A stretch of 64,000 bases of DNA from Octadecabacter algicola (GTDB lineage Bacteria; Pseudomonadota; Alphaproteobacteria; Rhodobacterales; Rhodobacteraceae). The stretch spans positions 1 through 64,000 of the forward strand of contig NZ_JAKGAR010000004.1 of NCBI RefSeq assembly GCF_021532625.1, read 5' to 3'. The notes beneath the pieces are model-generated. The model was not told the DNA's origin, did no database searches, and was given only the letters and a program-made list of their open reading frames with translations. This document shows, one piece after another, positions 1 through 64,000 of the stretch; within the stretch, counting starts at the first letter, position 1, and the number at the start of each line of letters is the position of its first letter. Made by a program: the position numbers and the translations under genes.

Positions 1-328
1 GCGCCGCTTGCTGCGTTGCTGATGAAGGGGGTTCTACGGTCAGTCACCCAAACCCGCAACCCCTTTTTTAAAGAAAAGCGCATGTAATGATGAACTTTCT
101 TTTGGAGCCTTATTTTTAAGGTTCTATCTTCAAAACAATAGCCTCTAAGCCCTGCTCCCTGCCCTCTTGAGCGCGGTTTCGAGGTCTCTAAAGCCCGTTT
201 TTCTCTGTTCTTGTGAATGGACGCGGGGAATCTCTCCTCATTCGCGACTCGTTTGCATCCTTTGATGGATTCGCGGTGCCGATTCTGGGGCGATATTCCC
301 TCAAAGCGAAGGAGCTGGCGCCATACGC
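1..328. other. Left-edge region without an assignable gene
   Basis: The plus strand is open in frame 1 from the window edge to a TAA at 85-87, giving 28 codons ending in the residues NPFFKEKRM. This could be the 3' tail of a gene that begins outside the window, but it is too short to identify. From 88 to 328 no convincing coding frame, terminator or RNA gene was seen; short plus-strand frames starting near 213 run into the RTX/Hint gene on the other strand and look like chance. Confidence 0.2.
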
Positions 329-1495
329 TTATCCCACCAAGAGTTTGGCTTCGTGTTTTTTCAGGACTTTACGCGCTGCGGACCATTCTTTCGGAGTACC
401 GGACTGGTCCAGTTCAGGGAACAAAGCAAAGATCTCTTTGCGCTGCGCATCGCCTACACCACTCAATGAGTGATCGCTGGGCTGGAAGCTTTCGCTCCAT
501 GCGCCGTTGGAGAAGATCACTTCGTGGCGGTCAAACAGTAGGTGAATGTAGGTAATCTCAGAAGCATGGCCACGCTCGATACCCGGCATGCCAATCAAAT
601 GCTTGGCTGCGGACAAGACTTCGGTTTCTTCAAAGTACAGGGCTTCACGTTGGCCGGACATCAAGAGACGGTGGTTTGGAGACAACATCAAATCGCGTTC
701 TGGCAGGCCATCGCCCAACGATCCGGCGCGCACCATGACTGGTTGCAAATCTGGTGAAATGGCCAGGTCTAGTGGGCCAAGGTCCCGCTTACCGGCCCAA
801 CGCAATTCTTGAATGCCGTTGTCACGCGTAAAGACCTTGTCGCCTTCTCGAAGGGTTTCAACCGCGCGTTCACCTTGTGGTGTGGCGATCACCGTACCCG
901 GTGTGAAACAGATGATACTTTCGATATTCGAATAGGTGAGGCGACCTAGTTCCTGGCCATTCGGCGCGGTCTTAATCAGAATGCGGCCGTCTTCACCATC
1001 GATGCTTTGGTTTTCATAGATGATCTGTAGGTCAGGGTATTCGTGATACAGCGCGGTGAGATTGATGACATCGTTATCGGTATCGTCGGTGTCTTCACCG
1101 CCATCGATCTTCATTCCGTTGAAGTTTGACACTGCCAAAATGTTGAATAAGTCGTCGCCTGTTCCGCCGTAGGCAATATCGCCATTCCCGCTCAGCGAAA
1201 TGGTGTCATTCCCGGCCCCACCATAGACCGTATCCTGACCAAGGTTCTGCGTCCCTTCGTCATCAAGAATGACGTCATCGCCGTCACCGCCAAAAAGAGT
1301 GTCCTGACCAGAACCACCTTCGATTGAATCGTTGCCGTCGCCACCTTCAACCGTGTCGTTCCCATCTCCCCCGTAAAGCGTGTCGTTACCACCTTCTCCG
1401 GAGAGGCTATCCTGACCGTTCAAGCCCGCAATTACATCATCGTCGGACCCGCCTACCAGCGTATCACCGTTCGATGTTCCTGTAAGTGTGGCCAC
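329..1495 (-). CDS. RTX-repeat protein with C-terminal Hint domain
   Basis: This 388-residue protein is predicted to be secreted and calcium binding. Residues about 10-120 are glycine/aspartate-rich nonapeptide repeats of the RTX type (GGxGxDxxx). From Cys196 (motif CFTPGT) to near the C-terminus is a Hint domain of the intein/hedgehog fold, with the second conserved block SPNHRLL; such domains self-process through the first cysteine. The start is GTG with TAGGGGA upstream. The last 190 residues closely match the C-terminus of the giant neighbour at 1782-7742, including the shared end KKHEAKLLV, so the two are paralogues. No classical signal peptide is visible, which fits type I secretion, but no type I exporter genes lie in the window. 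The substrate and role are unknown. Confidence 0.85.
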   Translation of the reverse strand: MATLTGTSNGDTLVGGSDDDVIAGLNGQDSLSGEGGNDTLYGGDGNDTVEGGDGNDSIEGGSGQDTLFGGDGDDVILDDEGTQNLGQDTVYGGAGNDTISLSGNGDIAYGGTGDDLFNILAVSNFNGMKIDGGEDTDDTDNDVINLTALYHEYPDLQIIYENQSIDGEDGRILIKTAPNGQELGRLTYSNIESIICFTPGTVIATPQGERAVETLREGDKVFTRDNGIQELRWAGKRDLGPLDLAISPDLQPVMVRAGSLGDGLPERDLMLSPNHRLLMSGQREALYFEETEVLSAAKHLIGMPGIERGHASEITYIHLLFDRHEVIFSNGAWSESFQPSDHSLSGVGDAQRKEIFALFPELDQSGTPKEWSAARKVLKKHEAKLLVG

Positions 1496-1692
1496 AATAG
1501 AATCCCCTAGAATGATCAGCGCTTCAAAGGCACGCCCTCATCTTGTCGGAATCCAATATAGCTATCCTGAATGCGCATATTAGGGGAAATACCGCTGCAT
1601 AATCACCGAACCTTTTTCCAGACGGAATCCGAAAAACCGGCGTTATTGTTTCCGTTTCGAAGGCAATCATCAGAAAACTTAAGTATTATACG

Positions 1693-1735
1693 CAAAAAAG
1701 GGCCAGAGCGTGCAACCACACCCCGACCCTTTTTC
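1693..1735 (-). terminator. Probable intrinsic terminator of the giant RTX gene
   Basis: Read on the minus strand, an arm AAAAAGGGTC and an arm GGCCCTTTTT flank a loop of about 20 nt and end in a run of T. It lies about 50 bp past the stop of the giant RTX gene. The arms pair with one wobble, and the A/T flanks mean it could act in both directions. Confidence 0.5.
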
Positions 1736-1781
1736 ATCTTCACTCAGCCGATCAACGCCGCCCGAGCGAAGCTGCTCGTTT

Positions 1782-4700
1782 TTACTTAACCAAAAGCTTG
1801 GCTTCGTGCTTCTTCAGTGCGCGACGTGCGGACTGGTAACCTTCCAAGCCCTGCTTTTCTTGAAGCTCAGGGAAGAGCTCAAAGATTTCGTTGCGCTGGC
1901 TGTTGCCGATACCCTTGAGTGAGTAATCGCCAGGCTGGAAGCTTTCGGTCCATGCGCCATTCGACAAGACCACTTCGTGGCGGTCGAACATGAAGTGAAT
2001 GTAGGCTGTGCCCATCACATCAACGGCATGGATGCCTTCAGAGCCAACAAGGTGCTTGGCTGCGGCCAGAACTTCACGCTCTTCAAAATAGAGCTGTGTT
2101 TTGTCTGATGCGACCAGCATCCGGTGGTTTGGAGACACCAACATGTCACGCTCTGGCAGGCCGTTCCCGAGGGAACCAGCACGTACCAAGATTGGCTTGA
2201 GGTGCGGATTAGCGACAAGCGCCTTACCGGACATCTCTTTGCGGCCAACCCAACGGATCTCTTGGATGCCGTTGTCACGTGTTATGATGCGATCACCTTC
2301 ACGAAGCTCTTCGACCAGACGCTCGCCTTTTGGTGTGGCGATCGTTGTACCTGGTGTGAAGCAAGGTACGACGTTTTCGATTTCCGAGAAGGTCATTGTG
2401 GAACCGTCAAGGAAGGTCACTTCGCCTGCCTCTGGGTCGCCGTCAACGTATGTGATGAAGTCAACGTTGGACCCTGTGAGGTCTAGAACATCGACATCAC
2501 TATTGTCAGCGTCTTCGCCACCGACAACCACGTCACCGCCGTTACCGCCGAGGAACAGGTCAGACCCCTGTCCACCGGAAAGATCGTCTACACCAGTGCC
2601 GCCAGTGATTACATCGTCGCCGTCACCACCTTCGATAACATCGTCGTTGGCACCGCCGTCAAGCGTGTCGTTGCCTTCGCCGCCGAACAATGTGTCATCG
2701 TCGATTTCGCCGTCGATGACATCGTCGCCCGCATCACCGTAAAGAACGTCGCTGTCGTCAGCACCAAAGATCGTGTCGTTGCCAGCTCCACCGTAAACGA
2801 GGTCGTCACCGTTATCGGGCTCTGGATCGCCAAGATCATCGTCGATCTGCTCAGGGAAACCATAGAGGTCAGTTCCAGGTGCGATACCAGCATAGACAGT
2901 GTCGTTGCCGTCGCCGCCATAGATCTCGTCGGAGCCTTCGCCACCGATAATGGTGTCGTTACCTTCGTCGCCATAGATTTCGTCAGCGTCGATACCGCCG
3001 TCGATTACATCATGACCTTCGCCACCTTCGATGTAATCGGCGTCATCGCCTGTGGTGATCGTGTCGTTGCCGGCACCACCGTACACAGTGTCGAGATCGT
3101 CAGTCGGAGAGCTTCCTGGGTAGTCGCCATCCGCGGGGATGATGTCACCAAAGCTGAGGTCTGGCAGAGGCACTTGGTCGTTGGATGTGTCGATGATGTC
3201 GTTGCCGTCACCACCTTCAACGATGTCGTTACCTTCAGCTGTGCTGATTGTATCGTCACCACGGCCACCATCTACAGAGTCATCGCCAGATGCGCCCCAC
3301 AGATCATCATCACCAATCCCACCAATGATTGTGTCATCGCCGGAGCCACCTTCGATTTTGTCGTCGTCGGAGCCGCCATCAAGAACGTCATCACCAGCAC
3401 CACCGAACAGCATGTCGGCATTGTTGCCGCCGTCGATCGTATCGTTGCCAGTGCCGCCGCTCAAAATGTCGTCGCCGCCGCCGCCGTCGATGCTATCATT
3501 GCCAGCGCCGCCTTCGACGGTGTCATTATTGGCACCTGCCCAGAGGTCATCGTTACCAGAGCCACCGTAGAGTTCGTCGTCCCCGCCGGACCCTTCGAGT
3601 TTGTCATCACCGGCTTCGCCATAAAGCGTGTCGTTGCCGGCGCCACTAAAGACCATGTCGTTGCCTTCGCCACCGAAAACAGTGTCGTCGCCTTCGCCAG
3701 AGTAGACCACGTCGTTGCCGCCATAGGCTTCGATCAGATCGTCGTTTGGTCCGTGACCTGGAATGAGCGCATCGTCATTGTCGACGATGTCGCCTTCAGG
3801 GTCGCCCAAGTAGTCGCCGTCGATCAGATCGTCGCCGTCAGTGCCCTCAACTGTGCCGTCAAGAATACCCGCTTCGACAGTGATCTTGTGAACTGCGCTG
3901 TCTGACAGACCTTCTTCGTCTTCGATGGTGTAGGAGATTGTTGCCTCACCGATGAAGCCTATTGCAGGCGTGAAGGTAACTGTGCCGTCACCGTTGTCGA
4001 CCAATGTACCCTGCTCAGCCGGAACCGTTGCAGATGTCACTGTCAGGTCGTCGCCGTCCACGTCAAAGTCATTGGCCAGCAGATCAACTGTGATCGCTGT
4101 GTCTTCGTCCGTGCCGTCGGCATCATCAACTGCTTCTGGTGCATCGTTCACAGGTGTCACTGTGATCGTATGCAGCGCTGTGTCTTCACCGCCGTTGCCG
4201 TCGCTGATCGTATATTCGATCACAGCTTCGCCGTTCCAGTTTTCAGCTGGTGTGAAGGTTACAGTGCCGTCGCCGTTGTCGACAATCTCGCCTTCGCCGG
4301 AAACCAGCGTCGCGGAGATCACTTCAAGATCATCGCCTTCTGGATCGCTGTCGTTGGCAAGCAGATCAACTGTGACAGGTGTGTCTTCGTCAGTTGTGTC
4401 TGCAGCGTCAACTGCGTCTGGACCATCGTTCACGGCGTTAACAGTAACAGTGTGAACCGCGCTATCTGTCAGGCCTTCTTCGTCTTCGATGGTGTAGGAG
4501 ATTGTCGCCTCACCGTTGAAGTCCGCAGCTGGTGTGAAGGTAACTGTACCGTCGCCATTGTCGACCAATGTACCCTGCTCAGCCGGAACCGTTGCAGATG
4601 TCACTGTCAGGTCGTCGCCGTCCACGTCAAAGTCATTGGCCAGCAGATCAACTGTGATCGCTGTGTCTTCGTCCGTGCCGTCGGCATCATCAACTGCTTC

Positions 4701-7700
4701 TGGTGCATCGTTCACAGGTGTCACTGTGATCGTATGCAGCGCTGTGTCTTCACCGCCGTTGCCGTCGCTGATCGTATATTCGATCACAGCTTCGCCGTTC
4801 CAGTTTTCAGCTGGTGTGAAGGTTACAGTGCCGTCGCCGTTGTCGACAATCTCGCCTTCGCCGGAAACCAGCGTCGCGGAGATCACTTCAAGATCATCGC
4901 CTTCTGGATCGCTGTCGTTGGCAAGCAGATCAACTGTGACAGGTGTGTCTTCGTCAGTTGTGTCTGCAGCGTCAACTGCGTCTGGACCATCGTTCACTGC
5001 ATTCACGGTGACGGTTACAGTTGCGGTGTCTGTGCCGCCATTGCCGTCGTCGATTGTGTACGTGATCGTTGTCTCACCGTTGAAGTCATCCGCAGGTGTA
5101 AATGTAAGTGTGCCGTCAGCGTTGATCGTAACGTCACCGTCTGGGGACGTAGCATCGGTCACTGTCAGGTCATCACCATCTGGGTCGCTGTCGTTGCCAA
5201 GAACATCGATGACGACAGGTGTGTCCTCATCTGTTTCGGCAGCATCGTCTGCAGCGACTGGGCCATCGTTCACAGGGTTCACTGTGACTGTAACAGTCGC
5301 TGTGTCTGTGCCGCCGTTGCCGTCGTCGATGGTGTAAGTGATTGTTGTTTCACCGTTGAAGTTTTCATCCGGTTCGAATGTCAGCGTGCCATCTGGGTTG
5401 ATGGTGACTGTGCCGTTCGGGGATGTTGCATCGGTTACTGTAAGATCGTCGCCGTCCGGATCAGAGTCGTTGCCCAGAACGTCGATGTCGACAGAACCGT
5501 CTTCGTCAACTTCTGCTGTATCGTTTACAGCGTCGGGTCCACGGTTCACTTCATCACCGATCACTTCTTCGATCTCAGTGAAAGCCAGGGTTTCGCCTGT
5601 CGGGTTACCGTCTGCGTCTACAAATACAACTGTACCGTCGATACCGTTGCCATTGCTGTCTTCCACGACATTGTCGAGGTAGTAAGGGCCTTGGCCTGTC
5701 AGGTCCAACGTATCAAAGTCTGTGCCGCCGGCGCCGCCGTCAACAACCGTGTCGTCTGCGTCTGCGATCAACAGATCGTCGCCATCGCCGCCCTTAAGCA
5801 TGTCAGCGCCTTCGCCGCCGTTCAGGACGTCGTCACCAGCACCACCGAACAGCATATCGTCGCCATCTTCGCCGATTAGTTCATCGTTGCCGTCTTCGCC
5901 GTACAGCCAGTCAGCACCGCCGCCACCAAGAACAGTGTCGTCGCCGTCGCCCATGAAGGCTTCGTCGTGGTCATCACCAGTTTCGGCATAATCATTGCCG
6001 TCGCCACCGTGGACCACATCAACGCCAGACCCACCATAAATTTCATCGTCGCCAGCGCCGCCGAACAAATCATCACGGCCGCCTGCGCCACCGTAGATTT
6101 TATCATCGCCTTCGCCGCCATAAATATCGTCCCAACCATCATCACCGGACAGCACGTCGTTACCGGCGTTGCCTTCGATGTAATCATGGCCGTCGCCACC
6201 AGAAATAACGTCCGCTGTGTCGCAGTCGTCTGGGTGGATGGAATATGTCAGATTGTCGATCGCACCGGATCCAGCAAGGATCACTTCGATAGAACCAACG
6301 TTAGTCAGGTCTGTTGTGATCGTCTCTTGGCCGTTGTTGCCGGTAACAACATCAACCTGCTGAAGAAGGTTGCCATTGACGTCGTAGTACTTGACCCAAG
6401 CGGCTTCTTCGATGTCGAGAAGCGTAATGGATGTTACCGTCGCTGGCGCTTCGAACGTGATGTTGAATGTGCCACCGTGTGCTTCGTCATCCGGATCAGA
6501 CGCATCGCGGTCCTCAGACAAGATCAGAACATTGCCAAGGTTGTTTGTTGCAAGATCGTTGTCGCCGCCAGTCGGGTTCGCAGTGTCGAATACCATGACC
6601 GGGTTCTTTGGATCGCCAGACGTAATCGAAACGCCTTCGCCAATATACTGACCTTCGACCAAATCACCCGCGGACAGGTCGTTGAAGTCCTGCGTGCCAT
6701 CGAATGACATGTTGCCGCCGATAAGTGTGTCATTGCCAGCACCACCAAGGATGCTGTCAGAACCGCCGCCGCCGTAAACGACATCATCGTCAGAGCCTGC
6801 GTTGATTACGTCGTTGCCTTTTGCACCAGACAAAAGATCGTCGCCGGAACCGCCGTAGATTTTGTCGCCACCAGTGCCGCCAGTTGCGATATCGTCGCCT
6901 GCGTCACCGTAGATGGTGTCAGAGCCGGACCCACCGAACATAACGTCATTATCGTTCATGCCCTCAAGGATGTCGTTACCGCCTTCGCCGTAAAGAACAT
7001 CGTCACCGTCCTGACCGCAAAGCGTATCATGACCTGAACCGCCGTATACTTCGTCGTCGCCGTCATTCGCCATAACAAGGTCATTGCCGCCGCCCGCAAG
7101 AACGATGTCGTCCTGCGCTGCTTCGCCAGGAAGGAGAGCGTCGCTATCGTCGATCTCATCGCCATCTTCGTCTTCGTATTGGCCTACGATGATTTGATCA
7201 TCGCCAGATGTGCCATCAACATAACCATCTTCGTTCTCAGCGACGTTGAATGTGATATCGCTCACGGCAACCGTGCCGGAGTAATTGCGCTCTGGACCAT
7301 CATCCAAAACAATCCAGAAGGACTTGAGCGGGCCTGCAATGCAAATTTCGATGTCTTGTTCGTTGTTGTCCGCGCCCGGGCCAGGTGCGTTGGTCTGAGT
7401 ACCAGTTACAGAGTTGCCATTGACGGAGTGGACGCCAGTCGCTTCGAATTGAACTTCGACAGGGTTACCGTCTGCGTCCTTGGTCATGATCGTGATCTCA
7501 TCGAGAGCATCAACATCAAGAAGCGTGAATTTCACGTCTGTTACTTCTTCGGAGAATGTAATGTCTGCTGAGCTATCTTTGCAGACATCCCAGTTCTTCA
7601 GCATACCGTTTTCAACAAACCACTGGTCACCGTCGCTATTCTTGGGTGTTGCAATACTCACTCCAATAGTGCCGTCCGGACCATTGATTGTGTTGTTGCC

Positions 7701-7742
7701 GTCCACATCGGTATTGGACCAGTCAATTGTATAATCAGACAT
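1782..7742 (-). CDS. Giant RTX adhesin-like protein with six cadherin-like domains and a Hint domain
   Basis: The product has 1986 residues. Order of parts: an N-terminal beta-rich domain (about 1-170); RTX block 1 (about 210-342); a second beta-rich domain that may bind sugar (about 345-505); RTX block 2 (about 510-665); six tandem cadherin/VCBS-like domains of about 94 residues (about 730-1290), each with a VxxNDxDPDGD-type calcium site; a long RTX block 3 (about 1335-1745); and a Hint domain opening at Cys1794 (CFTPGT). The protein is very acidic. The ATG at 7742 was chosen because AGGA lies 8 nt upstream; an in-frame start at 7826 has no such site. The composition fits a calcium-dependent surface adhesin or matrix protein exported by a type I system. 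Domains 3-4 and 5-6 are a recent duplication. The ligand is unknown. Confidence 0.88.
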   Translation of the reverse strand: MSDYTIDWSNTDVDGNNTINGPDGTIGVSIATPKNSDGDQWFVENGMLKNWDVCKDSSADITFSEEVTDVKFTLLDVDALDEITIMTKDADGNPVEVQFEATGVHSVNGNSVTGTQTNAPGPGADNNEQDIEICIAGPLKSFWIVLDDGPERNYSGTVAVSDITFNVAENEDGYVDGTSGDDQIIVGQYEDEDGDEIDDSDALLPGEAAQDDIVLAGGGNDLVMANDGDDEVYGGSGHDTLCGQDGDDVLYGEGGNDILEGMNDNDVMFGGSGSDTIYGDAGDDIATGGTGGDKIYGGSGDDLLSGAKGNDVINAGSDDDVVYGGGGSDSILGGAGNDTLIGGNMSFDGTQDFNDLSAGDLVEGQYIGEGVSITSGDPKNPVMVFDTANPTGGDNDLATNNLGNVLILSEDRDASDPDDEAHGGTFNITFEAPATVTSITLLDIEEAAWVKYYDVNGNLLQQVDVVTGNNGQETITTDLTNVGSIEVILAGSGAIDNLTYSIHPDDCDTADVISGGDGHDYIEGNAGNDVLSGDDGWDDIYGGEGDDKIYGGAGGRDDLFGGAGDDEIYGGSGVDVVHGGDGNDYAETGDDHDEAFMGDGDDTVLGGGGADWLYGEDGNDELIGEDGDDMLFGGAGDDVLNGGEGADMLKGGDGDDLLIADADDTVVDGGAGGTDFDTLDLTGQGPYYLDNVVEDSNGNGIDGTVVFVDADGNPTGETLAFTEIEEVIGDEVNRGPDAVNDTAEVDEDGSVDIDVLGNDSDPDGDDLTVTDATSPNGTVTINPDGTLTFEPDENFNGETTITYTIDDGNGGTDTATVTVTVNPVNDGPVAADDAAETDEDTPVVIDVLGNDSDPDGDDLTVTDATSPDGDVTINADGTLTFTPADDFNGETTITYTIDDGNGGTDTATVTVTVNAVNDGPDAVDAADTTDEDTPVTVDLLANDSDPEGDDLEVISATLVSGEGEIVDNGDGTVTFTPAENWNGEAVIEYTISDGNGGEDTALHTITVTPVNDAPEAVDDADGTDEDTAITVDLLANDFDVDGDDLTVTSATVPAEQGTLVDNGDGTVTFTPAADFNGEATISYTIEDEEGLTDSAVHTVTVNAVNDGPDAVDAADTTDEDTPVTVDLLANDSDPEGDDLEVISATLVSGEGEIVDNGDGTVTFTPAENWNGEAVIEYTISDGNGGEDTALHTITVTPVNDAPEAVDDADGTDEDTAITVDLLANDFDVDGDDLTVTSATVPAEQGTLVDNGDGTVTFTPAIGFIGEATISYTIEDEEGLSDSAVHKITVEAGILDGTVEGTDGDDLIDGDYLGDPEGDIVDNDDALIPGHGPNDDLIEAYGGNDVVYSGEGDDTVFGGEGNDMVFSGAGNDTLYGEAGDDKLEGSGGDDELYGGSGNDDLWAGANNDTVEGGAGNDSIDGGGGDDILSGGTGNDTIDGGNNADMLFGGAGDDVLDGGSDDDKIEGGSGDDTIIGGIGDDDLWGASGDDSVDGGRGDDTISTAEGNDIVEGGDGNDIIDTSNDQVPLPDLSFGDIIPADGDYPGSSPTDDLDTVYGGAGNDTITTGDDADYIEGGEGHDVIDGGIDADEIYGDEGNDTIIGGEGSDEIYGGDGNDTVYAGIAPGTDLYGFPEQIDDDLGDPEPDNGDDLVYGGAGNDTIFGADDSDVLYGDAGDDVIDGEIDDDTLFGGEGNDTLDGGANDDVIEGGDGDDVITGGTGVDDLSGGQGSDLFLGGNGGDVVVGGEDADNSDVDVLDLTGSNVDFITYVDGDPEAGEVTFLDGSTMTFSEIENVVPCFTPGTTIATPKGERLVEELREGDRIITRDNGIQEIRWVGRKEMSGKALVANPHLKPILVRAGSLGNGLPERDMLVSPNHRMLVASDKTQLYFEEREVLAAAKHLVGSEGIHAVDVMGTAYIHFMFDRHEVVLSNGAWTESFQPGDYSLKGIGNSQRNEIFELFPELQEKQGLEGYQSARRALKKHEAKLLVK
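3994..4997. repeat. Tandem 564-bp intragenic duplication
   Basis: Bases 3994-4433 reappear at 4558-4997, offset 564 bp (188 codons), with no difference seen in 440 bp read side by side. Weaker similarity extends on both sides. Each unit encodes two cadherin-like domains of the giant RTX protein. Confidence 0.9.
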
Positions 7743-8471
7743 CGTCGTTCCTATCTTACCCTTCGAAACAGCCAATCGGCCGCTCCTTTGATGACGCGTA
7801 TCTGTAGGATGGGATATTCCGGCCACAAACCAACAAACACACTGACCGCAAAAGCGATCACACTCTCATCCGCACATAGAAAGGGATAGACCCGTTTCCG
7901 CAGACACCACTCATTCACCAAGACCGAAATCTTGATCCGACAACCCCAGTTAGCCGGCATGTCCCCCAGTAGGACCCCTTCTCAATACAGGCAGAAATGA
8001 GGCAGAAAAAGCGAAAAATGTCAGAAAGAGGGTGCCCTTTTGGACAGGTGTTTACGCATGGGTAAAGATCGGGCAAAATTGACGCTACGTAATGGAAACA
8101 TTCTGTCCTAATAAACAAAACAATACTGCGTTATTTCAGCCATATTCATCCAATTTTCAGCTAATTATAGCAGTATGGATAAATTAACCCCACTTGGGGA
8201 ACAATTAACCTACGGGGAAAAACAAAGCGTTTCACTCACTCTAAGGCGTATTATTCTCCATTCAAGCTCATATCACTGTTCGCAATTGCGTAGTAATTAC
8301 TTCAGAGACCCTCATTTGTTGCCAAAATTGCGACAATCCTAAGATTCGTGAAAAACACAGATACAACCCAAGGTTTTCTCCACCGATCAGGCCTCCACTC
8401 TAGGGGATTCCAGACAAGGCCTTTCAACCTGCCCTCTTGCGGGTTTGTATAAGTGAACAGATAGTCGCGTC
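7743..8471. promoter_or_regulatory. Long AT-rich intergenic region between divergent genes
   Basis: 729 bp separate the giant RTX gene (minus) and the M20 peptidase (plus). Two TTAACC hexamers at 8184-8189 and 8205-8210 sit 21 bp apart, two helical turns, with CCCCA/TGGGG between them. A 7-bp hairpin (AACCTGC, loop CCTCTT, GCGGGTT followed by T) lies at 8426-8446, 26 nt before the peptidase ATG. Short minus-strand frames at 7751-8118 lack ribosome sites and look spurious. The region most likely holds both promoters, but no clear -35/-10 pair was assigned. Confidence 0.4.
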
Positions 8472-9761
8472 ATGACCAATCTTGAGCCTCTACTCTCCCG
8501 TATCGCCGGAAAACGCGACGACCTGATTGCCCTGACGCAAGATCTAATTCGCATTCCTACCCTGAATCCGCCCGGCGAAAACTACCGCGAAATCTGCGAT
8601 TTTTTGGACCGAAGATTAAGACGCTCGAAGTTCACAACGGAATTGGTGAGGGCACATGGCACCCCCGGTGACAGCGAAAAATATCCCCGTTGGAATATCA
8701 TCGCGCGCCGCGAAGGAACACGCACTGGGGACTGCATCCACTTCAACAGTCACACAGATGTGGTTGAAGTCGGGAAAGGCTGGACCCAAGACCCATTTGG
8801 TGGCGCCCTTATCGATGGCAAAATCTACGGACGTGGGGCCTGCGATATGAAGGGCGGACTGGCAGCTTCCATTATTGCAGCCGAGGCCTTCATCGAAGAA
8901 TTCCCTGATTTCTCTGGGGCGATCGAGATTTCTGGCACCGCGGACGAGGAATCCGGTGGTTATGGTGGCGTCGCATACCTCGCGCAGCAGGGATATTTTA
9001 GCCCGTCCCGTGTGCAACACGTCATAATTCCAGAGCCTCTGAACAAAGACCGCGTGTGCCTCGGGCATCGCGGCGGTTGGTGGGCCGAGATCGAAACCTT
9101 TGGTGAAATCGCCCATGGCTCAATGCCATTCCTAGGCGATTGTGCCGTGCGCCACATGGGAGCCGTGTTGGAAAAGTTCGAAACAGACCTGTTTCCCGCA
9201 ATGGCCACACGGCGCACGGATATGCCTGTCGTGCCAGAAGGCGCCCGCCAATCTACCATGAACATCAATTCCATTCATGGCGGCCAAAACGAACAAGCTG
9301 ACGATTTCACAGGTCTGCCTGCCCATTGCGTGCCGGATTCTTGCCGTATCGTTATTGACCGACGTTTCCTTGATGAAGAGCCGCTAGACCAAGTCCGCGC
9401 CGAAGTGACGAATATTTTGAACGACCTCAAATCCAGTCGCTCGAAGTTCGAGTATAAGCTGACCGAACTCAACCACGTGCTGCCCTCGATGACGGACCGC
9501 GATGCGCCGATTGCCACGACTCTCGCGACACAGATCGAAAAGGTACTTGGCGCGCCCGCACAGTTTATCGCCTCCCCCGGTACGTACGATCAAAAGCACA
9601 TCGACAGAATCGGCAAGCTAAAGAACTGCGTTGCGTATGGCCCTGGCATTCTCGAACTGGCACACAAACCTGACGAATACATTGGCGTGGATGACATGAT
9701 GGACAGCGTAGAAGTTATGGCCCGCAGCCTCGTGCAGATTCTTCTAGATAGCGACACCTAG
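8472..9761 (+). CDS. M20 family zinc amidohydrolase (ArgE/DapE-like deacylase)
   Basis: 429 residues. A cytoplasmic metallo-amidohydrolase of the ArgE/DapE/carboxypeptidase G2 family, which removes acyl groups or cleaves C-terminal amino acids. Metal-site motifs are present: SHTDVV with His94 and Asp96, GACDMKGG with Asp125 as bridging ligand, and DEESGG with Glu159 and Glu160 as catalytic base and ligand. The length is normal. Known dapE and argE genes are usually more conserved than this and sit in other contexts, so the substrate cannot be set from sequence. It stands alone, convergent with the gene at 9771, and its ATG is preceded by a small leader hairpin. Confidence 0.85.
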   Translation: MTNLEPLLSRIAGKRDDLIALTQDLIRIPTLNPPGENYREICDFLDRRLRRSKFTTELVRAHGTPGDSEKYPRWNIIARREGTRTGDCIHFNSHTDVVEVGKGWTQDPFGGALIDGKIYGRGACDMKGGLAASIIAAEAFIEEFPDFSGAIEISGTADEESGGYGGVAYLAQQGYFSPSRVQHVIIPEPLNKDRVCLGHRGGWWAEIETFGEIAHGSMPFLGDCAVRHMGAVLEKFETDLFPAMATRRTDMPVVPEGARQSTMNINSIHGGQNEQADDFTGLPAHCVPDSCRIVIDRRFLDEEPLDQVRAEVTNILNDLKSSRSKFEYKLTELNHVLPSMTDRDAPIATTLATQIEKVLGAPAQFIASPGTYDQKHIDRIGKLKNCVAYGPGILELAHKPDEYIGVDDMMDSVEVMARSLVQILLDSDT

Positions 9762-9770
9762 AAACCCCAA

Positions 9771-10172
9771 TCAATCGGCCTTCCCACGTCTCGAAATCCA
9801 ACGAGACAGCGCCAGAATTCGCATCGCGACAATCACAAATATCAATACGTCCACAATGAACCCAAGGGTCGGCACAACCAGTGGAGCATAAAGAAAGACT
9901 GCTTCCGATTGAATTTGCGTCAAATTGCTGAACGCTGAGAAATGCCACAAAAAGCTCTGCGAGGTGTACAACAGCGTCACGATCAAGCTGTCGCGCCACG
10001 TGGCAAAGAGCATTGACCAGTTGTCCTCTTGCGACTCGTCTTTACCACCGGGCACGTAATTAGCGAGGCCAACAAGTGCGACAGAGAATGCCAGAAACAT
10101 CGCAACAAGCCCGACCCAATACATAGTTTGGTTGAAACCCTGCGAGGACGTCAGATCAAAAATGTGCCCCAT
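9771..10172 (-). CDS. Small integral membrane protein downstream of panC
   Basis: 133 residues and unrecognised. Three hydrophobic segments are visible: near residues 17-38, a weaker one near 60-80, and 92-118, with a basic tail (SRRGK) after the last. ATG 10172 was chosen because AAGG lies 7 nt upstream; the codon just before it is a TTG that would add one residue. The gene follows panC on the same strand by 23 bp, so it is probably the third gene of a panB-panC unit. Nothing in it suggests a pantothenate function. Confidence 0.65.
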   Translation of the reverse strand: MGHIFDLTSSQGFNQTMYWVGLVAMFLAFSVALVGLANYVPGGKDESQEDNWSMLFATWRDSLIVTLLYTSQSFLWHFSAFSNLTQIQSEAVFLYAPLVVPTLGFIVDVLIFVIVAMRILALSRWISRRGKAD

Positions 10173-10195
10173 CAAAAAACCTTACATGAACCGGA

Positions 10196-11038
10196 TTAAA
10201 CCGCGATGTTATCAATCAATCTCACACCGGCCAGCCATGCCGCAGCAAACAGGCGCGCATCCGGCTTCATGCTGTCCAGCAAGGAAAGGTCCGCCCCATC
10301 GCGCAGTTCAAGGTAGTCCACCTCATTAAACCCAGCCGCCAATAGGCGCGCTGTCGCGTCCGGAACAATCTCTGACATTGTCTTTCCGTCGTTAAGCGAC
10401 GCCGCGACATCGTCCATAACCTCAGCCAGAAGTGGCGCTTTGATCCGGCTGCGGTCCGACAACAACAGGTTGCGCGATGACATCGCCAGCCCGTCTTCTT
10501 CGCGGATCGTAGGGCAACCGACGACCTCAATCGGGATATCTAGATCAGCGGCCAGTCGTGTAACGACCTGAAGCTGCTGATAATCTTTCTCTCCAAAAAA
10601 CGCTTTGTCTGCCTGCGTCTGTAGGAACAACTTGCTCACCACGGTCGCAACGCCATCAAAATGTCCGGGGCGTGCAGCACCGCACAACATATCCGTCAGC
10701 CCGCTGACTGATACATTTGTCGCAAACCCATCCGGATAAATCTGGTCCGCGTCTGGAACGTAAATTGCATCGACTTCAAAAGACGCCAATTTTTTGGCGT
10801 CGTCATGTTCGGTGCGTGGATAGTTTTCCAAATCTTCGGGATTGTTGAACTGTTTGGGGTTCACAAAAATTGTAACGATCACTCTGTCACAGTGATCCTT
10901 TGCGGCCCGTACAAGCGACAAATGCCCCTGATGCAGCGCTCCCATTGTCGGCACTACTCCGATTGCTTCGCCCGCCTTGCGCCACCCCGCCGTCATTTGG
11001 CGAAGTTCGGCGAGCGTCCTAACTATAGGAGCGGTCAT
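10196..11038 (-). CDS. panC: Pantoate-beta-alanine ligase (pantothenate synthetase)
   Basis: 280 residues, the usual length. It joins pantoate and beta-alanine with ATP to give pantothenate, the last step of vitamin B5 synthesis, in the cytoplasm. The nucleotidyl-transferase HIGH-type motif [11 protein letters not shown] is at residues 32-42 (His36, His39), and AMSSRN near residue 185 is the KMSKS counterpart. Its ATG overlaps the panB stop by four bases (ATGA), so the two are translationally coupled and supply successive steps. Confidence 0.97.
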
Positions 11039-11862
11039 TTGCTTGGGACCTCGTCAGCAAAAGTGTGTTCTTCCGCCGGGAAACTGCGCGCCCGCACCTC
11101 AGCCGCATAGGCGGCGATGGCCGCTTCGCCGTCATCACCCAGATGCGCATAGCGCTTTACGAACTTGGCCTTAAAGGCCGTGAACAGTCCTAGCATGTCA
11201 TCGACCACCAGAATTTGACCGTCACATCCAGCACTCGCCCCGATACCGATAGTCGGAATGGCGATTTGCGCAGTGACTTCGTCAGCCAGCCCAGCCGGTA
11301 CCTTTTCAAGCACCACTGCAAAAGCCCCTGCATCTGTCACAGCCTGCGCGTCATCCATAAGGACAGACCGCGCATCGCCGCGACCTTGCACCTTATATCC
11401 GCCCAAAGTGTTGATCGACTGAGGCGTCAGCCCCACATGCGCCATAACAGGAATCCCTCGCGACACGAGAAACGCAATCGTTTCAGCCATGGCAACGCCA
11501 CCTTCCAGCTTAACAGCGCCCGCGCCTGTTTCGGCCATCAGTGTCGCGGCATTTGCAAAGGCCTGTTCGGGGCTTTCTTCATAGCTGCCAAACGGCATGT
11601 CGATGACCATCATCGCTGTCTTTAGACCGCGGAACACGGCTTTCCCGTGCATGATCATCATTTCCATCGTTACGCCCAGCGTCGATGGCAGACCATGGAG
11701 CACCATACCAACACTGTCGCCGACCAAGACGAAATCGCAATGTTCGTCCATCATTTCTGCCATGGGCGTCGTGTAGGCGGTCAAGCTGACCAGCGGAGTG
11801 CCCCCTTTGGCTGCGCGGATATCATCCGCCATTGGCGCGCGTTTCTTGGCTGTAGCACTCAT
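11035..11862 (-). CDS. panB: 3-methyl-2-oxobutanoate hydroxymethyltransferase
   Basis: 275 residues. It transfers a hydroxymethyl group from methylene-tetrahydrofolate to 2-oxoisovalerate, making ketopantoate, the first committed step to pantothenate. Signatures visible are LTAYTTPMA near the N-terminus, [11 protein letters not shown] with the metal-binding Asp, and the region KLEGG. The ATG at 11862 was chosen over an upstream one at 11907 because GGAG lies 7 nt before it and the family starts with a short tail followed by KG(G)TPLV. It is first in a panB-panC operon. Confidence 0.97.
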
Positions 11863-12011
11863 ATCAAGTCTCCGTCGTCTCTCTTTAAGACGTCGTATCA
11901 GCCACACGCAGGCCTTTCCACTGCGAAAGATAATTTCGCCGCCACGGCATCTGGCGGTTATCGGTATTCCAAGGCACAGTTGAGAAAGTCATCACAGCAA
12001 ACGGCAAAGCC

Positions 12012-13016
12012 ATGACATATGCACCCGGACTTCGAAACCTGATTACGGATATCGCAAACCTACGGGTGGGCAACGCGCAAGACCACCACCTGAAATCCGG
12101 CAGCACAGTTTTGGTTGCGGACAAGCCTTTCACAGCATCCGTTCATGTCATGGGCGGCGCGCCGGGAACACGCGAAACGGACCTTCTTGCGCCTGACAAA
12201 ACCGTGCAGCAAGTTGATGCTTTGGTTCTGTCTGGAGGATCGGCTTTTGGGTTAGATGCCTGTAGCGGCGTGGCCGCTGGATTGCGTGACAAAGGGCGCG
12301 GTTTTGCTGTCGGCGATGTGACCGTCCCCATCGTTCCCGGTGCCATTGTGTTCGACCTGATAAACGGCGGCGACAAGGACTGGGATGCGAACCCCTACGC
12401 TGCCCTTGGGCGTGCGGCATTTGATACTGCGGCTGATGATTTCGCGATCGGAAGTCATGGCGCGGGCACAGGCGCAATGGCGGCACGGCAAATGGGCGGG
12501 CTCGGGTCTGCCTCCGTTGTTTTGCCGGACGGAACCACCGTTGGCGCTTTGGTCGTGGTGAATTCAATGGGTAGCGTTACAACATCAGGGGACCGCTATT
12601 TCTGGGCGGCGCCGTTTGAAATAGATCGTGAGTTCGGGGGCCTCGGCCCCGATCCCGCCGTTGGCTACACATGCCCCGACCCGAGCCTCAAGGAACAGGC
12701 CATGGGGCTCCACGCGGCGCGGGGTGCCAATACTACCATCGCGATTGTCGCCACGGATGCACCGCTCAGCAAAGTTCAGTGTCACCGGCTGGCGGTCACA
12801 GCACATGACGGAATGGCGCGCGCGATCGTACCGTCGCATACCCCACTTGATGGAGATTTGGTGTTTGGTGTGTCCACAAATGAGGACACGCCCGTCGACG
12901 TTTCAACCTTCGCCGCAATCGGCGCCGCCGGTGCAACATGTCTTAGCAGAGCGATTGCGCGCGCCGTTTATGAAGCAACCCCTACAAAGACCGATCTTAT
13001 CCCGACGTACCGCTAA
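12012..13016 (+). CDS. P1 family (S58) self-processing peptidase
   Basis: 334 residues, similar to DmpA-type L-aminopeptidase/D-esterases and to the nylon oligomer hydrolase NylC. These are made as one chain and cut themselves before a Ser or Thr that becomes the catalytic nucleophile. Visible hallmarks are LSGGSAFGLDA, VVVNSMGS and GANTTIAIVATDA; by comparison with NylC the self-cleavage site is predicted between Asn240 and Thr241. The natural substrate is unknown. It is divergent from panB with about 150 bp between them and overlaps the 3' end of modC by four bases in convergent orientation. Confidence 0.85.
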   Translation: MTYAPGLRNLITDIANLRVGNAQDHHLKSGSTVLVADKPFTASVHVMGGAPGTRETDLLAPDKTVQQVDALVLSGGSAFGLDACSGVAAGLRDKGRGFAVGDVTVPIVPGAIVFDLINGGDKDWDANPYAALGRAAFDTAADDFAIGSHGAGTGAMAARQMGGLGSASVVLPDGTTVGALVVVNSMGSVTTSGDRYFWAAPFEIDREFGGLGPDPAVGYTCPDPSLKEQAMGLHAARGANTTIAIVATDAPLSKVQCHRLAVTAHDGMARAIVPSHTPLDGDLVFGVSTNEDTPVDVSTFAAIGAAGATCLSRAIARAVYEATPTKTDLIPTYR

Positions 13017-14050
13017 CCAACATCGGTTGAGGCAATCGCCGTCGCTTTTAAGATCGCAAAAATACGATCCCCCTTTTGCAGCGCCATGCCGTCGCACGAC
13101 CGCTTCGTTACCCGCGCCAAAAGTCTTGAATCACCCGCCTGCAATGCCACAGCAACGCCAGGCCCGCCGCCCCGTTCAAGCGCTGCAATCGTGACCGGCA
13201 GAACATTCAACGCGCTCAGCCCTTCAGGCTGCGTGCGCGACAGAATGATGTCTTGCGCAGGAACGCGCACGCGCACGGTTCCGCCCGCACGGCCAACAGC
13301 GCCGGGCACCCAAACGGCCCCTGCGCCCGTTTCAATTTTAGTAAGACCGTCATCCGCATGCCCAACGACACGCCCCGTCAAAACCGCGCCCGCATCGCGC
13401 ACACCAAGAAAGGGCACAGCGGCTGGATCAGACAACACATCTTCCATGTCACCCGACAGGACCACCTGACCTTTATTTAGCACAACTATATTACGTGCGA
13501 GCCGTGCAACCTCTCCCATGTCGTGACTGACGTATAGGATCGGGATCGATGTCTGATCGCGCAGCGCTTCTATATAGGGGAGCACTTCGGCCTTTCGTGG
13601 GGCATCAAGGGCGGACAGTGGTTCGTCCATCAACAAGAGTTCCGGTGCCGACATTAGAGCACGGCCAAGGGCAACGCGCTGACGTTCACCACCCGACAGG
13701 GTCGCCGGAGAACGGTCCAACAGGGCTGACAGTCCAAGCACCGCAATGACGGCTTCTTCGTCATGGGAACCACCGTAACGCAGGTTTTTTTGCACCGTCA
13801 TATGCGGGAAAAGTCGTGCATCTTGAAAGACATATCCAACCTTCCTCATGCAAGGCCTTAAGTGGGTTAATTCAACGCCGGACAAGGTTACCTGTGCTCG
13901 TTCACAAGGCAAAAGCCCCGCGACCGCTCGAATGACGCTCGTTTTGCCAGATCCTGACGGACCGAAAATCGCCGTGATACCCGCAGGCGCATCAAAGGCC
14001 ACGTCTAGGGTAAAGCCATCGAATGTTTTGGCTATATCAACTGACAGCAT
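13013..14050 (-). CDS. modC: Molybdate ABC transporter ATP-binding protein
   Basis: 345 residues. The ATPase subunit of the ModABC molybdate importer. Walker A GPSGSGKT is at residues 30-37, the signature LSGGERQRVALGRAL and Walker B LLLMDEPLSALD follow, and a C-terminal TOBE-like (molybdate-sensing) domain occupies about 230-340. Its ATG overlaps the modB stop by one base (TGATG). Molybdate uptake supplies molybdenum cofactor enzymes. Confidence 0.95.
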   Translation of the reverse strand: MLSVDIAKTFDGFTLDVAFDAPAGITAIFGPSGSGKTSVIRAVAGLLPCERAQVTLSGVELTHLRPCMRKVGYVFQDARLFPHMTVQKNLRYGGSHDEEAVIAVLGLSALLDRSPATLSGGERQRVALGRALMSAPELLLMDEPLSALDAPRKAEVLPYIEALRDQTSIPILYVSHDMGEVARLARNIVVLNKGQVVLSGDMEDVLSDPAAVPFLGVRDAGAVLTGRVVGHADDGLTKIETGAGAVWVPGAVGRAGGTVRVRVPAQDIILSRTQPEGLSALNVLPVTIAALERGGGPGVAVALQAGDSRLLARVTKRSCDGMALQKGDRIFAILKATAIASTDVG

Positions 14051-14745
14051 CAGCGCGCCCTCGCCTTTGAGACCCGCTGCGCGAGGACCTCACTTATGAT
14101 CAATGCGACCGCCGCGATTAAGATCGACACGATGGCCAACCGTAGCGCAAGGGGTTCACCGCCCGGAACATCCAGCAAGGTATCTATCGACAGGGCCAGC
14201 GTCTGCGTCTGCCCCGGTATGTTTGACACGAACGTTACCGTCGCTCCGAACTCCCCCATTCCTTTGGCAAACCCAAGCACCGCACCCGCCAATATCCCCG
14301 GCCACGCGAGCGGCAATGTCACAGTTCGCAGGACCTTAAAGCGCGATGCACCCAGCGTGCTTGCGGCTTCCTCTAGACCTGAATCGACAGCCTCTAGCGA
14401 CAAACGGATGGCACGCACCATCAATGGGAACCCCATGATCGCGGCGGCCAAGGCGGCCCCAGTCCAGCGGAAGGCAAAGACCAAACCAAACAGGTTTTCA
14501 AACAGTTCCCCTAAAGGGCCAGTGCGTCCAAACCCAAGCAGCAAAAGATAACCCGTCACAACAGGGGGCATCACAAGCGGCAGGTGCACCAAGACGTTCA
14601 ACGCCTGACGGCCAACAAAACGCCCACGCGCCAAGACGTATGCCACGCCAAAACCAATTGGTAAGCTGCACAACGTCGCCCAAAACGCGACTTTGAGCGA
14701 CAGCCACAAAGCCGCCCATTCAGCAGGTCCGAGGAGCTCATTCAT
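14050..14745 (-). CDS. modB: Molybdate ABC transporter permease
   Basis: 231 residues with about five membrane segments. The cytoplasmic loop motif EAASTLGASRFKVLRTVTLP is the EAA loop that contacts the ATPase ModC. It forms the membrane channel of the molybdate importer. The ATG overlaps the modA stop by four bases (ATGA), so modA, modB and modC are one tightly coupled operon. Confidence 0.95.
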   Translation of the reverse strand: MNELLGPAEWAALWLSLKVAFWATLCSLPIGFGVAYVLARGRFVGRQALNVLVHLPLVMPPVVTGYLLLLGFGRTGPLGELFENLFGLVFAFRWTGAALAAAIMGFPLMVRAIRLSLEAVDSGLEEAASTLGASRFKVLRTVTLPLAWPGILAGAVLGFAKGMGEFGATVTFVSNIPGQTQTLALSIDTLLDVPGGEPLALRLAIVSILIAAVALIISEVLAQRVSKARAR

Positions 14746-15503
14746 TGATCAATCACCGGTGTGAACCCCCATTCAGATAGTATCCCTTGGCCGACATCGC
14801 CTCGAACATACTCGAAAAACTGCGCACCGTGATCGGTAACATACCCGCCAGAAAAGACGATGGAGGGATGGGTTTCTTCAGCAAAGCAGTACACTTTTCG
14901 CAGATCAGGGATCGCCACAAGGTCGCTCGCATAGCCTATGCCGAATGCCGCCTCGCCGCTTGTCACGAACCGCAACGCAGCACGAACGTTGTTGGCCTGA
15001 ACAATACGCGATTCCAAAGTGTCCCACAGCCCAAGGGAAGCCAACGCCGCCTTGCCATAGCGTCCAGCGGGAACAGCATCGACCTGCGCCATTGCAATGT
15101 AGCCATCGGACAGAATGTCGGGAATGCTGTTGGGATCATCAATTGTGTGACCATCCAGTGCAACCATCACAAGGCTGTTGCGCGCGAACGCAGCAACCTG
15201 TTCAACCCCACCCTCATCAACCAACCAGTCAGCCCAATCCACATCTGCCAGCAAAACCACATCCGCAGGCGCACCTTGCACCACTTGCCGCGCTAGGGTC
15301 GACGAGGCCGCAAACACCAATGTGACGTTGTCGCCCGTTTCAGCCTCATAGGTTTCAGCTAGGCCCGAGACCGCGTCGCGCAGACTCGCAGCAGCGAAAA
15401 CCGTCACATCATCTGCCACCGCTGGCGACACAAGAAACACCGACAGTGCCACTGCACAGCCAAATCTTGTTGTATTCCGTCCGGTGCTTCGTTGCATTTC
15501 CAT
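14742..15503 (-). CDS. modA: Periplasmic molybdate-binding protein
   Basis: 253 residues. An N-terminal signal peptide (hydrophobic stretch ending in VSPAVADD) directs it to the periplasm. The fold motif VFAAASLRDAVSGLAE and the downstream VFAASSTLARQV contain the serines that usually bind the oxyanion. It is first of modABC. The promoter must lie in the 76 bp shared with the divergent Nudix gene; no clear ModE operator or molybdenum riboswitch was seen. Confidence 0.93.
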   Translation of the reverse strand: MEMQRSTGRNTTRFGCAVALSVFLVSPAVADDVTVFAAASLRDAVSGLAETYEAETGDNVTLVFAASSTLARQVVQGAPADVVLLADVDWADWLVDEGGVEQVAAFARNSLVMVALDGHTIDDPNSIPDILSDGYIAMAQVDAVPAGRYGKAALASLGLWDTLESRIVQANNVRAALRFVTSGEAAFGIGYASDLVAIPDLRKVYCFAEETHPSIVFSGGYVTDHGAQFFEYVRGDVGQGILSEWGFTPVIDQ

Positions 15504-15579
15504 TACTATTCCGTAGGATAAGCGCTCGACGAATAGTGCACACTAACGCGCACGAAGGGCAACAGCCGGAACGACAGGC

Positions 15580-16041
15580 ATGGGCGAAATTCAGCAACAA
15601 GAAATTGAGCTAGGCAAAGGCGCCAAGACTGAATTGCGCACGCAGTTCGCAGCGCTTTGCTATCGGATCAAGGATGGTAAGGTCCAGATTTGCTTGGTGA
15701 CATCCCGCCGCACGAAACGCTGGATCGTGCCAAAAGGTTGGCCCATGAACGGTGAAACCCCGATGGATGCCGCCGCAACCGAAGCCTATGAAGAAGCAGG
15801 CGTGCGCGGCAAAGTCCATGTACGCCCTGCAGGCGTTTTCAGCTATTCCAAAACCTTTTCCAAAGATGAACTACCCTGCCTTGCGGTCGTCTATCCGCTA
15901 AAGGTGAAGAAAGTCCTGAAAACGTGGCCCGAACGCAAGGAACGCACGCGAAAATGGCTGCCTCGCAAGAAAGCCGCGGCACTTGTTGATGATCCGGAAC
16001 TCTCTACGATTATCCTGAATTTCAAACCAAAAACAGCTTAG
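15580..16041 (+). CDS. Nudix hydrolase
   Basis: 153 residues. A cytoplasmic hydrolase of nucleoside-diphosphate-linked or inositol-polyphosphate-like substrates. The Nudix box is near residues 49-71, beginning GWPMNGETPMDAAATEA and ending YEEAGV, with the paired EE that bind metal. The usual Arg of the box is Thr (TEAYEE), as in the diphosphoinositol polyphosphate phosphohydrolase-like branch. The C-terminus (WLPRKKAAALVDDPEL) also fits that branch. The real substrate is unknown. It starts a short plus-strand unit with the DUF1178 gene. Confidence 0.88.
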   Translation: MGEIQQQEIELGKGAKTELRTQFAALCYRIKDGKVQICLVTSRRTKRWIVPKGWPMNGETPMDAAATEAYEEAGVRGKVHVRPAGVFSYSKTFSKDELPCLAVVYPLKVKKVLKTWPERKERTRKWLPRKKAAALVDDPELSTIILNFKPKTA

Positions 16042-16100
16042 GCCGTTGCCGCGTCCTGCCCGCCGCCCTATGTCTACAGGAGAGAAAGGGCAAAAAAACT

Positions 16101-16517
16101 GTGATCCGCTATACATTGATATGCAACGAAGACCACCAGTTCGACAGCTGGTTTCAATCGTCCGACGGGTTTGATGCGCTCGCGGATGCGGGCCATTTGT
16201 CTTGTGCGATTTGTGGGTCCAGCGATGTTAAGCGGTCTTTGATGGCACCTAGTGTTCAGTCAAAATCAAAGGCGCCCGAGCTTAAGTCACCACAATCAGA
16301 TGCGGAGACCGCCCTTACCCAAATGCGCAAAGACGTTGAAGCAAACAGCGAATACGTTGGTGAAGGTTTTGCCAAAGAAGCCCGCAAGATGCACGACGGA
16401 GACGCCCCCGAACGTGCGATCTACGGCGAGGCCAAATTGGACGAGGCCAAAAAGTTGATCGAGGATGGTGTGCCCGTAGCCCCTCTACCGTTTATGCCCA
16501 AACGCAAAGCCAACTAG
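16101..16517 (+). CDS. DUF1178 family protein
   Basis: 138 residues; function unknown. The family opening is clear: IRYTLICNEDHQFDSWF, followed by a CxxC pair (CAICGSS) that with the first Cys and His could bind a metal. The middle is charged and probably disordered, and the end is basic. Translation starts at GTG with AAAGGG upstream. It follows the Nudix gene by 59 bp and is convergent with apt. Confidence 0.85.
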   Translation: MIRYTLICNEDHQFDSWFQSSDGFDALADAGHLSCAICGSSDVKRSLMAPSVQSKSKAPELKSPQSDAETALTQMRKDVEANSEYVGEGFAKEARKMHDGDAPERAIYGEAKLDEAKKLIEDGVPVAPLPFMPKRKAN

Positions 16518-16528
16518 CCCCAATCGGC

Positions 16529-17071
16529 CTAATCACCCTCAAATTCACACAAAATGTGAACTTCATGTCCCAGCTTCACAAGCTTTTCGCGCCCGCCGAG
16601 TTCTGGCAGGTCGATAACAAACGCACAGCCCACAACATCGCCGCCTAGCTTTTCCAGCAATTTAATACCGGCCTCTGCAGTGCCACCCGTCGCCAACAGA
16701 TCATCCACGACCAATACCTTTGCGCCTGCTTCGATGGCGTCGTCATGCATTTCCATCACGGCCTCGCCGTATTCCAGCGAATATGCCTGTTCAATCGTTT
16801 TGCCTGGCAGTTTGCCTTTCTTTCGGATCGGAACAAACCCTTTGCCCAGCTGGTGCGCAATCGCGCCGCCCAAAATGAACCCCCGCGCCTCAAGGCCAAC
16901 AACAACGTCAATGTCTTCGCCCGCGTATGGGTGCAGCAACTGATCCACCGCCATGCGAAACCCCCGTGGATTAGCAAAAAGCGTCGTTACATCACGAAAC
17001 ATGATCCCTTCATGCGGGAAGTCGGGGATGGTGCGGATATAGTCCTGAACGGTCTTTCGTTGCGGTTTCAT
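16529..17071 (-). CDS. apt: Adenine phosphoribosyltransferase
   Basis: 180 residues, full length. It converts adenine and PRPP to AMP. The PRPP-binding motif [14 protein letters not shown] is at residues 119-132, and the base-binding region [11 protein letters not shown] at 59-69. It is the last gene of the mtnP-DUF2927-apt group on the minus strand: MtnP releases adenine from methylthioadenosine, and Apt reuses it. Confidence 0.97.
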
Positions 17072-17090
17072 TTTGGTTCCTTGTTAGCGG

Positions 17091-17762
17091 TTAGGGGTTG
17101 TTTGGGTAGTGACGTCGCAACGCCTCTCGGTCTTGGCGGCCAAGTTTTGCGACACTGTTACTGTCCTCGGAAAAGACCGACAACGTGTTGTAGTGCGGGT
17201 TTCGAATATCGGTCATGAGACCCATTGCTTGGCTGAGTTCTTCAATCATAACTGAACCGGCCTGCTCAATCGGAAGATCGCCAGCAAAGACGATCGCCGC
17301 TTCCGTAAGCTTAAGGTTTTCGTCCCAAAACACTTGCACCAAGGCCGCGCCAATCGGTGTTCCGTCCAACTGGGGGTATCCTGTTCCGCGAACCGCGTCA
17401 CCTGCGCGGATGGGTTGCAGATAGATAACAATGTCCGCAGGCTGGGATTTCGAAACGCGTCGTACAGTAACGCCCGAGACAGCGCCGTTGATCTGCGCGA
17501 CTGCAGACCCAAGGGCGCGGTCCATTTCGCGCGCAAGTTCCTCTCGATAGCCAATCGGGATCGGCGCAAATGTAACCGTAACGACACGGTTTGCCCAATG
17601 AATGATGGGCTCATTGCAGCCTTCCCCGGGTCGCGCAGCGCATGAAACCAGTCGATAAAAGTCTGTGTCGCTCAACGGGCCGTCTGTGGTTACGTATTCC
17701 TGCGCAAACACAGGGGCCGCAACCACGCCCCCCACGATCCATGCAAGAATACTGCGGATCAC
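17091..17762 (-). CDS. DUF2927 domain protein, exported
   Basis: 223 residues; function unknown. The N-terminus is a signal peptide with likely cleavage after AAPVFA, so the product is periplasmic. A zincin-like reading is possible: the segment SVMIEELSQAMGLMTDI resembles a degenerate metalloprotease helix but has no HExxH, so enzymatic activity is doubtful. The start is GTG and overlaps the mtnP stop (GTGA), showing coupling to mtnP; apt begins 19 bp downstream. The place of an exported protein between two cytoplasmic salvage enzymes is unexplained. Confidence 0.8.
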   Translation of the reverse strand: MIRSILAWIVGGVVAAPVFAQEYVTTDGPLSDTDFYRLVSCAARPGEGCNEPIIHWANRVVTVTFAPIPIGYREELAREMDRALGSAVAQINGAVSGVTVRRVSKSQPADIVIYLQPIRAGDAVRGTGYPQLDGTPIGAALVQVFWDENLKLTEAAIVFAGDLPIEQAGSVMIEELSQAMGLMTDIRNPHYNTLSVFSEDSNSVAKLGRQDREALRRHYPNNP

Positions 17763-18628
17763 AGAACGCGGCCTGCAACAGCGTCCAGTTTAGCCAAGAG
17801 AGCTGAATCGCGTGCATCCGGCGCTGTCATGATTGCATATTCCAAGGCTCGGTCACATCCGCAAGGGCATGGCTCGCGTTCACCAGACAGGATTTGCGCA
17901 ATCCCTGCCACCGTCGTTTTGGCCGCTGCGGAATTGGCCCCTAGCGTCGCGATAATATCGGAAATATCGACACTACCATGGTCAGGGTGCCAACTGTCAT
18001 AGTCCGTGATCATCGCGATTGACGCGTAACAAAGCTCCGCCTCGCGGGCGAGTTTCGCTTCGGGCATATTGGTCATGCCGATCACGTCACAGCCCCAGAC
18101 CTCACGATAAAGCTTACTTTCGGCGAGCGACGAAAATTGCGGACCTTCCATTGCCAGATAGGTGCCGCCACGGTGGACGTTCACACCAGCGGCTTTGCCC
18201 GCACTTTCACAAGCGTCACCAAGGCGCGAGCACACTGGGTGCGCCACACTGACATGCGCCACACAGCCGGTGCCAAAGAACGATTTTTCGCGCGCAAAGG
18301 TTCGGTCAATGAAGTCACTGACAATCACAAAATCTCCCGGCGCCATTTCTTCGCGAAACGAGCCGCACGCCGAGACTGAGATAACATCAGTGCAACCAAG
18401 TCGTTTCAATACGTCTATGTTGGCGCGATACGGCACAGTGCTTGGCGAATGCACGTGCCCTCGCCCGTGGCGCGGCAAAAATACCATCTCAACGCCGTGC
18501 AACGTGCCGCACAAAACATCGTCCGAAGGTGCGCCCCACGGGCTGTCTACCGACACCCAATTGGCGTCTTCCAAGCCTTCGATATCGTAAAGGCCCGATC
18601 CGCCGATGATTCCGAGTTTAGTTTGCAT
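17759..18628 (-). CDS. mtnP: S-methyl-5'-thioadenosine phosphorylase
   Basis: 289 residues. It splits methylthioadenosine, a by-product of polyamine and acyl-homoserine lactone synthesis, into adenine and methylthioribose-1-phosphate. GGSGLYDI near the N-terminus is the phosphate loop, VSACGSFREEMAPGDF the substrate region, and MTNMPEAKLAREAELCY the ribose/purine site. It heads a unit with DUF2927 and apt. GGGG lies just before the ATG. Confidence 0.95.
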   Translation of the reverse strand: MQTKLGIIGGSGLYDIEGLEDANWVSVDSPWGAPSDDVLCGTLHGVEMVFLPRHGRGHVHSPSTVPYRANIDVLKRLGCTDVISVSACGSFREEMAPGDFVIVSDFIDRTFAREKSFFGTGCVAHVSVAHPVCSRLGDACESAGKAAGVNVHRGGTYLAMEGPQFSSLAESKLYREVWGCDVIGMTNMPEAKLAREAELCYASIAMITDYDSWHPDHGSVDISDIIATLGANSAAAKTTVAGIAQILSGEREPCPCGCDRALEYAIMTAPDARDSALLAKLDAVAGRVL

Positions 18629-18731
18629 AAATCCCCGCCTTGTTGTCTCTCAACCCTGCCGTGCATGTCCCAACTTGTGAAGAGTTCAAATCGTCAAACG
18701 GCCCATAAAACCCTCGAATGGCATCCAAGGG

Positions 18732-20420
18732 GTGACAGCGCAGGCACCTTGGGCTACACGGCGGCCAAAGAACCCCAAACAATTAGGTGCTCCGTTGCGT
18801 CAGTCCATCCTCGCTAATCTTGTTGGTCGTCTTGAAGACGCCGATCTAAAGCCCTCAAGCCGCAATCTGACACCTGATCGCTTGCGCATCGAGGTGTTGT
18901 CCGGCCTGACTGTTGCTCTCGCGCTTGTGCCCGAGGCTGTTGCCTTTGCATTCGTGGCAGGTGTTGACCCGCTGGTCGGGCTATATGCGGCGTTTATCGT
19001 CGGCTTGGTTACCGCGCTGATTGGTGGTCGCCCGGGGATGATTTCCGGAGCGACCGGTGCTTTGGCCGTTGTCATGACTGCTTTTGTGGTCTTGCACGGT
19101 ATAGAATATTTGTTTGCTGCGGTCGTCTTGATGGGGCTGCTTCAGCTCGTCGTCGGGTTCATGCATTGGGGAAAATTCATTCGCCTTGTGCCTCATCCGG
19201 TGATGTTGGGCTTTGTTAACGGCCTCGCGATCGTTATTTTCCTTGCCCAGCTTGGCCAGTTCCAAGTGCCCGGAACAGCACATGGCGGCAGCCACGGGAT
19301 CCCAAATGGCGAATGGCTGACTGGAACGAAACTTTACCTCATGTTGGCACTGACGGCGCTGACAATGGCGATCATTTGGGTTTGGCCGAAGATCACAAAC
19401 CTGATTCCAGCGCCATTGGCGGGCATTGGCATCGTTGCCATTCTAGCAATCGCGCTAGACCTCGATGTTCTATTGGTCGGTGACCTCGCGAGTATCGAAG
19501 GCGGCTTGCCACCGTTCCACATTCCGATGGTCCCTCTTACGCTTGAGACTTTGTATATTATCCTGCCCTTCTCGCTTGTTTTGGCATCCATCGGCTTGAT
19601 CGAAAGCCTACTGACTTTGAACTTGGTCGGTGAAATTGTTGGCAAACGCGGCGGCGCATCCCAAGAATGTATCGCCCAAGGCGTAGCCAATACCGTCACA
19701 GGTTTCTTTGGTGGCATGGGTGGCTGTGCGATGATCGGTCAGTCGATGATCAACGTGAAATCCGGCGGTCGTACGCGCATCGCTGGTACTGTTGCGGCGT
19801 TGTTCTTGTTGGCATTCATCCTGTTTGCATCGGGCCTGATTGAGAAAATCCCGCTTTCCGCATTGGTTGGCGTGATGTTCATGGTTGTGATCGGCACCTT
19901 CGCGTGGAACTCGTTCAAGGTGATGACCAAAGTGCCGCGCATGGACGCTTTCGTCATTGTTTTGGTTACTGTTGTGACCGTGATGACAAACCTCGCGATT
20001 GCCGTTGTTGTTGGTGTTATCGTGTCTGCACTCGCCTATGCATGGTCCAACGCGCGCCGTATCCACGCGAACACCCACGTCACGCCAGAGGGCGCAAAGG
20101 TCTACAAAATCAACGGCCCGCTATTCTTTGGCTCGGCTGAAGGCTTCGTCGAGTTGTTCACAGTTAACGACGATCCAAAATCAGTCATCATCGACTTTGA
20201 AGGGTCCCGCGTCGCTGACCAATCCGCGCTGCAAGCCATCGAAGCCGTCGCTGCCAAGTACGAAGACCACGGCAAATCAATTCAACTGCGCCACTTGACC
20301 CACGATTGCCATCAGCTGTTGTCAAAGGCCGGCCACTTGGTTGTGGATAGTGACGATGACCCTGACTACGAAATCGCGGTCGATTACTCTGTAAAAACGG
20401 GCATCATCGGCGGGCATTGA
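18732..20420 (+). CDS. SulP family inorganic anion transporter
   Basis: Up to 562 residues. An inner-membrane anion transporter of the SLC26/SulP family (sulfate, bicarbonate or similar). About 10-12 membrane segments run from residue 55 to about 440, starting with LSGLTVALALVPEAVAFAF, the family signature, and a cytoplasmic STAS domain follows from about 454. The given start is a GTG with a ribosome site too close; a TTG at 18795 with TAGGTG upstream would give 541 residues and is a fair alternative. It is divergent from mtnP. The ion cannot be named from sequence. Confidence 0.9.
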   Translation: MTAQAPWATRRPKNPKQLGAPLRQSILANLVGRLEDADLKPSSRNLTPDRLRIEVLSGLTVALALVPEAVAFAFVAGVDPLVGLYAAFIVGLVTALIGGRPGMISGATGALAVVMTAFVVLHGIEYLFAAVVLMGLLQLVVGFMHWGKFIRLVPHPVMLGFVNGLAIVIFLAQLGQFQVPGTAHGGSHGIPNGEWLTGTKLYLMLALTALTMAIIWVWPKITNLIPAPLAGIGIVAILAIALDLDVLLVGDLASIEGGLPPFHIPMVPLTLETLYIILPFSLVLASIGLIESLLTLNLVGEIVGKRGGASQECIAQGVANTVTGFFGGMGGCAMIGQSMINVKSGGRTRIAGTVAALFLLAFILFASGLIEKIPLSALVGVMFMVVIGTFAWNSFKVMTKVPRMDAFVIVLVTVVTVMTNLAIAVVVGVIVSALAYAWSNARRIHANTHVTPEGAKVYKINGPLFFGSAEGFVELFTVNDDPKSVIIDFEGSRVADQSALQAIEAVAAKYEDHGKSIQLRHLTHDCHQLLSKAGHLVVDSDDDPDYEIAVDYSVKTGIIGGH

Positions 20421-20500
20421 TCCGAACACATTGATGTTCTAAGGATATTACAGGCGCACTTACCCGGGTCCACGGGACGCCTATTCTTGGAGCAATCGGA

Positions 20501-20752
20501 GTGAGAAACGGTCTTATGGCCCTCGCCGCCTATGAGCGGTGGATGAAGCAATTTGCAGTGGTGTTAGGCGTTGGATCAACGCTGGCCGTTGTTCAAGGGT
20601 GGCACTTATTGGCCATGTCGCTCAGCCTGCCATTTTGCATCATCTGGTGCTATTGTGGCTGGCTGCGCACGGAACCCCAACTCAAGTGGTTAAACCTGAT
20701 GTTTTCGGTCTTCTACATTTACGGGCTCGTGCGCTATTTCGTGGTGCATTAA
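20501..20752 (+). CDS. Small two-segment membrane protein
   Basis: 83 residues, GTG start with TTGGAGC upstream. Two or three hydrophobic stretches (about 20-50 and 60-80) are separated by the short charged turn LRTEPQLK. No function is recognised. It follows the SulP gene by 80 bp and may be co-transcribed with it; it converges on the flavin reductase gene at 20756. Confidence 0.65.
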   Translation: MRNGLMALAAYERWMKQFAVVLGVGSTLAVVQGWHLLAMSLSLPFCIIWCYCGWLRTEPQLKWLNLMFSVFYIYGLVRYFVVH

Positions 20753-20755
20753 GCG

Positions 20756-21361
20756 CTATTCATCAGGCCGCACGAGCTGGAAGACGTCGCGCACAACCGA
20801 GTAATCCTTATACCCACCGCGGGCCAACGGCTGGAACTGCGTCACATCAAATGCACCGTCCACCATGCAATCGTCGCGCAGATGAACGCCGACGACCTCG
20901 CCAAATACCGCGAAATTCGCGGCCCCTTCGATCTTGACGATTTGGGTCATACGGCATTCAAGAACCGCAGGTGCGCCCGCAACATGGGCGCAATTGATTG
21001 TTTGGCAAGCCGCCTTTTCGATTCCAGCGTCAACGAATTCATCGGTCTCGCGTGGCCACATGCCACTCGTACGGTTCATTGCATCGCGCATGGCATATTC
21101 AACAGTGTTGACCGCAAAGACCCCTGTTTCACGAATATTGGCGACGCTGTCTTTCGTGTCCCCGCGATCCTCTTTCACGCTGGTCGATGAAAACATCACC
21201 TGCGGAGGCTCATAAGCAACCGCATTGAAAAAAGAATACGGCGCAAGGTTGTCCGCCCCATCCGCCCCACGAGTAGAAATCCAGCCAATCGGGCGCGGTG
21301 TTACAACAGCATTGAAGGGATTGTGGGCCAAGCCGTGGCCATCTTTGGGTTGGTAAAACAT
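20756..21361 (-). CDS. Flavin reductase family protein
   Basis: 201 residues. An FMN-binding split-barrel oxidoreductase of the flavin reductase (DIM6/NTAB) group. The opening FYQP with NAVVTPRPIGWISTRG, then NLAPYSFFNAVAYEPP, is the flavin-binding region of the family. Such proteins reduce FMN or FAD with NAD(P)H or act as flavin-dependent oxidoreductases; no oxygenase partner is next to it. It is single, divergent from the acetyltransferase at 21443. Confidence 0.88.
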   Translation of the reverse strand: MFYQPKDGHGLAHNPFNAVVTPRPIGWISTRGADGADNLAPYSFFNAVAYEPPQVMFSSTSVKEDRGDTKDSVANIRETGVFAVNTVEYAMRDAMNRTSGMWPRETDEFVDAGIEKAACQTINCAHVAGAPAVLECRMTQIVKIEGAANFAVFGEVVGVHLRDDCMVDGAFDVTQFQPLARGGYKDYSVVRDVFQLVRPDE

Positions 21362-21442
21362 CTTTGCCTCGGCCGTTTGTTACGATTTGGCAAATCAATA
21401 ACTTGTTTGCATTGAAAGCAAAACACGAAGAAACCTAAGCGC

Positions 21443-21925
21443 ATGGAACTGCGACAAGAAACAGCCGATGATTGGTGGGGCGTTGAAGCCCTCTATGACC
21501 TAACCTTTGCGCCTGGGCGCAAGGCGTTGTCGTCGTATCGTCTGCGCGATGACGTTCCACCCGTTCCCGAATTTTGCAGTGTCGTACAAGACGATGACGG
21601 AGAGATTGGCGGCGCGATCCGATGCTGGCCGATCCGCATTGAGGCCCATGATGCATTGCTGCTTGGTCCTGTGTCCGTGCACCCCACTCGGCAAGGCGAA
21701 GGCCTTGGCGGGCTCATGATCCGTGATGTCTTGGAACGCGCAGCACCAGCTGGCTGGCCGCGTGTGCTGCTGGTTGGTGACGCGCCCTATTACGAACGCT
21801 TTGGGTTTCGCCCGCTAAATGGCGTGGTGATGCCGCCTCCAACAAACCCTGATCGTATCCTCGGGTTTGGCCCATGGGCGGGTGTTCGTGGGCGTGTGCG
21901 CAAGCGGCTTGATTCGCTCGATTAA
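21443..21925 (+). CDS. GNAT family N-acetyltransferase (YhbS-like)
   Basis: 160 residues. Acetyl-CoA-dependent acetyltransferase fold. The strand LLLGPVSVHPTRQGEGLGG followed by LMIRDVLERA gives the acetyl-CoA pyrophosphate loop (QGEGLGG), and YYERFGFRPL is the typical C-terminal motif. Substrate unknown. It precedes the EcsC-family gene by 34 bp on the same strand. Confidence 0.88.
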   Translation: MELRQETADDWWGVEALYDLTFAPGRKALSSYRLRDDVPPVPEFCSVVQDDDGEIGGAIRCWPIRIEAHDALLLGPVSVHPTRQGEGLGGLMIRDVLERAAPAGWPRVLLVGDAPYYERFGFRPLNGVVMPPPTNPDRILGFGPWAGVRGRVRKRLDSLD

Positions 21926-21959
21926 TTGAAAACCGCAGTTTCATGCCCATATTAAAGGT

Positions 21960-22769
21960 ATGACAGCTGATCCCGACACAATGAGAGACATCACCCCCCG
22001 TACCCCACCTGCCCCCTTAAACGAGGCAGAACGTGCTCGAATTAAGGCCCTCGCCGCCCGCCAACACGCGGCGTCTGGAGTGCTCATGCAAGTGGTGACG
22101 TTCCTTGGAGGACAAGTCGAAGACGGACTTAAGCTACTGCCTGATACAACCCGCACCCGTCTGGACGGAGCAGCCGTGCGCGCATTGCGGGCCAGTTATG
22201 ATGCGGCTGGACGCAGTCGTGGTGGCATCGGACGCGCTGTTGCGTCTGATCGTGCGCACAAAGCTCTTGCGTCGGTTTCGGGTGCAATTGGTGGGCTTGG
22301 CGGTCTGCCGACAGCCCTTGCCGAACTCCCCATTGCAACAACAATGATTTTTCGCGCCGTGCAGCATGTTGCCGAAACGCACGGCGAAGACCCGACCGCT
22401 CCAGAAACCCGCGCCCAATGCCTGATGGTGTTTGGCAAAGGTGGCCACGGCAAAGAAGACGATGGCGTTGATACGAGTTTCATCGGCGCACGCATCGGGC
22501 TGTCAGGGGCCGCGATCAATAAACTGATCAGCAAAGTAGCACCTCAATTCGCCACGGTCCTTGGTCAAAAACTTGCAGGTCAGGCTGTGCCAATCTTGGG
22601 CGCTGCGGCGGGCGCAGGCACCAACTACACCTTTGTCAGCTATTACACCGACATCGCTCATGTTCATTTCGGGCTGCGATCCCTCGCCCGTGATTTCGGT
22701 GAGAATGAGGTCGCGGATGCTTTCCACGAAGAGCTGTCCAAACTGACGGGCCCGCTTCTAAAGGCCTGA
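21960..22769 (+). CDS. EcsC family protein
   Basis: 269 residues. Resembles the EcsC family, named from the third gene of the Bacillus ecs operon, whose biochemical role is unknown. Residues about 75-215 are rich in glycine and alanine with amphipathic hydrophobic runs (SGAIGGLGGLPTALAELP; GQAVPILGAAAGAGTNY), and the C-terminus is FHFGL-like followed by a helical tail. Starts at 21960 or 21981 are both possible and neither has a well-spaced ribosome site. It converges on ptsP. Confidence 0.75.
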   Translation: MTADPDTMRDITPRTPPAPLNEAERARIKALAARQHAASGVLMQVVTFLGGQVEDGLKLLPDTTRTRLDGAAVRALRASYDAAGRSRGGIGRAVASDRAHKALASVSGAIGGLGGLPTALAELPIATTMIFRAVQHVAETHGEDPTAPETRAQCLMVFGKGGHGKEDDGVDTSFIGARIGLSGAAINKLISKVAPQFATVLGQKLAGQAVPILGAAAGAGTNYTFVSYYTDIAHVHFGLRSLARDFGENEVADAFHEELSKLTGPLLKA

Positions 22770-22778
22770 AACCTGAGC

Positions 22779-25019
22779 CTATACCTGACCGCGAAGGTAA
22801 TCGCTGATCGCCCCACGGGCAGATTGGTCGCCCCGTGTACGGGACGCGTCGATGATCGACTTAACCTCCCCAAGGTCAATCCGGCGAAGCATATGTTTGA
22901 CCGGCCCGATTGAGGCTGGCCGCATCGACAGATTGTGTAAGCCAAGGGCTGCAAATGCGGCGGCTTCGATCGGGCGTCCCGCGTCTTCGCCACAGAAACT
23001 GACGTGCGTATTATGAGCCTTACAGCGTGCAATAAGCTGTTCAAGGAACGTCAGGAAACTCACGTTCAAAGTATCGTAGCGACGGCGAACTCGTTCATTC
23101 TCGCGGTCTGCTGCAAAGAAAAACTGCTTTAGATCGTTGCCGCCAATCGAAATGAAATCGACTTCCTCAAAGAATACATCAGGGGCAAATGCCAAGCTGG
23201 GCGTCTCAAGCATTGCGCCGATCTTGTAATCGTCGGGAACAGGATGGCCCAGACGGCGCTCCCGCGCCATCGCTTTGTCGAACTCGGCGCGTGCTGCGCG
23301 ATATTCTTCCAACTGGGCAACGAAAGGGAACATCACGGACAATGGCCGCCCATTTGCCGCCCGCAACAACGCCTGAAGCTGCATCCGCAAAACGCCTGGT
23401 TTTTCAAGGCCAACTCGGATCGCACGCCAGCCCATGGCAGGGTTGGGTTCTTCGATTGCCTTCATGTAGGACAGCACTTTGTCCGACCCGATATCCAACG
23501 TGCGAAACGCTACCCGCTGGCCTTTGGCAGCATCCATGACTCGCGCATAAAGCGCTGATAACTCAGCACGTTTCGGCATTTGACTGCGGATAAGAAACTG
23601 CAATTCGGTCCGAAACAATCCGACACCTTCAGCGCCCGAGCTTTCGAGCGACGGAAGGTCAGCCATCAAGCCAGCGTTCATGTGTAAAGACACGACCGTT
23701 CCGCATTTTGTCATGGCAGGAAGATCACGAATGCCAGCATAGCGCGCCTGTGCCGCGGCTTGCATCGCGATCTTGTCACCAAAAGCGGCTTTGACGGTGT
23801 CGTCGGGCCGCAAGTGGACAATGCCCTGTTCCCCATCAACGAGAATGCGATCACCATTCAAAGCTTCGGTCGTGATCCCTTTAGCGCGGATGACCAATGG
23901 AATTGCCCATGCGCGTGCAACAATTGCCGCGTGACTTCCGACTGAGCCTTCCTCAAGCACGATCCCTTTGAGCGCCTTGCCATATTCCAGCAATTCGCCG
24001 GGACCAATATTGCGGGCGACAAGAACAGGCGCGTCGGGCATGTCAGCCCCTGTCTGCGCGTTCTGCCCCGTTAGGATTCGCAGCAACCGGTTGGATAGAT
24101 CATCGAGATCATGCAGACGATCGCGCAGGTAATGGTCTGCCTGCCCCATCCGCGACCGCGCCAGCGATTGCTCTTTCTCAACTGCGGCTTCCGCAGACAA
24201 GCCTTGGGCGATGTCCGCTTCCATCCGACGCATCCAACCGCGGGAGTTGGCGAACATGCGATAGGCTTCTAGTACCTGTTTTTGATCAGTATTTACTGTC
24301 GCAGTTTGGGTCAGCATATCATCCACGGAGACCCGCAGCGTATCGACGGCTTCGCGCAGACGCACGGTTTCAGCTTCTGGATCGTCGGCAATAACGTTGG
24401 TTACAACTACGCGCGGTTCATGCAGGTAGACATTGCCCCCGGCTGCCCCTTCCTGACCGACTGTTCCTCTGAATAGGACGGGTTCTTGGTGACGGGCGCG
24501 CAGGGCTGCCCCCTCGCCTACAAAAACACCAAGCTCGTTCATCTCCGCCAAAACCATCGCGACAACTTCGAGGGCGTACACCTCATCAGCGGTAAATTCT
24601 CTTGGGTCTCGGCTTTGAACAACCAAAACACCCATCGTTTCGCCGAGGCGCTGCACCGGAATACCGCAGAAGCTCGAATAACGTTCCTCGCCAGTTTCCG
24701 GCATGTAGCGGAACCCTTTGGCTGCAGGAGCATCCGCCGTGTTAACGACCATACGTGTTTTTGCAACACGCCCGACCAGACCTTCGCCTAGGCGCATTCG
24801 TGTTTGATGAACGGCCTCTTGCTCAAGGCCTTGTGTGGCGCAAAGTTCCAGCGTTTCGGCGTCGCGAAACAGGTAAATCGAACACACTTCTGCCTGCATC
24901 GAGGATGCAATCAAGCCAACGATCTCGTCCAGACGCGCTTGCCCCTCGACGCCACTCGCCATGACATCGCGCAACCGCCCAAGCAGCTTTCGGCTTTCAG
25001 ATTCAAATCCTTGAGGCAT
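22779..25019 (-). CDS. ptsP: Nitrogen-PTS phosphoenolpyruvate-protein phosphotransferase (EI-Ntr)
   Basis: 746 residues. First enzyme of the nitrogen phosphotransferase relay: it takes phosphate from phosphoenolpyruvate and passes it to NPr and then EIIA-Ntr, a regulatory rather than transport system. An N-terminal GAF domain (about 10-150) distinguishes it from sugar EI. The phospho-histidine motif GSVGSHAAIVAR holds His363, and the PEP-binding barrel (GVGLFRTELQFL, then SIGGNDLKQ and SFCGEDAG) follows. ATG 25019 was chosen because GGGAG lies 6 nt upstream. Genes for NPr and EIIA-Ntr are not in the window. lysC is upstream on the same strand, beyond an acetyltransferase. Confidence 0.93.
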   Translation of the reverse strand: MPQGFESESRKLLGRLRDVMASGVEGQARLDEIVGLIASSMQAEVCSIYLFRDAETLELCATQGLEQEAVHQTRMRLGEGLVGRVAKTRMVVNTADAPAAKGFRYMPETGEERYSSFCGIPVQRLGETMGVLVVQSRDPREFTADEVYALEVVAMVLAEMNELGVFVGEGAALRARHQEPVLFRGTVGQEGAAGGNVYLHEPRVVVTNVIADDPEAETVRLREAVDTLRVSVDDMLTQTATVNTDQKQVLEAYRMFANSRGWMRRMEADIAQGLSAEAAVEKEQSLARSRMGQADHYLRDRLHDLDDLSNRLLRILTGQNAQTGADMPDAPVLVARNIGPGELLEYGKALKGIVLEEGSVGSHAAIVARAWAIPLVIRAKGITTEALNGDRILVDGEQGIVHLRPDDTVKAAFGDKIAMQAAAQARYAGIRDLPAMTKCGTVVSLHMNAGLMADLPSLESSGAEGVGLFRTELQFLIRSQMPKRAELSALYARVMDAAKGQRVAFRTLDIGSDKVLSYMKAIEEPNPAMGWRAIRVGLEKPGVLRMQLQALLRAANGRPLSVMFPFVAQLEEYRAARAEFDKAMARERRLGHPVPDDYKIGAMLETPSLAFAPDVFFEEVDFISIGGNDLKQFFFAADRENERVRRRYDTLNVSFLTFLEQLIARCKAHNTHVSFCGEDAGRPIEAAAFAALGLHNLSMRPASIGPVKHMLRRIDLGEVKSIIDASRTRGDQSARGAISDYLRGQV

Positions 25020-25118
25020 TTCCACTCCCACACGCGCGACAACAACACTACCTGTGGGAGAACGCTGCCGCAATGGTCATACCATGAAGGTTTGGAGACA
25101 TTTTGCAATGTGCTTAGG

Positions 25119-25167
25119 TGCCGCAGTATTTTGCGGCAACTATTCAACTAAAGACGCTTTTTGCGTC
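25119..25167 (-). terminator. Two hairpins after the lysC-acetyltransferase unit
   Basis: On the minus strand, GACGC-AAAAA-GCGTC followed by TTT begins inside the acetyltransferase stop codon (25153-25167), and a second hairpin TGCCGCA, loop of 6, TGCGGCA lies at 25119-25138. The T-tract is short, so termination may be partial. They separate lysC and its partner from ptsP. Confidence 0.45.
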
Positions 25168-25609
25168 AAACTTTGATGTCGTAGGTCACCCAAGCTGTCT
25201 GTTCCGCGATCTTGTCGTAAAGGCCGCGCGCACGGGCGTTGTCCTCGGCTGTGATCCAGCGCACCACGCTGTGGCCGTTTTTCTGGGCTTCGCCGCGTAC
25301 AGCATCAATCAATGCGCCAGCCGCACCCGTCCCACGGGCCTCGGGGGAAACAAACAGATCATCAAGGAACAGACCTGTTGCCGCAGCCAGAGGACGTGCG
25401 AAGACCCTGTAGTGGGTGATCCCAACTATCTCTCCTTCGTTGAAGACGCAAAAGCCGTTCACTTCATGGGCATGAGTGGTCAGCCATTCAAACACGCGGT
25501 CGCGCATTTCAGCGGTCTGTTCTACGCCATAAAATTCGGCATAGGCCGCATAGAGTCCGTCCCATTCCGCGTGGTGCGCGACGTCAATGGGGCGAACAAT
25601 CAGGCTCAT
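25166..25609 (-). CDS. GNAT family N-acetyltransferase
   Basis: 147 residues. Acetyltransferase fold with the acetyl-CoA loop SPEARGTGAAGALI near residues 91-104 and the preceding strand LFLDDLFVS. The segment YAEFYGVEQTAEMRDRVFEW is typical of a GNAT branch with unknown substrates. Its start overlaps the lysC stop by four bases (ATGA), so it is coupled to aspartokinase; no functional link to lysine or threonine synthesis is known from sequence. Confidence 0.85.
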   Translation of the reverse strand: MSLIVRPIDVAHHAEWDGLYAAYAEFYGVEQTAEMRDRVFEWLTTHAHEVNGFCVFNEGEIVGITHYRVFARPLAAATGLFLDDLFVSPEARGTGAAGALIDAVRGEAQKNGHSVVRWITAEDNARARGLYDKIAEQTAWVTYDIKV

Positions 25610-26844
25610 GCCACTTTTTCCAACTCAAACGCATCATGCAGCGACTGAACAGCCAGTTCCATGTATTTGCGGTCAATCAGAACGGATGTTTTGATCTCGG
25701 ATGTGGTGATGACTTTGATGTTCACACCCTCGTCGCGCAATGTTGCGAACATTTTCGCCGCAACGCCCGCGTGCGAACGCATCCCGATCCCAACGATGGA
25801 TACCTTGGCCACGTCAGTATCCGCGACCAGATCATGGAAATTTATCTCATCTTTAGCTTTCGCTTCTGCCATCGCTTTTTCGGCGCGGGCCACCTGATCA
25901 ATCGGGCAGCTAAAAGTCATATCCGTGCGACCCTCTTCAGAGATGTTTTGCACGATCATATCGACGTTTACACCTGCTTCGGCCAAAGGACCAAAGATTG
26001 CAGCAGCGATGCCCGGGCGGTCCGCCACAGAGATCAATGTCATTTTTGCTTCGTCGCGGCTAAAGGCGACGCCTGCTACTACGTTGGATTCCATGATTTC
26101 TTCCTCCGCACAGACGAGCGTTCCGGCTTCGTCAGATTGTTCTTCAAATGATGATAGCACGCGTAGGCGCACCTTGTATCGCATAGCCAGTTCAACAGAC
26201 CGCGTTTGCAAAACCTTGGCACCCAGCGACGCGAGTTCGAGCATTTCTTCAAACGCAATTTTGTCCAACTTGCGGGCCTTATCCGTGACGCGTGGATCGG
26301 TCGTATAGACCCCGTCGACGTCAGTATAGATGTCGCAACGCTCAGCATCGAATGCAGCAGCAAAGGCCACGGCGGTCGTATCGGACCCACCACGCCCAAG
26401 CGTTGTGATCCGACCTTCTGGGCTGATCCCTTGGAAACCAGCGACGACGGCAACTTTCATACCTTCGCCGAACTTGGCAGTGATGTTCTCTGTCGGGATC
26501 TCTTCGATCCGCGCATTGGCGTGGGCGCTTGTTGTCTGAACCGGCACTTGCCAGCCCTGCCAGCTGCGCGCGGGCACGTCCATTTCTTGCAACGTCAGCG
26601 CCATAAGCCCGGCCGTTACGTTTTCACCGGATGATACGATCGCATCGTATTCACGCGCATCATACAACGGCGACGTGTCGTTAACGAAACCCACAAGTTT
26701 ATTGGTCTCACCGGACATCGCGGACACGATCACAATAACGTCGTACCCTTTTGCGACCTCAACACCGACCTTCTTGGCCGCGCGCCTGATCTTGTCGACT
26801 GTCGCGACGCTTGTGCCGCCGAATTTCATCACCAGAACTGGCAT
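25606..26844 (-). CDS. lysC: Aspartate kinase
   Basis: 412 residues. Phosphorylates aspartate, the first step to lysine, threonine, methionine and diaminopimelate. The KFGGTSVA motif is at residues 7-14, the catalytic domain runs to about 240 (GRGGSDTTAVAFAAA, TDVDGVYTTDPR), and two ACT domains follow (from about 265 and 345), the sites of feedback control by end products. Length and layout match monofunctional aspartokinases. It is coupled to the acetyltransferase at 25166. Confidence 0.97.
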   Translation of the reverse strand: MPVLVMKFGGTSVATVDKIRRAAKKVGVEVAKGYDVIVIVSAMSGETNKLVGFVNDTSPLYDAREYDAIVSSGENVTAGLMALTLQEMDVPARSWQGWQVPVQTTSAHANARIEEIPTENITAKFGEGMKVAVVAGFQGISPEGRITTLGRGGSDTTAVAFAAAFDAERCDIYTDVDGVYTTDPRVTDKARKLDKIAFEEMLELASLGAKVLQTRSVELAMRYKVRLRVLSSFEEQSDEAGTLVCAEEEIMESNVVAGVAFSRDEAKMTLISVADRPGIAAAIFGPLAEAGVNVDMIVQNISEEGRTDMTFSCPIDQVARAEKAMAEAKAKDEINFHDLVADTDVAKVSIVGIGMRSHAGVAAKMFATLRDEGVNIKVITTSEIKTSVLIDRKYMELAVQSLHDAFELEKVA

Positions 26845-26902
26845 AGTTCACCCTTATTCCTTGTCCGCGCCCTGTTACGACGCAGGACCGCCCAGTGCAA
26901 GG

Positions 26903-28309
26903 TCACCGCGCCGCGAGAACAGCACCAGGATTAAGAATGCCACGCGGATCAAGCGCATCCTTGATCGCCCGCATCATCACGAGCTTTGCCGGATCACCAT
27001 AGGTTTCTAAATCCGTGACCTTCAGACGCCCAATACCATGCTCAGCACTGACGGATCCGCCGTACTGATGAACAAGATCATGAACAGCCGTTTTGATGGC
27101 CTCACGTTGGTTGGTAAACTCATCGCGGGCGCGCCCTTTGGGGGGAAAGACGTTATAATGTAAGTTGCCGTCCCCAAGATGCCCGAAGCAATTTATCCTA
27201 AACGCGCCGACCTGCGCCAAGCAGTCTGGCGCTTTTGCGATGAACTCTGGCACTGTGGAAATCGGCACCGAAATGTCGTGCGACGAAATCGATCCGATCC
27301 GGCGATTGCCTTCGGGTATTTGTTCCCTGATGGTCCACATATCATCTGCCTGTTGTTGTGACTGTGCGATCACCCCATCGAGGATCAGGTCACCAGCGGC
27401 CTCAAACAGGGTCTCAAGCGCGGCTTGAGCAGATTGACCTTGAGCAACTCCAACCTTCGTCAAAACGCACCATTCGGGTGTCGTCGCAAACGGTGCACGG
27501 TAGTCCAGCGCCACTTCATCCAGGAAATCGAGACCTTGACTATGAATAAGCTCAAACGCCGTTATGCTTTCACCGAGTTGATCCCCCGCTTTCGAAAGCA
27601 GTGCCACTGCCGCAGCTGGATCTTGCACCACAAACATCGCAGTTGCTTCATCCGCAGGGCGTGGCATCATTCGCAGGCTAGCGCCTGTAATGACGCCCAA
27701 CGTCCCCTCGGACCCGATCATCAGATCCCGAAGATCATACCCGGTGTTGTCTTTGCGCAAGCGGCTCATGCCGTTCCAAATCGTGCCATCAGCCCGCACG
27801 ACTTCAAGTCCCAAACACTGCGCCCGTGCATTGCCGTACCGGATGACATTCAAGCCGCCCGCATTCGTCGCCAGTAGCCCACCCATCCGCGCGGATCCCT
27901 CAGAGGCCAAAGACAGCGGGAACAATCGCCCGACATCAGCCGCCGCCTGCTGGACATCAGCAAGAATGACCCCTGCATCGACCTCAAGGACGTTTTCATC
28001 GGCGTAGATGCCCCTAACTTTGTTCAACCGTGCCAGCGACAGAATGATCGGGTTAAGCTCTTCGGTGATCTGTCCGCCAACCAATCCGGTCCCACCGGAA
28101 AACGGCACCACAGGAACATGCGCCTCAAAACAAGCGGCCATCAACGTCGAAACCTCATCTACCGAGGCAGGCGAAACCACGACCCCACGCCCCGACCATC
28201 GCCGACGCGGTTCTTGCAGAAACCCTGTCGGATCCGCTTGAAACGCCGCGTCAGGCAAAAGCCCACGCAACCGCGCGACAAAACTTTCATCAGCATTGTT
28301 CAATGTCAT
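26903..28309 (-). CDS. FAD-linked 2-hydroxyacid dehydrogenase (D-lactate/D-2-hydroxyglutarate type)
   Basis: 468 residues. A flavoprotein of the GlcD/DLD/D2HGDH group. The N-terminal PCMH-type FAD domain has VVPFSGGTGLVGGQ and DLMIGSEGTLGVIT, and the C-terminal FAD-oxidase domain has FGHLGDGNLHYNV (metal/substrate histidines) and VSAEHGIGRLK. It oxidises a D-2-hydroxyacid to the keto acid; which acid is not clear. AGGGATCGAG precedes the ATG. A single gene, 58 bp downstream of which lies lysC's start region on the same strand. Confidence 0.9.
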   Translation of the reverse strand: MTLNNADESFVARLRGLLPDAAFQADPTGFLQEPRRRWSGRGVVVSPASVDEVSTLMAACFEAHVPVVPFSGGTGLVGGQITEELNPIILSLARLNKVRGIYADENVLEVDAGVILADVQQAAADVGRLFPLSLASEGSARMGGLLATNAGGLNVIRYGNARAQCLGLEVVRADGTIWNGMSRLRKDNTGYDLRDLMIGSEGTLGVITGASLRMMPRPADEATAMFVVQDPAAAVALLSKAGDQLGESITAFELIHSQGLDFLDEVALDYRAPFATTPEWCVLTKVGVAQGQSAQAALETLFEAAGDLILDGVIAQSQQQADDMWTIREQIPEGNRRIGSISSHDISVPISTVPEFIAKAPDCLAQVGAFRINCFGHLGDGNLHYNVFPPKGRARDEFTNQREAIKTAVHDLVHQYGGSVSAEHGIGRLKVTDLETYGDPAKLVMMRAIKDALDPRGILNPGAVLAAR

Positions 28310-28394
28310 CTCGATCCCTACGGTTCGCCATTGTTGCTCGGGCGAGGCTATCAGGTTGATAGTGCAATGCAGCAGGACGCATGCGCCGAACCTA

Positions 28395-28979
28395 TCACCC
28401 TACGTCTGTCTTACCTCGACGGTCATGGCGCAGGTTGGCGTATAACACATGGTTGCGCCAGCGACCGTTGATTTGCAAATAGCTCTGCGCGACGCCCTCG
28501 TATTTGTAGCCGCACTTTTCCAATAATGCCCGGGACGGCGTATTCTGGGGCAAGCACCCCGCCTCGATGCGGCTAAGGTCGAGCGTTGTGAAAGCATAAT
28601 GCACTACGGCTCCAATCGCCTCGCGCATATAGCCCTGCCGCGCAAACGGCTCGCCAATCCAATAGCCTGTCGTTCCTGCTTGGGCAGGCCCGCGGCGAAT
28701 GTGATCCAAAGTTATTGCGCCAAGTAGCGCTTCGTCACTGCGTCGGATCAAGAATAAGGGCAAAGCTGTCCCGTTTGAGACAGACCGTTGGGCCCAATAC
28801 ACTCGATTTGTAAAACTCTTGCGAGACAGATGATCGCTGGCCCAAGTAGGCTCCCATGGTGTTAAAAATTCCCGCGACTCTTGGCGCAAAGCTGTCCACG
28901 CTCTAAAATCCGAATGGATTGGCGGACGAAGCGTAAGTCGGTCTGTCTCAATCCGGACCTTTCGCTTTGTGCGCAACAT
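28395..28979 (-). CDS. RimJ/RimL-type GNAT N-acetyltransferase
   Basis: 194 residues. Resembles the ribosomal-protein alanine acetyltransferases: IETDRLTLRPP at the N-terminus, the loop EPFARQGYMREAIGAVVHYAF, and ALLEKCGYKYEGVAQSYLQINGRWRNHVLYA near the end (W/HVLYA). It begins with an ATG that overlaps the stop of the M16 peptidase gene by one base (TAATG), so it is the last gene of the surf1-thrC-M16 unit. Confidence 0.9.
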   Translation of the reverse strand: MLRTKRKVRIETDRLTLRPPIHSDFRAWTALRQESREFLTPWEPTWASDHLSRKSFTNRVYWAQRSVSNGTALPLFLIRRSDEALLGAITLDHIRRGPAQAGTTGYWIGEPFARQGYMREAIGAVVHYAFTTLDLSRIEAGCLPQNTPSRALLEKCGYKYEGVAQSYLQINGRWRNHVLYANLRHDRRGKTDVG

Positions 28980-30244
28980 TAGGCCACCAACCTAGCCTTA
29001 AGCGCCTCAAGGGTCGGTGCCTCGTCAATTGGGCCATAGAGCGCCATTGCAGCTGCAGAACGTGTCACCAAATCGGCCCCGAATGCGCGTACATCCCCTG
29101 TTGTCACGGAATCAATCCGTTCAATTGTGTCCTCGATTGTCGGCACTTTGCCCCAAATCGCCACCATGCGGGCCAAACGTTCCGCGCGGTTGCTTGGGCT
29201 TTCCAGCCCCATAAGCAAGCCGGCCTTCATCTGTGATCGCGCGCGCGCAACCTCTTGGGCGCTCATGTCATCGGCGGCGCGTTTCAGTTCGTCGATCGTC
29301 AGGGTCGCAAGATCGCCAAGTTGATCGGCGGAGGTGCCGGCATAGACAGTCATCAAGCCCGTATCAGCATAGGCCCCTGCTTGTGCAAAGATCGTATAAC
29401 AAAGCCCGCGGTTTTCTCGCAGTTCTTGGAACAGACGCGAAGACATGCCCCCGCCCATAGCAATGGCGTGCACCTGCGCGGCGTAAATTCCGGGGTCGCG
29501 GTAATCCGGCCCTTCAAATGCCAGCGCGAAATGAGCTTGCTCAAGCCCTTTAACGACACGGCGTTCTCCGCCTGCAAATGCCGCCGCTTCTGGCGTGTGC
29601 GGGAGGGAACGCGGTGGCAGGTGGCCAAATAACTTTTCGGCCAGCGCCAAAAGCTCATCTGGGTCCACGGCACCGGCTGCCGACAGGATCATTTGATCTG
29701 GGCCGTAGTGTTCGCCGATAAAGTCCGACAGATCCGCGCGTGAAAAACTGCTCACCCGTTCGCTTGGGCCCAAAATCGTACGGCCCAACGCTTGGTTCGG
29801 GTAGGCTTCTTCCTGAAGCCAATCGAAAATCACATCGTCAGGGGTATCATGAGCCTGACCGATTTCTTGCAAAATCACACCGCGCTCAACTTCAATCTCG
29901 TTTTGATCGAATACGGGGTTCAACAGAATGTCTGCCAGAACATCCAATGCCAGCGGCACATCGTTTTCCAGAACACGGGCATAATAGGCTGTCATCTCGC
30001 GCGAAGTATAGGCGTTGATGTAGCCGCCCACGTCCTCGATAGCTTCGGCAATTTGCAATGCAGTGCGTCGTTCGGTTCCTTTGAACGCCATATGTTCAAG
30101 GAAATGCGCGATACCATTCTGATCGGCGCGTTCGTCGCGGCCCCCAGCGGTCACCCAAATGCCGATAGAGGCGGATTTCAGACCTGCCATCTGTTCGGTG
30201 ACGATGCGAAACCCATTAGAGAGCGTATGTTGTTGGACGGTCAC
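28979..30244 (-). CDS. M16 family zinc peptidase (processing-peptidase-like)
   Basis: 421 residues. Similar to the beta subunit of mitochondrial processing peptidase and to bacterial single-chain M16B enzymes. The inverted zinc motif HFLEH is at residues 47-51, with the third ligand Glu127, 76 residues after the last His as in the family. It is predicted to be active and cytoplasmic. The GTG start overlaps the thrC stop (GTGA); AAGGAG is about 11 nt upstream, somewhat far. Substrate unknown. thrC followed by this peptidase and an acetyltransferase is a familiar arrangement in this order. Confidence 0.93.
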   Translation of the reverse strand: MTVQQHTLSNGFRIVTEQMAGLKSASIGIWVTAGGRDERADQNGIAHFLEHMAFKGTERRTALQIAEAIEDVGGYINAYTSREMTAYYARVLENDVPLALDVLADILLNPVFDQNEIEVERGVILQEIGQAHDTPDDVIFDWLQEEAYPNQALGRTILGPSERVSSFSRADLSDFIGEHYGPDQMILSAAGAVDPDELLALAEKLFGHLPPRSLPHTPEAAAFAGGERRVVKGLEQAHFALAFEGPDYRDPGIYAAQVHAIAMGGGMSSRLFQELRENRGLCYTIFAQAGAYADTGLMTVYAGTSADQLGDLATLTIDELKRAADDMSAQEVARARSQMKAGLLMGLESPSNRAERLARMVAIWGKVPTIEDTIERIDSVTTGDVRAFGADLVTRSAAAMALYGPIDEAPTLEALKARLVA

Positions 30245-31629
30245 GTGTTCAGCCGCTCCTTAATGAGAGATTGCAACGCCGCGAGGTCGTTTGGAACCTG
30301 TGTCATTCGCTCGGGCTTATCAAAAAGGTCTGCCATATGTGGTGGCAGTGGCGGGTGCTGACCCGTTGCCTTTTCCACAGCCGCTGGGAATTTGGCGGGG
30401 TGCGCCGTCGCCAGAGTAATCATCGGTGTCGGGCCTTGGTGTTCATCTGCAACTTTGACGGCAACTGCAGAATGCGGGCAAAGCAACTCTCCAGAACGTG
30501 TTAGCTCGGATTTGATTGTAGCGTATGTTTCATCCTCGGATGCTCGGCCAGAATCAAACGTGTCGCGCAACATTTCAATCGCACCTTGGCTGATCGTAAA
30601 TGCGCCATTGTCCTTGAGCTCTTCCATTTGCTCAGCAACGACGGCGCCGTCGCGCCCATAGGCATCAAACAACGCGCGTTCGAAATTGGACGACACCTGA
30701 ATATCCATGGATGGGCTGATCGACGGTGTCACGCCTTCTTTGACCTGTGCGCCTGTTTCAAGTGTGCGGTGCAAGATATCATTCTGGTTCGTCGCAATGA
30801 CCAATTGTTCAATCGGCAAGCCCATTTTCTTAGCGATGTAACCCGCAAAAATGTCCCCGAAATTACCTGTCGGAACGGTGAAGCTAACTTTGCGGTGCGG
30901 CGCACCAAGTGCGACGGCTGAAGAGAAGAAATAGACAACTTGGGCCAATACGCGCCCCCAGTTGATCGAATTTACGCCAGCGAGGTTCACCCCATCGCGG
31001 AATTCGAAATCGTTAAACATGTCTTTCAGCGCAGCTTGGCAATCATCGAAATCACCATCGAGCGCCAGCGCATGGACATTGGATTCCGATGGCGTCGTCA
31101 TCTGACGGCGTTGAACATCCGACACGCGACCGTCGGGGAACAGGATAAAGACATCCACATTGCTAAGCCCACGAAACGCTTCAATCGCAGCGGATCCTGT
31201 ATCACCGGACGTCGCCCCAACAATCGTGATCCGTTTGCCTGATCGCGTAAGTGAGGCTTGGAACATCTGGCCAATCAGCTGCATAGCGAAATCTTTGAAC
31301 GCCAGCGTCGGGCCGTGGAAAAGTTCCAACAGGAAGTGATTGTTGTCGAGCTGTTTAAGCGGCGCGCGGGCGGCATGGTTGAAGTCCGCGTAGGCGGCGC
31401 CGATCAATCCGCGAAATTCGTCATCGGTAAAGGTATCGCCAATAAAAGGGCGCATGACAGTGAATGCGATCTCTTCGTAGGATTGGCCCGCCATCGCCGC
31501 GATCTGATTTTGGGTCAGCGTCGGCACTGTCTCGGGGACATACAAACCGCCATCGCGCGCCAGACCAGTCATCATTGCTTCTTCGAATGTCAGCTTTGGC
31601 GCTTCGCCACGGGTAGAGATATATTTCAT
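30241..31629 (-). CDS. thrC: Threonine synthase
   Basis: 462 residues. A pyridoxal-phosphate enzyme converting phosphohomoserine to threonine. The N-terminal MKYISTRGEAPKLTFEEAM and the PLP-lysine segment TLAFKDFAMQLIGQMF are typical of the long bacterial/yeast type. ATG 31629 was chosen over an upstream start at 31722 because GAGGAGG lies 9 nt before it and matches the family start. It follows SURF1 by 14 bp. Confidence 0.97.
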   Translation of the reverse strand: MKYISTRGEAPKLTFEEAMMTGLARDGGLYVPETVPTLTQNQIAAMAGQSYEEIAFTVMRPFIGDTFTDDEFRGLIGAAYADFNHAARAPLKQLDNNHFLLELFHGPTLAFKDFAMQLIGQMFQASLTRSGKRITIVGATSGDTGSAAIEAFRGLSNVDVFILFPDGRVSDVQRRQMTTPSESNVHALALDGDFDDCQAALKDMFNDFEFRDGVNLAGVNSINWGRVLAQVVYFFSSAVALGAPHRKVSFTVPTGNFGDIFAGYIAKKMGLPIEQLVIATNQNDILHRTLETGAQVKEGVTPSISPSMDIQVSSNFERALFDAYGRDGAVVAEQMEELKDNGAFTISQGAIEMLRDTFDSGRASEDETYATIKSELTRSGELLCPHSAVAVKVADEHQGPTPMITLATAHPAKFPAAVEKATGQHPPLPPHMADLFDKPERMTQVPNDLAALQSLIKERLNT

Positions 31630-31643
31630 GTCAGTCGGCCTCC

Positions 31644-32309
31644 TCAGGCCACTTTTTGGCGTCTTGAACGCACAATGTAAAACGTTGTCATCGACAACCA
31701 GACCACCGCCAGAAGAAACCACGTAATCGCGTATTCCAGATGGTCGTTTTTGATGTTGCGGGTATCGACGGGCAACGGTGTTAGGCGGGCATCATAAGCG
31801 GTTGCCGCAGACAGCACTACGAAGACTGGTTCGGTTTCCAATGCCTGTGCCATTGCGTCGACGTCGCGGGCATACCATTCGTCCCCGACGTTCAAAGGAT
31901 CGGCCGTGTCGTCGGGCCAAACCAAATTTCCTTGAACGGTCACTTCGTCGGTCAGTGCTTCGCCCTCTTCGGCATAAAGCGGCAGCAAACCTTGATCCAA
32001 CATCACACGTCGACCGTCGGTCAGTTCAAATGCTGAGATAATGTGGTGACCTGTACCCGCTGCGGTGCCGGAATCCAGAAACCGGATCTCGGCGCCTGTT
32101 GCGGCACCTTGCATGATTACTGTCAGGTAATTGTCTGATGCGGGGTCGACTATTTCGGGAAGCGGTACCGGGTCTTGCGCTACGCGGTCTTGAATGTCGG
32201 AGATGACACCCTCTTTCCATGCAAGACGTTCAACCTGCCAAAACCCCAGCCACAGCAGGACTGCAATGCCGCCAAGACCGATAACCAGAGGGAAGAGGAG
32301 TGTCCGCAT
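31644..32309 (-). CDS. SURF1 family cytochrome oxidase assembly protein
   Basis: 221 residues. A heme-delivery factor for subunit I of aa3-type cytochrome c oxidase. It has the two family membrane spans at the ends, with LGFWQVERLAWK after the first and NDHLEYAITWFLLA in the second, and a periplasmic middle. AGGGA lies 6 nt before the ATG. It comes after ctaE in the same direction, but a hairpin with a T-run separates them. Confidence 0.93.
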   Translation of the reverse strand: MRTLLFPLVIGLGGIAVLLWLGFWQVERLAWKEGVISDIQDRVAQDPVPLPEIVDPASDNYLTVIMQGAATGAEIRFLDSGTAAGTGHHIISAFELTDGRRVMLDQGLLPLYAEEGEALTDEVTVQGNLVWPDDTADPLNVGDEWYARDVDAMAQALETEPVFVVLSAATAYDARLTPLPVDTRNIKNDHLEYAITWFLLAVVWLSMTTFYIVRSRRQKVA

Positions 32310-32325
32310 GAAAGTCCCTGAAAAT

Positions 32326-32355
32326 GAAAAACGCGCAAGGATGCACCTTGCGCGT
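32326..32355 (-). terminator. Intrinsic terminator between ctaE and surf1
   Basis: On the minus strand a perfect 10-bp stem (ACGCGCAAGG and its complement, loop TGCAT) is followed by TTTTTC. It ends 17 bp before the SURF1 start and overlaps its leader, so it may let a fraction of transcripts through. Confidence 0.75.
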
Positions 32356-32388
32356 CTTGTCGTGTCACATGGCTGACGTCAAGGTGCC

Positions 32389-33192
32389 TTACTGGCCCCA
32401 GACGTAGACAGCTGCAAACAGGAACAGCCAAACCACATCAACGAAGTGCCAGTACCAAGCTGCCGCTTCGAACCCGATGTGACGCTCAGGGGTAAAGTGA
32501 CCTTTGCGCACACGCAGGTAGCAGATGAACAGGAAGATCGTTCCGATCACAACGTGGAACCCGTGGAAGCCCGTCGCCATAAAGAAGTTCGCGCCGTAGA
32601 TGTTGCCAGCAAGACCAAATGCCGCGTGGCTATATTCATAGGCTTGGAAGATCGTAAAGATCACACCCAAAACAACAGCAAGGATCAGGCCGTACTTAAC
32701 GTCTTCGCGGTTGTCTTCGTGCACCAAAGCGTGGTGCGCCCAAGTTGCTGCCGCACCGGAGCAAAGCAGTATCAACGTGTTGATCAATGGTAGGTGCCAA
32801 GGGTCAAATGTCTCAATGCCCGCTGGCGGGAACTGACCGTCAATCGCAGGGGATTGTGGCCCCATTGGGTACATGGCGTGCTTGAAGAACGACCAGAACC
32901 ATGCTGCAAAGAACATGACTTCGGACATGATGAACATGATGAAACCGTAGCGTAGGCCGATCTGAACAACCGGCGTGTGATCGCCTTGGTGGCTTTCAAC
33001 GATGACTTCAGCCCACCATGCGTACATGCAGTAAAGCACGCCAATAAAGCCCATCAAGAACAGGTAAGGGTTGCTAGAGGAATCCATCCAAATAACCGCA
33101 CCAAACAGCATTACAAAGACGGCAACGCCGGTCAGCAATGGCCAGATTGAGGGGTTCAAAATGTGATAGTCGTGGTTCTTTTCGTGGGCCAT
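32389..33192 (-). CDS. ctaE: Cytochrome c oxidase subunit III
   Basis: 267 residues with seven membrane spans. Part of the aa3 oxidase in the inner membrane. Family signatures include [12 protein letters not shown] at the start, [34 protein letters not shown] and the final [18 protein letters not shown]. It is the fifth gene of ctaC-ctaB-orf-ctaG-ctaE. Subunit I (ctaD) is not in the window. Confidence 0.97.
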
Positions 33193-33232
33193 GGCTGTCT
33201 TCCCTTGTGGGTTTGGTCTTCAATTCAAGTCG

Positions 33233-33835
33233 TTAGTTTAAGTCGGGGCTCTGGGTCGAATCCAAAGCTGCGTTTTGGGTTTCTTCGGGCAGATCATTCC
33301 GGTGGAATGTATAGCCCAACGTGATCGTATGGATATAGCGCCCTTCATAATCGTCGACGATCGCGGGGTCGACAAAGAAGGAAACAGGCATCGAAACGGT
33401 TTCACCAGCTTGCAGCACCTGCTGTTCAAAACAGAAACAGTCGATCTTTTCAAAGAACGCGCCTGCCTCATAAGGGGCGACGTTATAGGAAGCGGCACCG
33501 GCAATCGGTTCATCTGTCGGGTTCGTTGCTTCGTAATAAGCAAGAACCGTTTCACCGATGCGAACTTCCATTTCCCGCTGCACGGGTTTGAATGTCCATG
33601 GCATGTCACGCGCTGTGGAGCTTTCGAAGCGGACGGTGATCGTCTGGTCCAGAATCGTTTCAGATCCGGACTGCGCAACACTCGTGACGCCCCCAAACCC
33701 TGTGACCCGGCAGAACCAATCGTAAAATGGTACGGACGCCCAAGCCAATCCTCCCATCAACACAACCACAGACACCGCCTGCGCTGCAGTGCGCGATGGT
33801 CCATCAGGGATGCGGTTAAACGGGTTCAGATTCAT
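33233..33835 (-). CDS. ctaG: Cytochrome c oxidase assembly protein CtaG/Cox11
   Basis: 200 residues. Inserts copper B into subunit I. One N-terminal membrane anchor (about 17-37) is followed by a periplasmic domain with the copper motif CFCFEQQ, and the YNVAPYEAGAFFEKI region before it is typical. Its ATG overlaps the stop of the small gene upstream (ATGA). Confidence 0.95.
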   Translation of the reverse strand: MNLNPFNRIPDGPSRTAAQAVSVVVLMGGLAWASVPFYDWFCRVTGFGGVTSVAQSGSETILDQTITVRFESSTARDMPWTFKPVQREMEVRIGETVLAYYEATNPTDEPIAGAASYNVAPYEAGAFFEKIDCFCFEQQVLQAGETVSMPVSFFVDPAIVDDYEGRYIHTITLGYTFHRNDLPEETQNAALDSTQSPDLN

Positions 33836-34080
33836 TCGGATGCCTCGCCCTGGGCGGCGGCATCATCAGCACGCTGTTGTGCGGCTTCCATCGCGCCAGG
33901 TTCCAGTTGAGGGCGAGCAACATGATCGAAGCGTTCTAGCTGGCGCACGTCAGTCAATCCCAAAACCTTAACCACAGTCAGGCCAAAAACAATGCCGACC
34001 ATGCCGACCAGGAGAAGGAATACACCCGTGTTACGGCCTTTGCGGCGTGTGTGGATTTCGTGTTCAACCCTAATCGCCAT
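33832..34080 (-). CDS. Small single-span protein inside the cta operon
   Basis: 82 residues. One membrane segment (about 17-40) follows a basic start (HTRRKGRN), so the N-terminus is likely cytoplasmic and the acidic/alanine-rich tail (about 45-82) periplasmic. It lies 3 bp after ctaB and overlaps ctaG by four bases. A small frame occupies the same slot in other alphaproteobacterial cta operons; a role in oxidase assembly is inferred from position only. Confidence 0.8.
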   Translation of the reverse strand: MAIRVEHEIHTRRKGRNTGVFLLLVGMVGIVFGLTVVKVLGLTDVRQLERFDHVARPQLEPGAMEAAQQRADDAAAQGEASE

Positions 34081-34083
34081 GGA

Positions 34084-35025
34084 TCACCACCCCGCCCAAG
34101 CTGTCAGCCCGTAAGCGCGCAAGATCGCTTCAATCAGTAACGCACCGAAATGGCCAAACAGGTAGTAGATAGAGACGACAAATGTACGGCGTTCAACCGC
34201 ATGGCTGTCCGCATCACTGTCCACGTCCGTACGTTTCCAGATCGCAAAGCACCCTTTCAGGAACCAAACGTTCAGCACGACAGCAACAAGCAAGTAGAAT
34301 GGTCCGCCGATGGACGTAAATCCAAGGCCAAGCGCCACAGCCACCAGCGGCAGGCAGTAAGCTAGGATATGATTGCGTGTTACCGTACGACCGTGCGTTT
34401 CGGTCAACATCGGCACACCTGCGTCGCCGTAGTCAGATTTTACGAACAACGCCAGCGCCCAGAAGTGCGGCGGAGTCCACATGAAGATCAGCGCAAACAT
34501 CAGGATACTTTCGATAGAAATGCTTCCTGTTGCGACAGCCCAACCAATCATCGGAGGAAAGGCGCCAGCGGCGCCACCGATCACGATGTTCTGCGGGGTC
34601 GAGCGTTTCAGCCACATAGAATAGACAACGGCATAAAAGAAAATCGTAAAGGCCAGCAGGCCAGCCGCCAGAATGTTCGTTGCCAAGAACAACAGAACGA
34701 CGGCGAACACGGACAGTGTCAGGCCAATGGCCAAGGCTTCACCCGGCTGTACCGCACCCGATGGGATCGGACGGTTGACGGTACGTTTCATGATGGCGTC
34801 GATATCGGCATCCCACCACATGTTCAAAGCACCCGAAGCCCCGGCCCCAACTGCGATACACAAGACCGCAACAAAACCGACAAACGGGTTAACGCCTACA
34901 GGAGCAACCAGCAAACCAACGAGGGCAGTAAACACGACCAGCTGCATAACGCGCGGCTTCATCAGGGCGAAATAATCGCCCATCTGCGCTTCTTGCATCT
35001 GTGTTTGATTGGTCACGTCGGTCAT
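34084..35025 (-). CDS. ctaB: Protoheme IX farnesyltransferase (heme O synthase)
   Basis: 313 residues, about nine membrane spans. A UbiA-superfamily enzyme adding a farnesyl group to heme b, giving heme O, the precursor of heme A. The first aspartate-rich motif NMWWDADIDAIMKRTVNRP (near residues 85-105) and YAVVYSMWLKRSTPQNIVIGG are diagnostic. It follows ctaC, separated by two RNA hairpins. Confidence 0.96.
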   Translation of the reverse strand: MTDVTNQTQMQEAQMGDYFALMKPRVMQLVVFTALVGLLVAPVGVNPFVGFVAVLCIAVGAGASGALNMWWDADIDAIMKRTVNRPIPSGAVQPGEALAIGLTLSVFAVVLLFLATNILAAGLLAFTIFFYAVVYSMWLKRSTPQNIVIGGAAGAFPPMIGWAVATGSISIESILMFALIFMWTPPHFWALALFVKSDYGDAGVPMLTETHGRTVTRNHILAYCLPLVAVALGLGFTSIGGPFYLLVAVVLNVWFLKGCFAIWKRTDVDSDADSHAVERRTFVVSIYYLFGHFGALLIEAILRAYGLTAWAGW

Positions 35026-35040
35026 GTGCTTCCTTTGGGC

Positions 35041-35102
35041 AGGTGGGCGTCACCCACCTAACAGTGGCGAAAGAATGTGAGGGGGTGGGTTCGCCCCACC
35101 CC
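35041..35102 (-). other. Two hairpins between ctaC and ctaB
   Basis: Arms AGGTGGG/CCCACCT with a 5-nt loop lie at 35041-35059, and GGGGTGGG/CCCACCCC with loop TTCGC at 35082-35102. Neither is followed by a T-run on the minus strand, so they look like mRNA processing or 3'-protecting elements after ctaC, not terminators. Confidence 0.6.
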
Positions 35103-35110
35103 ACTCTAAT

Positions 35111-35965
35111 TTAGGCTGGGAATTCTTCGCGCGCAGTGGCGAGCCATTCCTCATATACGTCAGGGTGTACGACTTTGACGGTGATCGGCATGTAGGCGTG
35201 GTCCTTGCCACACAACTCAGAACACTGGCCAAAGTAGATGCCTTCACGTTCTGCGTTAAACCAAAGCTGGGCAAAGCGGCCAGGAACCGCATCCTGCTTC
35301 ACGCCAAATGCTGGGATCGTCCAAGAGTGGATCACGTCAGCACCTGTAACAGTCATCACAACCGTCGCACCCATCGGCACAACAACGGCAGTGTCTGTCG
35401 CAAGGCGGAACTCGTCCTCAGAATAACCGGCTTCTTCAAGCTGTGCGACGATATTATCGCTCAAGTTACCCTCATTGTAGCCAATCATATAGCTTTCAAA
35501 GAAGATATCTTCGTCTGTGTACTCATAAGACCAGAACCACTGGTAACCTGTCACCGTGATGTTGATATCGCCCTCAGGAATTTCCTGCTGCTTGAACAGA
35601 ATCGGCAGGGAAAACGCGCCGATAAAGACAAGAATCACAATCGGAACAATCGTCCAAGCCACTTCGAGTGGAGAGTTGTGGGTGAATGTCGCGGCCTCTG
35701 GGTTCCGCTTGGCGTTGTAGCGCAGGATCACCCATGCCAGCAAACCAACGACGAACAAGGAAATGATCGTAATGATCACGAGCAAGAAACCATCCAGCCA
35801 CTGCAAATCGCGCGCAAGTTCAGTTGCGGCAGGCTGAAAGCCCATGGCACCGGGCGTTGGAGCGCCCACAATTTCGAGGTCTTCGATTGCAGTCTGCGCT
35901 GTTGCGGCGTTTGCGCCGAATGCTGCGCCGGCGGCTAAGCCCAGTCGTTTCACAAATGTCATCAT
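35111..35965 (-). CDS. ctaC: Cytochrome c oxidase subunit II
   Basis: About 284 residues. Takes electrons from cytochrome c through the binuclear CuA centre. A signal sequence (VKRLGLAAGAAFGANAATAQ) precedes two membrane spans (about 60-85 and 105-130) and the periplasmic cupredoxin domain. CuA ligands lie in GQCSELCGKDHAYMPI near residues 246-261, with the earlier His in VIHSWTIPAFG. ATG 35965 or 35962 was preferred over an upstream frame starting at 36085, because a signal peptide follows directly. It heads the cta operon, divergent from tldD. Confidence 0.95.
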   Translation of the reverse strand: MMTFVKRLGLAAGAAFGANAATAQTAIEDLEIVGAPTPGAMGFQPAATELARDLQWLDGFLLVIITIISLFVVGLLAWVILRYNAKRNPEAATFTHNSPLEVAWTIVPIVILVFIGAFSLPILFKQQEIPEGDINITVTGYQWFWSYEYTDEDIFFESYMIGYNEGNLSDNIVAQLEEAGYSEDEFRLATDTAVVVPMGATVVMTVTGADVIHSWTIPAFGVKQDAVPGRFAQLWFNAEREGIYFGQCSELCGKDHAYMPITVKVVHPDVYEEWLATAREEFPA

Positions 35966-36160
35966 CTGCTTTTTGATCCCTGTGATAATGGCGCGGCCCC
36001 GCGCAGTCTTTAATTCCCAAGAGATTCCAAACGGAATCCCGTTGTATTCAGACGCGGTCATCCCATATCCTGTGAGCCAACTCAAGAGATTGCCCTCACT
36101 GTTGCTGTGTCAAAGGGTCGCTTTTTGATCTAAATCAAAGAAACAGACTGGAATAAGCCA

Positions 36161-37582
36161 ATGTCTAACGACCCCTTCCGCCCGTTTGAAACAAATTTGG
36201 ATCAGGAAACTGCTCTGGCGATGGTCCGTGATGCAACTGCGGGGGCGGATGACGGCGAATTGTTTCTCGAGCGACGCCGCTCTGAAGTCTTGTCGTTTGA
36301 TGATGGGCGCATTCGCACAGCCAGCTATGACGCATCCGAAGGGTTCGGGTTGCGTGCGGTACGGGGCGAAGTCGCTGGATACGCCCACTCCACCACAATT
36401 GATGAACACGCTTTACGCCGCGCCGTTGCGACGACCCGTCTGGCCGTCGGCGATGGCGGCGGATCTTTAGCAGATGGCCCAGCCCGCACAAATACGGTTC
36501 TCTATACCGACGCGGATCCGATGGCCGAAGCGACCTTCCCCGCGAAAATTGACCTATTGAAGGAAATCGATGCCTTCTGTCGTGATCTGGACCCGCGCGT
36601 TGTGCAAGTCAGCGCCACTCTTGCCGCGTCTCACCAGGAAGTCGTGATTTTGCGCCCTGACGGCATGTTGGTAACAGACACTCGCCCGATGAGCCGCCTT
36701 AACATCTCGGTGATCGTCGAAGAAAACGGCCGTCGCGAAACTGGCGGAACGGGCGGCGGTGGCCGTGCGGGTCTCATCGGGCTGACATCCCCTTCACACT
36801 GGCAGCCCGTCGCAAAGGAAGCGCTACGAATCGCCCTCGTCAACCTAGAGGCCGAGGCCGCGCCCGCTGGCGTCATGGATGTCTTGCTTGGGCCAGGTTG
36901 GCCCGGAATTTTACTGCATGAGGCCGTGGGCCACGGGCTTGAGGGTGATTTCAACCGCAAAGGCACATCCGCCTTTGCGGGTCTGATGGGCCAACAGGTT
37001 GCCGCTAAAGGTGTGACCGTACTGGACGACGGCACCATTCCGGATCGGCGTGGGTCAATCACTGTAGATGACGAAGGCACGCCCAGCGCCAAGAACGTAT
37101 TGATCGAAGACGGTGTACTGGTTGGCTATATGCAAGATCGGCAGAATGCGCGCCTGATGGGAGTCGCCCCGACGGGGAACGGACGCCGTGAAAGTTTCGC
37201 CCATATTCCGATGCCACGCATGACCAACACTTATATGCTGGGAGGCGATGCGGACCCCAAGGACATGCTCGCGGGATTGAAGGACGGGATCTACGCCATT
37301 GGTTTCGGTGGCGGTCAGGTGGATATCACCAACGGAAAGTTCGTTTTCTCCTGCACGGAAGCGTACCGCGTCAAAAACGGCAAAGTCGGCGCACCTGTTA
37401 AAGGCGCGACTTTGATCGGTGACGGTGCGACGGCGATGAAGCAGATTCGCGGCATCGGCAATGACATGGCCTTGGATCCTGGTATCGGCAACTGCGGCAA
37501 GGCAGGCCAATGGGTGCCTGTTGGCGTTGGTCAACCAAGCTTGATGATCGGTGGTCTCACCGTTGGCGGAGCCGCCGCGTGA
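36161..37582 (+). CDS. tldD: Metalloprotease TldD
   Basis: 473 residues. Subunit of the TldD/TldE protease that trims modified peptides (for example microcin B17) and unfolded peptides in the cytoplasm. The zinc motif HEAVGH has His253, Glu254 and His258, followed by GLEGDFNRKG, the TldD signature. The partner TldE (PmbA) is not nearby. The stop overlaps the GTG start of the next gene (GTGA). Confidence 0.95.
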   Translation: MSNDPFRPFETNLDQETALAMVRDATAGADDGELFLERRRSEVLSFDDGRIRTASYDASEGFGLRAVRGEVAGYAHSTTIDEHALRRAVATTRLAVGDGGGSLADGPARTNTVLYTDADPMAEATFPAKIDLLKEIDAFCRDLDPRVVQVSATLAASHQEVVILRPDGMLVTDTRPMSRLNISVIVEENGRRETGGTGGGGRAGLIGLTSPSHWQPVAKEALRIALVNLEAEAAPAGVMDVLLGPGWPGILLHEAVGHGLEGDFNRKGTSAFAGLMGQQVAAKGVTVLDDGTIPDRRGSITVDDEGTPSAKNVLIEDGVLVGYMQDRQNARLMGVAPTGNGRRESFAHIPMPRMTNTYMLGGDADPKDMLAGLKDGIYAIGFGGGQVDITNGKFVFSCTEAYRVKNGKVGAPVKGATLIGDGATAMKQIRGIGNDMALDPGIGNCGKAGQWVPVGVGQPSLMIGGLTVGGAAA

Positions 37583-38061
37583 CAACATCACGGTTTCCGT
37601 TTTGGCGCACAGCACCAGCAGGTATCTCAAAGGCCGGGTATTGGCCTGTCTTAACGGGAACACTCGCGATTCTATTCGGCGCGCCCGCGATTGGTGCCCT
37701 AATAGAAGGCGTGCTGACGCTCGTGTCCTACTTTGGCGGCGACACGCCCGAAATGATTGGCTCAATGGCGTTCCTTTTGGTGATCTCTCCGCTCTTTTCA
37801 TGGATTGTTCTATTAGGTGCGGTCCCGGCCAGCTCTTGGGCCGCCACGAAAGGCTATGCTGGATGGGGCGTTGCCATTTTGGGCGGTGCACTGGGCGGCC
37901 TTTTGACAACAATTTTGCTGAATGGTGGACGGTTTTTCCTTCATCCTGAAGTTATCGGCTTTATGGGCATCGGCATTATATTGGCCCTGCTGTACTGGGG
38001 CGCAGTTCGAGTGTTTCACCCTACAGCGATTGGCGTGAATATTTATGTGCAAGACGACTAG
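37579..38061 (+). CDS. Polytopic membrane protein coupled to tldD
   Basis: 160 residues, unrecognised, with about four hydrophobic spans (about 22-50, 62-85, 93-118, 125-148). The GTG at 37579 overlaps the tldD stop and has GGCGGAG upstream; an in-frame start at 37510 would lie within tldD and is less likely. The conserved-looking loop GYAGWGVAILGGALGG may be a glycine-packed helix. No function can be assigned. Confidence 0.75.
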   Translation: MTTSRFPFWRTAPAGISKAGYWPVLTGTLAILFGAPAIGALIEGVLTLVSYFGGDTPEMIGSMAFLLVISPLFSWIVLLGAVPASSWAATKGYAGWGVAILGGALGGLLTTILLNGGRFFLHPEVIGFMGIGIILALLYWGAVRVFHPTAIGVNIYVQDD

Positions 38062-38335
38062 ACCCATCGCTGCGGCCAACTTTACGATACCAAGAAATTT
38101 GGTTCGAACGCCGGCTCTCTCGGGCTCCGAAGTCGCATGGGGCATCTAGTCGAAGACAATGGAAACGTTGTCCCCGCATATTGCATTCTTCATTGCGGTG
38201 TCGGACCCGTTCGGTATGGCTGCTTTCTGGGGCCTCATGGGGCGACTGCCAAAAAGATCGAACGCGCACCAGAATTGATAACCTTCCATTAACCTTGCGA
38301 TCCTAAACCTAACTCTGCAACAGGCGGAGATCAGG

Positions 38336-39502
38336 ATGACCGAAGACCACACTTCTTCCACTCACCCCCCACTCCCACCCACCACGGAAGACGATCGGCT
38401 TAACCGTCTCCGCCTCTTGCGCTCTCGTAGAGTTGGGCCGGCGACGTACAGGCGTCTGTTGCGTGAATATGGCAGCGCTTACGCCGCCTTGGCCGCACTC
38501 CCTGAAATCGCGAATGGCGCCGGAGTGTCTGATTATCGCCCCTGCCCCGAAGGTGTAGCAATCGCAGAGCTGAAAGCAGGGCGCGCCGCTAAAGCACGTT
38601 TGGTGTTTGAAGGCGACGCAGACTTCCCAAGTGCCTTATCTGAAATTGACGATGCCCCCGTGATGCTTTGGATGATGGGACAGACCGCAGTTATGTCTCG
38701 GCCGATGATCGCATTGGTGGGTGCGCGAAACGCATCATCCCTTGGCACGCGAATGGCCCGAAAACTTGCCGGCGAACTTGGGGAAGCAGGATTCACCGTT
38801 GTTTCCGGTCTCGCTCGCGGGATCGATGCGGTGGCGCATGACGCTGCCCTTTCCAGTGGAACAGTTGCCGTCGTCGCAGGCGGGGTTGATGTGATCTACC
38901 CTGCCGAAAACGCGGCCTTAGCCCTTAAAATCGCGAAAGACGGCCTGCGCATTTCAGATCAACCGATTGGACTGCACCCCATGGCCCGCCATTTTGTGGC
39001 TCGAAATAGAATTATCTCAGGGATGAGCATGGCAACACTTGTTGTGGAAGCAGCCGCAAAGTCAGGCAGCCTTATCACCGCACGCACCGCACTTGACCAA
39101 GGCCGCGATGTTTTGGCGGTTCCAGGGCATCCATTTGATGCCCGTGCATCTGGGTGCAACATGCTGATACGCGACGGCGCGACCCTTGTCCGTGGCGCAT
39201 CTGACGTTCTTGAAATTCTAGGTGACCCAAAAACAGCTGCGCCAAAGCTGCCCTTACAGCAAGCAGAGCAGCCCCTCCAAGGCCCTGACCCTGCTGCCGA
39301 ACCGGAAACTCGTAATCTGCATGATACCGCCCTACTGCACCAAGATATCCTATCTCGTCTGGGGCCAAACCCGATGGCCGAAGATCAATTGTTGCGGATG
39401 CTTAATGCCGCGCCAACGGCGGTGGCCCCCATATTGATGGATTTGGAACTGGATGGGAAGGTCGTACGACAGGCTGGCGGACTGTTAGCACGGGCCAACT
39501 AA
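38336..39502 (+). CDS. dprA: DNA-processing protein DprA
   Basis: 388 residues. Loads RecA on incoming single-stranded DNA in natural transformation. The Rossmann-like core has VGARNASSLGTRMARKLAGE, VSGLARGIDAVAHDAAL and SGMSMATLVVEAAAKSGSLITAR; a C-terminal winged-helix-like DML1 domain follows (about 330-385). GGAG lies upstream of the ATG. Other competence genes are not in the window. Confidence 0.95.
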   Translation: MTEDHTSSTHPPLPPTTEDDRLNRLRLLRSRRVGPATYRRLLREYGSAYAALAALPEIANGAGVSDYRPCPEGVAIAELKAGRAAKARLVFEGDADFPSALSEIDDAPVMLWMMGQTAVMSRPMIALVGARNASSLGTRMARKLAGELGEAGFTVVSGLARGIDAVAHDAALSSGTVAVVAGGVDVIYPAENAALALKIAKDGLRISDQPIGLHPMARHFVARNRIISGMSMATLVVEAAAKSGSLITARTALDQGRDVLAVPGHPFDARASGCNMLIRDGATLVRGASDVLEILGDPKTAAPKLPLQQAEQPLQGPDPAAEPETRNLHDTALLHQDILSRLGPNPMAEDQLLRMLNAAPTAVAPILMDLELDGKVVRQAGGLLARAN

Positions 39503-39508
39503 TCTACG

Positions 39509-39685
39509 CTAGTCGCCGCAACCACCGTCACCGAAATCGCCGTCTGTACTGTAACCATCACGGCCCCATTTTTTGCGCAGCTGGTTAACCCAATGAGACG
39601 CAGGGAGACGATCGAGTGCACGTTCAAGCCAAAGAAAACCAGCAATAACCGCAAACACGCATATCCCTATGACCACTTCGTTCAT
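39509..39685 (-). CDS. 58-residue membrane protein with Gly-Asp-Cys tail
   Basis: A minus-strand frame with ATG at 39685 and a good site (GAGGTGAG, 5 nt upstream) ends at TAG 39509. It begins with a membrane helix (VVIGICVFAVIAGFLWL), then a basic/aromatic stretch (HWVNQLRKKWGRDGY) and ends in DGDFGDGGCGD. It sits just after dprA on the opposite strand. The hydrophobic helix, the strong ribosome site and the patterned tail support it, but no homologue could be checked. Confidence 0.55.
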   Translation of the reverse strand: MNEVVIGICVFAVIAGFLWLERALDRLPASHWVNQLRKKWGRDGYSTDGDFGDGGCGD

Positions 39686-39875
39686 TTGCTCTCACCTCAT
39701 TGCTAGACAGTTCTAGTTTCCGATGTACTAGACCAAAAACGAGGCAACAAAATGGCCCCTAGCAGCGGGGAATTGTCGCAACGTCAATTCATTCTCAAGA
39801 TGTTGCATTGACAATCCCCCAACCCCACCCACATTTTGCGCGACGTTCGGATTTGTATCTTTTGAAAGGATTCCC

Positions 39876-42521
39876 ATGCCTGTTGTTGTCGTCGAGTCTC
39901 CGGCTAAAGCTAAGACAATCAACAAGTATTTGGGGTCTGACTATACTGTTCTGGCATCTTATGGGCACGTTCGCGACTTGCCCCCTAAGGATGGATCCGT
40001 TGATCCGGACAACGATTTTGACATGCTTTGGGAAGTCGCCAGCGACAGTAAGAAGCACATTAAGGCCATCGCCGACGCCTTAAAAGACGACAACGAACTG
40101 ATCCTCGCGACCGACCCCGACCGCGAAGGGGAAGCGATTTCTTGGCACCTCGAAGAGGCGCTGCGCAAACGCAAAGTCATCAAGAAAGACACGCCAGTCA
40201 GCCGCGTTGTGTTCAATGCGATCACAAAATCCGCTGTGACCGAAGCGATGAAAAACCCGCGTGTCGTGGATCAGCCGTTGGTGGACGCTTACCTCGCGCG
40301 CCGCGCGCTTGATTACCTCGTTGGGTTCAAGCTCAGCCCTGTGTTGTGGCGCCGCCTGCCCGGTGCGAAATCCGCAGGCCGTGTGCAATCGGTCACCTTG
40401 CGGATCATTGTAGAGCGCGAGATGGAGATCGAGGCGTTCAACAACCGCGAATACTGGTCTGTTAGGGCCCAACTTCAAACCCCGCGTAACCAGAATTTCG
40501 AAACCCGCCTGACGGTTCTTGCGGGTAAGAAGCTAGAAAAGTTTGACCTCGAGAATGAAACGCAGGCCGAATTGGCCCAACAGGCGGTCATGTCCCGCGA
40601 CCTTAGCGTAAAACGGGTCGAGGCGAAGCCCGCCAATCGCAACCCGTCCGCTCCGTTCATGACATCAACCTTGCAGCAAGAAGCCAGCCGTAAGTTCGGT
40701 TTTGGTGCACGAATGACAATGAACGCCGCGCAGCGTTTGTACGAAGCAGGTCTGATTACATATATGCGGACCGACGGCATCGACATGGCACCCGAAGCTG
40801 TAACCGCCGCGCGCGACGCGATCGCGACCAAGTTCGGCAAGGAATACGTCCCAGCCGAGCCGCGGATCTACAAAAACAAAGCCAAGAACGCCCAAGAAGC
40901 GCACGAATGTGTGCGCCCGACCGACCTGATGCTGGATGCCGAAAGCGCCAAGATCGCCGATCCGGACCAGCGCAAGTTGTACGACCTTATCTACAAACGT
41001 ACCGTATCCAGCCAAATGGCTGCTGCCCGCATGGAGCGCACAACCGTCGATATCGGCAGCGATGATGGTCAGGTCGAATTGCGCGCCACAGGTCAAGTGA
41101 TGCTGTTTGACGGTTTCTTGCGCGTTTACGAAGAAGGCCGCGACGATGTCGACACAGATATTGTTGATGACGATGACAAACGCCTGCCGCAAATGGCCGA
41201 GGGCGAAGTGCTGAGCAAAAACTCGGTCACCCCCGAACAACATTTCACGCAACCACCACCACGCTACACCGAGGCGACTTTGGTCAAACGGATGGAAGAG
41301 CTCGGTATTGGGCGCCCGTCCACCTATGCATCCATCGTGACTACAATTCAGGATCGCGAGTATGTTCGCAAAGACAAGAACCGTCTGATCCCTGAAGATA
41401 AGGGGCGTTTGGTCACGGCATTCTTGACCAATTATTTCCGCAAATACGTGGGCTACGACTATACAGCGTCACTTGAAGAAGACCTCGATCACGTCTCCGC
41501 TGGGGACGCCGATTATAAAAAGGTGCTTGCTGATTTCTGGGGCGACTTCAAAACCACTATTGACGAGGCGATGGACAACTCCATCACTGAAGTTCTTGAT
41601 AAAATTAACGAAGTCCTTGCACCGCACATATTCCCACCAAACGAAGAAGGCACTGATCCGCGCCTTTGCCCGAACTGTGGGACTGGACGTCTGTCGATGC
41701 GCACGGCCCGTTCTGGCGGTGCATTTATCGGTTGTTCCAACTATCCGGAATGCAAATACACCCGCGCGTTCGGCCCTCCTGGTGCCGAAGACACGTCCGG
41801 CATTCCACCAGAAGGCAAAATGCTTGGCGAAGATGACGGCGACAAAATCTGGATTCACAAGGGCCGCTTTGGCCCTTACGCCCAGCGTGGTGAAGTCACG
41901 GAAGAAAACAAAAAGCCGAATCGCCAATCCATTCCAAAAGAATGGCCGCCAGAAGAGGTTACTTTGGAGACTGCGGTCAAGCTGCTGTCCCTTCCCCGAT
42001 TTATCGGCAAACACCCCGAAGATGGCGTCAACGTTTTCGCAAACATCGGGCGTTATGGCCCCTATTTGAAACACGCGGAATCCACGTCCGATCGTGGTGG
42101 CACCAATGCGAACCTCGAGACCCTTGACGATGTGTTCACCGTTGGCATGAACCACGCCGTTGAGCTGCTGGCCGCCAAGGTCGCCAGCCGTGGCCAACGC
42201 GGCAAAGCCGCTGTGCCAGTGCGCGAATTGGGCGAGCACCCCGATGTTGGCGGTCCGGTGAATGTATTTGATGGCAAATACGGCCCCTACGTAAAGTGGG
42301 ACAAAATCAACGCGACGATCCCCGATACGATCGAAGTGGCTGACCTGACATTGTCGCAAGCGGTGACGCTGATCGAAGAACGCGCAGCTAAGGCCGGCAA
42401 AAAAGTCGCGCGCAAGGCTCCCGCAAAGAAGAAAGCGCCGGCGAAAAAGGCCGCGGCTAAGAAAAAACCGGCCGCAAAGAAGGCAACGACAAAGAAGAAA
42501 GCAAGCCCCAAGAAAGATTGA
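39876..42521 (+). CDS. topA: DNA topoisomerase I
   Basis: 881 residues. Relaxes negative supercoils by cutting one strand. TOPRIM motif with VVVESPAKAKTI at the start; the active tyrosine is Tyr296 in GLITYMRTDG. A four-cysteine zinc motif (CPNCG...CSNYPEC) is near residues 590-630, followed by repeated topoisomerase C-terminal domains and a long Lys/Ala tail that binds DNA. AAAGG lies 7 nt before the ATG. Confidence 0.97.
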   Translation: MPVVVVESPAKAKTINKYLGSDYTVLASYGHVRDLPPKDGSVDPDNDFDMLWEVASDSKKHIKAIADALKDDNELILATDPDREGEAISWHLEEALRKRKVIKKDTPVSRVVFNAITKSAVTEAMKNPRVVDQPLVDAYLARRALDYLVGFKLSPVLWRRLPGAKSAGRVQSVTLRIIVEREMEIEAFNNREYWSVRAQLQTPRNQNFETRLTVLAGKKLEKFDLENETQAELAQQAVMSRDLSVKRVEAKPANRNPSAPFMTSTLQQEASRKFGFGARMTMNAAQRLYEAGLITYMRTDGIDMAPEAVTAARDAIATKFGKEYVPAEPRIYKNKAKNAQEAHECVRPTDLMLDAESAKIADPDQRKLYDLIYKRTVSSQMAAARMERTTVDIGSDDGQVELRATGQVMLFDGFLRVYEEGRDDVDTDIVDDDDKRLPQMAEGEVLSKNSVTPEQHFTQPPPRYTEATLVKRMEELGIGRPSTYASIVTTIQDREYVRKDKNRLIPEDKGRLVTAFLTNYFRKYVGYDYTASLEEDLDHVSAGDADYKKVLADFWGDFKTTIDEAMDNSITEVLDKINEVLAPHIFPPNEEGTDPRLCPNCGTGRLSMRTARSGGAFIGCSNYPECKYTRAFGPPGAEDTSGIPPEGKMLGEDDGDKIWIHKGRFGPYAQRGEVTEENKKPNRQSIPKEWPPEEVTLETAVKLLSLPRFIGKHPEDGVNVFANIGRYGPYLKHAESTSDRGGTNANLETLDDVFTVGMNHAVELLAAKVASRGQRGKAAVPVRELGEHPDVGGPVNVFDGKYGPYVKWDKINATIPDTIEVADLTLSQAVTLIEERAAKAGKKVARKAPAKKKAPAKKAAAKKKPAAKKATTKKKASPKKD

Positions 42522-42548
42522 TGCCCGCGATCAGAAAATTTTGCCATT

Positions 42549-42573
42549 AAATTGCGCTGCGGTGCAGCAATTT
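42549..42573 (+). other. Hairpin after topA
   Basis: AAATT and GCTGC pair with GCAGC and AATTT across a 3-nt loop, with a 2-nt bulge. It lies 28 bp past the topA stop, before the CoA-transferase genes. No proper T-run follows, so it is at best a weak terminator. Confidence 0.4.
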
Positions 42574-42629
42574 CATTGACTTCCCGTCAACCGCTCGCTT
42601 GAATGCGGCAAATTTACACGGGGGGTTAA

Positions 42630-43346
42630 ATGAAGAAGATCTATCCAAACGCCGCTGCGGCCCTTGATGGGTTGCTACATGACGGCATGTTTATCGCAGC
42701 GGGGGGGTTTGGCCTTTGCGGTATTCCTGAATTGCTGCTTAGCGCGATTAAGGATGCTGGCACCAAAGACCTGACATTTGCATCTAACAATGCGGGCGTC
42801 GATGATTTCGGGATCGGCATTTTGCTGCAAACTCGTCAGGTCAAAAAGATGATCAGCTCATACGTTGGAGAAAACGCAGAATTCATGCGTCAGTATTTGT
42901 CCGGTGAACTGGAGTTGGAATTCAACCCACAAGGCACACTGGCCGAACGCATGCGTTCTGGCGGCTGCGGCATCCCCGGGTTTTACACCAAAACTGGCGT
43001 TGGCACCGTGATCGCGGACGGCAAAGAACACAAAGATTTTCCCACAGGCGCTGATGGCGCCATGGAAACCTACATCATGGAAAACGGTATCTTTGCCGAC
43101 CTCGCCATTGTGAAGGCATGGAAGGCAGATGAAACCGGCAACCTTATGTTCCGCAAAACCGCACGCAACTTTAACCCGCCTGCCGCCATGTGCGGAAAAA
43201 CCTGCGTCGTTGAAGTCGAAGAAATCGTGCCAACAGGCTCGCTTGACCCCGACAGCATCCACTTGCCCGGCATTTACGTGCACCGGATCATTCAGGGCGA
43301 CCACGAAAAGCGCATCGAACAGCGCACCGTTCGGGAGAAAGCATAA
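42630..43346 (+). CDS. 3-oxoacid CoA-transferase, subunit A
   Basis: 238 residues. Alpha subunit of a succinyl-CoA:3-ketoacid (or acetoacetate) CoA-transferase, which activates ketoacids such as acetoacetate for breakdown. The opening is AALDGLLHDGMFIAAGGFGLCGIPE, with the glycine-rich coenzyme loop, and GIPGFYTKTGVGTV further on. The stop overlaps the next gene's ATG by one base, so the two subunits are coupled. Confidence 0.95.
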   Translation: MKKIYPNAAAALDGLLHDGMFIAAGGFGLCGIPELLLSAIKDAGTKDLTFASNNAGVDDFGIGILLQTRQVKKMISSYVGENAEFMRQYLSGELELEFNPQGTLAERMRSGGCGIPGFYTKTGVGTVIADGKEHKDFPTGADGAMETYIMENGIFADLAIVKAWKADETGNLMFRKTARNFNPPAAMCGKTCVVEVEEIVPTGSLDPDSIHLPGIYVHRIIQGDHEKRIEQRTVREKA

Positions 43347-43966
43347 TGTGGGATCGTAACCAAATGGCTGCACGCGCAGCTGAAGAACTCGAAGACGGTT
43401 GGTATGTAAACCTTGGCATCGGTATTCCGACACTCGTTGCAAACTACGTCGGTGACAAAGACATCACGCTGCAGTCCGAAAACGGCATGCTTGGTATGGG
43501 CCCCTTCCCATTTGAAGGCGAAGAAGACCCTGACCTGATCAACGCGGGCAAGCAAACCATCACTGAAATGGACCGCACAGCCTATTTCGACTCAGCGCAA
43601 TCCTTCGGCATGATCCGTGGCGGCAAAATCGCGGCTGCGATTCTTGGCGCGATGGAAGTTGACGAAAAGGGCGACCTTGCGAACTGGATGATTCCGGGCA
43701 AGCTCGTCAAAGGTATGGGCGGCGCGATGGATCTTGTTGCTGGCGTTGGCCGCGTGATCGTCGTGATGGATCACACCAACAAACATGGCGACAGTAAGCT
43801 GCTGAAAGAATGTACTTTGCCGCTGACAGGTAAGGGCGTTGTTGATCGAATTATCACCAATCTTGGCGTTCTGGACGTCGTTGAAGGTGGGTTGAAGATC
43901 GTTGAGTGCGCTGATGGCGTCAGCGAGGACGATCTGCGCGCCGCGACAGAAGCGACAATCATCTAA
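43346..43966 (+). CDS. 3-oxoacid CoA-transferase, subunit B
   Basis: 206 residues. The beta subunit carries the catalytic glutamate that takes CoA as a thioester: Glu45 in SENGMLGMGPFP. The end matches the family (TNLGVLDVVEGGLKIVECA). A terminator follows at 44005, so the unit is bicistronic. Confidence 0.95.
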   Translation: MWDRNQMAARAAEELEDGWYVNLGIGIPTLVANYVGDKDITLQSENGMLGMGPFPFEGEEDPDLINAGKQTITEMDRTAYFDSAQSFGMIRGGKIAAAILGAMEVDEKGDLANWMIPGKLVKGMGGAMDLVAGVGRVIVVMDHTNKHGDSKLLKECTLPLTGKGVVDRIITNLGVLDVVEGGLKIVECADGVSEDDLRAATEATII

Positions 43967-44004
43967 GGCGACCAAGCCTGCTGCTGATTGAGGCCCATTA
44001 AACC

Positions 44005-44038
44005 ACGCCGGAAGCATATATATTGTTTCCGGCGTTTT
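44005..44038 (+). terminator. Intrinsic terminator of the CoA-transferase operon
   Basis: ACGCCGGAA pairs with TTCCGGCGT across a 13-nt loop (9 bp, extendable with one mismatch) and TTTT follows. It lies about 40 bp past the subunit B stop. Confidence 0.85.
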
Positions 44039-44150
44039 CTATTCGGCGCCTTGCCCCCCTGTTTGACGATTGCCCCCGCAAAACCGTTTCCGTATCGTGC
44101 ACAAAGTCATAGTGTCGCCCTATTCTGTCGCTAATCGCGAAAGGATGAGC

Positions 44151-45158
44151 ATGAGCAGTTCAAACACATCTCAGGTCGCTTCCACGCCCGCCCGTAAGGG
44201 TACAGGGCGCCGTTGGCGTGACATCGCGCTATTGGCTGCCCTGTTTGCATTTGTGATTGCTGGCTTGGCGGGGCTAGCCGCCGCAACCGGTTGGGAAGAG
44301 ACCAAGCACCAGTTGATGCAATTGACGTTTGGCCAAATTGCCACCCTTCTCGCCCTTAGCCTTGTGAACTACCTGTTTCGAGGCGCGAGGTGGCACCTGT
44401 TTTCAAACCGATTAGGGCTCCCGACGACGTTGATGCAAGATTTGCGCCACTTTCTTGGGGGGTTTGCGATGTCCGTAACACCAGGTCGGGTCGGCGAACT
44501 CATCCGTATGCGCTGGTTACGCCGTGAGACCGGTTGGGCGGTTGAGCGCACAGCCCCACTGGTGTTGATGGATCGCGCATCTGACCTTGCCGCGATGGCC
44601 TTGATCCTTGCAGGCTGCATTGCCATGTCTGCTGGAGGTATTGCGATGGCGTTGCCTGTGGCTGCACTCGCCTTGGTCGCAGCATTTGTTGCGACCCGTC
44701 CTAAATTGCTCGCGGCGTGCATCACCCTTCTTTACCGCGTCATTGGCCGTTTTCCCCGTCTGATGGCACGGATCCGTATCGCCGCAAAGTCCCTTGGGGT
44801 GTTCTCAAGTGGCCCGATCATGGCGACGGCGCTGACGCTCGGTCTGATCGGTTGGGTCGCGGAAGGTTATGCATTTCACATCTTATTGATGTGGATGGGC
44901 GCTGACATTGGCCTTGCCAAAGCCATTGCTATTTTCACATTCTCGACCCTCGCGGGTGGCCTAACGGGTGCACCAGGCGGCGTCGGCGGGGCTGAGGCGG
45001 CTATGGTCGCCTTGTTGGCACTCGAAGGCGTGCCGCTAGAGATATCCATCCCCGCAACCGCAGTCATTCGCCTTACAACACTCTGGTTTGCGATCCTGAT
45101 TGGTTTGGCGGTCTTTCCACTCGCCGAGCGAATGTCAGCAAAGGCCGAAACCAAATGA
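44151..45158 (+). CDS. YbhN-type (UPF0104) membrane protein coupled to DprE1
   Basis: About 335 residues with roughly eight membrane spans. It matches the membrane half of lysylphosphatidylglycerol synthases (YbhN/AglD group), with no aminoacyl-transferase domain; RYHLFxx-like GARWHLFSNRLG and VTPGRVGELIRMRW are family motifs, and GGVGGAEAAMVALL near the end. Such proteins are suspected to move lipid-linked molecules across the membrane. ATG 44151 was chosen because AAAGG lies 6 nt before it; starts at 44070 and 44145 are weaker. Its stop overlaps the DprE1 start (ATGA), so a link with the arabinose pathway is likely. Confidence 0.85.
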   Translation: MSSSNTSQVASTPARKGTGRRWRDIALLAALFAFVIAGLAGLAAATGWEETKHQLMQLTFGQIATLLALSLVNYLFRGARWHLFSNRLGLPTTLMQDLRHFLGGFAMSVTPGRVGELIRMRWLRRETGWAVERTAPLVLMDRASDLAAMALILAGCIAMSAGGIAMALPVAALALVAAFVATRPKLLAACITLLYRVIGRFPRLMARIRIAAKSLGVFSSGPIMATALTLGLIGWVAEGYAFHILLMWMGADIGLAKAIAIFTFSTLAGGLTGAPGGVGGAEAAMVALLALEGVPLEISIPATAVIRLTTLWFAILIGLAVFPLAERMSAKAETK

Positions 45159-46459
45159 CCGATCGAAACTCGACTGAATATGCTGGCTGGGGCCGCGCCT
45201 TGCGCGCGAATGGTGTCCTTGCGCGGCCAAATACACAATCAGAAATAAACGCCAACGCCCCCGCAATCGGCAATCGCCGCAGTTATGGCGACGCCGCCCT
45301 GATTACGGGCGGTACAGCACAAGATTTAACACAGCTTGATCGGATTATCGCATTTGATCGAACCACAGGCCTTTTGACCGTCGAAGCTGGAATTTCCTTG
45401 GGCGAACTTGCCCGCGTGCTTGCGCCCCAAGGGTGGCTTCCAGCTGTGCTTCCGGGCACTGGGTTTGCAACAGTCGGTGGCGCCATTGGCATGGATGTGC
45501 ATGGCAAAAACCACCATCATGTTGGCAGCTTTTGCCAACACGTGACCTCAATCACATTGATCCAAGGCGAAAAGACCAAAACGATCACGCCAAAATCCGG
45601 CAGCATTTGGAAAGCCACCTGCGGTGGTCTTGGCCAAACAGGCATCATAGTTCAGGCAACGCTGCAACTGTCTCAGGCTCGTGGGGACATGATGTTGGTC
45701 AGCGAACAACGCGCCACAGATTGGGACCACCATATCGCCCTGCTGGATGGGTCTGATGCGCCCTACACGGTCGGTTGGATTGACGCGATGGCGACGGGGA
45801 CTTCGCTTGGTCGTGGTATTGTTGAAGAAGGTGAAATCTGCCGCGGGCTAAAACCCACAGCGCGCGGATCAAAAAAGATCCCCTTTGACGCGCCACATCT
45901 GGCCCTAAGTAGTCCCATCGTGCGGGCCTTCAATGCTCTCTATTACCGTCGCGTTCCCAAATCAGGCCGAACGGTTGTACGCCCCATCAACGATTTCTTC
46001 TTCCCGCTTGATAAAATCCACGACTGGAACAAGCTCTATGGCAGGCGTGGATTTCATCAGTTCCAATGCGTCGTTCCGCTAAACCAATCCAGTGTACTCC
46101 GTGAGATGATGGAAAAGGTTGCAAGCTCTGGCCTCGCCTCCCCTCTCGCAGTGCTCAAACGCATGGGCGCGGGGCTGAATGGGGAAAGCGCAGGCTACAT
46201 GTCCTTCCCTATGGAAGGCTACACATTGGCGATTGATTTCCCAAACCGGCCCGCTGCCCGAGATCTGATTGCCAAGCTAGAATCCCTCGCGTTGAAGGCC
46301 AATGGCCGCATCTACCTTGCCAAAGACGCGCTCAGCACGGGCACAGCAATCAAATCGATGTACACCGACCACCCCAAATGGGCGGCTGCCACGGCCAAAG
46401 CCGACCCGCACAAACACCTACAAACCGACATGACACGCCGTTTAGACTTAAGGACGTAA
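45155..46459 (+). CDS. Decaprenylphosphoryl-ribose 2'-oxidase homologue (DprE1-like)
   Basis: 434 residues. FAD enzyme oxidising the 2'-hydroxyl of polyprenyl-phosphate ribofuranose, first half of the epimerisation to arabinofuranose. It shares with mycobacterial DprE1 the motifs RRSYGDAAL, VLPGTGFATVGGAIGMDVHG followed by KNHHHVGSF, and the substrate region ending RIYLAKDALST with the catalytic Lys, and MTRRLDL at the end. At the place of the benzothiazinone-reactive Cys (NICVDFP in M. tuberculosis) this protein has Ala359 (YTLAIDFP). It is coupled to the YbhN-like gene and followed 3 bp later by DprE2. Confidence 0.93.
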   Translation: MTDRNSTEYAGWGRALRANGVLARPNTQSEINANAPAIGNRRSYGDAALITGGTAQDLTQLDRIIAFDRTTGLLTVEAGISLGELARVLAPQGWLPAVLPGTGFATVGGAIGMDVHGKNHHHVGSFCQHVTSITLIQGEKTKTITPKSGSIWKATCGGLGQTGIIVQATLQLSQARGDMMLVSEQRATDWDHHIALLDGSDAPYTVGWIDAMATGTSLGRGIVEEGEICRGLKPTARGSKKIPFDAPHLALSSPIVRAFNALYYRRVPKSGRTVVRPINDFFFPLDKIHDWNKLYGRRGFHQFQCVVPLNQSSVLREMMEKVASSGLASPLAVLKRMGAGLNGESAGYMSFPMEGYTLAIDFPNRPAARDLIAKLESLALKANGRIYLAKDALSTGTAIKSMYTDHPKWAAATAKADPHKHLQTDMTRRLDLRT

Positions 46460-46462
46460 ACT

Positions 46463-47200
46463 ATGACCGATACTTGGATTATCCTTGGCGCAAGCTCTAC
46501 CATCGCCAAGGCATTCACCCGCTCCGTCGCCGAAACTGGCGCGCACGTGATCCTTGCCGGTCGCCGCATGGACGACCTTGAGGCGAGCGCCGCTGACGCC
46601 TCTGCGCGCAGTGCAACTGGTGCTACCCCGGTTGCTTTTGACGCACGAGATCCCGCAACCTTTCAACCGATCATTGATGCCGCGATTGCCACAGGCGGCA
46701 CGATCAATTGCGCCGTGTTCGTCGGCTCTATGCCAAGCCAAGATGACATCAACGCTGACCCTGCCCTCGTGGATGGAACAATTGCTGACAGCTTCACTGG
46801 CCCCGCACGGTTCTTGCAGATGCTTGCGCCCGTCCTAAGCGAACAGGGAAGCGGTTCCGTTGTCGGTGTCGGTTCTGTTGCCGGTGATCGTGGGCGTGTC
46901 GGGAATTATGTTTATGGGGCAGCTAAGGCTGGCTTTGCGACTTACCTCAGTGGGCTACGCAACCAATTGGGACGCAATGGAGTCCACGTTCTTACCGTTA
47001 AACCGGGTCCAGTTGACACGGTTATGACCCAAGGGCTGGGTGATCAGCCGTTCATGACGACAGCTGATGCAGTCGTCGCTGACATCCACAAGGCCCTGCG
47101 CAAGAAACGCAATACTCTCTATACGAAATGGATTTGGTGGCCTGTGATGACTGTGATTAAACTGATCCCAGAACCGATCTTCAAAAAGATGTCGATCTAG
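46463..47200 (+). CDS. DprE2-like short-chain dehydrogenase
   Basis: 245 residues. NAD(P)H-dependent reductase that turns the 2'-keto intermediate from DprE1 into polyprenyl-phosphate arabinofuranose. The nucleotide loop is ILGASSTIAKAF, the catalytic YxxxK is in NYVYGAAKAGFATYLSGL, and VLTVKPGPVDTVMT follows. The C-terminus (LIPEPIFKKMSI) parallels that of mycobacterial DprE2. AAGGA lies 9 nt before the ATG. Generic SDR function is certain; the DprE2 role rests on context and the C-terminal match. Confidence 0.9.
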   Translation: MTDTWIILGASSTIAKAFTRSVAETGAHVILAGRRMDDLEASAADASARSATGATPVAFDARDPATFQPIIDAAIATGGTINCAVFVGSMPSQDDINADPALVDGTIADSFTGPARFLQMLAPVLSEQGSGSVVGVGSVAGDRGRVGNYVYGAAKAGFATYLSGLRNQLGRNGVHVLTVKPGPVDTVMTQGLGDQPFMTTADAVVADIHKALRKKRNTLYTKWIWWPVMTVIKLIPEPIFKKMSI

Positions 47201-47229
47201 GCGTATTGTTATCGCCCGCCTTTGTGTTG

Positions 47230-48657
47230 TCAGCCAAATAAGCGGGTAAACCATTCGGTCCACAATCCAGCCGCGTAGAATAACAGAGAAAGCGTGATCA
47301 GGAGGTATCCGATTCCACGCATGTCCGTCATCGCGAACACGATCGGATCATAGTCCATTTTACCCATATAGCCGAGCCGGATCATCCGATAGAGCCACGC
47401 TGCTATCGGCAGCAAGGCAAACCACATCAGCCATTGATCCGGATAAAGAGATAATGCCTGATCCGAGTATGAATACAAAAAGAAGATAACCAAAGCACCC
47501 ACCATGCCCAGCGCCGACATGTTCAACAAATCACCCATATCGCCGCGCGCATAGCCGCGCCCAGGAAGTCGCCGGTCATCCTTTGCAAGTGCCAGTTCCG
47601 TCATGCGTTTAACGCAGCCAAGAGCGACAAATACGGGAAAGATGAAGATCAGCATGTAGACCGATGCGTCCACCCCACTGGCCGCAGCGCCTGCAACGAC
47701 GCGTAACGTATAGAGAGACGCAAGAGTCGCGATATCGATCCAGCGCAAGCGCTTTAGGCGCAGCGAATAAGCGAGGGAGAGCGCCATGTAGACGGCCACG
47801 ACACCAAACATCTCCCATGACAGCATAAACGCCAGCCCCAGTGCCAATACACCAAGCCCGACGCACGTCAGCATCCCGATAGGAATTGGGACTGTTCCGG
47901 CCGCGAATGGCCGCTTGCATTTTGTGGCATGCAAACGGTCGGCTTCTATGTCCAGCAGATCGTTCACAATATAAATACAGGACGCTGCCGCCGAAAAACT
48001 AACAATCCCAAGGCAAACAGCCAAAAAGGTATCCAGAAAAAAGGCGTGTGCTGCGATCAGTGGCAGGAACAGCAGAACATTCTTCACCCACTGGTGCGGC
48101 CGCATGGATTTCAGCACGGCGCGGGGTGACCAACCGCCCCTCACCTTTGTCACACTCTCTAGCCCCTTTGCACCGCCACCGGCATCGCCAACGACAATTG
48201 CGTGATCCGCATGATCCCAAATCAGGCGATCCACCTTATCGTTGCCCGCATAATCAAACCCCGATTCGCCATAGACGGCGACCAGTGCATCCGCTTTGGC
48301 CTGCCCTTTGAGGTTCACACCATTCTCGGACGCAAAGACCCGCTCAATTCCGTAGTGATCTGCCAAGGGCTGCACGACCGATACATCCGAAGCACTGGCA
48401 ATCGCCAGCTCGCGACCTTGGTCTCGCGCAACAAGCGCCATTGTCGCTATATCTTCGTGGACAGGCAAAAGATCGACCCGCAAGGGCGCAATACGTGCAA
48501 TTTCGGCTTTGAATGCGGCGCGATCCTTAACCAAAGCGAATGCCTTGAGAGTGGCAACAGGGTCGGTTCCGAACCCTTTCCAGATGCCTTCTAGCAACAT
48601 GTCCGTGCGTAACAATGTTCCGTCCGCGTCCAGAACGAGAGGCTTGCCGTTATTCAT
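47230..48657 (-). CDS. HAD phosphatase-UbiA prenyltransferase fusion (polyprenyl-phosphate phosphoribose synthase type)
   Basis: 475 residues. The N-terminal third is a HAD-type phosphatase (DADGTLL with Asp10 and Asp12). The rest is a UbiA-type enzyme with about nine spans and the first aspartate motif NDLLDIEADRLH from Asn232, then KCKRPFAAGTVP, and a second motif DDRRLPGRGYARGD. The UbiA half resembles the mycobacterial enzyme that attaches 5-phosphoribose to decaprenyl phosphate; the HAD half could then remove the 5-phosphate. TTG 48687 and GTG 48666 are alternative starts. It follows the lytic transglycosylase by 10 bp. Confidence 0.88.
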   Translation of the reverse strand: MNNGKPLVLDADGTLLRTDMLLEGIWKGFGTDPVATLKAFALVKDRAAFKAEIARIAPLRVDLLPVHEDIATMALVARDQGRELAIASASDVSVVQPLADHYGIERVFASENGVNLKGQAKADALVAVYGESGFDYAGNDKVDRLIWDHADHAIVVGDAGGGAKGLESVTKVRGGWSPRAVLKSMRPHQWVKNVLLFLPLIAAHAFFLDTFLAVCLGIVSFSAAASCIYIVNDLLDIEADRLHATKCKRPFAAGTVPIPIGMLTCVGLGVLALGLAFMLSWEMFGVVAVYMALSLAYSLRLKRLRWIDIATLASLYTLRVVAGAAASGVDASVYMLIFIFPVFVALGCVKRMTELALAKDDRRLPGRGYARGDMGDLLNMSALGMVGALVIFFLYSYSDQALSLYPDQWLMWFALLPIAAWLYRMIRLGYMGKMDYDPIVFAMTDMRGIGYLLITLSLLFYAAGLWTEWFTRLFG

Positions 48658-48667
48658 GTCAGGCACA

Positions 48668-49543
48668 TTATCCCCCGTTGACGGCAAAAACGCAGCCGTC
48701 TGTCACCAATTCCGGTGGTGTAATACATAGACCGCGCGCCACTTCCCATGCTGCAAGGACTTTGGGAACATAGGCCCGCGTTTCGGCATAGGGCGGGATG
48801 CCGTTATTATTACGAACGGCGCCTTCACCCGCATTATAACCTGCCAGAGCAAAGATAACGCCGTTATCGAATTCGTTTAGCAACCAATCCAAATATGCCG
48901 TGCCGCCCTTAATATTGTCTTGAGCGTTAAATGCATCCGTCACGCCAAACCGATCCGCTGTAGGCGGCATCAATTGCATAAGTCCCTGTGCGCCCGCTGA
49001 ACTAACTGCGTCAGCACGCCCAGCGCTTTCGACTGAAATCACCGCAAGAACCAAGGCCGGTGAAACGTTTGTGCCAATTGATGCCGTTAATATCTCAACG
49101 CCGAAACGGTCAGCCAGCTCCGTCATACCTTGTAAACGAGGCGCTGGAACGGCTTGTCCCTCGGGTGCGCTGCGCAACGCGGCGACTGCTTTTTCAAGGC
49201 TAAAGCTGTGGGCATCGTCCAGAGATGGCGAAATCGCCTCCCAATACCATTCGACACCGTTTGGCGCGGGGGCCAGACCTGCGATCGCTGGTGCACTCGG
49301 TGCGCGGGGCGTAGCGCTGGCCGAACCAGCGGCGGATGGCGCCGATGGCCCAGACGGCGCGGTTGGTGCGACTTGTACGGTTATCCGGTTTGTAGCCCCA
49401 GCCTGCGGAACGCCAACGCGCCTGAATGTAAAGTCACTTTGGGAAAGATGACTTTCTGCCGCACTTATAGATGCAGAGCCGACGGCGAGCGCCAATGCCC
49501 CACATTGCGCGAACAATGTCACTGTTTTCTTGCTACGCCGCAT
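48668..49543 (-). CDS. Lytic transglycosylase (SLT domain), exported
   Basis: 291 residues. Cleaves peptidoglycan without hydrolysis, making space for envelope machines. A signal peptide (AQCGALALAVGSASISAAE) is followed by a Pro/Ala/Ser-rich linker and an SLT domain with VISVESAGRADA (the catalytic Glu), GAQGLMQLMPPTADRFGV and AGYNAGEGAV. ATG 49543 was chosen because AAGGA lies 9 nt upstream; a frame from 49711 has no support. It is divergent from the first pilin gene, so it could serve the Tad pilus. Confidence 0.92.
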   Translation of the reverse strand: MRRSKKTVTLFAQCGALALAVGSASISAAESHLSQSDFTFRRVGVPQAGATNRITVQVAPTAPSGPSAPSAAGSASATPRAPSAPAIAGLAPAPNGVEWYWEAISPSLDDAHSFSLEKAVAALRSAPEGQAVPAPRLQGMTELADRFGVEILTASIGTNVSPALVLAVISVESAGRADAVSSAGAQGLMQLMPPTADRFGVTDAFNAQDNIKGGTAYLDWLLNEFDNGVIFALAGYNAGEGAVRNNNGIPPYAETRAYVPKVLAAWEVARGLCITPPELVTDGCVFAVNGG

Positions 49544-49896
49544 TTGTGCGGTCCTTGCCTGCCTCGTGTTAAGGGCAATGTAGCAGACAATCGTATCGCT
49601 AATCCACATATTCGTGAACAATCCAGCAACAACTAGGCAAACTGGACACGTTTTCGAAACGTGATTTGGTATGATTGAAATTATATATACTTTATTTTTG
49701 TTGAAAAACAATAACTTAACTGAATTGCCGGCAAAAAGTTAAGAGGATGCAAAATTGCACGATTGCTGTCTAATTCCTGCCCCATTCGAAGTGCAAAAAC
49801 TCCTCATCAAGACGGCAAGCGCATCAACAAGAGGCCGGTGCACAGAGCGAACCGCCTAAGATAGTGAAACTGAGAAAACCCTGAGGAGGGAATACA
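49544..49896. promoter_or_regulatory. Divergent promoter region of transglycosylase and pilins, with nested palindrome
   Basis: 353 AT-rich bases with no gene. At 49715-49743 CTTAACT and its exact complement AGTTAAG flank a central perfect 10-bp palindrome TTGCCGGCAA at 49725-49734. This looks like an operator. Upstream of it are runs such as ATTATATATACTTTATT that may hold promoter elements. GAGGAGG precedes the first pilin ATG. Confidence 0.5.
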
Positions 49897-50097
49897 ATGC
49901 TTAACTTTATTAAAAACTTCCGCAACGACGAAGACGGCGCCGTAACTGTTGACTGGGTTGTTCTGACAGCCGCAATCGTTGGTCTTGGCATCGCAGTTCT
50001 GACATCTGTTGGTGGCGGTACTATGTCTGCTTCCGACACACTGTCCGGCGATCTGGCCACAGTGAATGATCTGGTTCCAGACTTCTCTGCTCTTTAA
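49897..50097 (+). CDS. Flp family pilin 1
   Basis: 66 residues. A prepilin of the Tad pilus: a 14-residue leader ends in DEDG, and the mature part starts AVTVDWVVLTAAIVGLGIAV, the hydrophobic helix that packs in the fibre. The usual Glu5-Tyr6 pair of Flp pilins is Asp5-Trp6 here. The protein is identical to that of pilin 2. A hairpin follows the stop. Confidence 0.92.
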   Translation: MLNFIKNFRNDEDGAVTVDWVVLTAAIVGLGIAVLTSVGGGTMSASDTLSGDLATVNDLVPDFSAL

Positions 50098-50105
50098 TTC
50101 AATTC

Positions 50106-50132
50106 GACCTCGGCCAGTCATTGGCTGAGGTC
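50106..50132 (+). other. 3' hairpin of pilin 1
   Basis: GACCTCGGCCA pairs with TGGCTGAGGTC (11 bp, one wobble) across loop GTCAT. It starts 8 nt after the stop and has no T-run. Likely an mRNA-protecting structure. Confidence 0.75.
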
Positions 50133-50169
50133 ACCCCCCTTATTCAATACACACACGTGGAGACTACAC

Positions 50170-50370
50170 ATGCTTAACTTTATCAAAAACTTCCGCAACG
50201 ACGAAGACGGCGCCGTAACTGTTGACTGGGTTGTTCTGACAGCCGCAATCGTTGGCCTCGGCATCGCAGTTCTGACATCTGTTGGTGGCGGTACTATGTC
50301 TGCTTCCGACACACTGTCCGGCGACTTGGCCACAGTGAATGATCTGGTTCCAGACTTCTCTGCTCTTTAA
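50170..50370 (+). CDS. Flp family pilin 2
   Basis: 66 residues with the same protein as pilin 1, from a copy offset 273 bp that differs only at a few silent bases. It carries the same leader and Asp5-Trp6. A GTGGAGAC ribosome site precedes the ATG. Confidence 0.92.
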   Translation: MLNFIKNFRNDEDGAVTVDWVVLTAAIVGLGIAVLTSVGGGTMSASDTLSGDLATVNDLVPDFSAL

Positions 50371-50377
50371 GCTAATC

Positions 50378-50404
50378 GGGTCTCAGCCTTCCTGGCTGGG
50401 ACCC
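50378..50404 (+). other. 3' hairpin of pilin 2
   Basis: GGGTCTCAGCC pairs with GGCTGGGACCC (11 bp, one wobble) across loop TTCCT, starting 7 nt after the stop. The sequence is unlike the first hairpin, but the build is the same. Confidence 0.75.
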
Positions 50405-50437
50405 AACACGTTCGCCGACATATTACTGGAGACAACT

Positions 50438-50626
50438 ATGTTTAACTATTTCAAAACCTTTCGTGCTGATGAAGACGGCGCAGTTACAGTTGACTGGGTT
50501 GTTTTGACAGCGTGTATCGTTGGCCTCGGAATTGCGGTTTTGACTGTTGTTGGTGAAGGCACCATGGAGCTTAGCCGCAAGCTTAGCTCACAGCTTTCTG
50601 CGCAGACCATCGCGAACTACAACTAA
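50438..50626 (+). CDS. Flp family pilin 3
   Basis: 62 residues, start ATG 50438 with CTGGAGAC upstream. Leader MFNYFKTFRADEDG, then AVTVDWVVLTACIVG. It has a unique Cys in the helix and a more charged C-terminus (MELSRKLSSQLSAQ) than pilins 1 and 2, so it may be a minor pilin. Confidence 0.9.
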   Translation: MFNYFKTFRADEDGAVTVDWVVLTACIVGLGIAVLTVVGEGTMELSRKLSSQLSAQTIANYN

Positions 50627-50648
50627 GTCAGATTTCAAGATTTGAACG

Positions 50649-50675
50649 ACGGGCTGCATCTTTGATGTGGCCCGT
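50649..50675 (+). other. 3' hairpin of pilin 3
   Basis: ACGGGCTGCAT pairs with ATGTGGCCCGT (11 bp, two wobbles) across loop CTTTG, 22 nt after the stop. Confidence 0.7.
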
Positions 50676-50792
50676 TGTCGTCTGCAGCCTACCCGAGCTG
50701 CGCTTTCTACAAACGAACACTGTGTGCTCGTTTTTCTGCCACATTCAATCGCCACAGATATACCAAGTTTATATCTAGCTGAGGAGCTAACA

Positions 50793-50978
50793 ATGTTCAA
50801 TTTTATCAAGTCCTTCCGCAAACAGGAAGACGGCGCAGTCACAGTAGATTGGGTTGTTCTGACAGCCGCGATTGTCGGCCTTGGCATCGCGGTCATTACC
50901 ACTGTCGGTCGCGGCGCAACAGACCAAGCAACTGGTCTCGCTGGAACAATGAGTGCCGTTACAGTAGTGGAATTCTAA
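50793..50978 (+). CDS. Flp family pilin 4
   Basis: 61 residues, start ATG 50793 with GAGGAG upstream. Leader MFNFIKSFRKQEDG, then AVTVDWVVLTAAIVGLGIAV. No compact hairpin follows it; instead CGTCGACAT at 50988-50996 and its complement at 51050-51058 could fold over 53 nt before cpaB. Confidence 0.9.
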   Translation: MFNFIKSFRKQEDGAVTVDWVVLTAAIVGLGIAVITTVGRGATDQATGLAGTMSAVTVVEF

Positions 50979-51093
50979 TCCCCCCCGCGTCGACATGGGT
51001 AAAAAAACAGGTTAAACGAGAAAAACCGTAGCCCACAGACGCGACAACTATGTCGACGTTGGCTTCCACCAGCGAAATCCGGAAGGAAAGACA

Positions 51094-51951
51094 ATGCGAG
51101 CAGTTTTCGGACTTGTCCTTATAGTTGGCATGGGCCTTGCAGGCTTTGCTATCTACATGGTGCAGGGATATTTTGAACAGCAAAATGCAGCCCTTGCACA
51201 ACAACGAGCGGCAAACCAACAAGCCGTTCAGACCGTTAACGTGTATGGGGTTAACCGTGTCATTGAACACGGCGAACAAATCGCCCCTGAAGACGTCATC
51301 ATTATCAAATACGCTGAACCCTTCCTTCCGGAAGGTGTGTTCTTCACTTTAGAAGATCTGTTCCCAGATGGACCCGAAGAAATGCGCGTTGTCACGCGTC
51401 AGCTTGAAGCAAACGAACCTATCCTGGCTGTTAAAGTGACCGAACCAGGTGAAGTGGCCGGTATCACCGCCCTTCTCGCACGTGGTATGCGCGCTTTTGC
51501 AATCGAAGTGGATGTTTCGTCCGGTGTATCCGGGTTCCTTTCTCCTGGTGACCGCGTTGACGTCTATTGGACGGGTCGCGTGGACAACTTTGATGGCGGA
51601 CGTGGCGGCGAAGTAACCAAACTTATCCAAGCGAACATTCCATTGGTCGCAATTGACCAAACCTCGGAAAGCGGCCGTTCAGGTGCAACGATCGCCCGCA
51701 CGGTCACTGTTCAGGTCACACCGGATCAAGTGGCTGCACTGGCGCAAGCCCAAGCCACTGGCAATCTGTCACTGTCTCTTGTGGGTCGTGAAGATGATAC
51801 CGTTGCTGGCGCGATTGAGGTCGACCAAGCCAGCCTGCTGGGACTCGTCGCTCGCGAAGTAGAACCCGAACTGCAAGAGGAAGAAGTCTGCACAATCCGA
51901 CAACGCAACGGAACAGAGGTCGTCGAAATCCCGATCCCTTGTCCAGAATGA
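51094..51951 (+). CDS. cpaB: Flp pilus assembly protein CpaB
   Basis: 285 residues. Periplasmic partner of the outer-membrane secretin. An N-terminal membrane anchor (about 3-20) precedes a SAF-type domain (EHGEQIAPEDVIIIKYAEP) and an RcpC-like domain with GFLSPGDRVDVYWTGR. GGAAGGA lies before the ATG. A strong terminator lies 77 bp past its stop, so the pilin-cpaB unit ends here. Confidence 0.93.
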   Translation: MRAVFGLVLIVGMGLAGFAIYMVQGYFEQQNAALAQQRAANQQAVQTVNVYGVNRVIEHGEQIAPEDVIIIKYAEPFLPEGVFFTLEDLFPDGPEEMRVVTRQLEANEPILAVKVTEPGEVAGITALLARGMRAFAIEVDVSSGVSGFLSPGDRVDVYWTGRVDNFDGGRGGEVTKLIQANIPLVAIDQTSESGRSGATIARTVTVQVTPDQVAALAQAQATGNLSLSLVGREDDTVAGAIEVDQASLLGLVAREVEPELQEEEVCTIRQRNGTEVVEIPIPCPE

Positions 51952-52027
51952 GTTAAAGGATAGCCCTTGGGCAAAGGGACAGCGCCCGCGCAGGGATGTC
52001 CAATTGCACAAATGCAACCTCAACATG

Positions 52028-52062
52028 AAAGACGCCCCAGCCCCGCTGTGGCGTCTTTTTTT
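52028..52062 (+). terminator. Intrinsic terminator after cpaB
   Basis: AAAGACGCC pairs with GGCGTCTTT (9 bp) across a 13-nt loop and a run of seven T follows. It ends the pilin-cpaB unit and leaves about 155 bp for a cpaC promoter. Confidence 0.92.
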
Positions 52063-52219
52063 ATGGATTAAGTGCTTGGCTGCGCTGATTGTTGCAACTT
52101 ATCCACATAAAGTTTCCGCTCCAGTGTATTGATTCTTGCAAAAAATGCAGTTTTGGCGCAGGTTCATTTCAATGACGGGCAAAAGCCTGCATCGGGCGTG
52201 GCATTAGAGGCAGTCACAT

Positions 52220-53644
52220 ATGACATATGATAGATTATTGAAGGCAGCCATTACTGGTTTCGCCTTTGCAGTTAGCAGTATCCCTTCCATGGTTTCTTCG
52301 GAAACTTTGCAAGTTATGCGGGGCGCTCCTTCGAGCGCGCTGAACGTTCCCATGAACCGGGCCGTCGTGGTTGAAAGCGATGTACCATTCACAGAACTTT
52401 CCATCGCAAACCCTTCGATCGCGGACATTTCTTCGCTTTCGGATCGCACTATCTACGTGCTGGGTAAGGTTCCGGGGCGAACAACGCTGACCCTTTTGGG
52501 GGGCGACGGGCGACTTATTACCAACGTCGAAGTCCACGTAACTCCGGACATTGCAGAATTCAAAGAACGTCTGGAGCAAATCCTTCCGGGTGAAAACATC
52601 GAAGTTCGCACCGCAAATGACGGTATCGTCCTTTCCGGCACCGTTTCTTCGATCGCACGTCTTGATCGCGCACTGGAACTAGCGGATCGCTACGCACCTG
52701 AACGGGTTTCTAACCTGATGACGGTTGGTGGTACCCAGCAAGTTATGTTGCGCGTTCGCTTTGCAGAGATGCAGCGTTCTGTTTCCAAGTCTCTCAGCTC
52801 TTCACTGGCCTTGGGCGGCGACACATTGGGCGGGGACCTGGGCCTAGCACTCGGCACTGGCTCGACAGTTACTGCCGCGGGGCAAGCTAATTCCTTGTCC
52901 GGCAACACGCCTGGTACCAATGATAACTCAGGCGCATTCTTGTTTGGCTTCAACGCCGGCGGCATCGAGGTCGGCATTTTGCTTGAAGCTTTGGAAAGCC
53001 GCGGCGTTGTTCGTACATTGGCTGAACCAAACCTGACTGCTTTGTCCGGTCAGGAAGCAAGCTTCTTGGCGGGCGGCGAGTATCCTGTGCCTGTTTCACA
53101 AGACGCCGACACAATTACCGTTGAATATAAGCCTTTCGGCATCGAGCTGAACTTTATTCCACGGGTTATCGACGGTGACATTATCAATCTAGAACTCGAC
53201 GCGTCTGTTTCGTCACTCGATCCAGCGAACGGATTTACTTCGAACGGCTTTAGCGTCGATGCTTTCAAAACACGCCGTACTTCAACGACAGTTGAAATGC
53301 GTGACGGAGAGAGCTTTGCAATTGCAGGTCTCTTGTCTGATGATTTCGTTGACCTTTCTGGCCAAGTGCCATGGGCAGGCGACATTCCGGTTCTTGGCGC
53401 ATTGTTCCGCTCTGCGGAATATGCCCGCCAGCAAACAGAACTCGTCATCATCGTGACACCGCATCTTGTGACCCCGACCCGTGGTGAGGCTCTGGCCCTT
53501 CCAACGGATCGTGTCCGCCCACCGACCGAACGTGACTTGTTCTTGTTTGGCCGCGTTGCAGCAGACAATGCACCACAACAAGGTGGCGCAGGAGAGGTTG
53601 CACGTCAGGACTTCAGCGGCTCTTATGGCTACGTGTTGGACTAA
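52220..53644 (+). CDS. cpaC: Tad secretin CpaC (RcpA)
   Basis: 474 residues. Outer-membrane channel through which the pilus emerges. A signal peptide (ITGFAFAVSSIPSMVSS) precedes a CpaC N-terminal domain and a BON-like stretch (VLSGTVSSIARLDRALEL), and the secretin core runs from about 165 to 425, with VLRVRFAEMQRS, GRVVR-like EALESRGVVRTLAEPNLTAL, and a C-terminal VPWAGDIPVLGALFRS. It begins a second Tad operon. Confidence 0.95.
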   Translation: MTYDRLLKAAITGFAFAVSSIPSMVSSETLQVMRGAPSSALNVPMNRAVVVESDVPFTELSIANPSIADISSLSDRTIYVLGKVPGRTTLTLLGGDGRLITNVEVHVTPDIAEFKERLEQILPGENIEVRTANDGIVLSGTVSSIARLDRALELADRYAPERVSNLMTVGGTQQVMLRVRFAEMQRSVSKSLSSSLALGGDTLGGDLGLALGTGSTVTAAGQANSLSGNTPGTNDNSGAFLFGFNAGGIEVGILLEALESRGVVRTLAEPNLTALSGQEASFLAGGEYPVPVSQDADTITVEYKPFGIELNFIPRVIDGDIINLELDASVSSLDPANGFTSNGFSVDAFKTRRTSTTVEMRDGESFAIAGLLSDDFVDLSGQVPWAGDIPVLGALFRSAEYARQQTELVIIVTPHLVTPTRGEALALPTDRVRPPTERDLFLFGRVAADNAPQQGGAGEVARQDFSGSYGYVLD

Positions 53645-53647
53645 GAA

Positions 53648-54325
53648 ATGGGATTTGGGGCAATGAAAACGACAGCAGTTCTTACCGCAACAGTGCTCGC
53701 CCTTACGGGTTGCACTGGCGGCACCGCCACCCAATGGCGTGATTTCAACACTCGTGAGGCGGGTTCAGAAATCGACAGTGGCTATTTTGGCAATGCAACC
53801 ATGAACAACAATCAGGTTCAAACGGATGGCAGCGCCATGATGCTGAACTTGAACCGTCGTTTCTCGAATGAAGTGAACACGTCCGTAACGTTCGCGTTCA
53901 ACTCCACGGTTCTTGATGCCAATGCACGCGCTACGCTGCAGCAGCAGGCGTCTTGGATCCGACAGTTCCCAGAAATCCGGTTCAAAGTCTTTGGCCACAC
54001 GGACCTTGTGGGGTCGACGTCTTATAACCGTCGTCTTGGATTGCGCCGCGCGGAAGCCGCCGTTCTCTACCTCACAAGTCAGGGGATCAGCCGTGATCGG
54101 CTTGAAGCCGTCGTTTCTTTTGGTGAAACACAGCCATTGATCGTCACCGAGGGTCAAGAACGCCGCAATCGTCGCACAGTGACAGAAGTGTCCGGTTGGG
54201 TGAGCACAGCAAACGACATGCCGCTAAACGGCCGCTACGCCGAAGTGATTTTCCGCGAATACGTGGATAGTGCAACAGCACCTCAAGGCCTAGCAGCCGA
54301 AGGTATCGAGTCGATCGCGCAGTAA
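53648..54325 (+). CDS. OmpA-like lipoprotein in the cpaD position
   Basis: 225 residues (220 if ATG 53663 is used). A lipoprotein signal (LALTGC) is followed by a short linker and an OmpA-like peptidoglycan-binding domain with FAFNSTVLDANARATL, GHTDLVGS, RLGLRRAEAAVLYL and NRRTVTEV; the Asp and Arg that bind diaminopimelate are present. It follows cpaC by 3 bp, where many Tad loci have cpaD. It could tether the secretin to the wall. Confidence 0.92.
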   Translation: MGFGAMKTTAVLTATVLALTGCTGGTATQWRDFNTREAGSEIDSGYFGNATMNNNQVQTDGSAMMLNLNRRFSNEVNTSVTFAFNSTVLDANARATLQQQASWIRQFPEIRFKVFGHTDLVGSTSYNRRLGLRRAEAAVLYLTSQGISRDRLEAVVSFGETQPLIVTEGQERRNRRTVTEVSGWVSTANDMPLNGRYAEVIFREYVDSATAPQGLAAEGIESIAQ

Positions 54326-54360
54326 GTCTAAACCGCGCAACCACAGTCAAAGCGACAGTC

Positions 54361-54383
54361 AGGGGCCTTTCGAGGCCCCTTTT
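54361..54383 (+). terminator. Intrinsic terminator after the OmpA lipoprotein
   Basis: AGGGGCC pairs with GGCCCCT across loop TTTCGA, and TTTT follows. It closes the cpaC-OmpA pair; cpaE begins about 220 bp on. Confidence 0.85.
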
Positions 54384-54601
54384 CGCATCCAAAACAGGTC
54401 AAATTCGGAAACAACGGCGCGTTTTTTGGCTCACCGTCTACAGATACCGCACAAATGGGCCTTTCTGGCCCCAATCTTGCCTCCTTCTGGGATCAGAAAC
54501 AGATCTAACAGAGCCCCAGTTGTGTCTTTTTGCACGTGGGACCGTCAAATCGGTGGGCAGGGAATCTGCCGCACTTCGTCGAGTTAGAGGATCAAGAGGC
54601 A

Positions 54602-55870
54602 ATGAGTAGTTTAAATATGTTACAGCCTGAACCACAGCCTATCACTGCATGTACCATAAGCCGGGACGTACAAAACTTTGATTTATTGATTGAAGACATG
54701 GAAGCCTGCCTAGGCGAAAGCTGGGGTGATCTCGGGTTTGGGGACGCATTACCGTTCCTCGAACAGCCCGAAGCATCCGAGCTCGAATTCCTAGCGATCG
54801 CACTGGATGAAGAAGATGAGGCTGATCTTTCGATCATCTCAGAGATCATTCGCACTGCAAAAACAAAAGATATTAAAGTCTTGCTAATTGCCGAGGATGT
54901 TTCTCCGGCGTCACTGCATGGCTTGCTGCGCGATGGCGGCGACGAATTTGTGCCCTACCCTCTTCCAGAAGGTGAATTGGCACAAGCAATCGAACGCGTC
55001 CTGACCCCACCAGAACCTACTCATATTGCACCAGAAATTCAGAACACTCTGAAGGCATCTGGCACCCACAACGGCGTCGTCATTCCTGTTCAAGGTATGG
55101 CTGGCGGTACAGGTGCCACGACCTTGGCTGTGAACCTTGCTTGGGAACTAGCCAGCATTCAGCCACCGAAGGTTAAAGGCGCGGAGCCGGAAAAAGGCCC
55201 ACGTGTTTGCTTGTTGGATCTGGATTTCCAATTTGGATCCGCATCTACGTACCTCGACCTGCCGCGCCGCGAAGCTGTGTTCGAGATGCTGCAAGATACT
55301 GAAAGCATGGACAGCGAATCCTTTATGTATTCCCTGTTGTCGTACGAACAGAAACTGCAGGTGCTAACAGCCCCAACCGATCTGATTCCATTGGATTTAA
55401 TCACACCGGAAGACATTCACCGCCTCATCGAAATGGCGCGCACGAACTTCGACTACGTCGTGATTGATATGCCAAAGACCATGGTTGAGTGGAGCGAAAC
55501 AGTTTTGCAGGCCGCTCACGTTTATTTCGCGACGCTCGAATTGGACATGCGTTCGGCACAAAATACATTGCGGATCAAACGCGCGCTGCAGTCTGAACAA
55601 CTTCCATTCGAGAAGCTACGGTTCGTTTTGAACCGCGCGCCGAAATTCACGGATTTGAACGGCAAAAGCCGCATCAAACGTTTGGCAGAAAGCCTGGGTA
55701 TTTCGATCGAAGTTCTACTTCCTGATGGCGGTAAGGTCGTGCCTCAGAATGCCGACCACGGCGTCCCCTTGGCCGAAGGCCTTGCAAAAAATCCGTTACG
55801 CAAAGAAATCGCAAAGCTTGCCCAGTCGGTTCACGCAGTGAATTCAGCCGACGAAGCCGCAACTGCATAA
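54602..55870 (+). CDS. cpaE: Tad pilus localisation ATPase CpaE (TadZ)
   Basis: 422 residues. A ParA/MinD-superfamily protein that sets the polar position of the pilus. The first 130 or so residues form a receiver-like domain, then GMAGGTGATTLAVNLA from Gly165, a Walker A in which Ala172 stands where the lysine of GKT belongs. LLDLDFQFGS and VVIDMPKTMVEWSE are the later nucleotide motifs. ATG 54602 was chosen; an upstream frame from 54530 lacks a good site. Short upstream hairpin GGGCC/GGCCC near 54454. Confidence 0.93.
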   Translation: MSSLNMLQPEPQPITACTISRDVQNFDLLIEDMEACLGESWGDLGFGDALPFLEQPEASELEFLAIALDEEDEADLSIISEIIRTAKTKDIKVLLIAEDVSPASLHGLLRDGGDEFVPYPLPEGELAQAIERVLTPPEPTHIAPEIQNTLKASGTHNGVVIPVQGMAGGTGATTLAVNLAWELASIQPPKVKGAEPEKGPRVCLLDLDFQFGSASTYLDLPRREAVFEMLQDTESMDSESFMYSLLSYEQKLQVLTAPTDLIPLDLITPEDIHRLIEMARTNFDYVVIDMPKTMVEWSETVLQAAHVYFATLELDMRSAQNTLRIKRALQSEQLPFEKLRFVLNRAPKFTDLNGKSRIKRLAESLGISIEVLLPDGGKVVPQNADHGVPLAEGLAKNPLRKEIAKLAQSVHAVNSADEAATA

Positions 55871-55882
55871 AGGTGGAACACC

Positions 55883-57340
55883 ATGTTTTCCAAGTATAAA
55901 AAGACCGATCCTTTGGTGGCAAAAGCCACTGCTGCCGCGCCAAAAGCTGCAAGCAATGTGACGAAAATTCCGGCGCCGGCTGCAGAACCTGCCGCCGCGC
56001 GTTCTACGGTCATGAAGCAAGCGCCCGTCAAGGCGGTTGCAAGTGCTGGAGACAAAGAAAAGAAACGCAAAGAGCGTCTGGGTGACATCAAGCTGGAACT
56101 TCACAAATCCCTGCTCGACAACCTGAACCTCGCCGCGCTGGAAAACGCTACCGACCAAGATCTGAAAGCTGAAATTCAAGCCATTGCCCAGGAAAGCTTG
56201 GAAGAAATGGGCGTGGTCTTGAACCGCGAAGAACGCCAGCAACTGACCAAAGAATTATTCTATGAAGTAAAAGGCCTTGGGCCGCTGGAAACACTTCTGC
56301 AAGACGAGTCTGTGAACGATATTCTCGTGAACGGCCCACAGCAGATTTTCGTGGAACGCGCAGGTAAACTTCAGCTGACAGACATCACATTCAAAGATGA
56401 AAAGCATCTGCTGCGGATCATCGATAAAATTGTTTCGGCGGTTGGTCGTCGTGTCGATGAATCCAACCCTTACGTCGATGCGCGCCTTCAGGATGGCTCT
56501 CGTTTCAACGCCATGGTCCCGCCAGTTGCGGTTGATGGATCGCTCGTTTCCATTCGTAAGTTTAAGAAGGACAAGCTCGGCATCGATGACCTTGTGCAGT
56601 TCGGCGCCTTCACTGAGGAAATGGCCGCATATCTACAGGCCGCTGTGTCCACTCGTCTGAACATTATCGTGTCTGGTGGTACGGGTTCTGGTAAAACGAC
56701 CACGTTGAATGCCTTGTCATCCTTCATCGACAACGATGAACGCATCCTAACAATTGAGGATACTGCGGAACTTCAGCTGCAACAAACGCACGTTGGCCGG
56801 ATGGAAAGCCGTCCACCGAACGTTGAAGGAAAAGGCGAAGTGTCCCCGCGGGACTGTCTGAAAAACGCACTGCGTATGCGACCTGACCGTATCATCGTAG
56901 GTGAAACCCGTGGCGAAGAAGTTATCGATATGCTTCAGGCCATGAACACAGGCCACGATGGTTCCATGACAACAATTCACGCCAACTCTGCGCGTGATGG
57001 TGTGTCTCGTTTGGAAAACATGATCGCAATGGCCGGTATCGAAATGCCACTTAAGGCGGTTCGTTCTCAGATTTCGTCTGCGGTGAACCTGATCGTGCAG
57101 GCGTCTCGTCTGCAGGATGGTTCGCGTCGTATGACGTCCATTACTGAAATCACCGGTATGGAAGGCGACGTTATCTCGATGCAAGAAGTCTTCAAGTATC
57201 AGCGCGTTGGCCTGACACCTGACAACAAAATCATTGGCCACTTTACGGCGACTGGTGTGCGGTCCCACTTCTCTGAGCGCTTCAAGCTTTGGGGTTACGA
57301 TTTGCCGCCTGCAATCTTTGAACCCGTCGCAGCGCAATAA
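55883..57340 (+). CDS. cpaF: Tad pilus assembly ATPase CpaF (TadA)
   Basis: 485 residues. Secretion ATPase that powers pilin assembly. N-terminal charged region, then [21 protein letters not shown] and the Walker A GGTGSGKT at residues 265-272 (Lys271). [35 protein letters not shown] (Walker B region) and [14 protein letters not shown] (His box) are all present, so it is predicted active. It follows cpaE by 12 bp. Confidence 0.97.
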
Positions 57341-57352
57341 GGTTTTAGAAAC

Positions 57353-58321
57353 ATGACCATTTCAGCTGAACCAATCATCTATGCCCTGATCTTTGTGGCC
57401 TGTATTGTGTTGGTGAACGGTGTCTACCTTGTCGCATTCGGCAAAAGCATCAACTTCAACAACAAGGTGAACCGTCGCCTGGATCTGCTTGAAAAAGGCG
57501 GCAACCGCGAAGAGGTGCTGGACAAACTCCGCAAGGAGATGAGCCAGCACATGGATTCTCAAAAAATCCCGCTGTACTCACTTTTGGCGAACAAGGCCCA
57601 AAAGGCCAACATCGCGTTTTCCCCTGCACAACTGATAATGATGATGGTTGTCATGTCCGGCGTTGCGTTTATGGGCCTCACTGTCGGCACAGCCACATCC
57701 CTCCCAATTCGCGCAGCTGTGTCTATCGCAATGGGCGTCGGAGGCATTTTCTTTTGGGTCAACAGCAAGGCCAAGAAGCGTATCGCTATGATCGAAGAAC
57801 AGCTGCCAGATGCGGTTGAACTGATGGTTCGTAGTTTGCGCGTTGGTCACCCGTTTAGCTCTGCTATCGCGATTGTAGCCAAAGAAGTGCCCGACCCTCT
57901 TGGTACTGAAATGGGTGTGATTTCGGATGAAGCGGCTTATGGCCGCGACATGGGTGATACCCTCAAGCAAATGGCCGAGCGCATGGACATGCAAGATATG
58001 CGGTTCCTTGCGGTTGCTGTGACCATTCAGCAGACTGCGGGTGGTAACCTCGCTGAGATTTTGCACGGTTTGGCACAGGTGATCCGCGCCCGTTTCAAAT
58101 TGTTCCGCCGCGTGAAAGCGATCACCGCTGAGGCGAAATGGTCCGGCATGTTCTTGTCCGTATTTCCTTTGGCGGCCCTTGTTGGCATCAACCTGATCCA
58201 GCCGAACTACTACGACGATGTCAAAGAAACATCTGCCTTCATTCCGGCCTGTCTGGTTGTGGCCGGTTTCTTGATCACAAACGTGATCGTTATGCGTCGT
58301 CTCGTTAACATTAAGGTGTAA
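57353..58321 (+). CDS. tadB: Tad pilus inner-membrane protein TadB
   Basis: 322 residues. One of two polytopic platform proteins that work with CpaF. It has an N-terminal anchor, two central spans (about 92-137), and the T2SS-F cytoplasmic domain with LPDAVELMVRSLRVGHPF and MRFLAVAVTIQQTAGGNLAEIL, then two C-terminal spans. It follows cpaF by 12 bp and precedes tadC by 5 bp. Confidence 0.95.
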   Translation: MTISAEPIIYALIFVACIVLVNGVYLVAFGKSINFNNKVNRRLDLLEKGGNREEVLDKLRKEMSQHMDSQKIPLYSLLANKAQKANIAFSPAQLIMMMVVMSGVAFMGLTVGTATSLPIRAAVSIAMGVGGIFFWVNSKAKKRIAMIEEQLPDAVELMVRSLRVGHPFSSAIAIVAKEVPDPLGTEMGVISDEAAYGRDMGDTLKQMAERMDMQDMRFLAVAVTIQQTAGGNLAEILHGLAQVIRARFKLFRRVKAITAEAKWSGMFLSVFPLAALVGINLIQPNYYDDVKETSAFIPACLVVAGFLITNVIVMRRLVNIKV

Positions 58322-58326
58322 CCAAA

Positions 58327-59304
58327 ATGGGCCTTCTAGATACAATCAACGCGAAACTCATCGATCTGCTTGGCCCGTTCGGTCCGCTCATGGCGATCGG
58401 TATGCTCGGCGTTTTGCTGATCCTGCTGGTATTGCCAGCCATGTTTCAAAAGCAGGAAGATCCTCTTGATAGGCTCAAGGCCAACAGCGCGGCCAATATG
58501 GGCAAGTCGCCCGAAGCGTTGCGTGCGTCTCAGGGGACAGACAAGCTGGACAAATATTCCGACTTTCTGGAACCAAAAGATGTCGAAGAATACACCGCCA
58601 TCCGCCTAAAGCTGATCCAAGCGGGCTACCGCACCAAATCCGCAGTGAAGACATACCACTTCGCCCAATTTGCGTTGGGTATTGGCTTGCTCTTATTGGG
58701 CGTTGTCTACGCGATCTACAAATCGTCTACCGGTGATCCGTCAACCAAGTCGACTTTGCTGTCGATCTTTATTCCGGGTCTGGCAGGTTACTACCTGCCC
58801 AAATGGTGGGTCGGCAAACGCCAAAAGGCGCGCCAAGAAGAAATGATTAATGGCTTTCCAGACAGCTTGGACATGATGCTTGTCTGCGTAGAAGCGGGCC
58901 AGTCTTTGGACCAATCCATTATCCGCGTGAGCCAAGAGCTGAAATCAGGTTTCCCTGCCCTGGCCGAAGAATATGAAACTGTCAGCCACGAAATGAAAGC
59001 TGGTAAAGACAAAACCCAAGTTCTGCGGGACATGTCCGAGCGCTGCGGCGTGTCCGACATCGCATCCTTCGTGACCGTTCTGATCCAAAGCCAACAGTTC
59101 GGTACATCCATTGCCGAAGCCTTGCGCGTGTTTTCTGCGGAAATGCGGGACAAACGGGTGATGCGGGCGGAAGAAAAAGCCAACACATTGCCGACAAAAA
59201 TGACACTCGCGACGATGATGTTGACGGTTCCGCCGCTTCTTATTATCCTCATCGGCCCATCTGTTCATAATATTTACGTAACGTTGAACCAGGCAAACTT
59301 CTAA
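58327..59304 (+). CDS. tadC: Tad pilus inner-membrane protein TadC
   Basis: 325 residues. Second platform protein, paralogous to TadB, with four spans: about 18-38, 105-125, 135-155 and 295-320. The T2SS-F motifs FPDSLDMMLVCVEAGQSLDQ and SFVTVLIQSQQFGTSIAEAL are present. It pairs with TadB around the ATPase. Confidence 0.95.
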   Translation: MGLLDTINAKLIDLLGPFGPLMAIGMLGVLLILLVLPAMFQKQEDPLDRLKANSAANMGKSPEALRASQGTDKLDKYSDFLEPKDVEEYTAIRLKLIQAGYRTKSAVKTYHFAQFALGIGLLLLGVVYAIYKSSTGDPSTKSTLLSIFIPGLAGYYLPKWWVGKRQKARQEEMINGFPDSLDMMLVCVEAGQSLDQSIIRVSQELKSGFPALAEEYETVSHEMKAGKDKTQVLRDMSERCGVSDIASFVTVLIQSQQFGTSIAEALRVFSAEMRDKRVMRAEEKANTLPTKMTLATMMLTVPPLLIILIGPSVHNIYVTLNQANF

Positions 59305-59312
59305 AGGCAAAG

Positions 59313-59873
59313 ATGCTCAAATCAGGAATGATGATATCGGCTTTCGCCGTCCTGACCGCCTGTGGTCAGGGCGGCTTTGCGCCTTCTGATGGGGACCGAG
59401 TTTTTGCACCTGGTGTTGCGGGCGCGTCTGATATTGATGGTCTAATGGTTGGCCATCGCCTAATGGCTGCTGGGGAATACGACCTCGCGCTGCGTGCCTA
59501 TACGCGGGCCGCCGGCCAGCAAGGGTTGAACGTCGATACGTTATCGGCCCTTGGCTCTGCCAACCTAAAGCTGGGCCGCTTGGGACAAGCCGAACAACTC
59601 CTGAGACGCGCCGTCGAAGAAGACCCTGCTTTTGCAGCCGCATGGAACAATTTGGGCGTAATATTGATGGAACGAGGCAAAACCTCGGAAGCGGCACAGG
59701 TTTTCCGTCGCGCATTTGCCACGGATAACGGCAATTCTGACGAAATACGTGACAACCTACGCTTGGCGCTCGCTAAATTGGAAAATCCGTTTAATACTGG
59801 TGAACAAGAGAACGAACCGTTCCAATTGGTGCGGCGGGGAACGGGCGACTTTGTCCTCCTGTCGACACTGTAA
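59313..59873 (+). CDS. TPR lipoprotein 1 (TadD-like)
   Basis: 186 residues. A lipoprotein signal (ISAFAVLTAC, lipobox Cys) precedes three tetratricopeptide repeats (about 50-155), including LRAYTRAAGQQGLNVDTLSAL, AEQLLRRAVEEDPAFAAAWN and VFRRAFATDNGN. TadD-type proteins act as pilotins for the secretin. AAAGG lies 5 nt before the ATG. Confidence 0.9.
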   Translation: MLKSGMMISAFAVLTACGQGGFAPSDGDRVFAPGVAGASDIDGLMVGHRLMAAGEYDLALRAYTRAAGQQGLNVDTLSALGSANLKLGRLGQAEQLLRRAVEEDPAFAAAWNNLGVILMERGKTSEAAQVFRRAFATDNGNSDEIRDNLRLALAKLENPFNTGEQENEPFQLVRRGTGDFVLLSTL

Positions 59874-59901
59874 GAGACAGAGCAGTAAAAGGACGCAAAA
59901 C

Positions 59902-60759
59902 ATGCGCCACCCTATTCTTCTTTCCGCAGCCCTAATGGGCTCGTTTGCGTTATCCGCATGCGATCAATCTGGCGATGCACAGGTTGAACGTGCGTTGCAA
60001 GACGTGAATGTCGTCGATGAAACCAACCTCAACGATGTGATGTTGACCGTTGCGGACCCGAACGAGGCCGTGAACTATTTCCTTCGGGCCTCAGCAAACG
60101 ACCCCGGCCGCATTGACTTGATGCGGGGGCTTGCAACATCTCTTGTTCGTGCCCGCCGCCCCTCTGAGGCCGTGACTGCATGGCAAGCGGTTGTAGATCA
60201 CGAAGAAAGCCTGACAAACGACAAGATCGATTTGGCTGATGCGATGATCCGGACCAATGATTGGGACTCTGCCGAAGCCGTGCTGGACTCCATTCCCCCG
60301 ACACATGAAACATTCAAGCGTTATCGCCTCGAAGCAATGGTCGCGGACAGCAACGAAGAATGGGACAACGCCGACAGCTTCTATGAAACTGCAGTTGGGC
60401 TCACCACGTCACCCGCTGGCGTTTTGAACAACTGGGGTTTTTCCAAACTGACACGAGGCGATTATGCTGGTGCTGAACGTTTGTTCACTGACGCATTGCG
60501 CAATGATGCTGATCTGTTCACCGCCAAGAACAACCTTGTTTTGGCCCGTGGTGCGCAGCGCAACTACGACCTGCCCGTCATTCCGATGAGCCAGATCGAA
60601 CGCGCGCAATTGCTCCATACGCTTGCGTTGACAGCAATCAAACAGAACGACCTGACGATCGGTCGCGGCTTACTGCGCGAAGCGATCGACACGCACCCGC
60701 AACACTTTGAAGCCGCAGTACGTTCCTTACGCGCGCTCGAAGACAACGTGACGAACTAA
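59902..60759 (+). CDS. TPR lipoprotein 2 (TadD-like)
   Basis: 285 residues. Lipoprotein signal (MGSFALSAC) followed by tetratricopeptide-like repeats from about 60 to 250. AAAGGACG lies before ATG 59902; the frame runs back to 59716 into the previous gene, but that part is not coding. Two TPR lipoproteins in a row may have separate tasks, such as secretin piloting and pilus assembly. Confidence 0.88.
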   Translation: MRHPILLSAALMGSFALSACDQSGDAQVERALQDVNVVDETNLNDVMLTVADPNEAVNYFLRASANDPGRIDLMRGLATSLVRARRPSEAVTAWQAVVDHEESLTNDKIDLADAMIRTNDWDSAEAVLDSIPPTHETFKRYRLEAMVADSNEEWDNADSFYETAVGLTTSPAGVLNNWGFSKLTRGDYAGAERLFTDALRNDADLFTAKNNLVLARGAQRNYDLPVIPMSQIERAQLLHTLALTAIKQNDLTIGRGLLREAIDTHPQHFEAAVRSLRALEDNVTN

Positions 60760-60761
60760 AC

Positions 60762-61262
60762 GTGGTCTCGGTTACGGTCACGCAATCGATTGCGTTTTTG
60801 ATATTCGTAGCGCCGCTGTGCATCTATGTGGCGTGGAATGACCTGCGGGCGATGAAGATCCCCACATGGTCCACGGATGCCTTGGCAATCGTGTTCGTCG
60901 TTGTCGGTGTTTTCGTGATGCCGTTTTCCGAATATGCGTGGCGTTACAGTCACTTCTTCGTCGTTCTTATCATCGCAATGGTGCTGAACGCGATTGGCGC
61001 CATGGGGGCTGGCGATAGTAAATTTCTGGCATCTGCGGCACCTTTTGTGCACTTAGACGACGTCGGATTTATCTTTATTCTACTTGGCGCGGGTATCTTT
61101 GCAGGCCTTCTTATTCATCGCATTGCAAAGGCTATTCCGGCGGTACGAAACCTCGTTCCAGATTGGGAAAGCTGGGACCAAGGGAAACGGTTCCCCCTCG
61201 GATTTCCGATGGGCGCTGTGCTGATTATCTATCTGGCGTTTCCGCTGCTACTACTGATCTAG
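60762..61262 (+). CDS. cpaA: Prepilin peptidase CpaA (A24 family)
   Basis: 166 residues. Membrane aspartic protease that removes the pilin leader. Both catalytic aspartates are visible: the first in NDLRAMKIPTW and the second in the GxGD motif GAGDSKFLAS. About six spans. Starts at GTG, weakly supported, 2 bp after the TPR gene. Its 3' end overlaps by 12 bp with the convergent gene at 61251. Confidence 0.92.
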   Translation: MVSVTVTQSIAFLIFVAPLCIYVAWNDLRAMKIPTWSTDALAIVFVVVGVFVMPFSEYAWRYSHFFVVLIIAMVLNAIGAMGAGDSKFLASAAPFVHLDDVGFIFILLGAGIFAGLLIHRIAKAIPAVRNLVPDWESWDQGKRFPLGFPMGAVLIIYLAFPLLLLI

Positions 61263-62891
61263 TTCGTACAGAATATATAGCTCGGTGCGACGAAGTTCTG
61301 TCAGTGTGATGTCCCCTGCCTCGATCATCTCTGTCAGATCTCCTAAGATTATCTTTTGCACTGACTGCGCGACTGGGCACAGCGGCAACAATACATAATC
61401 CGCGTCCTGCAAACCCGGCACACCGCCATAATACCACGGCGCACCTTGATCCAAAGGTTCGAGCTCACCAAACACCCAATGGCTCGAGAAGACATCCGCC
61501 GCAAAGAGCGACTTGCCTTGCGCCAACCCTTCGGCTTCGAGCTCGCGCGTGATTGTGTCCATGATGTTTGGCAGTCCAAGTTCAACAGCGCATGTTGGTA
61601 TTTCAACACCCATGAAGTCGGGAACAGTCGAGCGGTCTGGATACTGTGCCAGCCCCGCAACTTGACCGTCCAACGCCACCCGCGCATCAACGCGGTTCAC
61701 ACGCAGATCATACCCTTGCAAGTCGGTATGGACTCCGCTGCGCGGCAAGATGGGAGCGTATTTGGCCGTCTCAACGTTCAAATGCCGGAACGGGCTAGAC
61801 GCGAGGTTAAAGAACGACGGTATCGCTAAGGCCATCGCGATGGCCGCAACGATGCCAATAGCATCTTTCAGATTCCAACCCCAACTGTTCACAACGTCTT
61901 CAGCCTGAGGGCGCAGCGCCAACAACAATACAGCCAACAAAAGCAACCATTGTGGATCGTTGCCGAAATTCTGAAACGTGACATAGAAGAAACCGGGCAA
62001 AAGCAACAAAAGTACTAGGCCACCAGTCGCGACCTTGGCTTGTCGAAGAAATACCACCCCCACGACAGCGGCGATCGAACCACCCAAATAGGCTGGTGCT
62101 CCCATCACAAGAGAAAATGACTCCCCCGGTGCCGAGCGTATTTCGGATCCAGCTACCGTGAGCAGATCCCCCGCATAAGCCATCCAGAAATCAACGCCTG
62201 TGAAGGCCGTAATCAATGCGACGACCACAAGGCCTGTCATGACTGCAACACCCAAAGCACGACGTTGACCCGTCAATACCAACGCCAAGACAATTGGAAC
62301 GGCGAAAGAGACAAAATAAGTCATCTTGATAAGCGCCATTACGCAGACCAAAAGACCAATAATTATGCCATCCAAAGTGGCGGCCCCCCCTGATTGGCTG
62401 TCGCGTTTTGGTGGGATCAAAGCTGCGACAATGGCCAAGAACGCTGCGGCCCATGCCAATCTATTGTAATGCATGGAAATCGAAATGGACTGCTCTGACT
62501 CGCCGTGAACGAGGGCCAACAACATCACCATGACGATTAAGCCAAACAAACGCGCCAACCATGGCTGCATCCGTACGCCCGCAATCCAGATAACCATTGG
62601 CAAGAAGACCACCGCAGCAAGAACCTGCGCCCAGATCACTGCCATACCAATACCAAGTCCAGCCTTAACCAGCATGGCAATCGGCCAGAACGCCAGCACA
62701 CCAATCGGCGTCATGAAATCCAAATGCGGGATCTGCCCGTCGGCCATGCGCAGCACAATCTGGATCAGGTGCAGCGTGTCGCCTTCGTGTTTTCCAACGT
62801 AAAGGCCGCCCTTTAGAACGGCCACTCCCCCCAAAAGCACGAGTACAACGATTAGGAATACGGTCGAAACCGTCTGATTTTTAATGTTCAT
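61251..62891 (-). CDS. Polytopic membrane protein, GT-C glycosyltransferase-like
   Basis: 546 residues. About 11-12 spans between residues 10 and 390, then a periplasmic domain of about 155 residues. The first periplasmic loop reads GKHEGDTLHL, then GQIPHLDFMTPIG, resembling the loop of lipid-dependent (GT-C) glycosyltransferases, which hold the catalytic acid in that loop. ATG 62891 has AGAGGC upstream. No substrate is shown by sequence; neighbours suggest a pilus or envelope role. It is the only gene on the minus strand here. Alternative reading: a lipid flippase or O-antigen-like polymerase. Confidence 0.6.
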   Translation of the reverse strand: MNIKNQTVSTVFLIVVLVLLGGVAVLKGGLYVGKHEGDTLHLIQIVLRMADGQIPHLDFMTPIGVLAFWPIAMLVKAGLGIGMAVIWAQVLAAVVFLPMVIWIAGVRMQPWLARLFGLIVMVMLLALVHGESEQSISISMHYNRLAWAAAFLAIVAALIPPKRDSQSGGAATLDGIIIGLLVCVMALIKMTYFVSFAVPIVLALVLTGQRRALGVAVMTGLVVVALITAFTGVDFWMAYAGDLLTVAGSEIRSAPGESFSLVMGAPAYLGGSIAAVVGVVFLRQAKVATGGLVLLLLLPGFFYVTFQNFGNDPQWLLLLAVLLLALRPQAEDVVNSWGWNLKDAIGIVAAIAMALAIPSFFNLASSPFRHLNVETAKYAPILPRSGVHTDLQGYDLRVNRVDARVALDGQVAGLAQYPDRSTVPDFMGVEIPTCAVELGLPNIMDTITRELEAEGLAQGKSLFAADVFSSHWVFGELEPLDQGAPWYYGGVPGLQDADYVLLPLCPVAQSVQKIILGDLTEMIEAGDITLTELRRTELYILYELDQ

Positions 62892-63047
62892 GCCTGCCTC
62901 TGGAACGGTTTTGTCCCTTTTTTCGACACAATAGTCAGGCAAACCCATTTATGTAAACCTTTCCACGCGTTCGGGCGAAATCCGTCTGAAGTGTGTGTTT
63001 GGGCCACAGAAACGCGCAAAATGGCGCAAAGACACGGGCAAATAGAG

Positions 63048-64000
63048 ATGAACATGCAAGTTTCAGGCGTAATGGCACCGCCGCCACCTAAGACCCTTGA
63101 GGCAATGGCGCTTTCACCAGTGATGATCCGAGACATTCTGATCAAAACGATGTTCCGGACCAATCTGGAAAACGTATCCGCAATCGCCAAAGCGATCTGT
63201 TTGCCGATTAACGTCACTCAGCAAATTGTTGACGAAGCCCGCGAACAACGACTTTGCGAAGCGACAGGTACCTTGAACGCCAACAATGGCAACGAGATGG
63301 GCTATCAGTTGACGGATGCAGGCAAAGCGCGTGCGCTGGATGCTCTCGCACAGTCTGAATACTTCGGTGCGATGCCCGTGCCGCTGGAAGTGTACCGCGA
63401 ACAAGTCGAACGTCAGTCCATCCGTAATATCCACGTCACCCGCGATCAATTGATCGCAGCCATGGGGCACCTTATCCTACCACCCGACCTTTTGGACCAG
63501 CTTGGACCCGCCGTTGGCGCAGGTCGCTCGATCCTAATGTATGGCCCTCCGGGCAACGGTAAGTCCGCGATTTCAAACGGTATTCGTGATGCGCTGGGTG
63601 ACAAGATCTTTATCCCTCGTGCCATCGAATATTCAGGTCAGGTGATCACAGTCTTTGACCCGATTGTGCATTCCGCTGCCGAAGCTGACGTTGATGACCC
63701 AAATTCTTTGCGCCGCACGTCTGGCCGCTATGACACTCGCTATGTGAAATGCGAACGCCCAACGGTTGTAACAGGTGGTGAATTGACCGTCTCCATGCTC
63801 GACCTCGTGTATAACCCGACCGCACGGACCTATCAGGCGCCGTTGCAGTTGAAATCCTCTGGCGGCATCTTCATCATCGATGACCTTGGTCGCCAAGCCG
63901 AACCCCCACAGGCCATCGTGAACCGTTGGATTGTTCCACTGGAAGAAAACCGCGATATCCTTGCGCTGCAGTCTGGTGAAAAGTTCGAGGTGCCGTTTGA
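63048..64000 (+). CDS. AAA family ATPase, incomplete at the right edge
   Basis: The frame opens at ATG 63048 (or 63054) and runs off the window after 317 codons. The N-terminal part (about 20-110) is a winged-helix-like domain; the AAA core has Walker A GPPGNGKS near residue 170 and Walker B IFIIDDLG near 280. TGRYDTRYVKCERPTVVTGG-like residues fill the middle. It is probably plus-strand neighbour to the Tad locus; the partner is unseen. Confidence 0.85.
   Translation, partial: MNMQVSGVMAPPPPKTLEAMALSPVMIRDILIKTMFRTNLENVSAIAKAICLPINVTQQIVDEAREQRLCEATGTLNANNGNEMGYQLTDAGKARALDALAQSEYFGAMPVPLEVYREQVERQSIRNIHVTRDQLIAAMGHLILPPDLLDQLGPAVGAGRSILMYGPPGNGKSAISNGIRDALGDKIFIPRAIEYSGQVITVFDPIVHSAAEADVDDPNSLRRTSGRYDTRYVKCERPTVVTGGELTVSMLDLVYNPTARTYQAPLQLKSSGGIFIIDDLGRQAEPPQAIVNRWIVPLEENRDILALQSGEKFEVPF

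Follow-up and report, generated by a model that had tools for sequence, protein, structure and literature searches.

Described systems for pentofuranose transfer

D-Arabinofuranose (Araf) is a rare sugar; mycobacteria aside, few systems that involve it are known. The mycobacterial decaprenylphosphoryl-arabinose pathway (Rv3806c, Rv3807c, DprE1, DprE2, Rv3789, Emb/Aft) combines a UbiA-type transferase, the Rv3807c phosphatase, DprE1 and DprE2, an SMR flippase and transferases of GT-C fold in the context of an arabinan wall. So-called three-component systems, such as Citrobacter youngae ORF15/ORF14/ORF12 (GT136; PMC11127046), lie in O-antigen loci; here a HAD phosphatase is fused N-terminally to a UbiA-type phosphoribosyltransferase, and a lipid-linked donor is served by a separate flippase of the MATE type and a GT-C transferase, with DprE1/DprE2 where Araf is made. 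Araf has also been found on the group IV type IVa pilins of Pseudomonas aeruginosa and P. paraeruginosa (TfpW with PSPA7_6245-6251; PMC12369383, PMC11841053). The pilin sugar of P. aeruginosa has been linked to phage resistance.

Among the pili with which roseobacters attach to surfaces, Tad pili are important. Flp1 of Aggregatibacter has been described as glycosylated (PMC6182317). We found no dedicated glycosylation genes for Tad pili in the literature searched.

A probable pentofuranose cassette in a Tad pilus locus

The window analysed here is a stretch of 64,000 nt from Octadecabacter algicola (contig NZ_JAKGAR010000004.1, assembly GCF_021532625.1). It carries a complete Tad (type IVc) locus, with flp, cpaB, cpaC, cpaE, cpaF, tadB, tadC and a prepilin peptidase all found, and the following features:

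44151-45158, plus strand: FLIP, putative flippase for a lipid-linked pentose (LPG_synthase_TM, MprF flippase-domain fold)
45155-46459, plus strand: DprE1-like FAD oxidase, 2'-oxidation of polyprenyl-P-ribose (role by homology)
46463-47200, plus strand: DprE2-like short-chain reductase (SDR; NCBIfam matches below cut-off)
47230-48657, minus strand: HAD-UbiA fusion, phosphoribose 5-phosphatase and polyprenyl-phosphate phosphoribosyltransferase (ATG at 48657)
48668-49543, minus strand: lytic transglycosylase LT (SLT; PF01464, E 6e-26)
49897-50978, plus strand: four flp pilin genes (49897-50097, 50170-50370, 50438-50626, 50793-50978), putative acceptors, read from sequence
51094-61262, plus strand: tad backbone (cpaB, cpaC, OmpA-like cpaD, cpaE, cpaF, tadB, tadC, two TPR proteins, cpaA prepilin peptidase)
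61251-62948, minus strand: GTC, 565 aa, candidate GT-C arabinofuranosyltransferase of an unnamed family (AlphaFold fold match)
62991-63998, plus strand: AAA ATPase gene, running beyond the window end, outside the cassette

FLIP, DprE1 and DprE2 form one transcription unit, with an ATGA overlap between FLIP and DprE1 at 45155-45158. LT and HAD-UbiA form a second, convergent unit in which 10 bases separate the LT stop from the HAD-UbiA ATG, and the pilin genes, followed by cpaB, are divergent from it. The pilins carry the GAVTVDWVVLTA motif, and the first two flp genes are nearly identical. The first-pass annotation had proposed DprE1-like, DprE2-like and HAD-UbiA genes in two convergent operons, which NCBIfam and PDB matches and the gene order bear out. 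Its lytic transglycosylase pair is a single gene, correctly placed as divergent from the pilin genes; it left unnamed the gene that we identify as an LPG_synthase_TM/MprF-type flippase, and it missed GTC, which lay outside the interval considered. LT itself was ruled out as a cassette member, being a part of the tad backbone that is also present without the cassette.

The locus resembles the three-component systems in its HAD-UbiA fusion and in its combination of lipid-linked donor, separate flippase, GT-C transferase and DprE1/DprE2. It differs in that the flippase is of the MprF type rather than MATE, leaving the MATE criterion of the prototype unmet; in our reading a flippase from another family fills the MATE role, so the locus would work like the three-component systems without matching the prototype flippase. 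It also differs in a GT-C protein that sequence searches linked to no named family, and in its placement in a Tad pilus locus, with an acceptor that is probably a protein. Shared with the Pseudomonas pilin system are a donor route through UbiA and DprE1/E2-type enzymes and a GT-C gene that neighbours pilin genes. In contrast to that system, the pilus here is Tad/Flp, the phosphatase is fused to UbiA, and the donor genes also lie within the pilus locus, whereas in P. paraeruginosa they are on another island. We infer that the system is a variant of the known three-component systems, new in its form here.

Donor-pathway enzymes

The DprE1-like protein matched the NCBIfam DprE1 model NF053785 at 348 bits over 425 residues (E 1e-103), without reaching the curated cut-off of 500, and matched M. 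tuberculosis DprE1 structures in the PDB at E 5e-66. Alignment to the M. tuberculosis enzyme showed conservation of H132, K134, Q334, Q336, K367 and K418, with Ala at the position of C387, one of the drug-binding residues of DprE1. The protein is thus a DprE1 homologue with conserved catalytic and FAD-site residues, a reading from sequence alone that does not certify it as an equivalog. The DprE2-like protein, encoded immediately after DprE1 in every relative examined, scored 160 bits against NF053786 (cut-off 250) and 244 bits against NF005489, again below the curated cut-offs. Since both enzymes fall short of their equivalog cut-offs, conserved specificity is not assured.

HAD-UbiA exceeded its cut-off (NF006088, 481 bits against 351), matched the mycobacterial Rv3806c structure 8j8j (E 1e-29) with a conserved NDxxDxxAD motif, and retains a DADGT motif in its N-terminal HAD domain. 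In three relatives (G052, G070, G227) the HAD domain lacks the catalytic aspartates, so either the phosphatase step comes from elsewhere in these genomes or the system is decaying. The likeness to the mycobacterial pathway extends to the UbiA-type transferase, the DprE1 catalytic residues, DprE2 and the GT-C fold; the HAD and MprF-type proteins in place of Rv3807c and the SMR flippase, the Ala at C387 and the absence of an arabinan-wall context set the locus apart.

Flippase and glycosyltransferase candidates

FLIP matched Pfam PF03706 (E 3e-42) and adjoins tad-type DprE1 in every relative examined. The closest structural matches of its AF2 model (pLDDT 87.5) were to MprF, with VIA Z 20-23 and 281-290 residues aligned; the next unrelated fold reached Z 6. 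Against the bifunctional MprF equivalog NF033480 (flippase and synthase, cut-off 600) FLIP scored only 35 bits, and it has no synthase domain. As judged from a predicted model, FLIP folds like the membrane flippase domain of MprF; flipping and its direction are inferred.

GTC had no sequence match in Pfam, NCBIfam or the PDB, including a sequence-profile search against the PDB. The best full-length structural matches of its AF2 model (pLDDT 90) were GT-C structures, led by ArnT (Z 11.0) and AftA (9.6) and followed by Pmt4 and AftD; ArnT uses a lipid-linked pentose. Scores of Z 8-11 are moderate for a helical protein, and the predicted GT-C fold is also backed by conserved acidic residues in the first loop and by operon context. 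Residues E55, D57, H60, G71, H75, D77, T80 and P81 are invariant among homologues. The true start of GTC is possibly Met23 (62882), where homologues begin. The full-length family was seen only in Rhodobacteraceae among the samples searched. We infer that it is an undescribed GT-C family, without having compared it to TfpW or to GT136 sequences such as C. youngae ORF12.

Gain and loss of the cassette as a set

Two samples were compared, one of genomes from 120 Rhodobacteraceae genera and a second of 150 genomes. GTC was present in 31/31 genomes with tad-type DprE1 in the first and 27/28 in the second. Tad-type DprE1 lay ≤6 kb from cpaB in 23 of the 31, against an expectation of 0.4% per genome under random placement, and this positional conservation rules out a chance neighbourhood. 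No tad-linked arabinose cassette was found among 24 further DprE1 genomes from other Alphaproteobacteria: cpaB was present in 13 and near DprE1 on the same contig in none, the nearest being ~185 kb away. PF04030, an initial guess, was uninformative.

The cassette genes occupy two separate sites, one in the LT transcription unit (slot scoB/LT) and one at the cpaA end (slot cpaA/AAA), where the AAA ATPase gene forms the border whether or not the cassette is present. In 31 sampled cassette-free loci the backbone order scoAB-LT-flp-cpaBCDEF-tadBC-cpaA-AAA was identical and both slots were unoccupied. At least 7 gains or losses fall on supported tree branches, so vertical inheritance of a single ancient arrangement is insufficient as the sole cause. 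The slots changed together in 6/7 independent tree comparisons, with no opposite changes, and the genes of both were retained where rearrangement had split them (G003, G063, G103, G489, G491). In G117, a single deletion took most of tad and UbiA and truncated DprE2. These data show that the cassette is gained and lost as a set within the tad locus.

Other Rhodobacteraceae carry divergent UbiA-GtrA-DprE1-DprE2 clusters (L043, L050-L055, L189, L190, L194, L195) that share HAD-UbiA, DprE1 and DprE2; they differ in having a GtrA flippase (PF04138), a single co-directional arrangement away from tad, and ~40% DprE1 identity. In two genomes (G147, G168) a distant GTC relative directly follows DprE2 of such a cluster. 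Three tad loci (G112, G129, G206) have the GT-C slot alone filled, with a divergent UbiA-DprE1-DprE2 set elsewhere in the genome. In four genomes (G007, G024, G063, G116) UbiA is missing from tad, and a divergent HAD-UbiA lies at another site. We read both arrangements as backup by the divergent genes, in favour of the scheme proposed below.

Proposed mechanism and alternative explanations

We propose that the five genes serve the Tad pilus specifically, as a D-arabinofuranosylation system with a lipid-linked donor, a scheme that we favour by a modest margin in the absence of biochemical data. With PRPP as the source, the UbiA domain would attach phosphoribose to a polyprenyl phosphate, probably undecaprenyl phosphate, the fused HAD domain would remove the 5-phosphate, and DprE1 and DprE2 would invert C2 by oxidation then reduction, giving polyprenyl-P-D-Araf. 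FLIP would flip this donor to the periplasmic face, and GTC would place Araf on a part of the Tad machine before or during assembly; the likeliest sites are Ser/Thr residues close to the Flp pilin C terminus. The pathway from PRPP to polyprenyl-P-D-Araf is well supported and its enzymes are identified by sequence; its substrates and the sugar itself are inferred. The first-pass proposal of a lipid-linked D-arabinofuranose donor is supported, with a flippase and a GT-C transferase found in addition, and the co-occurrence with tad across relatives that it named as a check was confirmed. It had also suggested possible modification of Tad pilins or the envelope; whether the sugar is placed on a pilin or on something else has yet to be demonstrated.

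We infer that the acceptor is Tad-linked, most likely the Flp pilins. Among Flp pilins gathered by pattern, the Ser/Thr fraction of the C-terminal part was 0.27 in cassette loci against 0.21 (p 0.001 ignoring phylogeny), a difference that weakens in comparisons paired along the tree (median p 0.25-0.6). A C-terminal aromatic/Thr motif was likewise rejected as proof of the acceptor, its raw significance not being robust to phylogeny.

It is possible, though less likely, that polyprenyl-P-Araf is made but that GTC acts on a glycan of the envelope (LPS or exopolysaccharide), with tad serving only as a chromosomal address and the slots moving together through homologous recombination of the whole locus. 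In characterised relatives, the products are O antigens with pentofuranose side chains (PMC11127046), and the mere presence of tad shows only a weak association with GTC (cpaB in 34/36 vs 68/84, p 0.09). The tad backbone is nearly universal in the family (102/120 genera), so block exchange could occur and part of the slot linkage may stem from it. Against this explanation stand the two distinct sites within the tad locus, the retention of GTC in tad in the three genomes whose donor genes lie elsewhere, and the G117 deletion that struck tad and cassette together.

A non-pilin acceptor, such as the OmpA-like CpaD, the secretin or a TPR lipoprotein, is unlikely. All three are encoded between the two slots, and the pilin Ser/Thr signal is weak once phylogeny is counted, but analogy points to a pilin, the protein acceptor known for such a system being that of P. 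aeruginosa TfpW (PMC11841053). It is less likely still that the sugar is not D-arabinofuranose, with DprE1/DprE2 acting on another lipid-linked pentose or yielding another epimer. While the sub-cut-off scores leave room for this, the DprE1 catalytic residues are conserved, DprE1 is always paired with DprE2, in nearly all genomes with HAD-UbiA, and DprE1/DprE2 homologues accompany Araf-containing glycans elsewhere (PMC11127046).

Implications

The joint gain and loss of a cassette at two tad-locus sites suggests that these pili, or their cargo, are sugar-coated by an undescribed enzyme family. For D-arabinofuranose biology, the additions would be a GT-C family that has no name yet and a new type of flippase, and the DprE1 homologues offer non-pathogenic models with a natural replacement at C387. 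Movement of the cassette into and out of two fixed slots supplies matched natural pairs, with and without it, for probing the pilus sugar in phage resistance, attachment and grazing. A bolder reading, which we consider as likely to fail as to hold, is that Flp pilins are O-arabinosylated by an undescribed Rhodobacteraceae GT-C family, with polyprenyl-P-D-Araf as the donor and an MprF-type protein as its flippase, making this the first dedicated Tad-pilus glycosylation system, repeatedly gained and lost in marine roseobacters. If this is true, plausible roles would be defence against phages or grazers, or the tuning of adhesion to algae.

Organization of the cassette genes

The 3.45 Mb genome that bears the window holds the cassette genes in two slots of its tad locus, one next to a lytic transglycosylase (LT) gene and one behind cpaA:

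44151-45158, plus strand: FLIP, an MprF-type membrane protein
45155-46459, plus strand: DprE1-like protein
Next, plus strand: DprE2-like protein
Convergent to these three, minus strand, 10 bases behind the LT gene: HAD-UbiA fusion
48668-49543, minus strand: LT
Divergent from LT: four flp pilin genes (genes 1 and 2 at 49897-50370), then cpaB, cpaC, OmpA-like cpaD, cpaE, cpaF, tadB, tadC, two TPR protein genes and cpaA
61251-62948, minus strand, behind cpaA: GTC, a 565-residue membrane protein
62991-63998: AAA ATPase

The first-pass annotation had described the DprE1-like, DprE2-like and HAD-UbiA genes and an LT pair divergent from the pilin genes. That observation was confirmed, with one LT gene rather than two; its interval, 44151-49543, left out GTC.

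Pilin genes 1 and 2 are near-identical copies, indicating a recent duplication, and pilin copy number differs between relatives. The AAA ATPase gene borders the GTC slot whether the cassette is present or absent; its role near tad is unknown. C387 of Mycobacterium tuberculosis DprE1 is the cysteine bound by benzothiazinones. Since the DprE1-like protein has Ala at this position, covalent inhibition by benzothiazinones is not expected.

Co-occurrence, and joint gain and loss in two slots

Among 120 Rhodobacteraceae genera, DprE1 was counted (> 340 bits) in 38 genomes, the window's type (46-64% identical) accounting for 31 of them and a divergent type (38-39%) for 7. GTC was found in 36 genomes, among them every one of the 31 whose DprE1 is of the window's type. 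The remaining five were G112, which has a divergent DprE1, G019 and G069, where a contig end cuts the slot-1 genes, and two with distant or partial matches. In a second sample of 150 genomes of the order, further to or overlapping with the first, the window's type of DprE1 occurred in 28, GTC in 29 and both in 27. Fisher tests gave p < 1e-22 in both samples, with related genomes treated as independent.

Unlike the Fisher tests, a tree-based test, which used eight tad proteins of 63 genomes, does not treat related genomes as independent. Supported branches of this quick tree, itself inferred from the tad genes, require a minimum of seven cassette changes. For seven independent pairs differing in slot 1, slot 2 differs likewise in six and oppositely in none (sign test p 0.03). 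Cassette-free tad loci (n = 31) share the order scoA-scoB-LT-flp-cpaB...cpaA-AAA, with cassette genes absent both between scoB and LT and between cpaA and AAA; some of these reads leave a few genes outside. A second kind of tad locus (L180, G048:C7:314900-334800; 26-52% identity) has another gene order and no cassette.

The window's type of DprE1 lies within 6 kb of cpaB in 23 of 31 genomes and within 15 kb in two more; the others are at contig ends, are rearranged or lack cpaB (G117). At least two tad genes lie within 10 kb at 74 of 80 named GTC loci. In the genomes of the other six and of two Marivivens relatives, DprE1 is kept in all eight and cpaB in seven.

Full-length GTC was confined to Rhodobacteraceae in the samples searched, with just two weak partial matches outside the family among 240 alphaproteobacterial genomes. 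DprE1 occurred in 26 of these 240 (the window's own not counted), beside cpaB in none of the 24 checked. The open-access literature searched, which does not cover subscription journals, yielded no paper reporting genes of this kind from Rhodobacteraceae or from any tad locus.

Exceptions and degenerate loci

Several exceptions favour a functional role. The tad locus of G112, G129 and G206 holds GTC only, and in each of these genomes a divergent UbiA-DprE1-DprE2 cluster lies elsewhere. Four genomes without the tad HAD-UbiA (G007, G024, G063, G116) carry a divergent HAD-UbiA elsewhere. In G147 and G168, a distant GTC relative (E 1e-23 to 1e-27) immediately follows DprE2 in the divergent cluster.

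Partial losses are also among these exceptions. In Marivivens donghaensis (G117, L044 8023-9234), one deletion has left a gene in which the DprE2 N terminus (~170 residues) continues in frame into the second TPR protein. The same deletion removed UbiA, LT, the pilin genes and most of tad; the flippase, DprE1 and GT-C genes remain. In G052, G070 and G227 the tad HAD-UbiA has a degenerate HAD domain (DVDGT to LxGGF, with loss of the catalytic aspartates):

L026 3765-5012: degenerate HAD-UbiA gene
L029 14965-16200: degenerate HAD-UbiA gene
L193 15200-16366: degenerate HAD-UbiA gene

G227 has also lost GTC. One genome, G079, has DprE1 and GTC and no HAD-UbiA match.

The divergent Rhodobacteraceae clusters (L043, L050-L055, L189, L190, L194, L195) lie away from tad, with HAD-UbiA, GtrA, DprE1 and DprE2 co-directional; their acceptor is unknown.

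Candidate transferase and flippase

GTC has no match in Pfam or NCBIfam, and its profile had none among PDB sequences; its closest named homologue is from Octadecabacter sp. B2R22 (94% identity). An AlphaFold model built from 29 homologues has a mean pLDDT of 90. Foldseek ranked ArnT, ALG3 and EmbB highest, but with E of only about 1e-3. VIA-align gave Z scores of 11.0 for ArnT, 9.6 for AftA, 9.4 for Pmt4 and 8.8 for AftD across 340-405 residues, and most rows with Z > 8 were either GT-C enzymes or subunits of GPI transamidase, which have a related fold. In GT-C enzymes the catalytic acid lies in the loop that follows helix 1; at this place GTC has invariant E55 and D57, followed by H60 and G..PH.D..TP.G. 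The protein is read as a member of an unnamed GT-C family, and its transfer activity is inferred.

FLIP lies beside DprE1-DprE2 in all slot-1 loci examined. MprF structures are the only matches to its model (Z 20-23, against 6 for the next fold), and we infer that it flips polyprenyl-phosphate D-arabinofuranose. The divergent clusters instead encode a GtrA protein at this place. In the known pentofuranose systems the flippase is of the MATE or SMR type (PMC11127046); an MprF-type protein doing this job would therefore set the tad cassette apart.

Proposed pathway and acceptor

The proposed steps rest on the enzyme families and on the pathway established by Kelly and colleagues (PMC11127046). 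The UbiA-type domain would transfer phosphoribose from PRPP onto polyprenyl phosphate, the HAD domain would dephosphorylate the product, DprE1/DprE2 would epimerise C2, and the lipid-linked donor would be flipped for GT-C transfer within the periplasm. The window's genome has one DprE1 of this class and one HAD-UbiA, so no donor source other than the tad cassette can be recognised in it.

The first-pass annotation had proposed a lipid-linked arabinofuranose donor, possibly for modifying Tad pilins or the envelope. This interpretation is supported and extended. The genetics link GTC with the tad locus but leave the acceptor unnamed. Flp pilins are the leading candidates: TfpW, the Pseudomonas aeruginosa pilin arabinosylation GT-C, offers an analogy (PMC11841053), and Aggregatibacter Flp1 has been described as a glycosylated pilin (PMC6182317). 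Cassette loci have pilins with more Ser/Thr on the C-terminal side, but this enrichment is not significant once phylogeny is accounted for. Overall, the data describe a lipid-linked pentofuranose system built into a Tad pilus locus, whose substrate, flipping step and acceptor are inferred, and whose new elements are a GT-C family that has no name yet and a putative flippase of the MprF type.

Follow-up and report, generated by a model that had tools for sequence, protein, structure and literature searches.

Hairpins between tandem Flp-type pilin genes of an Octadecabacter-group genome: candidate 3'-exonuclease barriers of separate origins

Tad pili contain many pilin subunits per assembly machine, and the pilin and assembly genes lie in one row. 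How the ratio of pilin to assembly products could be set within such a row is the question raised by a 64,000-nt stretch (the window) of the genome of a marine Octadecabacter-group bacterium (Rhodobacterales), where hairpins H1, H2 and H3 follow three successive pilin genes (Table 1). Four small Flp-type pilin genes, P1 to P4, lie upstream of cpaB/rcpC, after which come genes for a secretin and a type II/IV secretion ATPase. The scores of P1 to P4 against Pfam and NCBIfam are below the cut-offs; the genes are named Flp-type because of their common EDGAVTVDWVVLTA core and their position. The proteins of P1 and P2 are identical, with 5/201 nt different between the two genes (49897-50370), and the P2 orthologue in a neighbouring species (genome G005; the window genome is G000) shows 2 nt differences. 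The spacers downstream of P1 and P2 differ strongly even though the proteins are identical, which suggests gene conversion or strong coding constraint.

Table 1. Pilin genes, first assembly gene and hairpins in the window
Feature	Position	Strand	Basis or characteristics
P1, Flp-type pilin gene, 66 aa	49897..50097	+	ORF
H1, 11 bp, 5-nt loop, tail ACCCCCCT	50106..50132	+	fold z -3.97; 8 nt past P1 stop
P2, Flp-type pilin gene, 66 aa	50170..50370	+	ORF
H2, 11 bp, 5-nt loop, tail AACACGTT	50378..50404	+	fold z -3.86; 7 nt past P2 stop
P3, Flp-type pilin gene, 62 aa	50438..50626	+	ORF from internal ATG, alignment to other pilins
H3, 15 bp, 3-nt loop	50646..50678	+	fold z -4.23; 19 nt past P3 stop; genus alignment and covariation
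Weak second hairpin, 6+3 bp, one mismatch, into TTTTT	50711..50735	+	fold -6.6 kcal/mol; P3-P4 spacer
P4, last and divergent Flp-type pilin gene, 61 aa	50793..50978	+	ORF from internal ATG, alignment to other pilins
cpaB/rcpC, first assembly gene	51094..51951	+	PF16976, E 2.6e-25

The three folds are real and beyond chance, since none of 4000 dinucleotide shuffles of each spacer reached an equal hairpin energy. Stems of at least 11 bp arose in 5/4000 shuffles of the H1 spacer, 4/4000 of the H2 spacer and 40/4000 of the H3 spacer. The H1 and H2 spacers, 72 and 67 nt long, fold with -22.8 and -25.1 kcal/mol (z about -4). H1 reads GACCTCGGCCA-GTCAT-TGGCTGAGGTC and H2 GGGTCTCAGCC-TTCCT-GGCTGGGACCC, each with one G.U pair. 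A first-pass annotation of the window had described three hairpins of identical build, none with a T-run. The description of 11-bp stems with 5-nt loops fits H1 and H2, and the likeness of the three is only approximate because H3 is longer, with 15 bp around a 3-nt loop at 50646-50678; the 11-bp fold with a 5-nt loop placed at 50649-50675 is a mere inner piece of it. H1 and H2 indeed have no T-run, and the tail of H3 (GTTGTCGTC) holds 4 T in 8 nt, yet no run.

All three hairpins are stable structures between cistrons directly past the upstream gene, as in barriers of the puf/malE type, and like intrinsic terminators they are G+C-rich. None has a U-tract directly past the stem, unlike most relatives of H3. 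The lack of a uridine tract that goes with puf/malE-type barriers is clear for H1 and H2, and H3 occupies an intermediate place with its T-containing, runless tail. Searches of Rfam gave weak matches only, far below gathering scores. A REP-like or mobile hairpin was ruled out, because neither H1 nor H2 recurs elsewhere in the genome. The genomic background combined the window with sampled stretches totalling 400 kb (464 kb in all, with rough gene calls): 18/119 tandem-gene spacers of 40-250 nt contain a hairpin of -18 kcal/mol or lower, and about 8 of these hairpins are T-poor. Three hairpins consecutively are thus unusual, while T-poor intergenic hairpins as such are not rare in this genome.

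The comparison with relatives, in which about 150 loci yielded 376 distinct spacers downstream of pilin genes, sets H3 apart from the other two. Of 136 distinct spacers that precede the last pilin gene in Rhodobacterales, the position orthologous to P3-P4, 105 hold a hairpin of -15 kcal/mol or lower, at a median of 23 nt past the stop codon, and 94 of these 105 hairpins have a T-rich tail (at least 4 T in 8 nt). In a sequence-based alignment of H3 with its counterparts in G005 and ten further members of the genus, made with no fitting to structure, the core GGYYGC..GC.GCC is common to all and 99.3% of cells pair; sliding the partner by 1-3 columns lowers pairing to 35-60%. Two-sided changes occur at 6/12 pairs. 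The two-sided cells number 17, against 5.4 +/- 2.4 in shuffles, and 0/500 shuffles equal this count; H3 thus passes the covariation check proposed in the first-pass annotation. Between G000 and G005 the sole change in the stem is G.U to G-C, by which the pair is kept.

The tail after the stem has evolved differently. It is a run of 4-7 T in most aligned relatives, GTTGTCGTC in the window species and GTCGTCGTT in G005, and genomes G008 and G015 are also without a good T-tract. The stem is retained in all four of these T-tract-poor genus members. H3 is, as judged by alignment, the orthologue of an order-wide terminator-like hairpin whose T-tract has been broken up here and in G005, and in the aligned sequences its stem outlives that tract. 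Farther down the same spacer, the weak hairpin at 50711-50735 is unchanged in G005 between diverged flanks (fold -8.4 kcal/mol there), and may be a residual terminator that has taken over termination from H3.

H1 and H2 have a much narrower distribution. H2 and its spacer are identical in G005 and occur in no other of 61 genomes searched, in which H1 was found only in its own genome. The spacers that match the H1 and H2 positions in congeners have no strong hairpin. In several other genus members the same TGGAGACTACAC closes the P1-P2 spacer ahead of the ATG, and the stem past the stop has at most 3-4 bp. G005 lacks exactly the 273-nt unit formed by P1 and H1, and its single copy has the P2 state at all 5 P1/P2 differences. 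The likeness of the congeners' P1-P2 spacer, with its small stem only, and the P2 identity of the G005 copy make the tandem pilin arrangement look older than the large hairpins H1 and H2, and imply that G005 probably lost one pilin copy. H2 is the same in G005, whereas the P3-P4 and P4-cpaB spacers have diverged.

We considered whether H1 and H2 are diverged copies of one hairpin with compensations, and rejected this, as their likeness is not above that of hairpins shuffled from the same pairs (p = 0.10). This bears on the earlier argument that differing sequences with kept pairing imply selection on structure, not sequence. The folds do hold with G.U pairs, but the H1/H2 similarity is at the random level in this permutation; since three neighbours are compared, differing letters and kept pairing alone are no proof of structural selection, and such selection is shown only for H3, with its covariation in the genus. 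Nor is it supported that the three form one set under one selection, as had been supposed: H3 belongs to the order-wide terminator-like family, and H1 and H2 are, from their phylogenetic distribution, additions limited to the window lineage with an origin separate from that of H3.

Spacer length across the order gives a context for these additions. A hairpin is present in 0/45 pilin-pilin spacers shorter than 60 nt and in 122/134 of at least 160 nt, so relatives mostly have short bare spacers or long spacers with a terminator-like hairpin. Where an internal pilin spacer holds a hairpin, the hairpin is T-poor (at most 3 T) in 4/4 cases at spacer lengths of up to 120 nt, two of them H1 and H2, and in 1/35 above 120 nt, the other 34/35 being T-rich (Fisher 6e-5). 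With G000 and G005 removed, T-poor hairpins make up 5/12 in short and 11/135 in long spacers over all pilin-pilin spacers (p 0.004). The association is not significant in last-pilin spacers alone, and T-poor hairpins are not significantly nearer the stop codon than T-rich ones overall (p 0.23). A stronger short-spacer effect (p 8e-7) was discarded, as some stems there contained their T-tract, and the corrected count is used. The T-poverty of short spacers fits hairpins that must not halt a cotranscribed array, with small numbers on the short side. A broader proposal, which we put forward tentatively, is that spacer architecture acts as a dosage switch in Rhodobacterales pilin arrays: long spacers with terminators would make separate transcription units, and short ones with stabilising U-less hairpins, which several genera would have acquired independently, would keep cotranscribed duplicate pilins above the assembly genes.

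The explanation that we favour, with moderate confidence, is that the pilin array is cotranscribed and that H1, H2 and H3 act in it as puf/malE-type barriers to 3' exonucleases, H3 being a weakened terminator. The array would be transcribed right through, and RNase cuts in the downstream part would create new 3' ends. From these a 3'-to-5' exonuclease, e.g. PNPase, would degrade back to a stem and presumably stall, which would shield the pilin message upstream; the level of pilin messages would then rise against that of cpaB and the assembly genes. H1 and H2 would be barriers only, because they have no U-tract and their spacers leave little room for a new promoter. H3 derives from the relatives' terminator-like hairpin; its broken U-tract should lower termination, and the barrier would be kept. 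What supports the barrier reading is that the stems fold stably, that compensatory changes preserve the H3 stem across the genus, that relatives carry T-tracts, and that hairpins in short internal spacers are T-poor. Counting against it, most of the genus lacks comparable hairpins between its duplicate pilin genes, about 8/119 tandem spacers of the genome hold a U-less hairpin, which is thus no rarity there, and the short-spacer association comes from few cases, two being H1 and H2 themselves. The first-pass suggestion that the hairpins protect pilin mRNA ends or tune pilin levels against cpaB is thereby partly upheld: it is still the best reading and gains from the H3 covariation, and its premise of a single set is not supported.

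The main rival, chiefly for H3, is partial termination, in which the three hairpins would act as attenuators that lower transcription stepwise from the first pilin to cpaB, perhaps with Rho. This agrees with the terminator-like form of the H3 family, whose tails are T-rich in most relatives, with the 4 T in 8 nt left in H3, with the weak hairpin and TTTTT that come next at 50711-50735, and with the C-rich tail of H1. Against it, the relatives' long inter-pilin spacers bear U-tracts, indicating that the clade uses U-tracts when terminating, and termination at H1 and H2 is argued against because they have none where U-tracts are the rule in the order (94/105). Moreover, H1 and H2 stand between identical or similar pilin genes, where loss of transcription would cut pilin itself. 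Overall we consider attenuation rather unlikely. Less probable still is that H1 and H2 have no selected role, being remnants of duplication or insertion in the lineage, and that H3 is a decaying terminator. Their restriction to one or two genomes, their random mutual similarity and the break-up of the H3 T-tract in both G000 and G005 would be expected on this account. Drift, however, is unlikely to place two different perfect 11-bp stems at equal distance from two stop codons. Also against this account, G005 has kept H2 without change although its P3-P4 and P4-cpaB spacers diverged, and the only change between the two H3 stems keeps its pair. A role as inverted repeats in DNA, either protein sites or recombination sites of the pilin array, would suit their place next to the 273-nt unit, which two species carry in different copy numbers. 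We regard it as very improbable: the genome has no second copy of H1 or H2, the G.U pairs of every stem are mismatches in a DNA palindrome, and homology between the near-identical pilin genes accounts for the loss of a copy.

Precedents for such barriers exist, also within the order. In E. coli, protection from exonucleases is known to be marked by U-less hairpins that follow the stable portion of an operon; the barrier to 3'-to-5' exonuclease has been demonstrated for malE, is widespread in that species, and such hairpins may succeed one another in an operon (PMC5927463). Stabilising structures act together with RNase E to adjust puf mRNA segments in Rhodobacter (PMC6238624), and for R. sphaeroides, structures that stop PNPase have been proposed as the explanation of a set of 3' ends (PMC7866481). 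Like H1 to H3, the elements of puf in Rhodobacter and of malE-malF and menBCE in E. coli are stable U-less stems within an operon just past a gene whose product is needed in excess (PMC5927463, PMC6238624), and menBCE has several per operon, as does the pilin array. The pilin hairpins differ in lying in a tad array, one per pilin cistron. The relatives' H3 orthologues resemble an intrinsic terminator or leaky attenuator past a major subunit gene, with a G+C-rich stem, a T-rich tail and their median distance from the stop, from which H3 departs by its broken T-tract and H1 and H2 by having none. A stem-loop likewise governs the amount of pilus message in the pil1 operon of Streptococcus gallolyticus (PMC3894217); that one is upstream of the operon, needs a T run and is under the control of a leader peptide containing variable repeats, features that the Octadecabacter array does not show. 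The open papers searched contain no description of hairpin barriers for tad loci, and nothing relevant on terminators in flp/tad loci or between pilA and cpaB. The candidate barriers are thus a known kind of element, the principle being established by puf and malE, for which no earlier description in tad loci was found in open papers. A covarying, order-wide hairpin past pilin genes, modified by loss of its U-tract or joined by added U-less stems, offers a concrete place where the ratio of pilin to assembly products could be set.

Other elements were seen around the array. Many congeners (L011, L013, L014, L018, L051) have a second conserved hairpin, GAATGCGGC-ACAAAGTG-GCCGCATTC, between the last pilin gene and cpaB; it has a T-rich tail in most and is absent from the window species. 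In the P4-cpaB spacer of the window, at 50987-51059, CGTCGACAT and ATGTCGACG form a pair of inverted arms with about 55 nt between them, which are not kept in G005. A conserved block, GATGCAAAATTGCACGATTGCTGTCTAATTCCTGCCCCATTC at 49746-49788, lies 137 nt upstream of the first pilin ATG and recurs 128-140 nt upstream of the first pilin gene in 5 other genus members and at 3 loci of other genera. TGCAANNTTGCA has no occurrence in 400 kb of the window genome, and of the 17-nt core the whole genome contains a single exact copy. The block probably serves the pilin array as its promoter or as a regulator site.
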